Shown: positions 1 to 46,765, counted from the first letter of the stretch. The stretch is 46,765 nucleotides of DNA from a virus (IMGVR_UViG_3300044680_000172:1-46765), one strand, 5' to 3'. Notes: a model not told the origin generated them from the letters alone. Numbers and translations are program-made.

Positions 1-116
1 GGAGCGGCCGGAACTGCTCCGGCTGACTGCGGATCGAAAGGGGGAGGAGCTGCAGGCGCCGCAGTCCCCGCCTCGGCGGGTTGCGCTCCGGCCTGAGATG
101 GATCGAAGCCGGCCAT
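1..116 (-). CDS. Large internal virion protein, N-terminal piece (second copy, cut by window edge)
   Basis: This is the 5' end of the gene that lies intact at 42670-46677, seen again because the contig overlaps itself. It reads from the ATG at 116 to the window edge. Compared with the intact copy, the segment around residues 14-20 differs: Ser, Ser and Gly in the right copy are all Ala here. It is not a separate gene. Confidence 0.85.
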   Translation of the reverse strand, partial: MAGFDPSQAGAQPAEAGTAAPAAPPPFDPQSAGAVPAA

Positions 117-204
117 GCGCTATTGCGCCGGGGGCGCCGGAGACTCCGACGGAGCCGGTGCGCCGACTTGGGCAGCCGGGGTTCCTTGAGCGCCCTTCGG
201 CTTC
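1..204. repeat. Terminal redundancy (left copy) of circular contig
   Basis: These bases match 46562-46765 except at positions 51, 61, 63, 71 and 77. The overlap shows that the contig closes on itself and has a unit length near 46,561 bp. The mismatches all fall in the codons for the N-terminus of the large internal virion protein, and three of them change amino acids. An assembly overlap carrying strain variation is the simplest reading. A true terminal repeat is less likely because the two copies differ. Confidence 0.9.
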
Positions 205-1253
205 GTCCAGGGCTTTCCGTTGGCGTCGAGGAACGTCTGACCGGGCTGCAGGGCGTCGTATTGCTCCTGGGTCGTGACGACCGGAGGGGAATTCGAAGGG
301 GCGGCAGGCACCGTTGGAGCGCGGCCTCCAAGCGCCCCGGAGGTGGCGAAGGGCGACGGACCACGCGACGACGGGGAGCCTTGCGACCCGGTGTTCTGCG
401 GCTGCGGACCCTGGGTTCCGAGCAACATGTCACCCCTCGGATTGGCGTAGGTCTGGGCCTTCATCCGCATGAGGTTCGCGAGCTGCATGTATCCGTTCGA
501 GAGCGTTGGATTGTCGGAATTGTCGATCGCCTTCTGCTCGTACTGGTCGGCCGTCGTCCCGAGCTGGGAAATGATGTCCGCGGGATTCCGCGATCCCGCT
601 CCGATTGTGGCGACCCCGAGTCTTGCCTGGGATAGGATTTGCGCCGCTTGCGTCCGGGCGTTCGCCATCTCCGTCGCGGCCTGCGTCCGGGCGTCCGCGT
701 TCGTCTGGGCCACGTTCTGGCGGCCGCCCACAAGGTCCTCGGTCATCTTCATGTGGGCCTGGAGCGTATTCTGGGTCGTCGCCATCTGGTACGCCCTCGC
801 CGCCGCCGCGTTGATCGCGTCGAGCATCGGCTTGCCCTCCGGGATCGTACCCAAGGGGGCGTATTTGGCCTGAAGACCTTCCAGCCTTTCGTACTGGGCC
901 TGCCAGTCGGGAGTCCCGTCTGCCTGCTGTACCTCGGCATCCGACATGTCGGAGGCGTCCATCAGATCCTGGGTCGCCTGCGGGATCATCGCGGAATATT
1001 TTGCCCGATTGACCTGCTGGATCGTCGCAGAGGCGGCCTGATTGTTGAACACCGCCGAATCCGCCGCCGATTTGGCTACGAGCGCCGGAAGCGCGACCTG
1101 GAACTGCTGCTGCTGCCGGGCCTCGTTCGCCTGCTGGATGTTCCTGGCCACCGCCTGGTCCATCCACGATTGCGCGGAATTGCCCCCCTGGATCGCCATC
1201 TGCGCCGGGGTACCCGGGGCCTGCGCGGGCTGAAATGTCGCAAGGCCGGCCAT
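120..1253 (-). CDS. Internal virion protein, 377 aa (second of three)
   Basis: Rich in Ala and Gln, and predicted largely helical in the N-terminal 240 residues. It has a Pro/Gly/Ser-rich C-terminal third, and no catalytic motif is visible. It sits between a 253-aa protein (1255-2016) and the 1335-aa protein that starts four bases after its stop once the circle is closed. A small, a medium and a very large gene in series at the end of the tail block is the arrangement of the T7 gp14-gp15-gp16 ejection proteins, which leave the head and build a channel through the cell envelope. The role is inferred from position and composition; I did not recognise sequence similarity. Confidence 0.6.
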   Translation of the reverse strand: MAGLATFQPAQAPGTPAQMAIQGGNSAQSWMDQAVARNIQQANEARQQQQFQVALPALVAKSAADSAVFNNQAASATIQQVNRAKYSAMIPQATQDLMDASDMSDAEVQQADGTPDWQAQYERLEGLQAKYAPLGTIPEGKPMLDAINAAAARAYQMATTQNTLQAHMKMTEDLVGGRQNVAQTNADARTQAATEMANARTQAAQILSQARLGVATIGAGSRNPADIISQLGTTADQYEQKAIDNSDNPTLSNGYMQLANLMRMKAQTYANPRGDMLLGTQGPQPQNTGSQGSPSSRGPSPFATSGALGGRAPTVPAAPSNSPPVVTTQEQYDALQPGQTFLDANGKPWTKPKGAQGTPAAQVGAPAPSESPAPPAQ

Positions 1254-1254
1254 T

Positions 1255-2016
1255 TTACAAGGCGGCGAGCGCAGCCGCTCCGCCGCCGGCTCCCACCGAC
1301 GTTGCCCCGCTGCCGAAGCCGCTCATCAGAGCCTGCATGACCGTCGGGGAAAGTTGCCCGGCGGCGCTCGTGATCGAATCCCACAGATTGGCGCTGTTGT
1401 AGTTGGAGGCGGCTGTCGCCGCGTTGGCCCCGGCCTGCCCCTCCTGCTGCTGGAGCGTATTCGTGTAAACCTGGTTCTGCTGCTGCTGAGTCGGCGTCAC
1501 AAGGAAGGAAAGCGGAGACATCGGGCTCACCGTCGGGGCCGTGCTCGTCAGCGTCGAGAGGGCCGACAGCGCCTCCGACATGTTAGACTGCCCGTATTGG
1601 AGGGCGTTGATCCCGAGTGACCGAAGGAGATTCGAGGATGAAAAGCCGGACGCGGCCCCGGTGCCCTCGCTGATGTTGTTCTCGGCCGCGTACTGCGAGA
1701 GCTGGCTTACGACGCTTTGGGGGATCGCGTAGGGATTCGCCGCAAGATTCGTCGCCGTTGAAGTCAGGCTGGATGCGAGCCCCGAGTAGCCGGGGAGGGC
1801 GGCGTTCAGGATCGAACTCGCTTGGCCCTGCTGGAAGGTGTTCGATTGGGAAAGCAGGCTCTCCAAGCTCGGCAATTCCGAGAGATTGCCGGTGATCGCC
1901 TGGGCTTGCGTCTGCTGCGGGCTGACCGGATTGTACGGAACGACCGGAGGTGCGGACTGCTGGTTGAAAAGCCCGTTCGCCAAGGTTCCGATCGATCCTA
2001 GAAGTCCGAGGGCCAT
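1255..2016 (-). CDS. Internal virion protein, 253 aa (first of three)
   Basis: A low-complexity protein rich in Ser, Ala, Gln, Asn and Gly. It begins with a hydrophobic, glycine-rich stretch (residues 2-17), has a Gln-rich run near residues 175-190, and ends in Gly/Ala repeats. This composition and a short hydrophobic N-terminus are usual for small ejection proteins of podoviruses (T7 gp14-like), which insert in the outer membrane. The ATG at 2016 lies one base after the stop of the sulfotransferase-like gene, and the next gene begins one base after this stop. Function is inferred from context. Confidence 0.55.
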   Translation of the reverse strand: MALGLLGSIGTLANGLFNQQSAPPVVPYNPVSPQQTQAQAITGNLSELPSLESLLSQSNTFQQGQASSILNAALPGYSGLASSLTSTATNLAANPYAIPQSVVSQLSQYAAENNISEGTGAASGFSSSNLLRSLGINALQYGQSNMSEALSALSTLTSTAPTVSPMSPLSFLVTPTQQQQNQVYTNTLQQQEGQAGANAATAASNYNSANLWDSITSAAGQLSPTVMQALMSGFGSGATSVGAGGGAAALAAL

Positions 2017-2017
2017 T

Positions 2018-2593
2018 TCAGTTCGCCTTTCCGATCATTTGGCCTCGGGAGGCCAAGCTCTCCGCCGCCTTCCGATGAATCTGGGTCACGCGCAGTTCGA
2101 CCAGCATCTCGTACCACCGTTCGTCGAAGGTCTCGTTGGGCATCAGATGCGCGTGCATGGAGCGAATCTGGGCCTCATCGTCCAGGTCCTCGTAGGCGAC
2201 GACCGGGCTCTCCGGCAATTCCTCGATCAGCCAGTCGATCCCGTGCATGGCCTTCAGGACCTGATCGTGAAACCCGTCGGTGTAGTTCATTCCCTCCTGG
2301 GCGAAGGACTGCCGCATCGATTCGACGACCTCCCCAAGCCCGCGGCGGACGAACGCGACCCGGGCGCCCCTCCGGGCGAAATCGGCCACCTCGCGGGGAA
2401 CCAGGGCAAGTCCCGCGTCGGAGTCCCCGCGTCCGAAGAGTTCGAGATGGGAGAAAAGTTGTCCCGGATTGAAGAATCGACGCATCGCCTCGTGATAACA
2501 GAGGCGCCCACCCTGGCTCAAAAGGACGGAGAGCCACGCGGTCCTGCTTCTTGGAAGACCGATGACGAGAAACGGAGGGTGGGAGCGGTCCAT
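2018..2593 (-). CDS. Sulfotransferase-like protein
   Basis: 191 aa. Residues 12-20 (GLPRSRTAW) match the 5'-phosphosulfate-binding loop of PAPS-dependent sulfotransferases, placed directly after the first beta strand as usual. An Arg-rich segment with Glu-Val-Val-Glu-Ser further on could form the 3'-phosphate-binding part. Such enzymes move sulfate from PAPS to a sugar, lipid or protein hydroxyl. The ATG at 2593 follows the stop of the tail-collar gene by two bases; a TTG start at 2620 would overlap that gene and is less likely. Its place between fibre and ejection genes suggests that the target is a virion or surface glycan. The substrate cannot be read from the sequence. Confidence 0.72.
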   Translation of the reverse strand: MDRSHPPFLVIGLPRSRTAWLSVLLSQGGRLCYHEAMRRFFNPGQLFSHLELFGRGDSDAGLALVPREVADFARRGARVAFVRRGLGEVVESMRQSFAQEGMNYTDGFHDQVLKAMHGIDWLIEELPESPVVAYEDLDDEAQIRSMHAHLMPNETFDERWYEMLVELRVTQIHRKAAESLASRGQMIGKAN

Positions 2594-2595
2594 TC

Positions 2596-3357
2596 CTAGA
2601 ATTGTTTGACGAGCCGCCAATAGTAGATCGTCGGCTGGAGGGTATTGTGCGGCGTATTCGAACCGGTGCTACCGTCCGTCCCAGACTGGGCGCTTCCGAG
2701 GATTCCGGACGGGTTGGCGACGTTGCCGTTGGCCGACGCCGGCCCTCCGCCCCCCTGCGGGATCGTGTGGGTGTGGGCCGGCAATTCCGTGATGAGCAGC
2801 TGATGGTTCTCCTCCCCGACAGTGCTGCCGTAGGCGTGAGCGGCGGTGAGCCCGGTCGCTCCCCCGGCCCCGCCGACGACAAGCCCTATCGACTGGGTGT
2901 CCTGAACCCATCCCGGGTTGTTTGTCAAAGCGGCGCTGATCGTCGCCGCCTGGACCTCCTTCACGTCGCCGACCATGCCGCTCGCCGTGGACCATCCCTG
3001 GCTCGTATAATTGATGATCCCGCCAATCGTCGTGTCGTAGAAGAGCGTTCCGACCGCTGGGTTCGCGGGTCGGCCCGTACTCGGGCCGTTCGCAGTCACG
3101 TTCGGGATCGTCGCCCATTCCGTGCCGTTCCAGGAGAAGAGGCCGAGGGGATTTCCGAAGCTGTCGGTCTTGAACCAGGGCATCCCCTGTTGGGAGGCCG
3201 AGGGCGTCGCAGGGCCGAAATTGATGCCCTCGAAGTTCGACTGGCCCGAGATCGACATGTACGCCTGGACCAGGGCCAGGATCGCCTGCGCATTCCCCGG
3301 AAGCGGCGTCAGCGCCGGGACCGTTCCTGCCTGGAGCGTGAGGTTGAGCCCGCTCAT
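2596..3357 (-). CDS. Tail fibre/collar-domain protein
   Basis: 253 aa. The C-terminal third has the signature of phage tail-collar (microcystin-dependent MdpB-like) domains: a Leu-Pro-Ala-His-Thr-His-Thr segment near residue 195, a Gly/Asn/Ser-rich loop, then a His-Asn-x-Leu-Gln-Pro block and an Ile-Tyr-Tyr-Trp ending. These domains form fibre tips and bind metal ions through the His pairs. The middle (residues 90-130) resembles the short repeat found on fibre shafts (a Gly-Thr-Leu-Phe-Tyr-Asp-type strand). The ATG overlaps the stop of the PKD gene (ATGA). It is probably a host-recognition fibre. Confidence 0.75.
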   Translation of the reverse strand: MSGLNLTLQAGTVPALTPLPGNAQAILALVQAYMSISGQSNFEGINFGPATPSASQQGMPWFKTDSFGNPLGLFSWNGTEWATIPNVTANGPSTGRPANPAVGTLFYDTTIGGIINYTSQGWSTASGMVGDVKEVQAATISAALTNNPGWVQDTQSIGLVVGGAGGATGLTAAHAYGSTVGEENHQLLITELPAHTHTIPQGGGGPASANGNVANPSGILGSAQSGTDGSTGSNTPHNTLQPTIYYWRLVKQF

Positions 3358-3653
3358 GCGGATACGTAGATTTGCTGCGAATGGGAGCTGGACCCAAAGA
3401 CGTTTTGAGCCGTCAGGTTGAACGAGATGTAACCCGCGCTCCCGCAGTAGAACGTCGGGTTCTGTGCCGTCGAGAACAGCTGCCCGTTGGCCTCCCAGCT
3501 CCAGGAAGTCGGCCCGTTCGTCGAGGTGTCGGTCAATTGCAGCTGCTCGCCGACCGTTGGGTTCTGGTCGCTCAATTGGAAGGACGCGACCGGAGAGGCG
3601 CCGCTAGGGCCCCTCCCGGGATTCGAGGCCATGTTCAGCATCGAGGCGATCAC
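3354..3653 (-). CDS. Single PKD-like domain protein
   Basis: 99 aa that form almost exactly one PKD-type beta-sandwich. It has the Val-Gly-Glu-x-Leu-x-Leu-Thr-Asp-x-Ser and Trp-Ser-Trp-Glu motifs and ends in a strand that begins Asn-Val-Phe-Gly. PKD and Ig-like domains on phage particles decorate tails or capsids and bind sugars weakly. The start is a GTG at 3653 whose last two bases begin the TGA of the upstream gene (GTGA overlap), so the two are translationally coupled. It is likely a small virion decoration or fibre-attachment protein. Confidence 0.65.
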   Translation of the reverse strand: MIASMLNMASNPGRGPSGASPVASFQLSDQNPTVGEQLQLTDTSTNGPTSWSWEANGQLFSTAQNPTFYCGSAGYISFNLTAQNVFGSSSHSQQIYVSA

Positions 3654-4225
3654 GGCGTAATGGTCGCGTTGGCCCGGATCGAAAGACGCATCGATTCGGC
3701 GTTTCCCGTCGTCCCCGAGAGCGACAGGCCGAGGACATCTTCCTGGTTGAGCGTCATGTTGGCCGGGCTGTCGCTTCCGACCATCGTCGTCATCGCGGTC
3801 CCGACCCCCTGGTTGGAAAAACCGGCGATCCCCGTCCCGTTCTTCAAAAGCGTGACGTTGGTCGAGCCGACGGCGATCCGGGCGTATGCGAAATCCAGTT
3901 CCCAGGGGGTATCCAGTACGTGCTGATAGATTTCAACGGAACCGTTGACCGGGGACGCGAGAAAAACCGGGACGGCGACCTCGGCCAGCTGGCCCACCTG
4001 CACCGAGATCGAAGAGGCCGTCGGAAGGGCCGAGAGCTTGTCGCCGTTCGCCCCGCTCACAAGCCCCTGGCTCGATCCCGTCGCCAGGGTCATCGTCCTC
4101 TGGGAGAACTGGGTGATCGTGACCGGAGTGAAACCGACATCCTCCCCCGTCGAGGGATCGGTCATCGATCCCCCTTCGTTGCCCAGAAGGACTGGTTTCA
4201 AAGGATTGCTGTTCAGTCGCGCCAT
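3650..4225 (-). CDS. Putative tail protein, 191 aa, unknown
   Basis: A beta-rich protein with many Thr, Ser, Val and Gly residues and only two Trp or Tyr clusters (a Thr-Pro-Trp-Glu-Leu segment near residue 105). No enzyme motif is present. It lies in the tail block between the beta-propeller-like hub and the PKD protein and shares a GTGA junction with the latter. A baseplate, fibre-adaptor or receptor-binding role would fit, but I do not recognise the family. Confidence 0.55.
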   Translation of the reverse strand: MARLNSNPLKPVLLGNEGGSMTDPSTGEDVGFTPVTITQFSQRTMTLATGSSQGLVSGANGDKLSALPTASSISVQVGQLAEVAVPVFLASPVNGSVEIYQHVLDTPWELDFAYARIAVGSTNVTLLKNGTGIAGFSNQGVGTAMTTMVGSDSPANMTLNQEDVLGLSLSGTTGNAESMRLSIRANATITP

Positions 4226-4231
4226 CGTGAA

Positions 4232-6073
4232 TCAGAAGTTCGCGGCCTCCGTGTAGGCGATCCCCATGGCGGTCTCGTACACGTCGCCGTTCTGGTCGGT
4301 GTAGGAGCCGCCAAGCCCTCCGATCGGTATCTGATACGTAATTGTGTTGTTTGTCACGGCATTTTCCAGGAACTCCTCGGTCAGGTCCGGAAGTCCCGAA
4401 TAGGCGTCCTCCGGAATATCCGACTTTGCCCAAAGCTTGATCCGGTCGAGCAGCATGTAGCCGGTCCATGCGACCCTGATTTGGAACCCGAAACCCATGT
4501 CCGCCCGCTGGTTGTCGATCGTGTCCACGGCGTCGGGGGCCGTCAGGGTCTTCACCCTGCCCCTCTCCTGGGCGTAGAGATCGTTCCACTGGTTGTCGTT
4601 GTTCGTCATCTGGGCGCAGACGGTGAAGGAGTCCCAAAGCTGCCATTGGGTTCGGTTGTCGGCCCTCCAATAGACCGTGACCGTAACCTCCCCTTGGATC
4701 TCGGTCGGCCAGAGGTCGCACCGAACAATCTGCTTTTTTGTCCCCGGCTGCCCGAAGTCGAACCGGCGCGTCTCGATGAAGGAGGTGATCGGGCTCGGAG
4801 CCAGCGCGAACGACGACCCGGCGGAAAGAGCGTAGTAGTCCTGGATGTCGTTCGTCGCGATCTCCCAGAGCCGGTTCTCACCGTCGGAGTCCGTGGAGAC
4901 CGCGAAGGCCCGGTCCTGCTCGTAGATTCGCCCCGTGACAAGCGCTGTGAAGGCAAGCCCGGTCGCCGCCCCATCGTAGGACGGCGGGGACTTCCCGCGC
5001 ATCGTCGCCAACGGGGCCGCGTCCAGGCTTATGATGCTTGAGAAGGAGGTGAACCCGTATCCGTTGTTGAACGGGCTCGCAAGGAACATCAGGCGGTTGT
5101 TGAAGAAGATTCCCGACGAGTACTTGATTAGGTTCGCCGTCTCATAATCGACGATACGGGATACCTCGCGGGAGACCGGTGCCTTTCCGGGGCTGAGGGC
5201 GTCCCATTCCGCGGACCGAAGCGACCAGATGTTCCCGTTCCGGTCGCGCCAGTAGAGGTCCTGGTTGACGACGACGACGCAGCCCTGGCCCGCGGCGCCG
5301 ATCTGTGGAAGGACGACCTGCTGGAATCCCGGAATCTGGTCCCAGGTCTCCCGAGCGGTGATGTCCAGCTGCAAGCTGTCGCAGTAGTCCTGCCCGAGGA
5401 CGATCAGGCTCCCGAGTCCGGTGGCCGTGTTGTTGACCGGCAGGAAGGCCAGGGCCGAGATCGCCTTCGGAAAGTAAAAGGCGCCGCCCCCCGAAAGATA
5501 GGTTTCCTCGGTGAATTGCAGCTCGGATTGGAAGGCGTTCGAGGTGATGTTTCCGACCTGGAGCTGGTTTCCGTCGGTGACGACCGCCAGCCTCCCGTTG
5601 CCGTATGCCATCGCCGTCCCGATAGGCACCTCGTTGTCGAAGATCATCGACCTTCTCGCGCTCGCCCCGTCGTAGATGAGCGGGGCGGACTGGCCGTCCT
5701 GGACCAGGAAAGAGCCCGAGGTCTCGCACATCCACGCCTGCTTCAGAACCGGGGAATTCGGGGTCGGAATCGGGATTTGCTGGATGTCGGCGCTGCTGTT
5801 GTCCGGGGCGAGGGTGATCCTCCACAATTGGCCGGCGATCGAGGCGATGAACATGCCGTTTTGGACAGAGAAATACCCGATTCCCTGGAAGAGACCGGCC
5901 GGAAGCGTTCCTCGCTGGATGAACTGGTATCCCCGCGTCTGCGGCTTGCCGTCCCGGATCGTGACGTTCTCGGCCCAGGCGGCCTGGTTCTGGCCGATTT
6001 GGTCCGGCCGGAAGGCCGAGTTTATCCCGTCGTTGAAGACCGATTGGACGGCTGGAATCCAAGATCTGTCCAT
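4232..6073 (-). CDS. Tail hub / tail tubular protein B-like
   Basis: 613 aa. The N-terminal 400 residues contain repeated blade-like segments, such as a Gly-Asn-Gly-Arg-Leu-Ala strand and a Val-Val-Val-Asn-Gln-Asp-Leu-Tyr-Trp-Arg-Asp strand. The C-terminal 200 residues are beta-rich and Trp-rich. This size and fold pattern is typical of podoviral tail hub or nozzle proteins (gp12 of T7, gp10 of P22), which extend the connector and carry the fibres. It directly follows the tail-tip gene (7-base gap) and is followed by small fibre genes. The assignment rests on pattern and gene order, not on an alignment. Confidence 0.65.
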   Translation of the reverse strand: MDRSWIPAVQSVFNDGINSAFRPDQIGQNQAAWAENVTIRDGKPQTRGYQFIQRGTLPAGLFQGIGYFSVQNGMFIASIAGQLWRITLAPDNSSADIQQIPIPTPNSPVLKQAWMCETSGSFLVQDGQSAPLIYDGASARRSMIFDNEVPIGTAMAYGNGRLAVVTDGNQLQVGNITSNAFQSELQFTEETYLSGGGAFYFPKAISALAFLPVNNTATGLGSLIVLGQDYCDSLQLDITARETWDQIPGFQQVVLPQIGAAGQGCVVVVNQDLYWRDRNGNIWSLRSAEWDALSPGKAPVSREVSRIVDYETANLIKYSSGIFFNNRLMFLASPFNNGYGFTSFSSIISLDAAPLATMRGKSPPSYDGAATGLAFTALVTGRIYEQDRAFAVSTDSDGENRLWEIATNDIQDYYALSAGSSFALAPSPITSFIETRRFDFGQPGTKKQIVRCDLWPTEIQGEVTVTVYWRADNRTQWQLWDSFTVCAQMTNNDNQWNDLYAQERGRVKTLTAPDAVDTIDNQRADMGFGFQIRVAWTGYMLLDRIKLWAKSDIPEDAYSGLPDLTEEFLENAVTNNTITYQIPIGGLGGSYTDQNGDVYETAMGIAYTEAANF

Positions 6074-6079
6074 GGCGGA

Positions 6080-6994
6080 TTAGATGTTGAACGCCTTCCC
6101 AGTCACGTTGTACGAATCGAGGGTCGATTCCGTCGTCGTGAAGTTGAGCCCGAAGTCGATGATGTCCGTACTCTGCAAGTCGATGGGAAGCGTTCCAACG
6201 CAGACAAAGGTGCCAGAGGCGAAGCACGCAGAGTAATTCCCGAATGGCGTCCAGGTGCCCCCGTTGACCCTGTAAACGAGCTGGGCCGTCCCGTTTGAGG
6301 AAGAGCCGCTGAATTGGAAATTTCCGCCCATCACCAATTCGAAAATCTGGTCGCCGTCCGCGCAGAATCCGTTCGCGGCGAAACCGGACGTGTTGGCCCA
6401 CCCGGTGAAGGTCAAAAGGGGACCGATGACCTGGGTTGTCAGGCCAAGGCCCGGGCCTCCATCGGCCGTCAGGACGGCGATCGGGGGCGCCGTCGATCCG
6501 GTCCCGTAGTCGGGCCGGAAGCACTCGGCGACGCTTCCGAGGATCGGCGAGGCGAGGGCGAGGGCGACCGTGACAAGCCCGGCGATGATCGAGCCTGCCG
6601 CCACCTGGTTGATGACCGCGCTTTCGATGAAAAGCTGGCCGTCCTCCACATAGAACGGGGTCGCCGCCTGCCCACCGCCCTGCGTCGCAACCCCCTGAGA
6701 GTTGACCGAAACCCAGGAACCGCTCGTGTACCTCGAGACCGAAAGCAGGTTCGACGTGTCGAACCAGAGGTCGCCCTCGACGGGCGCCGGGTTCGACGAG
6801 GAGGTCGGGGCGGTCGCTTGGTAATATACGTGGTTTTTCCCGTCGAGGGTCGTTACCACCCCGGAGATTTGGCCGCCGAGATCGCTCTGGGCGCTCAATA
6901 GGTTGTTGATCTGACCGGTGAAATCCGGCGCTCCCTGCACCCCCGACCAGGGTACCAGCGCGGCCCAGCTCGCGGTCTTGACGGCGTTGGCCAT
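6080..6994 (-). CDS. Tail tip / host-specificity-like protein
   Basis: 304 aa. Residues around 113-138 (Pro-Phe-Tyr-Val-Glu-Asp-Gly-Gln-Leu-Phe-Ile followed by Ala-Val-Ile and a Gly-Ser-Ile-Ile step) match the short central beta motif of lambda gpJ-type host-specificity proteins (DUF1983-like). The N-terminus has a spacer with a Gly-Asp-Leu-Trp-Phe-Asp-Thr fibre motif, and the C-terminal half is a beta domain with Cys residues. It is probably a tail protein near the receptor. The ATG overlaps the stop of the upstream connector gene. Confidence 0.6.
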   Translation of the reverse strand: MANAVKTASWAALVPWSGVQGAPDFTGQINNLLSAQSDLGGQISGVVTTLDGKNHVYYQATAPTSSSNPAPVEGDLWFDTSNLLSVSRYTSGSWVSVNSQGVATQGGGQAATPFYVEDGQLFIESAVINQVAAGSIIAGLVTVALALASPILGSVAECFRPDYGTGSTAPPIAVLTADGGPGLGLTTQVIGPLLTFTGWANTSGFAANGFCADGDQIFELVMGGNFQFSGSSSNGTAQLVYRVNGGTWTPFGNYSACFASGTFVCVGTLPIDLQSTDIIDFGLNFTTTESTLDSYNVTGKAFNI

Positions 6995-8046
6995 CAGAGT
7001 ATGTAAAGGCCGTCCCTGCGAACCCCAAGGCCCTCACCGAAGGAAATCGCGGGCTTCTGGCGCTGGAGTCCTATGTAGGCTTTCGCCTCCTTGCGCAGGA
7101 TGTCGACGGCCGTCTGTTTGTACGCCGTGTAGTTCTGCAGGTCCTTCGCCTCCCGGTAATAGATCGCCTGGAGCATCGTCACAAGCGCGGGGAGGTTGGT
7201 GATGAGCAGGAAATCTGCGGGAGAGACGATGGGCCGGAACCTGCGCCGCAGCCGTGCGACCACCTGGTACTTGGTTCCCTCGTTCAATCCCGGAATCCGA
7301 TAGGATCGGTAATAGGGCACCGTGTCCTGCGGGGCGTAGCTTCCGAGGAAGACATTGTTCGAACCGTTCGTCGCGTAGAGGTTGACGTAGCCATTCGTCA
7401 CCGGCTTTGTGATCGCCGTCACCTGGGAGATCGGGATCGTCCCCTGGCTTGCATACGGAGGGGTGTCGCCGTTGATCGGAAGCTCCATGCCGTCGATCCA
7501 GGTCCCCGAAGAGGCGCTGATCGTCCGAATCCAATTGTTGTTGTTGTCGTAACCCTGGAGGACAAGGACCGGCCTGTTCGGATTGCCCGCAGTAAGCTCG
7601 TTCGCCGTACCGTAGATCGTCGGCAGGTAGGTGTTGCCGTCCTGCGGCACGTCCTCGAAGGTCGCCATCTGCTCGCGGTCGAGGACGCCGACGAATCGGT
7701 TGATGAGGGCCTGTGCGCTCGAATCCGACGGGGGAACCCCATAGGGCGAATCAAGGTAGTCCGGGCCATCCCCGATGAATTCATACCACGGGGACTGCAT
7801 CGGAAGCGGCGTCCGGTTGATCGTCAGGTAGAGAATCCGGTCGAAATCCGAAGGGACGACGATCCTCGGCTTCGTGATGTTGAACTGGAGCCGGGCGACA
7901 AGCGACGGCCAATCCGCCTCATCCATCAGCTCCTGGATGGCGAGGTTAGTCTGGTCCATGACCCGGGGATCGGTCGGAGACATCCCGGTCGTTCCGGCGA
8001 CGCGGGCCATCTGATCCTGAAAATCGCTATAGCGGGCCCGGATCAT
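6994..8046 (-). CDS. Head-tail connector / tail tubular protein A-like
   Basis: 350 aa. The N-terminal helical part contains a Gln-Leu-Met-Asp-Glu-Ala-Asp-Trp-Pro segment, as in phage adaptor proteins (P22 gp4, T7 gp11) that sit under the portal. A central beta insertion follows, and then a helical C-terminus (Tyr-Tyr-Arg-Glu-Ala-Lys-Asp with many Lys, Tyr and Gln). It follows head genes and precedes the hub gene, the expected place for an adaptor. The start ATG overlaps the stop of the 129-aa gene upstream (ATGA). Confidence 0.6.
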   Translation of the reverse strand: MIRARYSDFQDQMARVAGTTGMSPTDPRVMDQTNLAIQELMDEADWPSLVARLQFNITKPRIVVPSDFDRILYLTINRTPLPMQSPWYEFIGDGPDYLDSPYGVPPSDSSAQALINRFVGVLDREQMATFEDVPQDGNTYLPTIYGTANELTAGNPNRPVLVLQGYDNNNNWIRTISASSGTWIDGMELPINGDTPPYASQGTIPISQVTAITKPVTNGYVNLYATNGSNNVFLGSYAPQDTVPYYRSYRIPGLNEGTKYQVVARLRRRFRPIVSPADFLLITNLPALVTMLQAIYYREAKDLQNYTAYKQTAVDILRKEAKAYIGLQRQKPAISFGEGLGVRRDGLYIL

Positions 8047-8432
8047 TGAAGCTGGACCCAGTAGCGATTATTCGTCGCTATGTTGAAGTCGTTGGGGATG
8101 ACGTATCCCGGGCCCGAGGGTGCGCTCGTGCCGGGGGCGGCTTCGGTCAGGAAGAGCCTTTGGGGGACGTTTCCGATCAGAAGATCGACCGCATAGGGGA
8201 CGGCGAGCGAGACCGTCGGGACCGCCGCCATCGAACTGAACCCGGTTCCGGTGAACTGCGTCACCTGGGTCAAGAACGGCGGGTTGAGCGGCCCGAACCC
8301 GGCTGGAATCTGGTTGTTCATAAAAATCGAGGTCGCCGCCGCCAGCGGGTCGTCGTAGTACCTGGGCCCGCGATGGAACTGGCTTCCATCGTAGGTCTCG
8401 ACAAACGACGATCCGCAGGAAAGTCCGCCCAT
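8043..8432 (-). CDS. Hypothetical head-tail joining protein, 129 aa
   Basis: A small protein with a Gly-Pro-Arg-Tyr-Tyr-Asp-Asp motif near residue 25 and mixed beta content after it. The reading frame is open further upstream, but that part is the antisense-like shadow of the scaffold gene, so the ATG at 8432 (four bases after the scaffold stop) is chosen. It lies between the scaffold-like and connector genes, where phages often encode a head-completion or decoration protein. No family recognised. Confidence 0.55.
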   Translation of the reverse strand: MGGLSCGSSFVETYDGSQFHRGPRYYDDPLAAATSIFMNNQIPAGFGPLNPPFLTQVTQFTGTGFSSMAAVPTVSLAVPYAVDLLIGNVPQRLFLTEAAPGTSAPSGPGYVIPNDFNIATNNRYWVQLQ

Positions 8433-8436
8433 GGCT

Positions 8437-9837
8437 TCAGGTGGTTCGCTTGAAGAAGTGATCCGCCGCCGCATGGTGGTCCATGTTGCGGGGATCGGTT
8501 GAGTCGGCGGGCCCTCCGGACTGCCCGGTCGGGACCGTCCCCTGCCGGTTGGGATTCCGGTCGAGGATCGCATTCAGTTGGGACGCCATCTGAGCGTTGT
8601 GCCGCAGGAGGGCGTCGTATTCCCCGAGGAGCTTGGGAAGCGCCTGGCCGATGTGGAAATCGTAGGCCGCAGCCTTGATCGAGTTGGCCGCGATTTCCTC
8701 GGGCTTGGTCGCCCCGAAGGCGATCTGTTCGGCCTGTTCCCGAATCCCGCGGAAGGCGGTGTTGTACCGTTCGACCGCAGCCTTCTGCTCGGGGGTCGAG
8801 TTTTCCGCAGCCTCGAGTTCGACTAGGTGTTCGGCGACCGACCCGGAGACCTTCTCCCAGGTCTTCTGGAAGGCGGATTTCTGTTGCTCGGTGGTCTGAG
8901 TGCGGATGGCTCCGTAGATTTCCCGGGACTTCGAGAGCGCCTGCTCGGCCTGCTGCTTCAGCCCGAAGGCCGTCCTCATAAATCCCGCGAATTCCGTCTG
9001 GTCGTAGGGGGCGAGCGGCTTGGCGGCCTCCGAGACCGCGCGCCCGAATTCCGACCTGGGCTTGGCGAGAAGGTCCGCCGCCTTGACCCCGGAGACGCCG
9101 TTCGTGTCCAGGATCGCCTGGGCCTCGAGGACCGCGGTCTGCTGCGGGGTGATGAATTCGGCCTGAAACTTCGGGTGCTCCCGAAGGTCGACAAGCATCA
9201 GCCGGTCCGACATCGCCTTGTGCTCGGCCCGCAGCTTTTCGATCTCCGCCGAATCGGGGGTCGAAATCCCCTTCCGGGCGTTCTCCAGGTCCGCTTTGAG
9301 CGAGCGCTCGGTTTCGCGGGCGGCGTTCAACTGGTCGCGCAGGCCCTTGGTGATCGTCTTCAGTTCTGCCCACTGCGCGGCGGGCGTGCCGGGCTGCGCG
9401 GCCTTCCCTGTCTGGTCCGCGTAGAGCGTCAGCTTGTCCTCGGGATTGGGTTCGGGCGCGGCTGGACCCGCCGGGCCGGCCGGAGCGGCCGGCGCCGCAG
9501 GTTCGGGGGTTCGGGTCTTCGGCAAGAGCTTCGAGGCGATCGTCCCCTTCGGCGGCTCGGGCGCGGGCTCGGGGGTCGGCGGCGACGAGGCGGGGGGAGC
9601 GACCGGAGTCGCGGGTGCCGGACCCGGAACCGTCACTCCCTGCTCGGCGAGCTTAGCAGCGATGGATGGATTCGCCGCGACATGGGCCCGGTAAAGGTCC
9701 CCGGCGTCGTAGTTGTCGTCCCTTGAGATCGTTTGGGGAAAGGAACCGGGGGCCGGAGGGGGCCGGGAGGCGGGCGAGGAGGGCGAGGAGGGCGAAACGG
9801 TGGGAACCGCGGGGGTGGCGTTAGGGATCGTGCTCAT
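8437..9837 (-). CDS. Scaffold-like protein
   Basis: 466 aa. The first 150 residues are disordered and made mainly of Pro, Ala, Ser and Glu. Residues 150-460 are charged, Ala-rich and predicted helical or coiled-coil. Scaffolding proteins that shape the procapsid look like this, and the gene lies downstream of the portal as usual. The major capsid gene would normally come next but is about 20 kb away on the circle (37218-38402). An internal core role is the alternative. Start is the ATG at 9837. Confidence 0.6.
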   Translation of the reverse strand: MSTIPNATPAVPTVSPSSPSSPASRPPPAPGSFPQTISRDDNYDAGDLYRAHVAANPSIAAKLAEQGVTVPGPAPATPVAPPASSPPTPEPAPEPPKGTIASKLLPKTRTPEPAAPAAPAGPAGPAAPEPNPEDKLTLYADQTGKAAQPGTPAAQWAELKTITKGLRDQLNAARETERSLKADLENARKGISTPDSAEIEKLRAEHKAMSDRLMLVDLREHPKFQAEFITPQQTAVLEAQAILDTNGVSGVKAADLLAKPRSEFGRAVSEAAKPLAPYDQTEFAGFMRTAFGLKQQAEQALSKSREIYGAIRTQTTEQQKSAFQKTWEKVSGSVAEHLVELEAAENSTPEQKAAVERYNTAFRGIREQAEQIAFGATKPEEIAANSIKAAAYDFHIGQALPKLLGEYDALLRHNAQMASQLNAILDRNPNRQGTVPTGQSGGPADSTDPRNMDHHAAADHFFKRTT

Positions 9838-9840
9838 GGA

Positions 9841-10200
9841 TTATTTCTTGTCGAGAATCTGCGGCTCCAGTTTCGGCATTCCCGAGTCGGGATAGCTCGG
9901 CTCGGGCTCGGGCGACCTGGGTGGGGCGTCGTGGAGAACGGCGAAGATCGCCGCTATGTGAAGTTCCCATCCTCGGATCTCCCCGAGCCTCGCGTTGGCC
10001 CGTTCCCCGGAAAAGGCGTCCCTGACGTGCGAACCGGCCATGGCGCAATTGGCCGATGGCTTGTTCCCCTCGACGATCCGCATGAGCTTGAGGTAGAGCG
10101 GGCTTTTCAGCACCGCCCGCAGCTCTTCCTTCTCCTCCGGCTTCAATCGGGCGAGCCGGTCGTAGAAGATGTCGGGTTTTTGGCGTTCGCCTTTTTTCAT
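9841..10200 (-). CDS. Hypothetical protein, 119 aa, between portal and scaffold
   Basis: A charged, mostly helical protein with a Glu/Lys-rich segment at residues 20-45 and a Pro-rich C-terminus. Its ATG overlaps the stop of the portal gene (the frames share bases 10197-10200). The position suggests a head-assembly accessory protein. No motif recognised. Confidence 0.55.
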   Translation of the reverse strand: MKKGERQKPDIFYDRLARLKPEEKEELRAVLKSPLYLKLMRIVEGNKPSANCAMAGSHVRDAFSGERANARLGEIRGWELHIAAIFAVLHDAPPRSPEPEPSYPDSGMPKLEPQILDKK

Positions 10201-12422
10201 TGTTGTGCCCCCGCAATCGCCTGCTGCACGTCTCCGGGCTGAAGTTGCGTACCGTTGGCCCGGGCCTGCTGGCTTGCGCGGGCGAGCCGCGCGATCAGTC
10301 CTTGGGCGACGGCCGAGACGGCGGTGAACCGAGCCTTCAGCTGCTGGTACTGCTGCTTCTTGGTCTCGTCGTTCGCAAGGAACCCGAGGTGCGCCTGGAT
10401 GTGGGGAATGGTGAACTGGAGCGCCGTCAGGTGGTCCGGCGTCAGCTGTGGCTTGGGCATCCCGGGTTGCGGGGGCTGCCCGGACTGCTGGACTGCCTGG
10501 CAGATCATCTCAAGCGGTTTCAGGTGCTCGTCGCAGTGCTCGACATGGGCGTCGGAGGGGTCGACCCCGAAGTTCGGCGGGTCTCCGAGGGTGATTCCGT
10601 GCCCCAGGTCGACATTCTCCATTCTGGCCTCGCGGCGCGCCCTTGGGTCGGAGGCGACGCCGATCGGCAGGAGATACCGGCTCGGGCCGTCCGATCCGGT
10701 CAGGTTCGCGACCCGGAATTCCAGGATCGCCCGGCGATTGGCGTCGGGAAGCGGCATGATCTGGGTCATCAGGGCCTGCCCGATCTGCTCCCGGACGACA
10801 GGAGATGCCGTCGTCGGGCTGGCTCCGGTCTTGACCGTGTATTCGATCGTTCCGGGCGAATCCTCGTCGCCTGCGAGGGAGTCCAGCACCTTCTGTGGCA
10901 CCCCCTTTGCCAGACACCGCTTCTTGAACCTTTTGGCTTCCGGGTCGGACGAATCCTTGATGAGGAGACGCCGGACATCCTCCGAGTAGATTCGGCCCAT
11001 CTGGGAGAGGAAGATCGAGCTTCCGGCGGTCGACATCTCGTTCGCGATCTGCCCCAACATCTCGGCCTGCCGGGCGGTCCGGGTGTCGGCGATGTCTTTC
11101 TGCGGTTCGTTGTACGTGAAATTGTTCTCGTCCTGGTTCTGCTTGAGAATCCCCATCAGTTCGGACGCGGCCCCCAGCTGCGGGTAATACTGCAACTGGG
11201 AAAGCCCGACGGGGAAGACGTTGACCATCGAGTAATTCTCGACCGGGGGCGATTCCTCGGGGGTGTTGTCGCCCTTGACGAAGTTCATGCCCATCGCGAA
11301 CGTCGCCGCGTCGACGAGCCGGCATTTCGTCCGGTTGAGGACGGTCATGTAGTAGTAATTCATCACCCCGAACCCCTTGATCGAATGGTAGAGCCCGTTC
11401 GATCCGACGCTGTAGAAGCAGGTCCCGAAGATCCTGCGGAAGCTCGTCGCCTCCTCGTCGGCCTCGTAGAGGTAGTCCGGCACGTCGTTCTTTTCGGTCA
11501 GGATGTAGTGGCGGATTTTCTTCGTCTCCGGGTTGTACGCCCAAACATCGACGACGGTCACGGGAGGCCAGACCCCGCCGATGACCAGATCGTTCGACAC
11601 CACCATGTCCTGCCAGAAGTTCGGGTCGAAATACCGCGTGTTGGCCGGCCCCGGGGCCGCCATCCGAATCGCCATCTCGATCATGTCAGGATTCCACCCC
11701 GCGGTCTTCGCGCTCGCTCGATTGCCGGGGGTGCTGATATGCCGCCACAGTTCGGAGGCCGTCAGCTCCCGCTTGAGGACCACCAGTTCCCAGGTATCGA
11801 CGTTCGATTTCGTCCTCTTCGGCAGAAGTACCTGGACAGACGGCATCCATTTCCACCTCGGGGACCGGTCATCCTCCCGCATCGTGTGGCCGGTTCCGTA
11901 CATCACGTAGTCGTCGGCCATCCCCGAGAACTGCATGAAGTAGTCATCTCCCCAGTCGTCGAGGAACATGTCGTAGCACTCTGCCATGGCGACGTTCCAT
12001 TGGTCCACCTCGGGAGCGTTGGAGTGGATCGCCATCGAAATCTTCCGTGGGACCTCGTGGACCATCTTCCAATACGGCATCGAGACCCGGCGGTGGGCCG
12101 CCCTCCCGTCGTTGAAATTGCAGTTGGTCCTCCACGTCTCGCCGTTCCTCCTCTGCTCGTCGGGGTCGAACGGGCGGCCGCCCTCGACCTGATTGCGGAC
12201 CTGGGCGAAGGTCTGGGCCCGAAGCTGGTTTTCTTGGTAGAGCCGCACGTACAGTTCCCGCGCCTGCCCGCAGTCCCTGATCCTGCGGTCGTTCGCCCAG
12301 GTCGGCCCGATGAAGGGCTGGTCGAGCGATCCGGTCCCGCTCTCGGAAAGGCGCTTCGCGGACTCCGGCAGAAGCTGCGAGAGCATCCTTTCTCGGCGGG
12401 ATTTGGGCTTCTTCTTTGACAT
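10197..12422 (-). CDS. Portal protein
   Basis: 741 aa, a length typical of podoviral portals (P22 gp1 is about 725 aa). It begins with a Lys/Arg-rich tail and has a long helical middle containing Asn-Phe-Asn-Asp and many Trp and Tyr residues. It ends in a Gln/Ala-rich helical barrel-like segment (residues 640-741). The dodecameric portal is the entry and exit gate for DNA and binds the terminase. The gene lies two genes downstream of the large terminase, the usual order. The call rests on size, composition and order. Confidence 0.75.
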   Translation of the reverse strand: MSKKKPKSRRERMLSQLLPESAKRLSESGTGSLDQPFIGPTWANDRRIRDCGQARELYVRLYQENQLRAQTFAQVRNQVEGGRPFDPDEQRRNGETWRTNCNFNDGRAAHRRVSMPYWKMVHEVPRKISMAIHSNAPEVDQWNVAMAECYDMFLDDWGDDYFMQFSGMADDYVMYGTGHTMREDDRSPRWKWMPSVQVLLPKRTKSNVDTWELVVLKRELTASELWRHISTPGNRASAKTAGWNPDMIEMAIRMAAPGPANTRYFDPNFWQDMVVSNDLVIGGVWPPVTVVDVWAYNPETKKIRHYILTEKNDVPDYLYEADEEATSFRRIFGTCFYSVGSNGLYHSIKGFGVMNYYYMTVLNRTKCRLVDAATFAMGMNFVKGDNTPEESPPVENYSMVNVFPVGLSQLQYYPQLGAASELMGILKQNQDENNFTYNEPQKDIADTRTARQAEMLGQIANEMSTAGSSIFLSQMGRIYSEDVRRLLIKDSSDPEAKRFKKRCLAKGVPQKVLDSLAGDEDSPGTIEYTVKTGASPTTASPVVREQIGQALMTQIMPLPDANRRAILEFRVANLTGSDGPSRYLLPIGVASDPRARREARMENVDLGHGITLGDPPNFGVDPSDAHVEHCDEHLKPLEMICQAVQQSGQPPQPGMPKPQLTPDHLTALQFTIPHIQAHLGFLANDETKKQQYQQLKARFTAVSAVAQGLIARLARASQQARANGTQLQPGDVQQAIAGAQQ

Positions 12423-12425
12423 GGG

Positions 12426-13028
12426 TCAGATCGCCGCCGCCCAACAGTACCCGGGGTATCTCAGATCGCGCCCCTCGTCGGCCTTGGCTATGACGCTCTC
12501 GGGCATGAGCACCTTGGCCTCCAGGCTGCATCCGCAGATCGCGCAGATCGAAAGCCCCGGAAGCCGGCGGTCGGAGGGGATGAGCGCCCGGACGATCGCC
12601 CATACCGGGGCGCAGGAACAGGCATGCGGCGAAAAATTAAGCGGGCAGCCCCGGCAGATGTCTGCCCTACGGTTCGCCGTCGCCTCGTCGGCCCACCTCA
12701 TCCCGGACTTGAGGAATTCGAAGGCGGCCGTCGACATCGCCTCGACAAGCTCGACCGTGAGCGACCTCGAAATGTTCTTGAGCGGCCGGTAGTCCTCCCC
12801 GGGCTCCGGGTGGCAAACCCCTGGGAACTGGGCCATGCAGATTTGCCGCTCGACATCGAGCTGCACGGAGGCTGCGTCGTCCGGCTTGAGACCCGCCCAC
12901 CTGCGGTGCTGGACCACCATGTCGACCAGCTCCGAGAGGGTCTGATGCTCCATCCGCGCCTTCGTTTCGGCCTGGATGTAGCGCCAGCCGTCCGGCGGGG
13001 TTGTGTTCTTTTGGCTGATGAGGGCCAT
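12426..13028 (-). CDS. Cys-rich putative metal-binding protein between terL and portal
   Basis: 200 aa. The C-terminal half carries a cluster of Cys residues: Cys-Arg-Gly-Cys, a His-Ala-Cys-Ser-Cys group, then Cys-Ala-Ile-Cys-Gly-Cys. This suggests a zinc-finger or iron-sulfur-like fold. The N-terminal half is helical and begins with a segment containing Gly-Trp-Arg-Tyr-Ile that is common in small phage proteins between terminase and portal. Start is the ATG at 13028, after a 54-base gap from terL. Function unknown; a packaging accessory is possible. Confidence 0.6.
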   Translation of the reverse strand: MALISQKNTTPPDGWRYIQAETKARMEHQTLSELVDMVVQHRRWAGLKPDDAASVQLDVERQICMAQFPGVCHPEPGEDYRPLKNISRSLTVELVEAMSTAAFEFLKSGMRWADEATANRRADICRGCPLNFSPHACSCAPVWAIVRALIPSDRRLPGLSICAICGCSLEAKVLMPESVIAKADEGRDLRYPGYCWAAAI

Positions 13029-13082
13029 GTTACGCCGTGAATGCGTATTGGCGACGTAGCGGCGACCGATGCCTGTTTCAAG

Positions 13083-14834
13083 CTAATACGAGAATTCCCT
13101 CGCCTCGTCGTACCGGGCCGCCGCCTTGGCCGCCCTGTCCTTCGATCTGGTCCAGAGGGAACCGGCCTTCATCCTGGCCACGATGCCGCCTCCCGGCGCC
13201 GTCCCGAGCCGCACCAGAAGCTCCCCGAACTGGACGAACGCGTCCCCGAAGTCCGGGGATCGCCCGAGGCGTTCCTTCACCCGGCCCTTGCTCTCCGCGA
13301 CGATGAGCGTCCCCTTGGTGTCCTGCTTCAATTCGTACCGGCGGCTCGACAGGTCGTCGGCGGTCCTCGGATGGAGATTGGACACCCCCCCCAGAAGCCC
13401 GGCCTTCGCGCATTCGCTCGCTCGGAACCAAAGCTCCGTCACGAACCATTTGTATATGGTGTTGCACTTTCGGCTGTCGTCCCCGCGCAGCATACGGTCG
13501 GTCGCCGCCCCCCCGTAGTCGATCCCCTCGACATCGCGGCTCCATTCCTTTTGGAGGATGGCATAGACGCCCCTTCCCCCGCCGGTCCGGTCCATGATGA
13601 AATGCTTCGGCTGGACCCCCCGTTTCCCGCATTCCGAAATCACCCAATGGGCGACCTGGTAATCCTTGGGCTCGGCCGCCGGCCCGGCGTCGATCTTGCA
13701 GACGACGGTCTCCGTCGCATTGATACGATAGTCCCTCTGGCCGAAAACCGGCATCCCGAGTTGTCCGAAGTGCATGACGCAATCGTCCTGTTCGAACGCC
13801 GGGTCGAGCGTCGCGCACATCTGCGGGGCGAAGTCGAACCTGATCGGGCTCTTGGCGCGCTCGACGACCGAGGCCGGGAAGATCTTCGAGACAACCCCGT
13901 CCGGCGGGAAAAATCCGATGACCTGCGACCAGTATTGGAGCGATTCTCTCCCGTGGTTCGACTCGACCTCCCGGCAGAAATCCTCCGTCAAAAGGAACGG
14001 GAAGATCGTCCGACCGGCCTTGAGGTTCGGCGACTGTCGCCCGTCGAAATGGAGGCACACCCCCTGTCCGTCGCCCTTTTTCGTCTCCCACCAAAGATCG
14101 GTCTCGTCGACCGAGCCCCATCCTTCCTTCGGCTCGCACCATTCCCCAAATCTCGAAATTTTCTCGACCGGGTTCGTCAGCATGACGCACCGGGCGTCGG
14201 GGGCGGACATGGGGTTCGAGATCGTCTCGTAGATCGCGTCCGGCATGTCCTGGGCCTCGTCGAGGAAAATCCTCCGGCGGTCTGCGTGGCCGCCCCGGAT
14301 TCTACCCGGGGCATCCTGGGTCCGGGAGACCGACATGCCGTGGATCTGGTACTTTTCCCCGGCTTCCCGCGCGAGCTCTGTTGGGAATATCCGGCACTCG
14401 TTGGTCGTCGACCTGACGGTGAAGGGATTCGGGACCCGGGAAGTCTCGACTGCCCGCAAGAGGTCCGACCACATCCGCAGGCGCAGCCCCTCGAAGGTGA
14501 CGGTCGCCACGGAAGTGAGCGTCGTCACCGGGTCCGCGCAATAGTCCAGGTACGCGATATGGGCGTTCGTGTAGGTCTTGGACGCTCGGGCGTGGCCGAT
14601 GATGACGACGTATTTGTAATTGCACCATGCCCACACCATGAGTTCGCACCAGTCGTTCCACTGGAATTCGGGCCAGAAGATCTTCCACGCGTTCTTGAAA
14701 TGCCCCTCGGCCCCGAGGCCGCCGTCAGCGCGGCTTAACCGGTCGCGGTAGCAGTCCAACTCGATCGCGAACCTCATCGTGCCCTTGGGATACGGTCTCC
14801 CGTAGGCTTCGATCGTTCCGGAAGGCGCGGCCAT
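13083..14834 (-). CDS. terL: Terminase large subunit
   Basis: 583 aa; the DNA-packaging motor ATPase and nuclease. A Walker A-like GHARASKT lies at residues 80-87, preceded by a hydrophobic strand. A Walker B IFLDEAQD lies at 189-196 with the catalytic Glu. The C-terminal RNase H-like nuclease has Asp residues at 344 and 349 (after Thr-Leu) and Asp 415 (in His-Phe-Ile-Met-Asp-Arg). The Walker A is unusual because Ala-Ser replaces the more common Gly before Lys-Thr. It precedes the portal gene. The small subunit is split from it by about 4 kb of unrelated genes. Confidence 0.9.
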   Translation of the reverse strand: MAAPSGTIEAYGRPYPKGTMRFAIELDCYRDRLSRADGGLGAEGHFKNAWKIFWPEFQWNDWCELMVWAWCNYKYVVIIGHARASKTYTNAHIAYLDYCADPVTTLTSVATVTFEGLRLRMWSDLLRAVETSRVPNPFTVRSTTNECRIFPTELAREAGEKYQIHGMSVSRTQDAPGRIRGGHADRRRIFLDEAQDMPDAIYETISNPMSAPDARCVMLTNPVEKISRFGEWCEPKEGWGSVDETDLWWETKKGDGQGVCLHFDGRQSPNLKAGRTIFPFLLTEDFCREVESNHGRESLQYWSQVIGFFPPDGVVSKIFPASVVERAKSPIRFDFAPQMCATLDPAFEQDDCVMHFGQLGMPVFGQRDYRINATETVVCKIDAGPAAEPKDYQVAHWVISECGKRGVQPKHFIMDRTGGGRGVYAILQKEWSRDVEGIDYGGAATDRMLRGDDSRKCNTIYKWFVTELWFRASECAKAGLLGGVSNLHPRTADDLSSRRYELKQDTKGTLIVAESKGRVKERLGRSPDFGDAFVQFGELLVRLGTAPGGGIVARMKAGSLWTRSKDRAAKAAARYDEAREFSY

Positions 14835-14852
14835 TGGCCTACGGGGTCGCCC

Positions 14853-15074
14853 TCAATCGGTCGCCTCGGAATACGGGGAACACTGCCGCCCGATCGACGG
14901 TGGAGGCTTCTCGAGCTCTCCCAGGTCGGAATAAACCCCGTCGCGCAAGCGGACCGATCTTGGGGCCGGAATCCCCTTGAGGGCGTCCGCTCGGGTCGCC
15001 TGGACGTTCAAGGCGACCCCCTTTGAGCGCATGACCAGCGGATCGACCGCGGGCGTCGTGCCTGTCCGCTTCAC
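14853..15074 (-). CDS. Small hypothetical protein, 73 aa
   Basis: A basic-to-neutral protein rich in Pro and Arg, located just before terL. The chosen start is a GTG at 15074 that overlaps the TGA of the upstream gene (GTGA). A TTG at 15101 would add nine residues. Overlaps of this kind are the rule in this phage, which favours the GTG. No family recognised. Confidence 0.45.
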   Translation of the reverse strand: MKRTGTTPAVDPLVMRSKGVALNVQATRADALKGIPAPRSVRLRDGVYSDLGELEKPPPSIGRQCSPYSEATD

Positions 15075-15274
15075 TTCGATTGGGAGGAGAGCGGCATCCA
15101 ATGGCGCCGGGCCATCCTGGCGAAATTCGCCTCCTTCTTGAGGGTTCCGGAGGCTTTGCTCCCCTTTTTGAGGACGCTCTTGATTTTCGAGCCGATCTTT
15201 CCCTTCCCGCCGGCCGCCTTGGTGAACTTCCCCCGATTGGCCGGGTTGATGTGCATCTTCCTCATTTTTGCCAT
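15071..15274 (-). CDS. Small highly basic protein, 67 aa
   Basis: More than a quarter of its residues are Lys or Arg, with Gly, Ser and Ala between them, so it resembles histone tails or DNA-condensing phage head proteins. It has one of the clearest ribosome binding sites in the window (AAGGAGG, complement near 15279-15285), which suggests high expression. The gene lies in the head-gene block. A DNA-binding, head-packaged role is inferred from charge only. Confidence 0.6.
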   Translation of the reverse strand: MAKMRKMHINPANRGKFTKAAGGKGKIGSKIKSVLKKGSKASGTLKKEANFARMARRHWMPLSSQSK

Positions 15275-15275
15275 T

Positions 15276-15539
15276 TCAGCCTCCTTGAAATTCGCCGCCC
15301 TCGGCTCCCGCGGCCGACTGGAACGGAGCGAGCCCTCCGGTGATTCCGCCCGGAGAACTGCCCTGCGAGAGCGAACCGGAGGGCAATTCGGCGTAATCCT
15401 GGGAGGCGGCCATCATCTGCGGCCCGGGCAGCTTCGGATGCCGGACGACGACCTCGCCGTGCTGGCCCCGCATCACCGGATGGACGCCCTTCGGGACGCC
15501 CAGATTCGGCAGGTGGCGCGGGGGAGACCCGAAGGCCAT
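15276..15539 (-). CDS. Hypothetical protein, 87 aa
   Basis: Pro, Gly, Ser and His-rich and probably disordered; it ends in a Gly/Glu tail. The ATG at 15539 overlaps the TGA of the preceding gene (ATGA), so it is read as coupled to it. The upstream extension of the frame is rejected because it crosses the divergent promoter region. Function unknown. Confidence 0.5.
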   Translation of the reverse strand: MAFGSPPRHLPNLGVPKGVHPVMRGQHGEVVVRHPKLPGPQMMAASQDYAELPSGSLSQGSSPGGITGGLAPFQSAAGAEGGEFQGG

Positions 15540-15847
15540 CACATCTTTCCGGGGCGATGGTGCATGACGGCGGCGACGCCGCTTGCAACCATCGGACCGC
15601 TCGGGTGCTTGTTCACTTGCTCGCAGGCCGCGTCGTTGCACGCCAGGTTCCCGACGCCGGTCTGAGTGATCCCCGGCGAGGGTACTTCGCGGTACTCGCC
15701 CTTCGTCACGGTCGGACCCATACCGGGATTGCCCTTGGGGGCGGTCGGGTGCGGCGAGGACGGATCGGCGTGGTCCATGCGCATGTCGGTCGAGGCGGAA
15801 CTCGCGGCCTTCTGGCCGGTGGATTTGATTGAGACGCTGCCGGGCAT
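15539..15847 (-). CDS. Hypothetical protein, 102 aa
   Basis: First gene of the minus-strand run that leads into terL. It is preceded by a strong ribosome binding site (AAAAGGAGG about six bases before the ATG at 15847). It has Ser/Thr/Pro-rich sequence with two Cys (Cys-Asn-Asp-Ala-Ala-Cys near residue 72) and a His pair near the end. It may be a small head or packaging protein. Transcription probably starts in the divergent region 15848-15966. Confidence 0.55.
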   Translation of the reverse strand: MPGSVSIKSTGQKAASSASTDMRMDHADPSSPHPTAPKGNPGMGPTVTKGEYREVPSPGITQTGVGNLACNDAACEQVNKHPSGPMVASGVAAVMHHRPGKM

Positions 15848-15909
15848 GTTGTCCTCCTTTTCGGAATGGATTCGGGTTCGATGCGTGGTTACGGGCTACC
15901 AGATGCGTA

Positions 15910-15958
15910 GTCAAGACGTACTTTGGGTATTGACAATCCCTTTGCGCATGGCACGAAT
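15910..15958. promoter_or_regulatory. Divergent promoter region between head genes and GroES operon
   Basis: Plus strand: TTGACA at 15930-15935 forms a perfect -35 box, followed after 17 bases by a weak -10 (ACGAAT). Minus strand: TTGACT (complement of 15909-15914) with TAACCA 17 bases on. The stretch GTCAAGACGTA at 15910-15920 recurs at 38582-38592, in front of the glycosyltransferase operon, so both may be under the same control. Confidence 0.4.
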
Positions 15959-15966
15959 CGCCGCCC

Positions 15967-16278
15967 ATGATCCATCGAAGCTCCCTCTCCCCCCGCGTTT
16001 CGAATTTCGTACCCATCGGCAACAAGGCGCTCGCCCGAAGGCTCCCCGATGAAAAGGAACTGGACCTGGGAGAGGGCAAAAAACTGCACCTGCCGAACTC
16101 CGGCGCGCGAATCTTCATGGCGACCCTCGAGATCGCCTCGGTCGGCCCCAAGTGCGAAATCGTCAAGGTCGGCGATCGCGTGCTCATGCCCCGGCAGCTG
16201 CAATTTTCCCGGGTCGAGATCGACGAGAAGATGTACGAGGTCATCCCTGAGCACTCGTTCGCGGCTGTCCTTTCGTAG
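15967..16278 (+). CDS. GroES-like co-chaperonin
   Basis: 103 aa. It has the Cpn10 layout: a region corresponding to the mobile loop, then a Ser-Val-Gly-Pro turn, a Val-Lys-Val-Gly-Asp-Arg-Val-Leu-Met-Pro strand and a C-terminal Glu-Met-Tyr-Glu-Val-Ile-x-Glu-x-x-Ile/Phe-Ala-Ala-Val-Leu ending that aligns with the last strands of GroES. Phages such as T4 (gp31) and RB49 (CocO) carry their own co-chaperonin so that host GroEL can fold the capsid protein. The N-terminus is divergent. It is the first gene of a plus-strand operon with its own promoter, inserted between terS and terL. Confidence 0.72.
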   Translation: MIHRSSLSPRVSNFVPIGNKALARRLPDEKELDLGEGKKLHLPNSGARIFMATLEIASVGPKCEIVKVGDRVLMPRQLQFSRVEIDEKMYEVIPEHSFAAVLS

Positions 16279-16289
16279 GCTTTCGTTCC

Positions 16290-16532
16290 ATGGTACAGCT
16301 TCTCGACAATTCAGACGGCGCAGAGGAAGTTCGGAACATCGCCCTTTTTTCCTCGAAGGCGCCCTCGATCATCCGGGAGGCCGTCCAATGCGGAGCGGTC
16401 CATCCGGCCTCGATGGCCGGAATCCTGCATTACCACGCGACGGCGCCATGCACCTCGTTCCAGGCCGCGTTCGCTCCTCCGACCCCGCAAATCGTCCCGC
16501 CTCCTCCGGGCTTCAACCCAAAGGCCCAATGA
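16290..16532 (+). CDS. Hypothetical protein, 80 aa
   Basis: Second gene of the 16 kb operon, starting 11 bases after the GroES-like gene. The N-terminal 55 residues are probably helical with two Cys; the C-terminus is a Pro-rich tail. Its TGA overlaps the next ATG (ATGA at 16529-16532). No family recognised. Confidence 0.5.
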   Translation: MVQLLDNSDGAEEVRNIALFSSKAPSIIREAVQCGAVHPASMAGILHYHATAPCTSFQAAFAPPTPQIVPPPPGFNPKAQ

Positions 16533-16660
16533 CCTTCTCATGGGCCATCGTTCTGGTCGGGCTCGCCTGGGCATTCGTCTGGCGGCAGGTCAAGATGACG
16601 AAGGAAAAGAACAACGAGCGCCACCGCGACCGGGCGGACCAGAGGATGGCCGAACGATGA
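16529..16660 (+). CDS. Small membrane protein, 43 aa
   Basis: One hydrophobic segment (residues 4-19, with Trp at both ends) is followed by a charged Lys/Arg/Glu tail, so it is probably a single-pass inner-membrane protein with the C-terminus in the cytoplasm. It is joined to both neighbours by ATGA overlaps. A holin-like or membrane-signalling role is possible but unproven. Confidence 0.55.
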   Translation: MTFSWAIVLVGLAWAFVWRQVKMTKEKNNERHRDRADQRMAER

Positions 16661-16716
16661 GCGACGAGGAGGAGCGCATCCGCAATTGCGCACGAGAGAC
16701 ATTCGAAAAGGAATAG
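16657..16716 (+). CDS. Micro-ORF, 19 aa
   Basis: ATG overlaps the previous TGA (ATGA), and the frame ends in TAG two bases before the ATG of the KTSC gene. It is an acidic peptide with one Cys. It may serve only to carry ribosomes between genes. A ribosome binding site for the next gene (AAAAGGA) lies inside its end. Confidence 0.3.
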   Translation: MSDEEERIRNCARETFEKE

Positions 16717-16718
16717 CG

Positions 16719-16946
16719 ATGGTCCCCTCAAGAATTCCCCGTTCCCCCGTCCACTCGTCCAACGTGAAGGACATCGGGTACGACCCGCAGACTGCGGTCC
16801 TCGAGGTCGGGTTCCGCTCTGGCTCGGTCTATCGCTACGTCGGGGTCCCCCGAACCGTTCACGAGGAATTCCTCGGGTCGCAGTCCAAGGGCCAATTCCT
16901 TCGGCAAAGGATTTCCCCGGTCTTCCGGCACCTGAAAATCGAATGA
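16719..16946 (+). CDS. KTSC-domain protein
   Basis: 75 aa with a full KTSC domain (named for the C-terminal domain of some lysyl-tRNA synthetases): a Ser-Ser-Asn-Val start to the domain, a Tyr-Asp-Pro-x-x-x-x-Leu-x-Val-x-Phe strand, Gly-Ser-Val-Tyr-Arg-Tyr, and a Ser-Lys-Gly-x-Phe-Leu segment. Stand-alone KTSC proteins are frequent in phages and bacteria. Their function is not known, but binding of nucleic acid is suspected. The stop overlaps the next ATG. Confidence 0.8.
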   Translation: MVPSRIPRSPVHSSNVKDIGYDPQTAVLEVGFRSGSVYRYVGVPRTVHEEFLGSQSKGQFLRQRISPVFRHLKIE

Positions 16947-18430
16947 CCCCGCTCCCTGCGATCCTGCACCAGGCGACCCAAGCGGGTCCTTGCCGCATCC
17001 CGCTCATCCGGCTCCCCTCCGGGTGCGTCAAAACCCCGCTCATGGAAATCGACTGGTCGGACTTCCCCGGAAGGTCGACCTCGGAGGTCGAGCATTTCCT
17101 CTCCCGGGCGGCCCAAGGATTCGCCGCTGCCCTCTCGATCCCGATCGGCAAGGTTTCGGTCCTGCGGCACTCGGGCGGCATCTTGAACCCCGGCACCTGC
17201 TACTTCTCCTTTTTCGCGCACGTCGATGACCGGAGGATCTTCGACGAGTCCGAGGCGTTCGCCCATTACCGGGGATCGGCCGGCGCCTCCGTTCCCGCGA
17301 AGGCGATCCCGGATTTCATCGACGTTTGAACTCCCCGTTTCGGGAAGTCCCCGCCTCACAGCCCCCTCTCTCTTCCACCTGCGCCGCAACGCCAGAAACG
17401 GTCGCTCGAGCGCAGCATAGGAGGCTCCTCCGCAGGCCAGGGCACCCCCCATGTCGAGCGCCCAATTCCCCCGCACCGGAACCAGGAACGGATTTTGCCA
17501 CAGGTACAGGCTGTACGAGAAAAGCCCAAGCGCTCTCAACGGCCCGAATGTCATCATTCGGACGAACCCCGACGGGCCCCTTCCGATCGCCGCTGCGACG
17601 ATTCCGGCCGACGCAGCCGACCGGATGCTCACCCCCGCCGCAATGGAGTACCCACCCCCAAGCCACCGATCGGCCAACGGCGACCCGACAAGAACGACCG
17701 CCGCAAGGAACGCGACGGCCGTCCCCGACCCTATCCGGAAAGCCAGTTTGCGCATCCAGGACTCCTCCCAGCAAAGGGCCAAAATGCACCCGAAGAGGAA
17801 CCGATCCGGCCCCAGGTGGAATGCCCGGTAGAAGTCGCCCCTCCCCCCAGGAACCGCGAAATACCATCCAACCCGCACGACCGGCATGAACGCGATGAGC
17901 GTGATCGCTCCCCGCTTCGCCCATTCGCGTCCGGCCAGCGCAAAGACAACCGGCCAAACCAGGTAAAACTGCTCCTCCATCGACAGGCTCCAGAGGTGAA
18001 AAAGGTATTTCGCCGCATCCGGCGTCCACCCCGACCGCAGGTAATTCGCGGCGAAAATCCCCGCCCCGCCGATCATTCCCCACGGGACCTTCGCCGCCCC
18101 AACAACCGTCAGGACCGACACCGCCCCCAAATACCCAAAAGCCGGCGGCAAGATCCGTATCGCCCTGCGAGCGTAGAACCCTCCCAGCGAGACCGACCCA
18201 TGGGCCTCCTCTTCGACGCACATCAGCCGCGTGATGAGAAAACCGCTCAGCGCAAAGAATAACCCCACCCCGCAAGCCCCCCAATCCGAAAGGACCGCCC
18301 CCACCGGCCCTCCCAATCCCGTGCCAAGCTGCGTCCAGCCGTGCCCGACCAGCACCAGCGCTATCGCGAACCCCCGCAGGCCGTCCAGCGGCAAAAGCCG
18401 GGTCGGTTCGTTCTGGCTTCCGCGGCTCAT
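16859..18430 (-). CDS. Acyltransferase 3 family (OafA-like O-acetyltransferase)
   Basis: 523 aa. Residues 1-350 form a membrane acyltransferase-3 domain with about ten hydrophobic segments. It begins with a Leu-Asp-Gly-Leu-Arg-Gly motif (which follows the start), then a Gly-Phe-Leu-Ile-Thr-Arg segment, an Arg-Arg-Ala-Ile-Arg-Ile-Leu-Pro-Pro motif, a Leu-Trp-Ser-Leu-Ser-Met-Glu-Glu-Gln-Phe-Tyr block and a terminal Leu-Glu-Arg-Pro-Phe. Relatives acetylate O-antigen or other cell-surface sugars, and prophage versions change serotype. The remaining 150 residues are Arg/Gly/Asp-rich and antisense to two plus-strand genes, so they may be a run-on caused by loss of the normal stop. Start is the ATG at 18430. 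Confidence 0.82.
   Translation of the reverse strand: MSRGSQNEPTRLLPLDGLRGFAIALVLVGHGWTQLGTGLGGPVGAVLSDWGACGVGLFFALSGFLITRLMCVEEEAHGSVSLGGFYARRAIRILPPAFGYLGAVSVLTVVGAAKVPWGMIGGAGIFAANYLRSGWTPDAAKYLFHLWSLSMEEQFYLVWPVVFALAGREWAKRGAITLIAFMPVVRVGWYFAVPGGRGDFYRAFHLGPDRFLFGCILALCWEESWMRKLAFRIGSGTAVAFLAAVVLVGSPLADRWLGGGYSIAAGVSIRSAASAGIVAAAIGRGPSGFVRMMTFGPLRALGLFSYSLYLWQNPFLVPVRGNWALDMGGALACGGASYAALERPFLALRRRWKREGAVRRGLPETGSSNVDEIRDRLRGNGGAGRSPVMGERLGLVEDPPVIDVREKGEVAGAGVQDAARVPQDRNLADRDREGSGESLGRPGEEMLDLRGRPSGEVRPVDFHERGFDAPGGEPDERDAARTRLGRLVQDRRERGHSIFRCRKTGEILCRRNWPLDCDPRNSS
16943..17329 (+). CDS. Hypothetical protein, 128 aa
   Basis: Mixed alpha/beta protein with a Met-Glu-Ile-Asp-Trp-Ser-Asp-Phe motif near residue 35 and a Cys-Tyr-Phe-Ser-Phe-Phe strand near 88. 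It is coupled to the KTSC gene by an ATGA overlap, which supports it as real. Its whole length lies antisense to the unusually long tail of the acyltransferase frame. No family recognised. Confidence 0.55.
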   Translation: MTPLPAILHQATQAGPCRIPLIRLPSGCVKTPLMEIDWSDFPGRSTSEVEHFLSRAAQGFAAALSIPIGKVSVLRHSGGILNPGTCYFSFFAHVDDRRIFDESEAFAHYRGSAGASVPAKAIPDFIDV

Positions 18431-18860
18431 CCGCGATTTCAAAGCGCAAGCCCATTGCGGAGTCAACGACCTCAGCGTTACGGTTCCGAGACGATCGCAT
18501 TCGACCGGCGCCACCAGGCCCCTGCCTACAAGCCGGCCTCACGCGCGAGGAAAGGTGTGGAGGGGGCAATCGGATTCGGTCCGTGCGGCATCCATTCCCC
18601 AGGGAGGGGGGTGGCCGTGGGGTCAACCATCGCTCGACCGTCCGACCATCCGGGAGTGCCTGCGGCTGCCTGTCGCTGCGCACGGTCGCTAGACAGGCGG
18701 CGTTGCCATCCGACCAGCGGATCGCGCTCGGTCGGGGACTCTCCTTTCACGCTACGCAGCCGCGCACAAGGACTATGACTCCTCGCCAAGCCGGCGCCAC
18801 CGGATCGCTTGCGTCGAGGCGCGTTTCGCGTTTCCAGATTCCTTATCCTCGATCAACGAT
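18431..18860. other. 430-bp gap between terS and the acyltransferase gene
   Basis: No convincing gene. On the minus strand a GTG-started frame of about 75 codons crosses part of it, but its composition looks random. A TTGACC (complement near 18622-18627) could be a -35 box. Several CGACC/GGTCGG words are spread over 18630-18730. Packaging initiation sites often lie in or near terS, so a pac or cos site could be here, though nothing proves it. Confidence 0.3.
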
Positions 18861-19427
18861 TTACGCAACTTGAGTCACGCGCACCGGAATGGGGTCGGCA
18901 GCGACTCGCGTATCCGGTGTGATGTTACGCTCGGCACGCTGGTTTGATCGCGCCATGAAGAGATTGAGCGTCATTCCCCCCGTTTCCGTAGATTCGCGCC
19001 GATCCAGGTTTCGCGCTTTCCTCACGATTTCATGAAAGTTACGCGCGGCGGTGCTGAGCATGCTGACGCCTTTGTCATTCTTCTGCTCCAACCGCTCGCT
19101 GCACGTCTCAAGAGTGCGGATCGTGAGGTCTTCGGCGAGGATCGCCGTCGCATCCTGAATGCGCTGCGTGTCCACCTCGTTGGCCTGATCGGCCTCGATC
19201 TGCCGATCCGCCTTGGCGATGGCCTTTTCCCGGCGCTTTTCGCGCAGCTGGGTCCATCCTCTGCGATGGGCGAGAGCGCCGACCTGGCGAGGGGTGAGCC
19301 CGAGTGCATCCGCGATGACGCCGGGCCCCTGACAACCGACCACATAGAGCCGTTTCGCCGCGAGCTCGACCGAGAGGGGCAGGTTGCGCTGGCGGAGGCG
19401 TGGGTTGGGGAGGCGGGCTGCGCTCAT
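18861..19427 (-). CDS. terS: Terminase small subunit-like protein
   Basis: 188 aa. The N-terminal half has a helix-turn-helix of the small-terminase kind: a Lys-Arg-Leu-Tyr-Val-Val-Gly segment, Val-Ile-Ala-Asp-Ala-Leu-Gly as helix one, Thr-Pro-Arg-Gln-Val as helix two, then a Trp and a Lys/Arg-rich helix. A long coiled helix follows (residues 75-140), as in oligomerising small terminases that recognise phage DNA. It lies upstream of terL in transcription order but is separated by the acyltransferase gene and an opposite-strand operon. Start is the ATG at 19427. Confidence 0.72.
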   Translation of the reverse strand: MSAARLPNPRLRQRNLPLSVELAAKRLYVVGCQGPGVIADALGLTPRQVGALAHRRGWTQLREKRREKAIAKADRQIEADQANEVDTQRIQDATAILAEDLTIRTLETCSERLEQKNDKGVSMLSTAARNFHEIVRKARNLDRRESTETGGMTLNLFMARSNQRAERNITPDTRVAADPIPVRVTQVA

Positions 19428-19594
19428 AGGAGTGGCTGCGAGGTGGCGTGTCTGGGAGCGTGGACGGGCCTGATGTCTGAGAGTTGAGGTGTGGTCGCTT
19501 TGGGGTGATAGGTGTCTGCGGGAGGGGCGTCAAGCGCGGGCAACCCAAATAACAATTTGGCCGAGAGTGCGCTAACACCCTCGGCCGTACAATC

Positions 19595-19668
19595 GGGCAG
19601 GCTCCTGGCGGCGACTACCTCAGAGTTTGCACCTGAGAGTATGGGTTCGATTCCCATCCTGTCCACCC
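19595..19668 (+). tRNA. tRNA-like element, possibly degenerate
   Basis: A seven-pair acceptor stem can form (19595-19601 with 19658-19664, one G-U), with a discriminator A. There is a perfect five-pair T arm with a TTCGATT loop (19641-19657), and a four- or five-pair anticodon stem around 19618-19640. Total length fits a tRNA. The D arm is poor, the anticodon cannot be fixed (UUG or UGC readings both need a mismatch) and the 3' end is ACCC, not CCA. It may be a decayed tRNA or a former attachment site. Confidence 0.35.
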
Positions 19669-19948
19669 AAAACCTAAAATCGGGCAGGACATGGCCAACG
19701 TACTCAGCAACGAAAAGCGGGTGATGGTCAGCGTTGGATGGAGAATCGCGCGGCCTTCGGTGTTTCTGGGGGTTCTCGGAATTCGGAAATGCCGACGGAG
19801 ATGCATCCTCGCCGGGCTTTGGTGCCCGTGCTGCGGATTTTAGCGATGGGCAGCCGGAGGAAACGTGTCGAGCTAAAATATCGCAGGTTAGGGTTTGAGC
19901 GCAATGCGCTTGCGCAAGATCGAGCGTGGGACGGTGGCAAATAGCTTG

Positions 19949-19965
19949 CATAATCATTACGTAAC
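19949..19965 (+). promoter_or_regulatory. Promoter/operator before the 20 kb plus-strand genes
   Basis: CATAAT at 19949-19954 is a good -10 box that overlaps TAATCATTACGTAAC, one copy of the operator-like word also found near 21.66, 22.80, 23.41, 23.45 and 38.60 kb. It sits 13 bases before the ATG at 19978, so a bound regulator would block transcription. Confidence 0.45.
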
Positions 19966-19977
19966 TGCAGCGTAGGG

Positions 19978-20256
19978 ATGACAACTCAAAACGCGATGAC
20001 TCCAACCACCAAACCCATCACGATCCCAGCCATGGCCACCACAAACGACAGAGACGCGGCTCGGCGCAACACAGTCGCAAACATTGTGACCTACACGCAA
20101 ACTGACGCAGATGGCTGCTTGCACACTGCCGAGTGTCGGATTGATCGGCCCTACCGATTGACTCCCGGCGGGGCACTCAGGATAATCCGCGCCACCGGTG
20201 TCCCGGTGGTCGATGTCGAGCGCATCCAAGTGCTCGGGATCGGAGGCCGGTCATGA
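19978..20256 (+). CDS. Hypothetical protein, 92 aa
   Basis: Thr/Ala-rich N-terminus, then a compact domain with Cys at residues 46 and 52 and a Leu-Thr-Pro-Gly-Gly-Ala-Leu-Arg-Ile segment. It is the first gene behind a promoter that carries the shared operator word. The G+C content is lower than in its neighbours at its start. A small early regulatory or replication accessory protein is possible. Its stop overlaps the ATG of a 13-codon frame (ATGA). Confidence 0.5.
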   Translation: MTTQNAMTPTTKPITIPAMATTNDRDAARRNTVANIVTYTQTDADGCLHTAECRIDRPYRLTPGGALRIIRATGVPVVDVERIQVLGIGGRS

Positions 20257-20294
20257 GTACCCATTTTGACCGGTTGCTGAAACACCTCGAATGA
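20253..20294 (+). CDS. Micro-ORF, 13 aa
   Basis: Starts in an ATGA overlap with the preceding stop and ends two bases before the GTG of the next gene. The peptide is short and basic with two His. It is one of several tiny frames that fill the gaps between coupled genes in this phage. Confidence 0.25.
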   Translation: MSTHFDRLLKHLE

Positions 20295-20295
20295 C

Positions 20296-20568
20296 GTGGG
20301 CTGCGGCGATTTGAAGCCCGATTTCTCGTTCGCGGCGACGACAACCGTCAACATCGGCGGCGACGAATTCGACGTGAATTGCGAGGTGTTTTTCTACACC
20401 GACGATTCGGGCCTGATCGTCGAATTCATGGAGGCAGCGATGCCGGGGGGCGCCAAGCTGCGCATGAAGCCCTCCGGCTCCGAGCGGGAGCGGTGGGAGG
20501 AACAGGCGGCGGAGACGTGGCCGAACGTCCGAGCCCGCATTCCGCGGCTCCAGCTCGCTAGGCGCTGA
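20296..20568 (+). CDS. Hypothetical protein, 90 aa
   Basis: Starts with a GTG. The N-terminal 55 residues are beta-rich and acidic (an Ile-Gly-Gly-Asp-Glu-Phe-Asp-Val-Asn-Cys-Glu-Val strand). The C-terminus is a charged helix with Trp-Glu-Glu and an Arg-rich end. It overlaps the 3' end of the convergent replication gene by 11 bases. No family recognised. Confidence 0.5.
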   Translation: MGCGDLKPDFSFAATTTVNIGGDEFDVNCEVFFYTDDSGLIVEFMEAAMPGGAKLRMKPSGSERERWEEQAAETWPNVRARIPRLQLARR

Positions 20569-21439
20569 TCGGCGATGAAAGCCGCTCCCTCACCCTTTCT
20601 TGGGCGCTCGGCGGAAGGTCGGACCAGGCCCTTTGGTGATGCTGGAAGGTAGGCCAGAGGGCTTTTGCGGCCTCCCTCCATCCGTTCGGCTCCGGCGTTT
20701 CGAGCCTCAACTTCCTCCCGTCCGGGCTCCAGGAAGATTCCGGGTCATTGTACCGCTGGCCGTTGAACCAGGTCGCCGGATGAGGGATGAACCGCTCCTC
20801 CGTGCCGCGAACAGCCTTTCCATACGCAAGAACGCGTTCCAAAAGCCACCCCGCACTCTTTTCCCTCATCGCCTTCGAAATCGCCCGTAATGCGACGGGG
20901 CGTGCGGTTTTGCGCGGATAGGCGGCGTAGATCGCTTCGGCGGTCGTGCCGTCAAGCTCGAGGTCGGAAGCGCGCACCCCCGGAGGGTTCCCGGCTAATG
21001 TTCTTTCTGTTCTGTTCTGTTCTGTTCTATCGTCACCATGGGGGCACGAAGGCGTCATGCAGGCGTCAGGTTCGCGGCAGTCAAGTGCCAGCTCGTTATC
21101 CGGCACTCGTTTGCATTCGAGCCAACCGCAGGAAACGAGTGCCGGGAGGGCCTTCTCGAACCAGGACGCGGGAGCTCGCGTTTTGAGGGACAGCGACTGA
21201 GCGTCGTGAGGCTCGTCATTGCGGCGCACCAGACTGCCGCGAAGGTGACAGCGGGAAGCCACCTGCAGGATCAAGATCCAGGCGGCGAAGACTTCGGCGC
21301 CGTCCTTCGAGGTGATGATCCGGTTGTATGCCTCCCCATCGTGGCTATTCGGAACTGGCACCCAGGACAGTTCCTTGACGAGGCGAGAGCGATTGTTTTC
21401 GTAGATTTCGTTCCAGCGGGAGACAGAGTAGAGATTCAT
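20558..21439 (-). CDS. Replication initiator / helicase-loader-like protein
   Basis: 293 aa. The N-terminal part contains a winged-helix-like segment with Thr-Arg-Ala-Pro-Ala-Ser-Trp-Phe and Leu-Val-Ser-Cys-Gly-Trp-Leu-Glu. A linker with three Cys and a His follows. The C-terminal domain has the block Ala-Tyr-Pro-Arg-Lys and, later, Phe-Ile-Pro-His-Pro-Ala-Thr-Trp-Phe-Asn-Gly, typical of lambda O / DnaD-like phage replication proteins. It would open the phage origin and bring host helicase; the phage has no polymerase of its own. The ATG at 21439 is preferred over an upstream alternative start because the extension crosses hairpins. Confidence 0.72.
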   Translation of the reverse strand: MNLYSVSRWNEIYENNRSRLVKELSWVPVPNSHDGEAYNRIITSKDGAEVFAAWILILQVASRCHLRGSLVRRNDEPHDAQSLSLKTRAPASWFEKALPALVSCGWLECKRVPDNELALDCREPDACMTPSCPHGDDRTEQNRTERTLAGNPPGVRASDLELDGTTAEAIYAAYPRKTARPVALRAISKAMREKSAGWLLERVLAYGKAVRGTEERFIPHPATWFNGQRYNDPESSWSPDGRKLRLETPEPNGWREAAKALWPTFQHHQRAWSDLPPSAQERVRERLSSPISA

Positions 21440-21472
21440 GGCTCGAGGGGGGCGCCCGATCCGGGCAAAAGG

Positions 21473-21509
21473 AAACCCCCGGGCCGCTTCCACACAGCAC
21501 CGGGGGTTT
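21473..21509 (-). terminator. Hairpin terminator after the tRNA gene
   Basis: Perfect 10-base inverted repeat AAACCCCCGG (21473-21482) / CCGGGGGTTT (21500-21509) with a 17-base loop. On the minus strand it is followed by TTTCCTTTT-like sequence. It lies between the tRNA and the replication gene, so it may end or attenuate the transcript coming through the tRNA. It could work in both directions. Confidence 0.6.
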
Positions 21510-21566
21510 AATTGGTCGGGCTCGCACCGCGACCGAAAGTGAGCCGGTGGAAGGCAGCACGGAGAT

Positions 21567-21641
21567 TGGTTGCAGGGACCGGAATCGAACCGGCGACCTC
21601 CAGGTTATGAGCCTGGCGCGCTACCGCTGCGCCACCCTACG
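21567..21641 (-). tRNA. tRNA-Met (CAU), initiator-like
   Basis: 75 bases with an encoded CCA end. The anticodon loop is CTCATAA with a five-pair stem CCAGG/CCTGG. The D arm is GCGC/GCGC and the T arm CCGG-TTCGATT-CCGG. The first acceptor pair is C1 against A72, a mismatch that is the hallmark of bacterial initiator tRNA; the other six pairs form (one G-U). Against this, the anticodon stem has only two of the three consecutive G-C pairs of initiators, and position 11-24 is C-G. It is transcribed from the promoter at the end of the integrase gene. Confidence 0.88.
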
Positions 21642-21654
21642 AGCGCCGACCTCA

Positions 21655-21677
21655 TTACGTAACCGATACGGAGTCAA
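21655..21677 (-). promoter_or_regulatory. Promoter/operator for tRNA-Met and replication gene
   Basis: Minus strand TTGACT (21677-21672), nine bases, then TTACGTAA (21662-21655). The same TTGAC[GT]-N9-TTACGTA arrangement is present before the integrase and before the 23.5 kb regulator. It overlaps the last codon of the integrase gene and lies just upstream of the tRNA. Confidence 0.5.
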
Positions 21678-22693
21678 GCGGGAAATTCCAGGACGCGCGA
21701 TTCCGCAGCCTTCGGCGCAAGCCCGAAGAATTTCTCGCCCTCGGTCCGGGTGGTTAGCCCTCGGTAATGCCGGTGGAGGAGGGCCGGGCTTCCCATGTGC
21801 CCGAGCCAGAGGGAAACCTTGGATGCATCCGAGGTGAACGCGACGGCGTAGGTGGCGAATGTGTGCCGGTAGGCATCGTGGGGCCACTTCCGGCGTCGGT
21901 CGGTCCGGCGACCGAATCCGGCGAGGTACGCTCCCAACTCCTGCCAGCTGGGTGCCAAGGAGGAGGCGATCGGCGAGGAGGGCTTGCCAGGGCTCGGAAG
22001 CCATCTCCAGAGCGTTTCCGGAAGCCCCTCGACAATCCGGGCGTACCCGGTCTTGGCGATTTCGGCTGGGATGCGGATGATCCGCTCCTCGATGTTGAGG
22101 CAGCCCCAGGTAAGCGGCGGTTTGCCGACCCCGGCCACCTCATGCGGCCGTATGCCCGCGAAAAGGCAAAGGCAGATCGGAGCCAGATGCTTCCCGGCCC
22201 GGTCAAGGATCGCCTCGACCTCGGCGACCGAGAGAAAGGTGATCGTCTCGGGGCGTTCGGCGCTCACCTCCATCCCGGCCGTCACGTCCTCGCCCGCCAG
22301 AGCCGGCTCCTGCGCCGAAGCCCAGTTCCAGAAAACCCGGACGGCCCGGGCGTGGCTGCGCTTTGTCCCTTCCGCCGCCTCGAGCGAACCGACCCATTCC
22401 CGGACCTTCGCCTTCGTCACCTCGTTCATCGAAAAGCCGCCGAATTTCGAGACGAACGCCCCGATCTTGGATTCGTACCAGGCGTACGTGTGGCCGCGCG
22501 TAGTCAGGAGCCGGTCGTGGAGGAAGAGATTCGCGCACTCCCTAACCGAGATGTTCTTGACCGCTCTTCGGCCGGCGATAGCCAGCCGGGCGGCCTCGGA
22601 GAGCGATACTCCGGAGCCGGCGAGGATTTCGAGGGCCGAGCGGGCGTCGGACTTTTGATCCGCGCCGAGAAGGAAGTTTGATCGTGGGCTCAT
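21674..22693 (-). CDS. int: Tyrosine recombinase / phage integrase
   Basis: 339 aa. The N-terminal 45 residues are probably an arm-binding part. A SAM-like core-binding domain follows (residues 50-140) and then the catalytic domain. Visible catalytic residues are Arg182 (Gly-Ile-Arg-Pro-His-Glu), His272 and Arg276 (His-Asp-Ala-Tyr-Arg-His), His299 (Leu-Gly-His-Met-Gly) and the nucleophile Tyr310 (His-Tyr-Arg-Gly). It inserts the phage into the host chromosome by site-specific recombination, very likely at a tRNA-Phe gene, because the 3' half of such a gene lies 170 bp upstream. It has its own promoter with the shared operator word. Confidence 0.93.
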   Translation of the reverse strand: MSPRSNFLLGADQKSDARSALEILAGSGVSLSEAARLAIAGRRAVKNISVRECANLFLHDRLLTTRGHTYAWYESKIGAFVSKFGGFSMNEVTKAKVREWVGSLEAAEGTKRSHARAVRVFWNWASAQEPALAGEDVTAGMEVSAERPETITFLSVAEVEAILDRAGKHLAPICLCLFAGIRPHEVAGVGKPPLTWGCLNIEERIIRIPAEIAKTGYARIVEGLPETLWRWLPSPGKPSSPIASSLAPSWQELGAYLAGFGRRTDRRRKWPHDAYRHTFATYAVAFTSDASKVSLWLGHMGSPALLHRHYRGLTTRTEGEKFFGLAPKAAESRVLEFPA

Positions 22694-22795
22694 GGTGGAA
22701 GTTTTCGGCTACCCTGAAACGCAAGGAGTTTCGGGCCGGAAAGTCCTCGCGGATTCCACGGGCACCGACCGAATGCCGAATGCATAACTAAGGAG

Positions 22796-22817
22796 TACGT
22801 AATGGAGGCTCCGTCAA
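22796..22817 (-). promoter_or_regulatory. Integrase promoter/operator
   Basis: Minus strand TTGACG (22817-22812), nine bases, TTACGTA (22802-22796). It stands about 100 bases before the integrase ATG and next to the attP-like tRNA fragment. Same architecture as at 21.66 and 23.45 kb. Confidence 0.5.
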
Positions 22818-22862
22818 GTTTTTCGTCGTTTGCGCCCGTTGTCGCGCAAACTGTTGGGGAGG

Positions 22863-22910
22863 TGGTGGCAAGACCCGGAATCGAACCGGGGACACAAGGA
22901 TTTTCAGTCC
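22863..22910 (-). other. attP candidate: 3' half of a tRNA-Phe gene
   Basis: On the minus strand this reads as a tRNA-Phe from the anticodon stem to the CCA end: loop CTGAAAA (anticodon GAA), variable GTGTC, T arm CCCGG-TTCGATT-CCGGG, acceptor TCTTGCC, A, CCA. The 5' half is missing: the sequence before it cannot form the D arm or the acceptor partner (no GGCAAGA at the right distance). Phages that integrate into tRNA genes carry exactly such a 3' part as the attP core, so that the gene is restored after insertion. It lies beside the integrase gene. The exact crossover bases cannot be seen. Confidence 0.72.
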
Positions 22911-23021
22911 CGAACCACTCGCTTTGCCGCAAGGTCTTGCGACTGCCGAGGGAACCTGATTCCAAAAATGGGGATTCGCCCCTATGGCGCCCCACCGAAG
23001 ACCGTGATAAACTCCTTGCCG

Positions 23022-23237
23022 ATGCCCCACCGTCCGGCGCAGGTTTACGCGCGGGATTTCCACAACCTGGAGAATTTCGCGAGGCTCCTTTTGTCCTATC
23101 TGCACCCCCTCCAGAAGGAATCCGCCTGGGAGCAATGGAAGGCTATTTGCGCGCACGCCGACGCCGGGTTCGGTGGCTGGACTCAGTTTCCAGCCGCTCC
23201 GTCGCCGCAGAGGCAGAGACGGTCGTCGGCGCGCTAG
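23022..23237 (+). CDS. Possible small gene, 71 aa
   Basis: The frame from the ATG at 23022 has protein-like composition in its first 50 residues (aromatic residues, Asp-Phe-His-Asn-Leu-Glu, Trp-Glu-Gln-Trp) but ends in an Arg/Ser/Gln tail. It is convergent with the ribbon-helix-helix gene and overlaps its 3' end by 95 bases. No ribosome binding site is visible. Confidence 0.35.
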   Translation: MPHRPAQVYARDFHNLENFARLLLSYLHPLQKESAWEQWKAICAHADAGFGGWTQFPAAPSPQRQRRSSAR

Positions 23238-23385
23238 CGAGGTCTCCGCGAATCAGGTCCTGGATGTAGCCCGATAGGGACCCGTACCCGAGCCTGCGCG
23301 CCTGTTCGGTCGCCTCCCGGTGCATCCGGGCGGTCATGGAGCCCGTCACCTTGATGAAGGCTTGTGGGTCGTTCGGGTATTTCAT
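23143..23385 (-). CDS. Ribbon-helix-helix regulator (leftward)
   Basis: 80 aa. A strand with Ile-Lys-Val-Thr-Gly is followed by a helix with Glu-Ala-Thr-Glu-Gln-Ala-Arg-Arg-Leu-Gly and a second helix (Leu-Ser-Gly-Tyr-Ile-Gln-Asp-Leu-Ile), the Arc/CopG/MetJ fold in which two strands of a dimer read the DNA groove. The C-terminus is Ser/Thr-rich and ends in Arg/Lys residues. It is transcribed away from a second protein of the same fold (23482) across a region with two inverted CGTAATC words. It probably controls itself, its partner and the lysis-lysogeny choice. Confidence 0.72.
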   Translation of the reverse strand: MKYPNDPQAFIKVTGSMTARMHREATEQARRLGYGSLSGYIQDLIRGDLASAPTTVSASAATERLETESSHRTRRRRARK

Positions 23386-23405
23386 GGGAGAATTGCCAGT
23401 GTTAG

Positions 23406-23430
23406 TTACGTAATCATTGCACTTCGTCAA
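23406..23430 (-). promoter_or_regulatory. Leftward promoter with operator for RHH gene
   Basis: Minus strand TTGACG (23430-23425), eleven bases, TTACGTAA (23413-23406), then TAACTA as a possible -10 with a 16-base spacer. The operator word overlaps the end of the spacer and the -10 region, so a bound protein would exclude RNA polymerase. Confidence 0.5.
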
Positions 23431-23438
23431 GATTTTTG

Positions 23439-23460
23439 TTGACGGCGTAATCGTTACGTA
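23439..23460 (+). promoter_or_regulatory. Rightward early promoter with operator
   Basis: TTGACG (23439-23444), nine bases, TTACGTA (23454-23460). The segment CGTAATCGTTACG (23446-23458) is an inverted repeat with a three-base centre, as expected for a dimeric regulator. It precedes the plus-strand early operon and faces the leftward promoter 9 bases away. Confidence 0.55.
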
Positions 23461-23481
23461 TTGGCTACGGATCAACAAGCC

Positions 23482-23682
23482 ATGCCTCCATTCTCGTTCC
23501 TGCAAAACCCCCGCCGGTACACGATCAATCTGGAGAGAGCCCTGCATGACGCGGCCGTCAAGAAAGCCGCCTCTCAGGGATACCGATTCTCCGAATACGT
23601 GGCCAGGCTCCTCCAGGTGGACCTGCGCCGGAAGCGGGGAGCGGCCCGTCTCGCCCGGAGGAGTTTCCAGCCGTCCCCCTGA
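23482..23682 (+). CDS. Ribbon-helix-helix regulator (rightward)
   Basis: 66 aa. An Arg-Tyr-Thr-Ile-Asn-Leu strand, a helix beginning Glu-Arg-Ala-Leu-His-Asp-Ala-Ala and a second helix (Phe-Ser-Glu-Tyr-Val-Ala-Arg-Leu-Leu) form a ribbon-helix-helix DNA-binding domain, followed by a basic tail. The ATG at 23482 is preferred to a TTG at 23461, which would overlap the operator. It heads the early operon, so it could act as an Arc- or Cro-like switch protein opposite the leftward regulator. Confidence 0.7.
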   Translation: MPPFSFLQNPRRYTINLERALHDAAVKKAASQGYRFSEYVARLLQVDLRRKRGAARLARRSFQPSP

Positions 23683-23686
23683 CCCG

Positions 23687-23908
23687 ATGGACAGGCGAGC
23701 TTCCACAATCGAGTGCTCCGGCTGCGGGGCCGAAACCCCCGCGTCGGACCTGAGCTGGATCGGAAGGTTCTGCCTCTGTACATCGTGCTCCCGGATCGAA
23801 GCCGGGTGGCCCTGGGAATGGGCGGACTTTTCGGCGGTCGAATCGCCGCCAATCCCGAATTCCCTGCCCGAACCCTCGTTCAAACCACGCAACCCCCTCA
23901 AACCATGA
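23687..23908 (+). CDS. Small zinc-ribbon-like protein, 73 aa
   Basis: Two Cys-x-x-Cys pairs (Cys-Ser-Gly-Cys near residue 10 and Cys-Leu-Cys-Thr-Ser-Cys near 30) suggest a zinc ribbon. A Pro-rich tail follows. Its stop overlaps the ATG of the ERF gene, so the two are made together; it may assist DNA processing. Confidence 0.55.
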   Translation: MDRRASTIECSGCGAETPASDLSWIGRFCLCTSCSRIEAGWPWEWADFSAVESPPIPNSLPEPSFKPRNPLKP

Positions 23909-24678
23909 CCGAGAAAAAGACCCCCGAACCGGAGCCGCAGACCTTGCTCACCCTCACCGGCCCGGACGCTCCGGGTTCGACTTTGAGCGTCCCGGGAATG
24001 ATCCACGCGTTCATCAAGACCGGAGTGACCGCCGAGAATGTCAACGCGTTCGAGAAGCTGGTCGAGGTCTATGAGCGGACGGAGGCCAAGGCGGCGGAGA
24101 GGGAGTTCGCGGCCGCGTTCGCGAGGTTTCAGAGCGAATTGCCGCCGATCCAGGCGCTCCGACCGGTTCCGAACAACGACGGATCGGTCCGATACCGCTT
24201 CGCGCCCTTCGAGGACATCATGGAGCGGGTCAAGCCGCTTCTCGAAAAGCACGGGTTCACCCTCACCTTCTCCATGGGGTTCAGCGAAGGAAGGGTCGTC
24301 CAGAATTGCACGCTGACCCACACCGGGGGGCATTCGAGGACGAATCAGTTCATGGCCCGAATCGGCAAGGGCCCTCCGGGTTCGACCGAGACGCAGGGAG
24401 ACGGCGCCGCGTCGACCTACGCGAAGCGTTTCGCCCTCTGCGATGCCTTGAACATCGTCATCGAGCGCGACAGCGACGGAGCTCCGGAGGACGCGAGGAA
24501 AGAAGGGGAATTCATCTCCCCGGACCACATCCAATATCTCGAGGAACAGCTGCGCGAGACCGGTTTCAATCGGGAATCTTTCCTGCGACTGGCCGGGGTG
24601 TCGAGGATCGAGGAAATATCGCTCGGAAGGTATCCGGTTCTGGTCAACGCGCTCGAGATGAAGAAAGGCCGCAAGTGA
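23905..24678 (+). CDS. erf: ERF family single-strand annealing protein
   Basis: 257 aa. Residues 60-190 form the ERF domain: a helix with Ala-Ala-Glu-Arg-Glu-Phe-Ala-Ala-Ala-Phe, Phe-Gln-Ser-Glu-Leu-Pro-Pro-Ile, a Val-Arg-Tyr-Arg-Phe-Ala-Pro-Phe-Glu-Asp-Ile segment, Leu-Leu-Glu-Lys-His-Gly-Phe, and the Gln-Gly-Asp-Gly-Ala-Ala-Ser-Thr-Tyr-Ala-Lys-Arg-Phe motif. It binds single strands and anneals them during phage recombination and genome circularisation. It is paired with the YqaJ-type exonuclease two genes downstream, forming an exonuclease-annealase system. Confidence 0.9.
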   Translation: MTEKKTPEPEPQTLLTLTGPDAPGSTLSVPGMIHAFIKTGVTAENVNAFEKLVEVYERTEAKAAEREFAAAFARFQSELPPIQALRPVPNNDGSVRYRFAPFEDIMERVKPLLEKHGFTLTFSMGFSEGRVVQNCTLTHTGGHSRTNQFMARIGKGPPGSTETQGDGAASTYAKRFALCDALNIVIERDSDGAPEDARKEGEFISPDHIQYLEEQLRETGFNRESFLRLAGVSRIEEISLGRYPVLVNALEMKKGRK

Positions 24679-24923
24679 CCGCGGAGCCCGAAGCCATGAG
24701 GAGATTCTGCAAGGACTGCGTGCATTGCATTCCGGCCTTAGCTCATTCTTCCCCAACCGACCAACTGGATTATTCGCGGTGCGCCCGGGCGAGGGCGGAT
24801 TGGATAGATCTGGTGTCCGGGGGCAACCGGACGGAATTGCTCTTCTGTTTTGTCGAACGGCGCTCGCTCGTATCGGATTCGTGCGGCCCGAAAGGCGTCC
24901 ATTTCGAACCAAAAGCCCCGTGA
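24675..24923 (+). CDS. Cys-rich hypothetical protein, 82 aa
   Basis: Carries Cys-Lys-Asp-Cys-Val-His-Cys near the N-terminus and three further Cys, so a metal site is likely. The GTG at 24675 overlaps the ERF stop (GTGA); the ATG at 24696 would leave a gap, unlike the other junctions of the operon. Similar small Cys-rich proteins occur in phage recombination operons; function unknown. Confidence 0.5.
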   Translation: MTAEPEAMRRFCKDCVHCIPALAHSSPTDQLDYSRCARARADWIDLVSGGNRTELLFCFVERRSLVSDSCGPKGVHFEPKAP

Positions 24924-25561
24924 GCATGGAGCATCCAGTCGCGCAGGGCTCCGAGGCGTGGCTTTTGCTCCGCCAGGGACGCCCGACCGCCAGCGAATTT
25001 GATTCGCTCGTGACGCCCGAATTCGTGCCGCGCAAAGGACAGACGCCCGAGACGTATCTCTACCGCAAACTCGCCGAAGTCTTCGCGGGGGTCTCGACCG
25101 ACACCGTGAATTCGTGGGCGATGGACCAGGGAGCGATCCTTGAAAGCGAGGCGATTCCCTGGTTCGAATTCCAGTACGACGTGAAGGTCCGGCGGGTGGG
25201 GTTCGTGACGACCGACGACATGAAGGTCGGGTGCTCTCCCGACGGATTGATCGGCGAAGACGGCGGGATCGAGGTCAAATGCCCCCAGGCCCACACCCAC
25301 CTTCAATACCTGATGGAGGGCAGAGTCCCGAAGGAATACCTGGCGCAGGTCCACGGATGCATGTTCGTCACCGGACGGTCCTGGTGGAATTTTATCTCCT
25401 ACCATCGCAAGTTTCCGCCGCTCGTCGTGCGGGTCGAGAGAGACGAGACGATCCAGGCCGTCCTGGCCCAGGTCCTGGCCGCATTCGTCGCCAAATTCGA
25501 GGCGGCGCTCGCAAAGGTCGATTCGATGCAGCCTCCGAGCCGGAGGCGCAGGAAAGCCTGA
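24920..25561 (+). CDS. YqaJ-like (lambda exonuclease family) recombinase nuclease
   Basis: 213 aa. It has the PD-(D/E)xK core of the YqaJ/lambda-exonuclease family: a Gln-Gly-Ser-Glu-Ala-Trp-Leu-Leu-Leu-Arg start with Gly-Arg-Pro-Thr-Ala-Ser, then Cys-Ser-Pro-Asp-Gly-Leu with the metal-binding Asp, and Gly-Ile-Glu-Val-Lys-Cys-Pro with Glu and Lys. It chews one strand from DNA ends to give substrates for the ERF protein. The GTG at 24920 overlaps the previous stop; the ATG two codons later is the alternative start. Confidence 0.85.
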   Translation: MSMEHPVAQGSEAWLLLRQGRPTASEFDSLVTPEFVPRKGQTPETYLYRKLAEVFAGVSTDTVNSWAMDQGAILESEAIPWFEFQYDVKVRRVGFVTTDDMKVGCSPDGLIGEDGGIEVKCPQAHTHLQYLMEGRVPKEYLAQVHGCMFVTGRSWWNFISYHRKFPPLVVRVERDETIQAVLAQVLAAFVAKFEAALAKVDSMQPPSRRRRKA

Positions 25562-25562
25562 A

Positions 25563-25877
25563 ATGCAGTCGCAAGCCCAATTCCCAGGAATACCCGGAAC
25601 GCACCTCCAAGCGCAATTCGACGCATTCCTGAACGCCCATCCGCGGGTCTGGTCGCTCTTCGTCGCCTTCACCCAGTCCGCGATCGCCAAAGGCCACCGG
25701 CACCTAAGCGCCGATCTGGTGCTTCACCGGATTCGGTGGGAGTCGTCGGTAGTCACGGGGGAGAAGCCGTACAAGCTCAACAACAACCTCACGCCGTATT
25801 TCGCGAGGAGGTTCCACGCTGAATTTCCGAGCCACGATGGGTTCTTCCGAATGAGGAAGGTGAAGGGAGAATCGTGA
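25563..25877 (+). CDS. Hypothetical phage protein, 104 aa
   Basis: Helical first half (Phe-Asp-Ala-Phe-Leu then Val-Trp-Ser-Leu-Phe-Val), then a domain with Ile-Arg-Trp-Glu, Tyr-Lys-Leu-Asn-Asn-Asn and Tyr-Phe-Ala-Arg-Arg-Phe. This small family is common beside phage recombination and replication genes, and its role is unknown to me. It starts one base after the exonuclease stop, and its TGA overlaps the GTG of a 14-codon micro-ORF. Confidence 0.6.
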   Translation: MQSQAQFPGIPGTHLQAQFDAFLNAHPRVWSLFVAFTQSAIAKGHRHLSADLVLHRIRWESSVVTGEKPYKLNNNLTPYFARRFHAEFPSHDGFFRMRKVKGES

Positions 25878-25918
25878 ATCCGCACCCGGCTCCGGTTTTC
25901 AACCTGATGCACAAATGA
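25874..25918 (+). CDS. Micro-ORF, 14 aa, coupled on both sides
   Basis: GTG at 25874 overlaps the preceding TGA (GTGA), and its own TGA overlaps the ATG of the J-domain gene (ATGA). It therefore bridges a gap that would otherwise stop ribosomes. The peptide has no recognisable features. Confidence 0.35.
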   Translation: MNPHPAPVFNLMHK

Positions 25919-26502
25919 CCACCCAACAGGCATACCCTTTGTCCTGGCCGCAGTCGTGGAAACGCACGCCGTATAGGCACCATTCGCGCTTCGTCCCGAA
26001 GTCGATGGAGCGTGCCGCCACGGAAATCTACCGGCAGTTGAAGTTGATCGGCGTCGGGGACTACAACGTCGTCATCTCGACGAACGTGGAGTTGAGGCGG
26101 GATGGGCTCCCTTACTCGAACCAAAAGAACCCGCACGACCCTGGGTCGGCGGTTTACTTCATGCTCAAGGGGCAGCCCAAGGTCCTCGCCTGCGACAAAT
26201 GGGACCGGGTTGAGCACAACCTGTGGTCCATCGCCATGCACATCGACGCGATCCGAGCGCAGGACAGGTACGGAGTGGGGACCGTCGAGCAGGCGTTTGC
26301 AGGGTACACGGCGCTGCCCCCGCCGGCTGACCTGCGCCCTTGGTACGAGGTCCTGGGGGTGTCGGAATCCTGCACGCTGGAAGAGGCTCGGGCGGCGTGG
26401 ATCAAAGGCGCGAAGCTATGCCACCCTGACAACGGCGGGAGCGACGCGGCAATGGCTGCGATCAACGGAGCCTGGAAGCTCGCCCAGGAGGTCCGGCAAT
26501 GA
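25915..26502 (+). CDS. J-domain (DnaJ-like) protein
   Basis: 195 aa. The C-terminal 55 residues are a J domain: Trp-Tyr-Glu-Val-Leu-Gly-Val, a helix with Ala-Arg-Ala-Ala-Trp, the His-Pro-Asp motif at residues 170-172 followed by Asn-Gly-Gly, and a closing helix Ile-Asn-Gly-Ala-Trp-Lys-Leu. The HPD motif stimulates the ATPase of DnaK-type chaperones. Residues 20-130 form an unknown alpha/beta domain with an Asn-Val-Val-Ile-Ser-Thr strand. A phage J protein could redirect host DnaK to replication or assembly complexes, as host DnaJ does in lambda. Confidence 0.8.
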   Translation: MTTQQAYPLSWPQSWKRTPYRHHSRFVPKSMERAATEIYRQLKLIGVGDYNVVISTNVELRRDGLPYSNQKNPHDPGSAVYFMLKGQPKVLACDKWDRVEHNLWSIAMHIDAIRAQDRYGVGTVEQAFAGYTALPPPADLRPWYEVLGVSESCTLEEARAAWIKGAKLCHPDNGGSDAAMAAINGAWKLAQEVRQ

Positions 26503-26624
26503 CCCCCTACACGCTGCATTTCCGCTCTGGTCCGCCGATGCGGGTGTTCGCTTGGAGCGCGACGGAGGCGGTGCTGGCCGGGTTCGGGCTCGGGGATCTG
26601 GTGGGGTGGGAGATCGCGCCATGA
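26499..26624 (+). CDS. Small hypothetical protein, 41 aa
   Basis: Begins and ends in ATGA overlaps with its neighbours. The sequence (beta strand, then a helix with Ala-Thr-Glu-Ala-Val-Leu-Ala-Gly) looks like a real small domain. No family recognised. Confidence 0.45.
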   Translation: MTPYTLHFRSGPPMRVFAWSATEAVLAGFGLGDLVGWEIAP

Positions 26625-27013
26625 ACTACTCGAAACTTAGCGACGGCGAGCTATCGGCAGCGGTGGCCCAAATCGCCGGTTGGCGCGAAGCCTTCCCCAA
26701 GGCCGGTCCTCCGCATCCCGAGACACGCAAAGGCGGAATCCTGCTGCCCTACTATTGGGTGAACGAAAACACGCATGAAAGGCGCATGGAGGTGCCCCCC
26801 TACGCCACTGACGCGAACGCGGTGCTCGGGCTGCTGAAACGGTCCAACTTCGACGCGGTAATCACTTTCTCCAACTCCTGCGACACTTGGTTCGTGAGGC
26901 TGCAAGGTCGATTCATCAGCACCAAGGAGTACCATAGCGAGGCCCCGACCTTCGCCCGCGCCGCCTGCCTCGCGCTTCTGGCGGCTGCGGAACGTGCGGG
27001 ACTGACCCCATGA
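26621..27013 (+). CDS. Hypothetical protein, 130 aa
   Basis: Starts at the ATG 26621 in an ATGA overlap. The helical N-terminus (Leu-Ser-Asp-Gly-Glu-Leu-Ser-Ala-Ala-Val) is followed by a beta part (Tyr-Tyr-Trp-Val-Asn-Glu), and the C-terminal helix contains Ala-Arg-Ala-Ala-Cys-Leu-Ala-Leu-Leu-Ala-Ala-Ala. This pattern (substrate-like fold plus a helix ending in Ala repeats) is common in small phage early proteins of unknown role. Confidence 0.5.
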   Translation: MNYSKLSDGELSAAVAQIAGWREAFPKAGPPHPETRKGGILLPYYWVNENTHERRMEVPPYATDANAVLGLLKRSNFDAVITFSNSCDTWFVRLQGRFISTKEYHSEAPTFARAACLALLAAAERAGLTP

Positions 27014-27099
27014 CCTTCGCCGAAGTGTGCGCCGGGGCAGGAGGCATGAGCCGGGGGATCTGCCGCCGCCTCGTCCGGTTCGCCGCGACTGAAACATGA
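27010..27099 (+). pseudogene. 29-codon remnant of a C5-cytosine methyltransferase N-terminus
   Basis: The peptide starts with Phe-Ala-Glu-Val-Cys-Ala-Gly-Ala-Gly-Gly-Met-Ser, which matches motif I (SAM binding, Phe-x-Gly-x-Gly type) at the start of Dcm-like enzymes, and then breaks off. The following gene is a different methyltransferase-like protein. Both ends carry ATGA overlaps. It is either a deletion remnant that kept its start and stop couplings, or a retained micro-gene. Confidence 0.5.
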
Positions 27100-27701
27100 A
27101 AGTCCTAGTCGCATGCGAGTTTTCGGGTGTCGTCAGGACCGCGTTCAGAAAGCGCGGTCACGATGCTTGGTCTTGTGACCTGATAGAATCCGAGGACAGA
27201 TCACCGTACCACATCCAAGGCGATGCCATCGCAACGCTTTGCGGCCGTTCGTTCGATTTGGTGATAGCGCACCCACCCTGCACGTTTCTCTGCAATTCGG
27301 GAGTCCGATGGCTCTACACGGGGGGGCGAGGCAACATCAGGAATGAGGAGCGGTGGGAGGCGATGCGATCCGCTGCCGCTTTCTTTCTGCAATTCTTCGA
27401 TGTCTGGGAGGGACCCGTTGCGGTTGAGAACCCCGTCATGCACTCTCACGCCGCCGAGATCATCGGGAACCGGGCAGAACGCCAGATTATCCAGCCCTGG
27501 CAGTTTGGACACGCCGAGCCGAAAGCAACGGTCTTGTGGTTGAGAGACCTGCCGCGGCTCGTTCCAACCAATATCGTTGAAGGCCGGACGCCGAGAGTGC
27601 ATCGCGCAAGCCCTGGACCTGATCGCTGGAAGGAGCGAAGCCGCACCATGCCTGGCATCGCGGAAGCCATGGCCGATCAATGGGGAGCCTTGAGCCTATG
27701 A
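27096..27701 (+). CDS. Methyltransferase-like protein (Dcm-related phage family)
   Basis: 201 aa. A Rossmann-like start (Met-Lys-Val-Leu-Val-Ala-Cys-Glu-Phe-Ser-Gly with a Gly-His-Asp-Ala segment) is followed by an acidic loop, Gln-Gly-Asp-Ala, and Phe-Asp-Leu-Val-Ile-Ala-His-Pro-Pro-Cys-Thr-Phe-Leu, where Pro-Pro-Cys recalls the catalytic loop of C5-cytosine methyltransferases. An Asn-Pro-Val segment (Glu-Asn-Pro-Val) follows, as in the ENV motif. It is shorter than a full enzyme (usually over 300 aa) and lacks an obvious target-recognition domain. DNA modification is plausible; activity is uncertain. Confidence 0.65.
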   Translation: MKVLVACEFSGVVRTAFRKRGHDAWSCDLIESEDRSPYHIQGDAIATLCGRSFDLVIAHPPCTFLCNSGVRWLYTGGRGNIRNEERWEAMRSAAAFFLQFFDVWEGPVAVENPVMHSHAAEIIGNRAERQIIQPWQFGHAEPKATVLWLRDLPRLVPTNIVEGRTPRVHRASPGPDRWKERSRTMPGIAEAMADQWGALSL

Positions 27702-27733
27702 GAGCCGCGACCCATGCGAAAGGTCGGGGATGA
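27698..27733 (+). CDS. Micro-ORF, 11 aa, coupled on both sides
   Basis: The ATG lies in an ATGA overlap with the preceding stop, and its own TGA overlaps the ATG of the helicase-methyltransferase gene. It is a basic peptide. It may exist only to carry ribosomes across the gap. Confidence 0.35.
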   Translation: MRAATHAKGRG

Positions 27734-29943
27734 GCGACTACGACACCTTTATCGCTTCAAAGGTACGCCGCAATCTCGCGGCGGGTTTTGAACCGCAACC
27801 CATCAAGGCCCCGCTTTTCGACTGGCAAAAGAGCGTAGTGCGTTGGGCAATCCGTAATGGCCGGGCCGCTCTTTTTGAGGAGTGTGGATTAGGCAAGACC
27901 CTTCAGCAGCTTGAATGGGCTCGGCAGGTTTCGGCCCACGCCAAGGCCCCGGTCTTAATCTTGACGCCGCTCGCCGTCTCCCACCAGACGGCTGCAGAGG
28001 GCAAGAAGTTCGGAATCCCATGCAAGGTCGTGGCCGATCAATCGTCGGTCCGAGGAGCCGGTGTCTTTATCACTAATTACGAGAAGTTGGAGCACTTCGA
28101 GCCTTCGGCGTTCATCGGAGTAGTTTTGGATGAAAGCTCCTGCCTCAAGGCGTTTACCGGCAAGACGCGCATCGCACTGACTCGGGCCTTCGCCGATACG
28201 CGCTACCGTCTCTGCTGCACGGCGACTCCAAGCCCGAATGACTATACGGAGTTTGGACAGCACGCAGATTTCCTTGGGGTCTGTACGCCGTTCCAAATGC
28301 TAGCGACGTTCTTCGTCAACGATACCTTCAACACCGGAGACTGGAGGCTCAAGCGGCACGCCGAGGGAGAGTTTTGGAAATGGGTCGCGTCGTGGGCCTG
28401 CTGCGTCTCCAAGCCATCCGACATTGGCTACAAGGACGACGGCTATGAACTCCCGCCGCTGAGGATGCACACAGAGATAGTTGAGGTGGACGAGTCGGCG
28501 GAGTCCGGTGACGAACTATTCCGCCATGCCACCCTTTCCGCCACAACCATTCACCGGGAAATGCGGCTTACGAGCGCGGCCCGGGCCAAGCGCGTTGCTG
28601 AAATCGTGGCGGCCAAGCCATCCGAGCAATGGCTGGTCTGGTGCAACACTAACGATGAGGCGGACCATCTCAAGAATGCCATCCCGGACTGCGTTGAAGT
28701 CCGAGGTTCCGACACCCAGGCGACGAAAGAGAAGGCCATAGACGGATTCTTGAGCGGTTCCATCCGGGTGCTCGTGAGCAAGTCCTCAATCTTTGGATTC
28801 GGCCTCAACTTGCAGAACTGCGCCCACGTAGCCTTCGTCGGACTCTCCTACTCGTTCGAGGAGTTCTACCAAGCCCTGCGTCGCTCGTATCGGTTCGGCC
28901 AGACCCGCGAGGTCAACGCCTACGTCGTTCAAGCCGCTACTGAAGGAGCGATTTTACAGACTATTCAACGCAAAATCGAGCAGCATACTATTATGCAACA
29001 AGAGATGAAAAAAGCCTCCGCCGTTTTCGCCGAAAACCGAATCAAAGACCTATCCGTCAATACAGACATTATCGTTGCTTCCGGCCCCGGCTGGAAGCTC
29101 GCGCACGGTGATTGCGTGAGATTCGCCCGGACAATCCCGAACGAGAGCATAGATTTCACGATCTTCTCCCCGCCGTTTCCCGATTTATTCGTGTATTCGC
29201 ATGACCTGCAGGACATGGGCAACTGCGTAGGACTCGGCGAATTTACCAAGCACTTTGAAATCTTAGTCGAAGAGATGCAGCGGATCACAGTTCCGGGCCG
29301 AGAGATCGCCGTACACTGCGTCGACCTTCTCTCGACCAAATGGAAGCACGGGAAGATCCAGTTCCAGGATTTCCCCGGCGAGATTATCCGTACCTTCTGG
29401 AGCAAAGGATTTCTCTTCCACTCACGCATTACAATTTGGAAGTCGCCCGTGACCGAGATGCAACGGACGAAGGCCCACGGATTGCTTTACAAGACCCTCA
29501 AGGCCGACTCGACCGATTCACGTGTGGGGGCTCCGGATTACCTCCTTGTCTTCCGAAAGCCTGGGGAGAACCCAAGGCCGGTGACAAAAGACCCTTCCGT
29601 ATTTCCTGTCGATCTTTGGCAAGAGGTCGCTTCGCCGGTATGGATGACGGTGGATCAAAGCCGAGTCCTCAACGGCGAAGGGGCTAGAGACCAAGCAGAT
29701 GAACGCCACATCTGCCCTCTTCAACTCGACGTGATTGAACGCGCCGTGACGCTTTGGTCGAACCCCGGCGACCTCGTCTATTCGCCCTTCGCTGGCATCG
29801 GATCGGAAGGCTACTCGGCCTTGAAACTCGGCCGAAAATTCATCGGGTCCGAGTTGAAGAAATCCTATTGGGAATTAGCGCAGTCGAACCTGAACAATGC
29901 GACTGCCCAGGCTGAAATGTTCCAGCTAAAGGAGATCGCATGA
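27730..29943 (+). CDS. SNF2-like helicase fused to DNA methyltransferase
   Basis: 737 aa. Residues 20-420 form a superfamily 2 helicase: Gly-Leu-Gly-Lys-Thr (53-57), Asp-Glu-Ser-Ser (134-137) as the DExx box, Thr-Ala-Thr-Pro (164-167), and an Arg-Arg-Ser-Tyr-Arg-Phe-Gly-Gln motif VI (384-391). Residues 450-725 form a beta-class N4-cytosine/N6-adenine methyltransferase: Ser-Pro-Pro-Phe (480-483) as the catalytic motif, then Phe-Ala-Gly-Ile-Gly-Ser-Glu-Gly (687-694) binding SAM. One chain thus couples DNA translocation or remodelling to methylation, as in some phage and restriction proteins. G+C drops inside the gene (around 28.9-29.1 kb), which suggests transfer. Function in the phage may be anti-restriction or gene control. 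Confidence 0.88.
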   Translation: MSDYDTFIASKVRRNLAAGFEPQPIKAPLFDWQKSVVRWAIRNGRAALFEECGLGKTLQQLEWARQVSAHAKAPVLILTPLAVSHQTAAEGKKFGIPCKVVADQSSVRGAGVFITNYEKLEHFEPSAFIGVVLDESSCLKAFTGKTRIALTRAFADTRYRLCCTATPSPNDYTEFGQHADFLGVCTPFQMLATFFVNDTFNTGDWRLKRHAEGEFWKWVASWACCVSKPSDIGYKDDGYELPPLRMHTEIVEVDESAESGDELFRHATLSATTIHREMRLTSAARAKRVAEIVAAKPSEQWLVWCNTNDEADHLKNAIPDCVEVRGSDTQATKEKAIDGFLSGSIRVLVSKSSIFGFGLNLQNCAHVAFVGLSYSFEEFYQALRRSYRFGQTREVNAYVVQAATEGAILQTIQRKIEQHTIMQQEMKKASAVFAENRIKDLSVNTDIIVASGPGWKLAHGDCVRFARTIPNESIDFTIFSPPFPDLFVYSHDLQDMGNCVGLGEFTKHFEILVEEMQRITVPGREIAVHCVDLLSTKWKHGKIQFQDFPGEIIRTFWSKGFLFHSRITIWKSPVTEMQRTKAHGLLYKTLKADSTDSRVGAPDYLLVFRKPGENPRPVTKDPSVFPVDLWQEVASPVWMTVDQSRVLNGEGARDQADERHICPLQLDVIERAVTLWSNPGDLVYSPFAGIGSEGYSALKLGRKFIGSELKKSYWELAQSNLNNATAQAEMFQLKEIA

Positions 29944-29987
29944 CCGCTCCCCGCCAGCGGACGCAGCAGCCCGGGATGATACTATGA
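29940..29987 (+). CDS. Micro-ORF, 15 aa, coupled on both sides
   Basis: ATGA overlaps at both ends join the helicase-methyltransferase gene to the next one. The peptide is Gln/Arg/Pro-rich. Third example of this arrangement in the operon. Confidence 0.35.
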   Translation: MTAPRQRTQQPGMIL

Positions 29988-30364
29988 CCGCGCAACAGGC
30001 AGAGCGGGAGGGGGAGATGCCGCCCGGTTACTTCGACCGGGACGAAGCGTTCTGGAGGCAGATCCGCGAGCTTCCGTGGGAGACTAAGGAGCATCCCGAC
30101 GTTCGCGCCATGCTCCTTTTCAAGTCGAAGGTCGCAATGCTCAACCGAGACATTGAGGACGCGATATTCCTTCGGCTCGCCGGTTGGACTGCCTCGCTGC
30201 CGGATGGGACTGTCGAGAAACCATCGACGCGCCCGCTGGAGATCGACCGCGTGTTCGCTTGGCAATGGCGCCGACCGGGACCGCGAGGCGGCAGGCTCTT
30301 TCTCAGCACTCAACAGGCCATCACCGCACTACGAAAGGAACGCCAACTGGCGTTGAACCCATGA
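29984..30364 (+). CDS. Hypothetical protein, 126 aa
   Basis: An N-terminal acidic and aromatic segment (Tyr-Phe-Asp-Arg-Asp-Glu-Ala-Phe-Trp-Arg-Gln-Ile) is followed by helices and a Trp-rich strand (Ala-Trp-Gln-Trp-Arg-Arg). The C-terminal helix is basic. Its ATGA junctions indicate coupling. No family recognised. Confidence 0.5.
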   Translation: MTAQQAEREGEMPPGYFDRDEAFWRQIRELPWETKEHPDVRAMLLFKSKVAMLNRDIEDAIFLRLAGWTASLPDGTVEKPSTRPLEIDRVFAWQWRRPGPRGGRLFLSTQQAITALRKERQLALNP

Positions 30365-30882
30365 CCACCGAAAACCAACCCACCCCGCCGCAGGGCGCAC
30401 CCGCCAAAGTCACGCCGAGCGAGGAGGATATTCGCTGCTGGAAGTTGGCGAAAGAAACGTGGATTGCCGATGAGGTCGAAGCCGGAAGCGACCTGTCAGC
30501 GGCGCGAGTGATCGCCGCCCACGTCGCCCGCACAGTGGCGAAAGCCGTGGATGAAGTGATCCGTGAGAACGACGAGGAGCACGCTCGGCACGCTGATTGG
30601 TGCCAAAAAGAGATGGCCAAAGCGTGCGAGGCAATCCGTGCGACCCGTAATTGGGATCAGAACGTTTGGCCCAGCCCACACGATAGGGTGTGGGTCGCTG
30701 CCGCCATTGCCGCCGAGCGCGCCAACACGGAGGCCCGAGTCCGCGAGGCGTGCGAGCCGCTGGTGGAGGCGCTGGAAAAAATCGGAAATAGCGACGAAAA
30801 TACCTATCTGGTAACCATCGCCGAAACCGCTCTTTCCGCCTACCGCCAGCGGCGCGGGGAGACGAAGGGAGGAGGCGCGTGA
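30361..30882 (+). CDS. Hypothetical helical protein, 173 aa
   Basis: Starts at the ATG 30361 in an ATGA overlap. Almost wholly helical and charged, with Ala-Arg-Val-Ile-Ala-Ala-His-Val-Ala-Arg repeats and one Trp-Cys pair. It is probably a coiled-coil early protein. It ends with GTGA shared with the next gene. No motif. Confidence 0.5.
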   Translation: MTTENQPTPPQGAPAKVTPSEEDIRCWKLAKETWIADEVEAGSDLSAARVIAAHVARTVAKAVDEVIRENDEEHARHADWCQKEMAKACEAIRATRNWDQNVWPSPHDRVWVAAAIAAERANTEARVREACEPLVEALEKIGNSDENTYLVTIAETALSAYRQRRGETKGGGA

Positions 30883-31112
30883 GTACCGACAAATCACACT
30901 TTCCTAAACCCGGCGACGAGGTTGCCTACGTGCAATATAATAGGGTTAAAATGCCGGGTATCGCATGGATTCACTTCACCGATGGGAACTGTGTCGAGTT
31001 CCCCGTGTGGGAGGAAGATAGGCGCGAGATTCCCGGACATCCCGGTATTTTAGGTACGCCTATAATCGACCACGATCCAACAATGCCAAAGAAAGAGCAG
31101 GATTTACCATGA
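30879..31112 (+). CDS. Hypothetical protein, 77 aa
   Basis: GTG start with an upstream GGGAGGAGG, a good ribosome binding site inside the end of the previous gene. Beta-rich, with a Pro-Gly-Asp-Glu-Val-Ala-Tyr-Val strand and Trp-Ile-His-Phe-Thr-Asp-Gly. A small SH3-like barrel is possible. Lower G+C than its neighbours. Confidence 0.5.
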   Translation: MSTDKSHFPKPGDEVAYVQYNRVKMPGIAWIHFTDGNCVEFPVWEEDRREIPGHPGILGTPIIDHDPTMPKKEQDLP

Positions 31113-31573
31113 CCCCGCCCGACCGCCAACCGGCACTAGGAGAGGCCAGCGGAGCGTCAATTGCACTAGCCTCGAACATCCTGGCCGAGATCAAAGAAAC
31201 GCTCGGCCCGGAAAACGCGGTGGCGGTTTCTACCCGAATCTACGCCATCGCGGAGTCCGCCCTAGCCGACCTCCGATCCGAGCTTTCCGCCGAGCGCACC
31301 CGCCGGGAGGATGTGGAGAAAAAGTCGGTTCATCTCGAAGCTCGTTTGATCGAAGAACGAGAGTGGCGGCAGGATGCGGAGAGGGGGCTAGAGGCGGTGC
31401 GCGAGTACCTATCCGAGTGGCGTCAACGGCTCGATAAAACTGGCCCCGACTACACCATCGAGGGTGGAGGTTACATTCCCGAAGAAACGATCTCTGAGCT
31501 GGAAGACCTCACAGCCCTTCCCCTCGCCCTCACCGAGCCCACCGCAGCGGAGGAGGGGAAGGGGACGACATGA
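31109..31573 (+). CDS. Coiled-coil hypothetical protein, 154 aa
   Basis: Residues 45-110 form a strongly charged helix (Glu-Leu-Ser-Ala-Glu-Arg-Thr-Arg-Arg-Glu-Asp) typical of a coiled coil. The ends are Ala/Pro/Glu-rich. ATGA at both junctions. No family recognised. Confidence 0.5.
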   Translation: MTPPDRQPALGEASGASIALASNILAEIKETLGPENAVAVSTRIYAIAESALADLRSELSAERTRREDVEKKSVHLEARLIEEREWRQDAERGLEAVREYLSEWRQRLDKTGPDYTIEGGGYIPEETISELEDLTALPLALTEPTAAEEGKGTT

Positions 31574-31770
31574 GCATCACCATTCACTTCTCAAGCTGGT
31601 ATCTTCCCGCCGCCGTCACAGTGTTTGGGTTCGTCCTGATGATTCTGGTTGGGTGGCGAGAATCTAAAGACGCCAGAGATTACTCGATCCCGCTTTTCAC
31701 TATGCTAGCATTTACCGCTTGGGTCGTCGCCACAATTACGTGCTGGACATGTTACTTCCTATTCCGATGA
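31570..31770 (+). CDS. Small membrane protein, 66 aa, two TM segments
   Basis: Two hydrophobic helices (about residues 9-28 and 40-64) separated by a charged loop with Trp-Arg-Glu-Ser-Lys-Asp. It is probably in the inner membrane with both ends on one side. Position at the end of the early operon suggests a superinfection-exclusion or holin-like role, but nothing in the sequence decides this. Confidence 0.55.
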   Translation: MSITIHFSSWYLPAAVTVFGFVLMILVGWRESKDARDYSIPLFTMLAFTAWVVATITCWTCYFLFR

Positions 31771-32090
31771 CCCCTCACGACGAACTCAGCGCGGCGGTGG
31801 AGAGGCTGCGCGAAGACCTCTTGGCGATGCTAAGGGCCCTCACTGCCCTCCGCGCCGAGAACGAGCGGCTGCGGAGGGACAAGGAACGGTTGGACTGGCT
31901 GGAAACCGGAGGGCGATTGGCTTACTGGTCCGACGGCTGGGAGTGTTGCCTGCTGAAAGATGGCAGGGGGTTTGCCCTTCACAAAGCCAACGAAAGGCCG
32001 ACTGCGAGAGACGCCATTGATGCATCTATGGCACTTGGGGCGAACGCCGCCATGTCCGCCCGAGCCGCTGCGGACGGGGGGAGCGGATGA
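31767..32090 (+). CDS. Coiled-coil hypothetical protein, 107 aa
   Basis: Starts at the ATG 31767 (ATGA overlap). Residues 8-50 form a leucine/arginine-rich coiled coil (Leu-Arg-Ala-Glu-Asn-Glu-Arg-Leu-Arg-Arg), followed by Asp-Trp-Leu-Glu and a short domain with Cys-Cys and Ala-Ile-Asp-Ala. The Glu-Arg-Leu-Asp-Trp-Leu ending of the coil is a recurring pattern in small phage proteins of unknown role. Confidence 0.55.
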   Translation: MTPHDELSAAVERLREDLLAMLRALTALRAENERLRRDKERLDWLETGGRLAYWSDGWECCLLKDGRGFALHKANERPTARDAIDASMALGANAAMSARAAADGGSG

Positions 32091-32115
32091 AATGATCCGT
32101 CCGCTGCCGCCACAC

Positions 32116-32430
32116 TCAGTGCGACCGGGCTTCCGCGTCTTCCTGCTTGTCCTGCTCCCGCTCTAGAACCCTGATCCTTGCCTCGTGATCGGCCACCTGC
32201 GCCGCCGTATTCTTGGCGTCCGAGAATCCAGCCGTAACCGTCACCTTGAGGTCCTGCACGTCGGCCTTCACCGAGTTGATCGCGCTGTAGAGTGACGAAT
32301 CACGGTTCCTCTGATCCGAGTCCGTCAGAAAGTGCGGACCGAAGCCGCAAATCCCGCAGACGAGCAAGAGGATGATTTTGTCCTTCCACGGCATATAAGA
32401 GAGCTGCCTGATAGAATCCTTTTCGGCCAT
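32116..32430 (-). CDS. Membrane-anchored coiled-coil protein, 104 aa (possible lysis protein)
   Basis: One transmembrane segment (about residues 18-34, containing Cys-Gly-Ile-Cys-Gly) is followed by a helix with heptad spacing (Ile-Asn-Ser-Val-Lys-Ala-Asp-Val then Ala-Arg-Ile-Arg-Val-Leu-Glu-Arg-Glu). The topology fits an inner-membrane spanin or an XhlA-like lysis protein. The ATG at 32430 is chosen over a GTG at 32451. It lies next to a lipoprotein and a small hydrophobic protein, so a lysis cassette is a reasonable guess. Confidence 0.5.
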   Translation of the reverse strand: MAEKDSIRQLSYMPWKDKIILLLVCGICGFGPHFLTDSDQRNRDSSLYSAINSVKADVQDLKVTVTAGFSDAKNTAAQVADHEARIRVLEREQDKQEDAEARSH

Positions 32431-32474
32431 CGGGAGCGGGGTCAACACCACAGGTTCGAGCGATTGGAAGCCGG

Positions 32475-32939
32475 TCAGTTCTTGGGATTGGCCGCAGCGG
32501 TGGTCGCCGCCTGCGAAATCGCCGCTCCCAACTCCTGCAAGACGGCCTGCGCGTTCGGATCCTTCGCAAGAGCGGATTCCCCGACGGCTTCGAGGTAGGT
32601 GACAAGCCCCGCATCGACGCTGGCCTCGATGATGGAGGTGATCTGCGCGTCCCCTCCGGCCTTCGTCACGATCGCCCCGATCGCCGCGTTGACCCCTGCG
32701 GTCGTCAGATCCGTGTAGTTGTTCGTCGAGAGCGCCGTGCCGACCGTCTGCGCGATCGGGATGTACTTCGGGTTGTTTTCAAGGACGAGGGCCAAGCCCC
32801 CGGCGATGATCGGCTGACCCAGGGCGACCCCCTGAGCGCTCGTCATGGAGCCGAGGCCGGTTGTGGAGCAGCCGGAGAGTCCGACTGCGGCGCCGAGGGC
32901 GATGGAAAAGGCCAGGAATAGAGATGCGAAGAGTTTCAT
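32475..32939 (-). CDS. Lipoprotein, 154 aa
   Basis: A type II signal peptide is clear: Met-Lys, a hydrophobic stretch, then the lipobox Leu-Ser-Gly-Cys with Cys at residue 24. The mature part is Ala/Ile/Thr-rich and probably helical. Lipidation would anchor it in the outer membrane. In a phage this could be an o-spanin-like or superinfection-exclusion lipoprotein; it is longer than a usual o-spanin. It follows the small hydrophobic gene by one base. Confidence 0.72.
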   Translation of the reverse strand: MKLFASLFLAFSIALGAAVGLSGCSTTGLGSMTSAQGVALGQPIIAGGLALVLENNPKYIPIAQTVGTALSTNNYTDLTTAGVNAAIGAIVTKAGGDAQITSIIEASVDAGLVTYLEAVGESALAKDPNAQAVLQELGAAISQAATTAAANPKN

Positions 32940-32940
32940 G

Positions 32941-33177
32941 TCATTTCGAGGTCGAGGGCGCGGGAGCGACCGGGGGCGCCGGGGTGGGCGGCACGTTCCC
33001 GGTCAGGTAATACGTCTTGATGATGGTCGAGAGCCCGGCCGCGGTGCCGGCGACAACGCCGACCCAGGGGGCCACGAGCGAGAGACCAGGCAGCGACGCC
33101 ACCGTGGTCACGATGCCACAGCCCTGGACGATTTCGGCCAGGATGTGACAGACTTTCGGATTGAGGTTCAGATTCAT
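32941..33177 (-). CDS. Small hydrophobic protein, 78 aa (holin-like)
   Basis: Starts at the ATG 33177. One or two hydrophobic segments (about residues 17-33 and 36-52, Gly/Ala/Val-rich) are followed by a Pro/Ala-rich tail ending in Ser-Lys. Size and layout resemble class II holins. Next come a lipoprotein and a membrane-anchored coiled-coil protein, which together may form the lysis cassette. No endolysin is seen nearby. Confidence 0.45.
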   Translation of the reverse strand: MNLNLNPKVCHILAEIVQGCGIVTTVASLPGLSLVAPWVGVVAGTAAGLSTIIKTYYLTGNVPPTPAPPVAPAPSTSK

Positions 33178-33179
33178 GG

Positions 33180-34109
33180 TCAAAATGTGATCGAGCCGCC
33201 GGAGGTCCAGACGTACACCCAATTTCCCCCGGTGTTCGTGATCGTTGGGCCTCCGGTCGTCGAAGCGGCCTTCGAATAGGTGTTGGGGTAGGAAATGGCG
33301 ACCGCCCCGTTATAGCCCGCGGCACCCGAGGTGTTCGCGCCCCCGCCGCCCCCGCCGCCCCCGCCCCCGTAATTCGTCGCCGCGTTGCCGGTCGCCTTCC
33401 AGGCTCCCCCCGCACCACCCCCGCCCGTCCCGCCCGCGCCGCCAGTCCCGCCCGAAGAGTTGGCCGGTCCGCCGCCCCCTCCGCCGCAGACGGTGCCCCC
33501 CAGGATGGAAACGCTGGTTCCCGCCCCTCCGGCCCCTCCCGCATTCGGTGACGGATATAGGCCGATTGAGCCGATCGCGCTCGAGCCGCCCCCGCCGCCG
33601 GCCGATCCCTCGTCGGAAGCATCGCTCTTGCCCCCGGCATAGCCTTGGCCGCTCGTTCCGGTCCCTCCGTTGGTCTGTCCGTTGTCTGCGTTGTCGCCGC
33701 CCCCGCCGCCCCCGGAGCCGCCCGCAGTGCCGTTATTTCCGCCCCCGCCGCTATCTCCAGCTCCCCCACCGCCGCCGCCCGTTGCGGTCACGCTGCCGAA
33801 CGCGGAATTTCCGCCACTCCCGCCTTGGGAGTGCGCGGAACCGGCCGAGCCCGCCGCCCCGACAGTGACGGTGTAAGTCCCACTCGACACCGCAAAGCTT
33901 GCATTTTGCGAAAGACCCCCTGCGCCTCCTCCTCCTCCTCCTCCCAAGCCTGCGCCGCCACCCCCCCCGCCACCCCCCGCGACGACGGCCACCGAGACCG
34001 ACGACGGAGGGGTGTATGCGCCGGTCGAAAACCCCTGCGTCTTGGCCGCAAGCGATGCGCCGAGAAGCCCAAGGGCGAAAATCCAAGGGAGGCGTGGGGC
34101 GGCCTTCAC
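33180..34109 (-). CDS. Gly-rich secreted fibre/adhesin-like protein, 309 aa
   Basis: GTG start. Residues 1-22 look like a signal peptide (Lys and Arg, then Ile-Phe-Ala-Leu-Gly-Leu-Leu-Gly, with an Ala-x-Ala site). The rest is dominated by runs of Gly separated by Ser, Asn, Ala and Thr, as in glycine-rich phage adhesins (T-even gp38-like polyglycine sandwiches), with a more normal C-terminal strand. Glycine-rich tips vary fast and contact receptors. A signal peptide on such a protein is unusual. The strongly repetitive GGN codons make many antisense frames open. Confidence 0.65.
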   Translation of the reverse strand: MKAAPRLPWIFALGLLGASLAAKTQGFSTGAYTPPSSVSVAVVAGGGGGGGGAGLGGGGGGGAGGLSQNASFAVSSGTYTVTVGAAGSAGSAHSQGGSGGNSAFGSVTATGGGGGGAGDSGGGGNNGTAGGSGGGGGGDNADNGQTNGGTGTSGQGYAGGKSDASDEGSAGGGGGSSAIGSIGLYPSPNAGGAGGAGTSVSILGGTVCGGGGGGPANSSGGTGGAGGTGGGGAGGAWKATGNAATNYGGGGGGGGGGANTSGAAGYNGAVAISYPNTYSKAASTTGGPTITNTGGNWVYVWTSGGSITF

Positions 34110-34112
34110 GGA

Positions 34113-34520
34113 TCAATGGAGGAATAGTGTGAGGCAAAAGGCCGATCCGGGCCCCGTGGTCCCGACCGGCGTCGTAGTCGCGGCAACGACGACACCCTGC
34201 GAGAAAAGGATCGGCGGAATCTGCGCGTTATCGAGCGGGAAACCGCCCGCGACGGCCAGGATCATCTTCGGGGTCGTGGTCCCCAGGATGACGGAGGTCG
34301 GGGAAGCCGCGTCGAAAAATTGGACGAAATAAATCGTCGAGGAATTCGGATTGCTGATGTTGTAGCCGCCCAGGCTGATCGTCCCGGCGTATGCCTGGAC
34401 CGGCGTCGAGGAGAGCGAGACGTTGACGTAGGTCGTCGCATAGGGAAGCGGAACCTGAGCGGCGAGGCGAAGGCCCAAAAAGAGGGCCGCGATTGCGAGG
34501 ATTTTGGCGATGGTCTTCAT
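34113..34520 (-). CDS. Secreted small beta protein, 135 aa
   Basis: Starts at the ATG 34520. A classic signal peptide: Met-Lys, then Ile-Leu-Ala-Ile-Ala-Ala-Leu-Phe-Leu-Gly, and Leu-Ala-Ala before Gln. The mature part is about 110 residues of beta-type sequence with a Tyr-Phe-Val-Gln-Phe-Phe-Asp-Ala strand that resembles fibre-tip or carbohydrate-binding modules. It lies between a spike-like and a glycine-rich protein, all with signal peptides. Confidence 0.6.
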   Translation of the reverse strand: MKTIAKILAIAALFLGLRLAAQVPLPYATTYVNVSLSSTPVQAYAGTISLGGYNISNPNSSTIYFVQFFDAASPTSVILGTTTPKMILAVAGGFPLDNAQIPPILFSQGVVVAATTTPVGTTGPGSAFCLTLFLH

Positions 34521-34524
34521 GGGC

Positions 34525-36399
34525 TCAAAAATTGACGGTCGTATTCGGGGTGCTGTAATCCGATCCGTTCTCAGTCTCGAGCGGCCAATAGACCCCTTCG
34601 AGAACAATGGAACCGGACGGGCATCCGCTGTCCGTCGATATGTTGCAGGCGATGTTCGGGCCGGAATAAACGTAGCTGTACGGCTGCGCCACCCCGCCCG
34701 CGTAGGAGGATATGTCGACCGATTGGCCGTCGACGAGAGCCCCCGCGACGTTGTTGCCCGAATTGCTCCAGAGGCTCGTCACATGCGCCGATACCCCGCT
34801 CGTCGCGTAGGCCCGACAGTACTGGATCATCCCGGTGATCCCGAGGGATTCGGCGACGCTGCTCATGTTGGCCGATGTCGTGATGACGTACCGGAACTGC
34901 TTCAGTTCGGGGAAGATCGTCCCGTTCCAATTGAGCGTCCCGAAGACGTTGTTCCAGGTGATGGCCAGGGCGGCTCCGTATGCTCCGCTCGCGTAGCTCT
35001 TGAAAAAAAAGGCCGGGTTTTCGACCCTAACCTGGGCGCCTGCCACCGCGAAATTGGGATAGCCGAGGGCATTGGCGGTCTCGATTGAAAACCGCGGATT
35101 TCGGATGACGATTCCCGAAGCCTCGCCGCTGCCGATCTGGAACGGGGTCCAATTGCCGGCGTTGTTGTTCGGCTGGGCGACCCCGAGGCCGACGTTGAGT
35201 CCGTCGAAGAGCAGATTCCGGTCGATGCTCTCCAGGTCGAAGAAGTGGCCGGCCCCGAGGTGCTGGACCGTGATGTCCCGGAAGACCCCATTGTAATCCT
35301 GCCAGGAGTCGAAGAGGAAGGAACCATAGGGCGGCCCCGGGTCGGCGGGGTTGGTCGGCGGCGAACCGGCGACACCGAGTAGCGGGGTGCAATCCTCCAG
35401 GTAGCAGTTGTCGACGGTCCAATTGAAGGAGTAGGTGAACTGGAACGGCCGGGGGTTGTTGCCGAAAAACCAGAGGTTGCTCAGGTGGGCATTCTCGGAA
35501 TAGGTCACGTTGATCGACCCTAGCGTCTTGAAACCGATGTCGCGGATGACCATTCCCCGGTCGTTTCCGGTGACAAGATACGCCTTGTGGGAGGTCCCGT
35601 TGACGTTCTCTGGGAAGCTCTGATCGAAGGTGACGGTCGAGCTATTGATGTTCGTCACGGTCGCAAACAGGACGTTCCAGGGGAGCGTGCTGTCGTTCGG
35701 ATCGACTCCGAGGAGAAGGGCCATGCGGCTCCCCGTGGAGATCCCTGAGACCGAGTTGAAGGTGAGCGACCGGTCGCCGGCATAGAGGGTGCCGCTCGCC
35801 GTGTAGGCGGTCGACCCGAGGACGGTCGGGCCTTGCGAATTTTGGTTGACCTCCAGCCAGTAGCCAATGTCGACGTTGTAGGTGCCGAAGAGGTTGCCGG
35901 TCGGGTCGATAAGGGAGGCGGAAGACCCGTCGCCGTAAAAGGTGATCGACGCCGGAAAATAGAGGTTCTGGCCGAGCTTGTACGTTCCGGCCGTCAGGTG
36001 GAACCGGTATCCGGCGGCCGCGCAATAGTTGGCGGCCGCCTGCAGGGCCGCGCCGTCGGAGTGCGAGTCGTCCCCCCAGGCTCCGAACTGCCTTCCCGTG
36101 ACCTCGCCATTGGTCGTCACCAAAAGCCACCGTCCGGTCCCGGTGGAGCTCGAAAGGACGCTTCCCCCATCGACCGTGGCCGCGCTCGAATAGCTGTACC
36201 GGTAAAGGGCGCCTCCGCCGTCCCCCGCCGAATTGTATCCGAGGGTCTGGACGGTCGTCCCGTCGAGCGACTGGTTGACCGCGAACGCCTCCAAAAGCGC
36301 CACGGTAGGCACCGTCTTGAGAGCAGGGGAGGGAACGAGCTGCCCGAACGCCGCCGCGGCGCCTAGGGCGAACGCCAGGAGGGTCGAGATCCGCCTCAC
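34525..36399 (-). CDS. Tailspike-like protein, pectate-lyase superfamily, with signal peptide
   Basis: 624 aa. The GTG at 36399 overlaps the TGA of the gene before it (GTGA); the longer open frame upstream is rejected. Residues 1-20 form a signal peptide (Arg-Arg, hydrophobic core, Phe-Gly before Gln). From residue 95 a head-binding style linker (Phe-Gly-Ala-Trp-Gly-Asp-Asp plus Asp-Gly-Ala-Ala-Leu-Gln-Ala-Ala) leads into a right-handed beta-helix (pectate lyase 3 type), as in tailspikes that cut capsule or O-antigen. Catalytic residues cannot be assigned. A signal peptide is not expected on a normal tailspike, since virions assemble in the cytoplasm. Confidence 0.75.
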   Translation of the reverse strand: MRRISTLLAFALGAAAAFGQLVPSPALKTVPTVALLEAFAVNQSLDGTTVQTLGYNSAGDGGGALYRYSYSSAATVDGGSVLSSSTGTGRWLLVTTNGEVTGRQFGAWGDDSHSDGAALQAAANYCAAAGYRFHLTAGTYKLGQNLYFPASITFYGDGSSASLIDPTGNLFGTYNVDIGYWLEVNQNSQGPTVLGSTAYTASGTLYAGDRSLTFNSVSGISTGSRMALLLGVDPNDSTLPWNVLFATVTNINSSTVTFDQSFPENVNGTSHKAYLVTGNDRGMVIRDIGFKTLGSINVTYSENAHLSNLWFFGNNPRPFQFTYSFNWTVDNCYLEDCTPLLGVAGSPPTNPADPGPPYGSFLFDSWQDYNGVFRDITVQHLGAGHFFDLESIDRNLLFDGLNVGLGVAQPNNNAGNWTPFQIGSGEASGIVIRNPRFSIETANALGYPNFAVAGAQVRVENPAFFFKSYASGAYGAALAITWNNVFGTLNWNGTIFPELKQFRYVITTSANMSSVAESLGITGMIQYCRAYATSGVSAHVTSLWSNSGNNVAGALVDGQSVDISSYAGGVAQPYSYVYSGPNIACNISTDSGCPSGSIVLEGVYWPLETENGSDYSTPNTTVNF

Positions 36400-37130
36400 G
36401 GAATTTGCGTGACCGCGAGCGTGCTGCCGGCCAGGACGGTCGAGTTGGTGGCGTTCGAACCGTTCTGCGCGAACTGGATGACGAAGGTCCCCCCGTTCGT
36501 CACGTCGAGTTCGCCCTCGATGACGATTTCGGTCGCAGTCGAGTTCGAAGCCCCCGACGGCCCCGACAGGAACGAGAGGAGTTGTCCGCCGTAGACGCTG
36601 GTCGTTCCCCCCCGGGCGAGATATTCGGCCACGAAATTCGAGGTGTTGCAGGTCCCGCCCACATCGATCTTCGAGCCGCCTGCCCCGAGGCTGACGAAGA
36701 GGTCCGCCCGAAACGTGTAGTGGCAATTCGTCTGGAGGACGGTCGCAACCGAGAAAGGTATCGTGGCGAGCGTGGTTCCAGTGGTCGAGCTGTTGACCGA
36801 GAATGGAATGATCGTCCGAGTGATCTGGGTTCCGATGGCCGCGTTGACGACCCCGGGCAATACCTGCTGTTGGGTCGGGGCGTATCCAGCGATCCCGTTG
36901 GCCTTCGTCATGTGCGACCACGCATGGGCCTGGTCGGTCGCCGAGGTCGAGGGATCGAATATGGCGGTGATCGGGCGTTCGGCGCAATAGGCGATGGCGA
37001 ACGGGACTGTGTGGCCAGTCGAATCGGTGTAGGTGTACTGGTTCAGGGCATACGGCTGCGGGCCGACCTGAGCCAGCGCGACGGCGGATGCGAAGGCGAA
37101 ACAGAAGAGCGATGCGATGAGTCTTTTCAT
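36396..37130 (-). CDS. Secreted fibre-like protein, 244 aa
   Basis: A strong signal peptide: Met-Lys-Arg, hydrophobic core to residue 20, Ala-Leu-Ala before Gln. The mature part is beta-rich with Thr, Ser, Gly and Asn, two Cys pairs possible, and repeated Ile-Pro-Phe-Ser-Val strands (two copies near residues 110 and 125). It could be a fibre or spike partner. It shares a GTGA junction with the tailspike-like gene, and a terminator-like hairpin separates it from the capsid gene upstream. Confidence 0.62.
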   Translation of the reverse strand: MKRLIASLFCFAFASAVALAQVGPQPYALNQYTYTDSTGHTVPFAIAYCAERPITAIFDPSTSATDQAHAWSHMTKANGIAGYAPTQQQVLPGVVNAAIGTQITRTIIPFSVNSSTTGTTLATIPFSVATVLQTNCHYTFRADLFVSLGAGGSKIDVGGTCNTSNFVAEYLARGGTTSVYGGQLLSFLSGPSGASNSTATEIVIEGELDVTNGGTFVIQFAQNGSNATNSTVLAGSTLAVTQIP

Positions 37131-37169
37131 GGTGATTTGGATTGGGCGGTTTGGTTTGAACCGATCCGA

Positions 37170-37202
37170 GCGGAAGCCCCAGACCCCCTCCGGGGCCTCC
37201 GC
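37170..37202 (-). terminator. Hairpin downstream of the major capsid gene
   Basis: Inverted repeat of 11 bases (37170-37180 with 37192-37202, one G-U on the RNA) with an 11-base loop, starting 16 bases after the capsid stop. There is no long T run, so it may be a partial terminator or a 3' stabilising hairpin that gives the capsid gene more mRNA than the fibre genes behind it. Confidence 0.55.
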
Positions 37203-37217
37203 CGGACCATGCGCGGG

Positions 37218-38402
37218 TCAGTCGACAGCGATCGTCAGCCCCGCGTAGGCGAGTTCCGGGAACTCGGGCATCGCGGCCTGTTGGATGTCCAGCCGGTAGA
37301 ACCCGTAGTTGCCGAGGACGTTGATGTTCATGTCCGGGTTGTTGATCCACCGGATTTCCCCCGAGTACGTGACCGGGTTGAAGGCCATGAGGCCGGCTTG
37401 GAGCGGACCGACGGGCCGGGGGCGCTTGCTGAAGACGCCTCGGGCCGTGGCCGAGAACGCCTCATAGACGGCGCTCCCGCCGTTCTTGACGGTGCGGTAC
37501 GCCGAATTCGGCTGCGCTTGAGTACCCTTCGTAACCGGGTTGTTGACGTAGGGATAGATCGGATTGAAGCCGATGTCGTACCGGACGGCGTTCAGATCGA
37601 CGTTGGGGAGCCAGCCGTTGATCGCCGAGTCGATGCCGCGGGCGAGGAAGTTCCGGCTGTACTCTTTGCCCATGTCCATGAAGTCGACGCTCGTCCGGAC
37701 GTTCTGCGTCCCCTGATAGAGGAGGCGCTTCAGGCCCGGGCCGCAGTTGAGCGCATAGACCGGGGTCCCGTCGGACATTCCGACCGCGTTCTGTTGGGCG
37801 CCGATCTGGTTCAGCCGGTCGTAGATCTGGCCGAGCATCGCCCAGTCTAGCGGAACAACCGGGACGTTTCCTGCGAGCGGGGCGAAGTTGTACCCGGCCG
37901 TCGTCGCCGTCGTGAACTGGCCGGCCCCAGTCGTCGATAGTTGCGTCAGCGGCTGCCCGATGTAGTAGATCCGGGCCCAGTCACCCTGGTACTGGGTCAC
38001 GAAGTCTCCGAGCCCTTTCTCGCGGAACCGGGCCTGCTGCTCCCACTGAAACTTGAACTGCAGGTCGGTCAGGCAGAAGACTTCCGTCTGCCCGGCAAAA
38101 ACGTTCAGGTTGAACGTGCGCTCCAGGTAGCCGCCGCCGATATTGATGACCCCGGGCGAGCAGGCGGCGTTGCCGGTGCCCGAGGACAGCGCGAGCGCCG
38201 TTTGGGTCAGCGGAAGATAGGAGGTGGGCAGTTCGTGGGTCGCGGTGACGACCGTCGGGGTCAAGCCCATCTCCAGTTCGAAGGGCTTTTGCTCGATGAG
38301 TCCCGCGTAGGGATCGGTCGTCCAGTAGCGGTCAAAGATGTTGTTTTCGAACTGATTGCGCCGCGTCTCGAAATAGGAATTGATGTTCGATAGATTGGCC
38401 AT
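37218..38402 (-). CDS. Major capsid protein (probable)
   Basis: 394 aa, a usual size for a phage coat protein. It starts with a helical, Asn/Phe/Arg-rich segment (Asn-Ser-Tyr-Phe-Glu-Thr-Arg-Arg) and continues with mixed alpha/beta sequence. Near the C-terminus it has Gly-Glu-Ile-Arg-Trp-Ile-Asn-Asn-Pro-Asp and Phe-Tyr-Arg-Leu-Asp, as seen in HK97-fold coat proteins of several podoviruses. A long structured leader before it and a hairpin after it fit very high expression. It is displaced from the scaffold gene by most of the genome. The call is by size, context and style; a structure prediction would settle it. Confidence 0.65.
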   Translation of the reverse strand: MANLSNINSYFETRRNQFENNIFDRYWTTDPYAGLIEQKPFELEMGLTPTVVTATHELPTSYLPLTQTALALSSGTGNAACSPGVINIGGGYLERTFNLNVFAGQTEVFCLTDLQFKFQWEQQARFREKGLGDFVTQYQGDWARIYYIGQPLTQLSTTGAGQFTTATTAGYNFAPLAGNVPVVPLDWAMLGQIYDRLNQIGAQQNAVGMSDGTPVYALNCGPGLKRLLYQGTQNVRTSVDFMDMGKEYSRNFLARGIDSAINGWLPNVDLNAVRYDIGFNPIYPYVNNPVTKGTQAQPNSAYRTVKNGGSAVYEAFSATARGVFSKRPRPVGPLQAGLMAFNPVTYSGEIRWINNPDMNINVLGNYGFYRLDIQQAAMPEFPELAYAGLTIAVD

Positions 38403-38405
38403 GAC

Positions 38406-38576
38406 GAGTGATTGCTGACGTTGGGTGATCCCGGTTCTCGCGTGCGAATGCCCGCTGGTCGCCGGTTGTTTCGAGGTGGCCAGTCCTCCTTTGGCCGGGT
38501 GCCGCTATGCGGCCTGAAGTCGGGGCAATCACTCCCGGCGCTTTGAGATTGAAGCGACGTTTGGGATAGCGCCGGG
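38406..38576 (-). promoter_or_regulatory. Structured leader of the capsid gene
   Basis: GAGTGATTGC (38406-38415) and GCAATCACTC (38525-38534) form a perfect 10-base inverted repeat, with one arm ending three bases before the capsid ATG. A second inverted repeat CCCGGCGCT/AGCGCCGGG (38534-38542, 38568-38576) abuts it. Inside are a GCCGC-ATA-GCGGC hairpin and a strong Shine-Dalgarno-like AAAGGAGGA (38492-38484) with no start codon at the right distance, held in a GGCC/GGCC loop. This may be an RNA element controlling capsid translation. Confidence 0.45.
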
Positions 38577-38581
38577 CGGCT

Positions 38582-38618
38582 GTCAAGACGTAATCGCTAC
38601 GTAATGGGCTTGACCTGC
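38582..38618. promoter_or_regulatory. Promoter/operator between capsid and glycosyltransferase genes
   Basis: CGTAATCGCTACGTAATGG (38589-38607) repeats the operator word of 23446-23460 with one change in the core. Plus strand TTGACC (38610-38615) is a -35 candidate for the 38.6 kb operon. On the minus strand TTGACA (complement of 38580-38585) is a -35 for the capsid gene. The operator lies between them, so one protein could control both directions. Confidence 0.5.
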
Positions 38619-38644
38619 GCAAAGGCTTAGCACACTGAAGCCCC

Positions 38645-38845
38645 ATGTCCGCGTCCACAGAGACCCCGCCGGTCGTCAGAGAATGGCTGTCCGAGCAGGG
38701 AAAAAAGAACCTGGGAAAGCGGTGTCCCGGAAGACGCCGGGGGGACTCGGAATACTACCGGAAGCTCGCCTTCATGCGGTACGAGAAGGAGAGAAAACAG
38801 AAGGAATCCAGAAAACAAATACAAGATGAACCCCCCGCTCTTTAG
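38645..38845 (+). CDS. Small basic protein, 66 aa
   Basis: First gene of the glycosyltransferase operon. Lys/Arg-rich (Gly-Lys-Lys-Asn-Leu-Gly-Lys-Arg, then Met-Arg-Tyr-Glu-Lys-Glu-Arg-Lys-Gln-Lys), with one Cys. It is likely helical and may bind nucleic acid or a phosphate surface. Its end overlaps the next gene by 20 bases. No family recognised. Confidence 0.5.
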   Translation: MSASTETPPVVREWLSEQGKKNLGKRCPGRRRGDSEYYRKLAFMRYEKERKQKESRKQIQDEPPAL

Positions 38846-40373
38846 CATCTCGATCCTGGCCTACAACAATCTCGCCCTCACCCGGAAATGCCTTGAGTCG
38901 GTCGCCTCCCAGGGAGGGGACTTCGAGCTGATCCTGACCGACAACGGATCGAAAGACGGGGTGGGCGCCTACATGGACGAATTTGCCCGCGCCGAATCGG
39001 CCAAGCGCCCCGTGTCGGTCGTCCACAATAAGAAGAACCTCGGCTTCATCGAGCCCAACCGGCAGGCGTTCAAGCGAGCGATCGGCAAGTACTTCGTCAT
39101 GCTGAACAACGACACGACGGTCAGCCCCCATTGGCTCGATTTGTTGAAGGCCCCGTTCCAGGGAGACCCGCTGTGCGCCCTGACAGGTCCGGCCGGCGGC
39201 TGCTGCCAATTGCGGTCGGATTTCGTCGGGGAACTCGGCCCACGGTTCGAGTACCTGGAGGGGGCGATGCTTTGCGCCGACCGGGAGAAGATCATGGCGG
39301 CGCAGCCCGATCTTTTCCCGCCCGAGCTGGCCGGGGCCTACGGGGAGGATTCGTTTCTTTCGCTTCGGATGCGCGAGGCCGGGTACACGCTTCACCGGGT
39401 CGCCATCGACTTCAAGCACGCGAGGGCCGCGACGACCGCGATGGTTCCGCAGGCGCGGGAATGGCAGGCGAAGAACCACGAATTCCTGAAGCAGAGATTC
39501 CGCAATTACATGGTCTCCCGCAGGTTCAACTTCCCGACGATCATCAAGCGGAACGCCGCCCGCGGCGATGTGCTGCTGACGACCGCCGTCATCCGCGGCC
39601 TGAAATCGATCCGGCCGCTCTCCCCGATCTTCGTCGAAACCCACTGCCCCGAGGCTCTGGAGCGCAACCCGGACATTTTCCATGTCGGGGCGTCGGTCCC
39701 GTACTCGCCTGACGCCCTTCAGATCAACCTGAACGGGATCTCCGAGATGAATCCGGCTGTCCCCATCGTGGACGCCTACGCAGCGTGCGCGGGCATCGAG
39801 CTCGAGGACGAGACGACCTCGATCTATCCGCCGCAGCCCGACATCGAATGGGCGAAGCGGACGGTCGACTCCTCCTGGGTCGCGGTCTTCGCCGGGCCGA
39901 CGACGTGGAGGTGCAAGAACTGGCCTTTCGACCGCTGGAGCGAGGTCATCCGCTGGCTTCAGGAGTCGGGGGTCCGGGTCGTCCTTGTGGGTGGCGATCC
40001 GGTTCCCCCGACCCTGAAGGCGGACCTCGATTTGCGGTCGAGGACGACGGTCGGACAATTGGGCGCGCTCCTCGGCGAGGTCGGTCTTTTCGTCGGGCTG
40101 GACTCCTTTCCGATCCACGTCGCCCAGGCGATGAAGACCCCCGTCGTCGGACTTTTCGGGATCACCAGTGCGGACAAGATTCTGACCCGCGGATCGCACT
40201 GGATCGCCGTCTCCTCGGACCCCGATCACCCCGGGACCGGGCTTAGGCACAAGATCGCGGGCAAGACCCACGTCGACCACCCGGACAACCCCATGGACAC
40301 GATCTCCGTCGATCAGGTGAAGGCCGCGATCTCGGAGATGCTGCCGGCCCTTTCTGGACGGAAAACCCAATGA
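38826..40373 (+). CDS. GT2-GT9 fusion glycosyltransferase
   Basis: 515 aa in two parts. Residues 5-225 are a GT-A fold family 2 transferase: Ser-Ile-Ser-Ile-Leu-Ala-Tyr-Asn-Asn start, Thr-Asp-Asn-Gly-Ser, Asn-Leu-Gly-Phe, and Leu-Asn-Asn-Asp-Thr (93-97) as the metal-binding DxD equivalent. Residues 240-510 resemble family 9 heptosyltransferases (WaaC/WaaF type): Arg-Gly-Asp-Val-Leu-Leu-Thr-Thr, a Phe-Ala-Gly-Pro-Thr-Thr block and Gly-Leu-Asp-Ser-Phe-Pro-Ile-His near residue 422. The two would add two sugars in turn to a glycan. Coupled to the next gene by ATGA. Confidence 0.8.
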   Translation: MNPPLFSISILAYNNLALTRKCLESVASQGGDFELILTDNGSKDGVGAYMDEFARAESAKRPVSVVHNKKNLGFIEPNRQAFKRAIGKYFVMLNNDTTVSPHWLDLLKAPFQGDPLCALTGPAGGCCQLRSDFVGELGPRFEYLEGAMLCADREKIMAAQPDLFPPELAGAYGEDSFLSLRMREAGYTLHRVAIDFKHARAATTAMVPQAREWQAKNHEFLKQRFRNYMVSRRFNFPTIIKRNAARGDVLLTTAVIRGLKSIRPLSPIFVETHCPEALERNPDIFHVGASVPYSPDALQINLNGISEMNPAVPIVDAYAACAGIELEDETTSIYPPQPDIEWAKRTVDSSWVAVFAGPTTWRCKNWPFDRWSEVIRWLQESGVRVVLVGGDPVPPTLKADLDLRSRTTVGQLGALLGEVGLFVGLDSFPIHVAQAMKTPVVGLFGITSADKILTRGSHWIAVSSDPDHPGTGLRHKIAGKTHVDHPDNPMDTISVDQVKAAISEMLPALSGRKTQ

Positions 40374-41191
40374 CAGCCTTGAAGCACGGTCTTTCCGGGT
40401 ACGTCCCGATCCGGGACGGGATTCGTCTCGACTATTGCTTCACCGAGGCGATCGAAAGCCTGTTGCCGGTCTGCGACGAGGTGATCGCGATCGATTCCGA
40501 GAGTGCGGACGGCACCCGGTATCTGCTCGACCATTGGTCAAAACACGAGCCCAAGCTGCGAGTCGTCTCCTACCCGTGGCCCCGGCTCCCGACGCCCGAG
40601 GAGGTCGAGCGGGACGACCCCAAGCGCCCCCCCGGGGACCCCAGGATGCTCATCGCGTGGCTCAATTACGGAAGAGCGAGGTGTCTCTACGACCGGCAGA
40701 TCACCCTCGACGCCGACGAAATCCTCGACCCAGCCTCCCATCCGGAGATTCGCCGGGCCGTAGAGGACGGAATACCCCGGTGGTTCAACCGAGTGAACCT
40801 CTGGGGCGACCCCTTCCACGAGGCCCCGCACGGGACGGTCTGCGGCGAGCGTGTCGTCAGGATCGCGCCGACATCGATGGAGATGTGTTCCGACGAGCCC
40901 CGGCCCGAAGGGGAGCCGGAGATTCGTCGTCTGGCGATCGACGGGCCGCAGTTGACGATCTTCCACATGGGGTTCCTCCGGCCGCAGGATGCGTTTTTGC
41001 GGAAGTCAAGGATCATGCAGGCGGCTCTCCACAACTGCTACGACCCGAGGCTGCGCGAATCCGAGAGGACTGGGCGCTCCTGGACCGATGCCTCCCCGTT
41101 CCCGGAAGGCTATCCGATCCTTGCGTTCGATGGGAATCGCCTCCCTCCGCTCGCAAAGTCCTGGTGCCGAGAAAGAGGATACCGGATATGA
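40370..41191 (+). CDS. GT2-like glycosyltransferase
   Basis: 273 aa. Residues 30-110 have the family 2 opening (Cys-Asp-Glu-Val-Ile-Ala-Ile-Asp-Ser-Glu-Ser-Ala-Asp-Gly-Thr) and Thr-Leu-Asp-Ala-Asp-Glu (about 112-117) as the DxD site. Later there are His and Trp residues in the acceptor region (Phe-His-Met-Gly-Phe-Leu-Arg). Similar proteins work on lipopolysaccharide core sugars. The start overlaps the previous stop; the stop overlaps the GNAT start. Confidence 0.7.
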   Translation: MTALKHGLSGYVPIRDGIRLDYCFTEAIESLLPVCDEVIAIDSESADGTRYLLDHWSKHEPKLRVVSYPWPRLPTPEEVERDDPKRPPGDPRMLIAWLNYGRARCLYDRQITLDADEILDPASHPEIRRAVEDGIPRWFNRVNLWGDPFHEAPHGTVCGERVVRIAPTSMEMCSDEPRPEGEPEIRRLAIDGPQLTIFHMGFLRPQDAFLRKSRIMQAALHNCYDPRLRESERTGRSWTDASPFPEGYPILAFDGNRLPPLAKSWCRERGYRI

Positions 41192-41643
41192 TACCGGCGA
41201 CCGAGAGGATTCCGCCCAACGTCTTCGATTCTCCGCCCGGGGAATTCTTTGTATCGTCGGACAAGTCGCTGCTCAACATACCTTGGATTTTCGACCAATT
41301 GAAAAGGACGTATTGGGGCGGCTGGCTCGATGTCGCCCGCGTCTCGCGGTCGATCGACTTTTCGCTCTGTTTCGGGCTTTATCGCAAGGAGGACGGACGG
41401 AATCTCCAGATCGGATTCGCCCGCGTCGTCACCGACTTTTCGACCTTCGCTTGGCTCTGCGATGTCGTCGTGGCGAGCGCCTACCGGAAGAGGGGCCTCG
41501 GGACATTCCTTATCCGTTGCGTCGTCAACCACCCCGAGGTCGCCCCGAGAAGCGTCCTACTCTCGACTAACGACGCCCATGACCTGTATCGCAGATTCGG
41601 ATTCAGCGAGATAACCGCGATGAAGCGCCAGGGCACGGGCTGA
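41188..41643 (+). CDS. GNAT-family N-acetyltransferase
   Basis: 151 aa. It has the GNAT core: Ile-Gly-Phe-Ala-Arg-Val-Val-Thr-Asp strand, Trp-Leu-Cys-Asp-Val-Val-Val, then Tyr-Arg-Lys-Arg-Gly-Leu-Gly-Thr as the acetyl-CoA pyrophosphate loop (Arg-x-x-Gly-x-Gly/Ala), and Asp-Leu-Tyr-Arg-Arg-Phe-Gly-Phe at the end. It may acetylate an amino sugar made or moved by the neighbouring transferases, or a protein. Start is the ATG 41188 in an ATGA overlap. Confidence 0.82.
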   Translation: MIPATERIPPNVFDSPPGEFFVSSDKSLLNIPWIFDQLKRTYWGGWLDVARVSRSIDFSLCFGLYRKEDGRNLQIGFARVVTDFSTFAWLCDVVVASAYRKRGLGTFLIRCVVNHPEVAPRSVLLSTNDAHDLYRRFGFSEITAMKRQGTG

Positions 41644-42845
41644 TGCACATCCTCAAGATCGGAAGTTCGGTTTCTCTCGGGCAACAGGGAACAATGGCCC
41701 CCGGAGAATACCTCGTCGAGGACCGCAACGGGGCCGAACTCATGCTTCGGAATCCGGGCTCGACGATGACCCCGCTCGATCCATCCCGGTTTCCGGCGCT
41801 GGACATCGGGACAACGGACCCGGAGAAGGTCCATGACATACTGCTCGTAGCCCCGGTCGCTTTCGGGGACGCGATCCTTCTGACCCCATGCCTCCGGGAG
41901 ATCAAGCGGAGACTCCCCCGCTCATCGTTATCCTTCTCCTGCTTCTTCGAGCACCGGCAGGTCTTCGCCGGACTTTCCTACATCGACGCCTTTGAGCCGT
42001 ATCCGTTGCCATGGAAAGAGGACGCGAACCGGCGACTCCTTTTCCTTGAAAGATCGGTCGACGGCCATCCGCGGGGCAAGATCCAGCACATGACAGATCG
42101 TTACGCGGAACACCTCGGGCTTGGGGAAATCGCGGACAAGCGAACCGAACTTGTCCTAAGCGGTGAGGAGCGGGAATGGGTCGAGGGCGCGTTTCCGAAA
42201 TCGAATCTGCGCCGCATCGGAATCCAGGTCCAGGCCGGTGCCCGCTGCAAGACCTGGCCCGGGCGCCACCTGAATCTGCTTGTCAATTCGCTCGCCCGGG
42301 ACGGCTTCGAGGTTTGGCTCATGGGGCGCGCCGGGGAATTCACCGCCACGGTCGGCGAAAATATCTTCGATCTTTCGAGGTTTTCTCCGACGTGGCGGCA
42401 ATCGGCGGCCTTCCTGACGACCTGCGACGCCTTCGTCGGCCCGGATTCCTCGCTCTTGCACGCGGCGGGAACCCTTGGAGTCCCCTCGGTCGGCCTGTTC
42501 GGGCCCTTCCCATGGAAACTTTTGACGGCCTACTACGGGAGCGTATTCGCAATCCAGGGGACAGAGGGGTGCGGGAGCTTTCCGTGCTTCCATTGGCCGC
42601 AGCCGGGATTAGCACCGTTCCCCGAAGGGGAGCCCTGCTACCGATCCGGCCGCTGCGAGGTCCTGGCCTCTATTCTCCCGGAGCGGGTTCTTGCGAAGCT
42701 GAAGCAGGTTCTGGCTCAGGCTCGGAAAGCGCCTCTCCAAGAAGCTGCGACCGGAGAACGTACCGAAGAATCTCCCGGGCCTGTGCCGAAACCGACTGCC
42801 TGTCCTGCAACGCCTGAAGGTACGCCTGCTTCTGCTCCTGACTGA
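41643..42845 (+). CDS. GT9 family (heptosyltransferase-like) glycosyltransferase
   Basis: 400 aa. After an N-terminal 60-residue addition, the GT9 fold begins: Val-Ala-Phe-Gly-Asp-Ala-Ile-Leu-Leu-Thr-Pro, a Gln-Val-Gln-Ala-Gly-Ala-Arg-Cys-Lys-Thr-Trp-Pro block near 210, and Gly-Pro-Asp-Ser-Ser-Leu-Leu-His-Ala-Ala-Gly near 270, the donor-binding motif. Such enzymes add heptose to lipid A-core. The last 50 residues are Pro/Glu/Ala-rich and run 176 bases antisense into the internal virion protein gene, so the true end may be earlier in function than in sequence. Confidence 0.78.
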   Translation: MHILKIGSSVSLGQQGTMAPGEYLVEDRNGAELMLRNPGSTMTPLDPSRFPALDIGTTDPEKVHDILLVAPVAFGDAILLTPCLREIKRRLPRSSLSFSCFFEHRQVFAGLSYIDAFEPYPLPWKEDANRRLLFLERSVDGHPRGKIQHMTDRYAEHLGLGEIADKRTELVLSGEEREWVEGAFPKSNLRRIGIQVQAGARCKTWPGRHLNLLVNSLARDGFEVWLMGRAGEFTATVGENIFDLSRFSPTWRQSAAFLTTCDAFVGPDSSLLHAAGTLGVPSVGLFGPFPWKLLTAYYGSVFAIQGTEGCGSFPCFHWPQPGLAPFPEGEPCYRSGRCEVLASILPERVLAKLKQVLAQARKAPLQEAATGERTEESPGPVPKPTACPATPEGTPASAPD

Positions 42846-45800
42846 GGCCCTGGAAAAACTGCGATTCGCGCCCGCGCTGGCCGGTCGCCGGAAAGGTCGG
42901 CTGCTTCTCGAAATACTGGTCGATCTGGTTCGCCGTCTTTTTCTTCAACAGGTCTTGCATCGCGGCCTGAGCGGCCGGCTGGTTTCCGACCCGAAGGGCA
43001 TTCGTCAGCGCCGAATAATCACCCCCGTAAAATTCCGCGCTCTGGGTTATGCCGTGGGTCGCGTTGAAGGTCCTCGCCAGAGCCGCGATCCGCTGGCCCG
43101 GGCTCGGTGCTTGGTCCGTCCTGATCCCGACCGAGGACATGAGCTGCTTCTGAATCTGGCCCGCGAACGCCTCCTGTCTCTGGCCAGTCACGGCGGAGTC
43201 GATCGCTCCCGTGACCGCCCCCGAGGGAATCGGAAGCGGGACAGCCGACAGCGCGACCTGTTTCCACATTTCGTTCGGATTGATCGGTCGGCCGAGGCCG
43301 TCCCGCCCGGTCGCCCAGGTCATCACCGGCTGCATCGCGGAGGAAAGCCTCCCCCTGGCGAATTCCCTCAGAGTATCCCCGAAGTCCTGGGTCCTCTCGT
43401 AGCCCTGCATGAGAAGATGGGCCGTCTCCCCGGCGATCCCGAGCGGGTTCAGGAAGAACCCCGGCCCTCCCCCGATCTTGTCCGGAATCCAGGCGCTGAT
43501 CTTCGATCCAACCCCCTCCTCTGGATTGTCCCAGGTGGGATGCCCGCGCGTGTACATGTTGAGGAGCTGGTTCGCCAGGAATTGTCCCCCGATCATCACG
43601 CCAGCCCCGCGCAAAAGAAGCCCCGAAGCCCACCGCTTGCCCGTCGCCGCGTCGACCGCCGACTGGACCCCCTGCGTCACGGCCCCGACCTCCTGACGGA
43701 TCGCCCCTTCGTTCCACTGCGGGGCGAGAGCGACGAAACGGGCCGTGTCGCGGGCCGTCTGGCTCTTGAATAACCCCTGGCGCCCGAGGTTGCGAAACCA
43801 GGTATTCACGTCCTGGGCAACCTGCCGGTTGAGTTCGTCGGGCTCGAGGTCCGGGTACATCGAACGCTGGCGCTCAAGCTCCATCAATGCGACCTCCGAC
43901 ATGGCACCGCGTTGGTACTGCCCGAAGAGCCACTTGTTGAACGGACCGACGACAGGCATCGAATGAACCAGATCCTCGTGAAGGGCGTCGGAGACCCCTC
44001 CGACATTCATACCGGCGTCGACCAACCCCTGAAGCGACTGCTTGTCGGCCTGCGCCTTGGCGAGCTCCTGCGGGGTCCATTGCTCGTCGCGGGCGATGTT
44101 GGACAGCTCCTCGGGAGTGTTGTCGAGGATCGTCACCCCACGATTGTTGGCGAACGCCGGGAGCCGGTCGGACATCTGGTCGGCACCCCCCGCGAGCTTG
44201 GCCGCAGTCTCCATCATCGCCACCCGCCCCAGGTGGTAGGTGTCGAAAAAGAGCCGCATCGATTTTCCGAGCCCGTTCAATTGGAGCGCGGCCCTTCCGG
44301 CCGGGGATTTGAGCCACGCCGACGGGTCGTTGAGCGCCGAAAATATGTCCCCGTACCCGTCGAGAAGGGCGAACCTTTGGTTTCCCGCCTGCTGGATCGA
44401 ATATCCCCTCGGGGGCTGCTCGTAGGTCGACCCATCCGCGCGCGTCACGGTCTGGATGGGCTGGACGAGCGGATTGCCAGTCGCCGGATCGGTGTAGGCG
44501 GACATGCCCTCGATCCATTGGCGGCGGTTGACCAGCTTTTCCCCGTTCGTCACCCGAGCTCCGAGAAGGTCCACGGCGTCGATGGATTTCGGGTCGATCC
44601 CGGCGGCGATCGAATCCGCAAACGTGTCGTAGGCCCTGACCTTCCTGAAGTTGGCCGCGACTCCCGCCGAACGAGCGGCGATCAGCGGATTTGAAAGCGG
44701 ACTGTCGATGTCCTGCGCGTGCATGACGTACCCGTCGCGCTGGAGGGTGTCTATGCCCGCGGCGTTCTCACGGGCAGCCTGCGCCGAGGTCAATTCTCCG
44801 TAGGTGTCGGCGATCGGACGGAGCGCCTGATAATTGTCCTTCGCAAACTGAATCGCCTGCGTCGCCTGGTCTCGCCAATAAGGGCTGGCCTGCGAGCTTC
44901 CGGCTATCTTCGATGCCATCTGATCGAGTTCATCGGGATTGCCCTGGGATTCGACCATGAAGGAAAGGGCGTTCGCCGCCGTCTGTTGTTGGGACTTCGG
45001 AAAGACCCGGGCGATGGCATTTCCTACGACATTCTGGGATTCCTGGCCGGCGATGATCGCTTTCGTGTCAGCGGCGTCCCGAGTGTAGGTCAGCGCCTCG
45101 TTGACGGACCCGCGCTGCCAAAGCGACTTCAGCACCGTCGGATCGGTCAACGCCTGCAAGGACTTGAGTCCGCCGCGTTCGACCAACGATTCGATCCCGG
45201 TCCCGGCGCCGAATCCCGCCGCAAGACCGAGGGCCCCGTAGGTCAACGCCAATTCGGCCTTCTGCTCGGGGGTCCCGGGCTGCGATTGTCCGTAGAGGGC
45301 GCCCCCGGCCCCTCCCGCGAGCGACATGGCGACCTTCGGGGTGATGAACCCGTACTCGTCGTACATCTTCTGCGCCTGGTCGGACATCGAGGGAAGATTC
45401 TCGGGGTCGACCTCGGCCCGCTTCGCTTGATTGAGTGCGTCGATCTGATCGCTCCAGGCCCTGAGATTTTCCTGTTCGTCGCCCATCAGGTCACGGAAGA
45501 CCTGGGCCGACGCCTCGGCCGAATTCGCGACCGGGGGATTTTCGCCCTGGAGGCGGAGGGCCGAGGCTTCCCCGTTCGGAAGCGCCCCGTAGATGTCGAC
45601 CGGGCGGTCCGCCTCGGATTCGACCTGAAGCATGTAGTTGCGTTCCGAATCGGTGATCGTCGATGGCGGCGTCTGCGCCGCCTCTGCCATCTGGTCGAGC
45701 GCGTGCTGGTCCTCGAATACCGATGCCGAGTCCGCGGCCGACTTGACGACCGGAGGATTCTCCTGGACCAACGCTCCTTCGGGGGTCGCCGGGGGCGTCG

Positions 45801-46677
45801 TCGAGGATTCTCCCTGGGCATCGTGATAGCCGACCATCGCCTCGATGTTCTTTTGGAGCGCGGTCTTCTGTTCCTCGGGAATCGAGGAAGCCTCGATAGC
45901 CTGCGCGGCCTCGGCCGGAGTCTTCCCGTTTATCGACTTCAGAAGCGACAGCCCGGTTCCGGCGCCGCCCTCGAGCGTCCCGGCTCCGGCCCCAAAGAGC
46001 GCACCCCATTCCCCCGAGGAGATCGCATCCCCCAGATTGATCGTCTGGCCGTCGAACATGTTGGACATCACCTGATGCGCGGCCCCGAGGACGGCCCCCT
46101 GGGCGCTTCGCGTGGCGATCGTCTTCGCAAACGTCGCCGCGATGCTGCCGGCCGCATCGACTGGCTTCGGTATTACCGCTCCGAGGATCGCCGAGGCCCC
46201 CATGCTCCCGTAGGAAAAATCGTTCCTCTCCCCCCGAAAATACTGCCGGGCTTGGACGAGCGCATCCGCCGCACCGGAAGTGATGGCGCCTCCGATTTTC
46301 CCGCCAGCGATGGTCCCGGGGACTGCTCCGAAGCCTCCTTCCGGAGCTCCCAAAACGCCTCCCACAGCGCCGCCGACCGCGTAGCCGAGAAGCGGGACGG
46401 CGGTATTGATCGCCAGATCCCCGAATTTACCACCTGCGGTCAAGAGCCCCCGGACGGCCATCCCTTCGATCGGGTTCATTCCGCTTGTCAGCGCCTCGAG
46501 AGCGGCTTGCCTCTCGGCAGCAGGATCGAGCGGTTCGGCTCCCGCAGTCTTCGGATCGAACGGAGCGGCCGGAACTGCTCCGGCTGACTGCGGATCGAAA
46601 GGGGGAGGAGCCGCAGGCGCCCCGGTCCCCGACTCGGAGGGTTGCGCTCCGGCCTGAGATGGATCGAAGCCGGCCAT
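42670..46677 (-). CDS. Large internal virion protein, 1335 aa
   Basis: The largest gene. Three FDP-x-x-A-G-A repeats occur near the N-terminus (starts at about residues 4, 27 and 40). A long Gly/Ala/Ile-rich region (about 65-230) could insert in or cross a membrane. A mostly helical middle follows, then a C-terminal part with Trp-Phe-Arg-Asn-Leu-Gly-Arg-Gln and Phe-Leu-Asn-Pro-Leu-Gly that recalls polyvalent phage ejection proteins. Size, position as third of three and composition suggest the T7 gp16 role: ejected into the cell to pull in DNA. I see no lysozyme or transglycosylase motif. Overlaps the GT9 gene by 176 bases. Confidence 0.68.
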   Translation of the reverse strand: MAGFDPSQAGAQPSESGTGAPAAPPPFDPQSAGAVPAAPFDPKTAGAEPLDPAAERQAALEALTSGMNPIEGMAVRGLLTAGGKFGDLAINTAVPLLGYAVGGAVGGVLGAPEGGFGAVPGTIAGGKIGGAITSGAADALVQARQYFRGERNDFSYGSMGASAILGAVIPKPVDAAGSIAATFAKTIATRSAQGAVLGAAHQVMSNMFDGQTINLGDAISSGEWGALFGAGAGTLEGGAGTGLSLLKSINGKTPAEAAQAIEASSIPEEQKTALQKNIEAMVGYHDAQGESSTTPPATPEGALVQENPPVVKSAADSASVFEDQHALDQMAEAAQTPPSTITDSERNYMLQVESEADRPVDIYGALPNGEASALRLQGENPPVANSAEASAQVFRDLMGDEQENLRAWSDQIDALNQAKRAEVDPENLPSMSDQAQKMYDEYGFITPKVAMSLAGGAGGALYGQSQPGTPEQKAELALTYGALGLAAGFGAGTGIESLVERGGLKSLQALTDPTVLKSLWQRGSVNEALTYTRDAADTKAIIAGQESQNVVGNAIARVFPKSQQQTAANALSFMVESQGNPDELDQMASKIAGSSQASPYWRDQATQAIQFAKDNYQALRPIADTYGELTSAQAARENAAGIDTLQRDGYVMHAQDIDSPLSNPLIAARSAGVAANFRKVRAYDTFADSIAAGIDPKSIDAVDLLGARVTNGEKLVNRRQWIEGMSAYTDPATGNPLVQPIQTVTRADGSTYEQPPRGYSIQQAGNQRFALLDGYGDIFSALNDPSAWLKSPAGRAALQLNGLGKSMRLFFDTYHLGRVAMMETAAKLAGGADQMSDRLPAFANNRGVTILDNTPEELSNIARDEQWTPQELAKAQADKQSLQGLVDAGMNVGGVSDALHEDLVHSMPVVGPFNKWLFGQYQRGAMSEVALMELERQRSMYPDLEPDELNRQVAQDVNTWFRNLGRQGLFKSQTARDTARFVALAPQWNEGAIRQEVGAVTQGVQSAVDAATGKRWASGLLLRGAGVMIGGQFLANQLLNMYTRGHPTWDNPEEGVGSKISAWIPDKIGGGPGFFLNPLGIAGETAHLLMQGYERTQDFGDTLREFARGRLSSAMQPVMTWATGRDGLGRPINPNEMWKQVALSAVPLPIPSGAVTGAIDSAVTGQRQEAFAGQIQKQLMSSVGIRTDQAPSPGQRIAALARTFNATHGITQSAEFYGGDYSALTNALRVGNQPAAQAAMQDLLKKKTANQIDQYFEKQPTFPATGQRGRESQFFQGLSQEQKQAYLQALQDRQSVSAQAREILRYVLRSQLLGEALSEPEPEPASASQEPAPGE

Positions 46678-46765
46678 GCGCTATTGCGCCGGGGGCGCCG
46701 GAGACTCCGACGGAGCCGGTGCGCCGACTTGGGCAGCCGGGGTTCCTTGAGCGCCCTTCGGCTTC
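46562..46765. repeat. Terminal redundancy (right copy) of circular contig
   Basis: Right-hand copy of the 204-base overlap with window bases 1-204. It carries the start of the large internal virion protein (ATG complement at 46675-46677) and the last codons of the gene that also ends at 120. Confidence 0.9.

Follow-up and report, generated by a model that had tools for sequence, protein, structure and literature searches.

The window analysed here is a whole IMG/VR virus record from an environmental sample (46,765 bases, 48 called genes; the phage is referred to as G000) and contains a compact cassette of four genes, each of which is predicted to begin with a signal peptide. The cassette lies between the candidate capsid gene and a putative lysis cassette, on the same strand and 87 bp behind the capsid gene. 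The features of this region are:

37218..38402, minus strand: candidate for the major capsid protein (assigned by position), heading the late operon
36396..37130, minus strand: predicted signal peptide (1-20) and 224-aa mature protein with a tail-fibre-like C-terminal half; signal score 9.4
34525..36399, minus strand: predicted signal peptide (1-19) and pectate-lyase-type beta-helix spike (PF12708), 624 aa; signal score 9.2
34113..34520, minus strand: predicted signal peptide (1-21) and 114-aa protein, 135 aa in all; signal score 8.5
33180..34109, minus strand: predicted signal peptide (1-22) and glycine-rich adhesin-like protein (PF21722), 309 aa; signal score 7.1
32941..33177, minus strand: small hydrophobic protein, 78 aa, candidate holin by position and hydrophobicity, no family match
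32475..32939, minus strand: lipoprotein with lipobox LSGC, possible outer spanin; signal score 7.5
32116..32451, minus strand: protein with a single membrane segment and a coiled-coil-like tail, possible inner spanin by sequence reading

The capsid candidate is 80% identical to the syntenic gene of a related phage, G001, and about 36% identical to the gene that follows the portal/scaffold block in G008 and G009; it has no Pfam match, and its PHROG match is at chance level only. A simple consensus scan of positions 32000-39000, which includes the space between capsid gene and cassette, found no promoter-like site. On the lysis side, a lipoprotein had been said to follow the four genes; it does exist at 32475-32939 but is not directly adjacent, as the 78-aa ORF stands between. 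Short lipoproteins occur at a similar place in G001 (37690-38037) and in a further phage, G010 (5690-6061). Spanin families gave no match for either 32475-32939 or 32116-32451.

The window contig is that of a podovirus-like phage, and the large terminase of epsilon15-type podophages is distantly related to its own. The phage is probably temperate, as suggested by a weak integrase match with a tRNA-Met beside it, and glycosyltransferases and an acyltransferase are also encoded. G001 (IMGVR_UViG_3300035564_000113, 52 kb) is syntenic with the window and has most of the tail and head genes in common with it, the identities lying mostly between 37 and 80%; G003 and G005-G009 are more distant relatives, recovered via terminase and portal queries. 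Tblastn against INPHARED phages returned zero matches for the capsid candidate, the spike, the portal, 36396-37130 and 34113-34520, and two scans of genome contigs, with the capsid and the portal as queries, returned no prophage relatives.

Signal peptides were evaluated with a home-made scorer, which combines h-region and charge terms with a weight matrix derived from 42 well-known E. coli and M13 signal peptides, whose leave-one-out scores range from 5.1 to 18.9. Five of the 48 window genes score above 7, namely the four cassette genes and the lipoprotein, and the next best reaches 3.9; among ten related or compared phages the same level is exceeded by 16 of 450 genes. Whole-protein shuffling reproduced or surpassed the observed score 8, 2, 25 and 7 times per 2000 for 36396-37130, 34525-36399, 34113-34520 and 33180-34109, respectively, a rate of 0.1-1.3%. 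With the predicted cut marked by a slash, these proteins read MKRLIASLFCFAFASAVALA/QVGP, MRRISTLLAFALGAAAAFG/QLVP, MKTIAKILAIAALFLGLRLAA/QVPL and MKAAPRLPWIFALGLLGASLAA/KTQ, in the same order. The third has an Arg near the site and is borderline at -3, making it the weakest of the four signals. Each signal consists of a K/R start, a hydrophobic core and a small-residue cleavage site, so that the n/h/c layout is common to all, with no clear sequence likeness among them. ORF check and scorer thus confirm two elements of the sequence-only reading: four ORFs with a basic n-region, a hydrophobic core and a small-residue site, and a Gln after the predicted cut in three of them. A weak motif, Q[VL]x(0-1)P, is shared by the predicted mature N-termini of these three proteins and of the G001 spike and is absent from six unrelated signal-bearing proteins.

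Three of the four gene starts (36399, 34520 and 34109) are supported by gene spacing of -4, +4 and +3 bp, as the GTG start at 36399 overlaps the preceding stop by 4 bp and the starts at 34520 and 34109 lie 4 and 3 bp past the preceding stops. For 36396-37130 no further in-frame start comes before codon 74, and the lack of another usable start supports the assigned one. A wrong start codon for this gene or for the G010 spike described below was considered and rejected, since later starts give no plausible gene.

The spike/fibre nature proposed earlier for the cassette is upheld by Pfam and PHROG matches and by a tail-fibre-like resemblance to an unrelated phage, G004. In 36396-37130 (244 aa), residues 105-232 are 34% identical to the product of G004 12083-12844, which is without a signal and whose N-terminal domain matches PHROG tail fibre families. 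The pectate-lyase-type beta helix is borne out by the match of 34525-36399 to PF12708 (E 1.5e-9), alongside PHROG tail fibre, EPS depolymerase and tail spike families. Likewise, 33180-34109 has the glycine-rich adhesin domain (PF21722, Gly_rich_2, E 2.4e-7), together with a long match to phrog_2295 (E 6e-28) and a weak one to phrog_863 (tail, 1e-4). For 34113-34520 no family exceeded the cut-off in Pfam, PHROGs or NCBIfam. Solved structures offered no real match for the 34525-36399 spike or for 36396-37130, and AlphaFold models were poor for both 36396-37130 (pLDDT 51, 3 rows) and 34113-34520 (pLDDT 43, single sequence). Beyond the weak Q[VL]xP motif, the mature N-termini of the window proteins contain no recognisable virion anchor, and neither does that of the G001 spike.

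Behind its capsid gene, G001 encodes an 832-aa spike with a pectate-lyase domain (PF12708, E 1.4e-16), whose tblastn matches include tailspikes of isolated phages. Its signal is MKRLYSLFFTFAMLANINTA/QVVP (score 5.9), and its likeness to the window spike is restricted to about 125 residues at 35-36% identity. This signal-bearing protein is the only large spike recognised in G001. G008 and G009 have a 180-aa gene behind the capsid gene and, after it, a signal-less fibre, which is of the LamG lectin type in G008 and is read only from an open contig end in G009. Judged by these gene orders, the position behind the capsid gene is one for fibres in the wider group, because G008 and G009 carry them there, and a signal at this locus characterises the window/G001 branch. 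G004, which has an HK97-type capsid, carries three consecutive signal-bearing fibre-like genes downstream of its capsid gene, between head genes.

The window phage also possesses a fibre gene of the conventional kind:

6080..6994, minus strand: canonical tail-fibre locus, 304 aa, no signal (score 0.4), N-terminal motif WAALVPWSG

This gene is flanked by two conserved tail genes (6994-8046 and 4232-6073). The WAALVPWSG motif is common to the window phage, G001, G003 and G007 at the canonical locus, where the C-terminal ends vary between beta-helix, collagen-like and stub forms: G003 has a 679-aa beta-helix spike, G007 has three collagen-like fibres, and in G001 the locus is reduced to 67 aa. 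With this fibre, which lacks a signal and carries the anchor motif of the family, the window phage could build its virion without the putatively exported proteins. A virion role of the four proteins is therefore inferred, and the window phage alone does not decide between virion and non-virion functions.

A more informative arrangement occurs in G010 (48 kb), in which a surveyed spike locus, L138, lies. The portal, head-closure, DNA-ejection and major head PHROGs of G010 mark it as a P22-like podophage; a check for a PF03237 terminase found none. Its 1276-aa spike matches the consensus pectate-lyase spike sequence, contains two stretches that match the tail collar domain PF07484, and starts with MKKLFVGLLCYVLSVAPVFA/QATLLPNAKQVFLDSVGNPLVGG. 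The cut between A and Q is read by the -3/-1 rule; the scorer itself puts it two residues later, after QA. In signal-less relatives, which are isolated or complete podophages, the same standard tailspike anchor domain begins at the initiator Met: MATLLPNGKQQF in ctfPj964, MATLLPEGKQSF in Rhodoferax phage P26218 and MTQLLPNGKQHF in Pseudomonas phage PAE2. Aligned with MATLLPNGKQ (ctfPj964) and MATLLPEGKQ (P26218), the G010 sequence reads A/QATLLPNAKQ, and cleavage would yield nearly the standard N-terminus of the signal-less homologues. The G010 signal ends exactly where these relatives begin, a coincidence that was counted for the reading favoured below. Only one copy of the anchor is present in G010, and the start codons upstream of it lie only inside the signal, at codons 1 and 6. 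Two more small signal-bearing proteins are encoded near the terminase gene, one of them with a match to the C-terminal end of a depolymerase/tail fibre from a Klebsiella phage.

Such signals are scarce. From IMG/VR, 80 loci with fibre repeats and 79 with pectate-lyase spikes were surveyed; they are the best matches to two consensus queries rather than a random sample, G004 having contributed to the first query, so that the rates are rough. Of 72 fibre genes whose N-terminus is complete, two have a real signal (G004 and L047); of 72 spike genes, one has (L138), L195 looking like a lipoprotein start. L047 has the signal, but its short contig did not yield the fibre ORF as a closed gene, which makes the phage context uncertain. 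L154 and L156 scored high and were rejected as cases, as they have no real hydrophobic core; the idea that signals are common on fibres was rejected on the same counts of 2/72 and 1/72. Among the sequences compared, signal-bearing spikes are genuine, and they form an uncommon variant of the phage spike that recurs. The presence of the signal in four neighbouring genes and its recurrence in a few unrelated phages suggest that some phages move their spikes out of the cytoplasm via the host secretion machinery.

Tail proteins are taken as made and assembled in the cytoplasm. The reading favoured here, with a probability of roughly 0.4, is that the cassette encodes Sec-exported spikes that mature in the periplasm and join virions at lysis. 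The cassette would be a late-expressed spike/fibre set, whose products the host Sec pathway would export and whose leaders signal peptidase would cut off. The mature spikes and adhesins would fold in the periplasm, the lysis genes next door would open the cell, and the exported spikes would then meet virions built in the cytoplasm, with at least the large spike docking on the tail. P22-type tailspikes are the last part to join the head, a step that can also take place outside the cell; to our knowledge, no tailed phage has been described with Sec-exported, later-docking spikes. This reading is favoured mostly because of G010, whose only anchor-bearing spike has the signal, and G001, in which the canonical locus holds a 67-aa stub. 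Also counted on its side were the grouping of five signal-bearing genes, the only ones of the window, with one small ORF between them, the very different and again signal-bearing spike at the same locus of G001, the three signal-bearing fibre-like genes of G004 together with the fibre locus in G008/G009, and the negative promoter scan between capsid gene and cassette. Counted on the other side were the passage of unfolded chains through Sec, by which a beta-helix trimer would need to fold in the periplasm, and the lack of a recognisable conserved anchor in the mature N-termini of the window proteins. Extended beyond the window, the proposal becomes more tentative: some tailed phages may send receptor-binding spikes through Sec for maturation in the periplasm, so that their virions would be completed only at or after lysis, outside the cytoplasm.

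The main rival explanation, somewhat less probable, keeps the export and dispenses with the virion. Proteins placed in the periplasm or on the surface late in infection might trim or mask host glycans, which would keep new virions from being caught on debris after release and would block binding by other phages. Sec export is the ordinary meaning of such signals, the window phage has its separate signal-less fibre, and its glycosyltransferases and acyltransferase could alter the surface. Precedents are found in Pantoea WceF, an exported tailspike-fold protein (PMC7949094), and in the phage-exported envelope proteins Cor (PMC4936722) and Lom (PMC12309495). However, the signal of G010 is followed by a virion anchor, the sole copy there, and by a collar domain; a row of four different binding modules looks more like a receptor-binding set than like one enzyme; and cytoplasmic enzymes would be freed by lysis anyway. 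The sequence-only reading had leaned towards exported non-virion proteins and held a structural role to be a remote option. The former is plausible but not preferred, as the G010 anchor and the G001 stub move weight towards a structural role, against which the signal-less fibre of the window phage still counts.

That the genes are captured host surface adhesins, i.e., bacterial secreted fibre-like proteins serving surface properties of the lysogen, is unlikely. Bacteria do encode signal-bearing, phage-like fibres (the MAT superfamily, PMC10769870), and the weak integrase match means that the phage may be temperate. The tight spacing on one strand, after the capsid gene and ahead of the putative lysis cassette, argues against capture, as does the scanned region, in which no promoter-like site serving the cassette separately was found; both make the lysogen surface role suggested earlier less likely. 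At this position G001 has a different spike and G008 and G009 have fibres, and G010 has kept a phage anchor. Least probable of all are uncleaved hydrophobic N-termini that anchor the spikes to virions or membranes, for although a docking function of the Q[VL]x(0-1)P region is conceivable, the signals are alike in their n/h/c layout, with small residues preceding the cut, and not in any clear sequence, known anchors (WAALVPWSG; those of P22-like phages) are not hydrophobic leaders, and G010 adds its signal ahead of a complete anchor.

Export of spikes in several unrelated phages would mean either that virions are completed outside the cytoplasm or that spikes act as free enzymes or masks during infection. 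Virion-based annotation of receptor-binding proteins and depolymerase mining would then need the signal removed, and disulfide-bearing spikes would become possible. A signal that ends at the first residue of an anchor provides a checkable rule for further cases.

Literature searches found no description of signal peptides on tail fibres or spikes, which is weak evidence, as they covered open papers only, and one survey reports that phage DGR target proteins lack signal peptides (PMC6199706). The exported phage proteins compared here are of other kinds. SP-endolysins are late phage proteins exported by Sec before lysis (for an example, PMC8951688), but they are peptidoglycan enzymes and not spikes. 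The Cor lipoproteins, which are exported and prevent superinfection (PMC4936722), and the envelope protein Lom (PMC12309495) resemble the cassette in that a phage product is sent to the envelope, and differ in being lipoproteins or beta-barrels rather than spike/fibre modules. The mosaic adhesive trimers (MAT) of Bdellovibrio also have a signal peptide ahead of phage-like fibre modules, but these are bacterial genes, and their signal is succeeded by about 130 aa of conserved domain (PMC10769870); the four window proteins have no common domain at this place, and Q[VL]xP is found in three of the four only. In WceF of Pantoea a cleavable export signal likewise precedes a beta-helix of the tailspike type, and the authors of that work suggest that it trims chains in the periplasm (PMC7949094); the protein is, by contrast, bacterial, has a Tat rather than a Sec-type signal and belongs to an exopolysaccharide cluster. 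A further comparison is with podophage tailspikes that bear the anchor (for example Xanthomonas phage PBR31, Shewanella phage X14), which likewise are encoded by a late spike gene, adjoining lysis genes in PBR31 as the cassette adjoins putative ones in the window. G010 has the N-terminal anchor domain of these known tailspikes along with a tail collar domain, whereas the window and G001 have the pectate-lyase-type domain. The known podophage tailspikes examined start directly at the anchor, their candidate starts all scoring negative, and to such a plan the window phage, G001 and G010 add a Sec-type signal.

An anchor motif of the WAAL/FAAV type is common to one fibre locus in the window and its relatives, and the end that follows differs in each phage:

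Window, 6080-6994: 304 aa
Sister phage G001, stretch L005, 14635-14838: 67-aa stub
Distant relative G003, stretch L014, 9043-11082: beta-helix spike
Distant relative G007, stretch L035, 11556-13914: collagen-like fibres, three in tandem

The surface-sugar gene block of the window (38826-42845, + strand) is directed away from the capsid gene and comprises, in order, a GT2+GT9 fusion, a GT2-like gene, a GNAT acetyltransferase and a GT9 gene. Relatives of the first and third of these lie near the corresponding place in G001. The lysis region of G001 includes a class 3 lipase gene (PF01764; L006 18064-18741). An acyltransferase gene of the window (16859-18430) is separate from the block.

A tRNA-Met (CAT) gene (21567-21641) and a tyrosine integrase gene with a weak match (21674-22693) are separated by 32 bp; this pair is a possible attachment site, which could identify the host. 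At 27730-29943, a single long ORF appears, as read from its sequence, to join an SNF2-like helicase to a DNA methylase.

In the unrelated P22-like podophage G010, the terminase gene adjoins two small genes (L206 11309-11722 and 12350-12925) whose products carry signal peptides and are knob-like in sequence, and proteins of this kind may be widespread among podophages.
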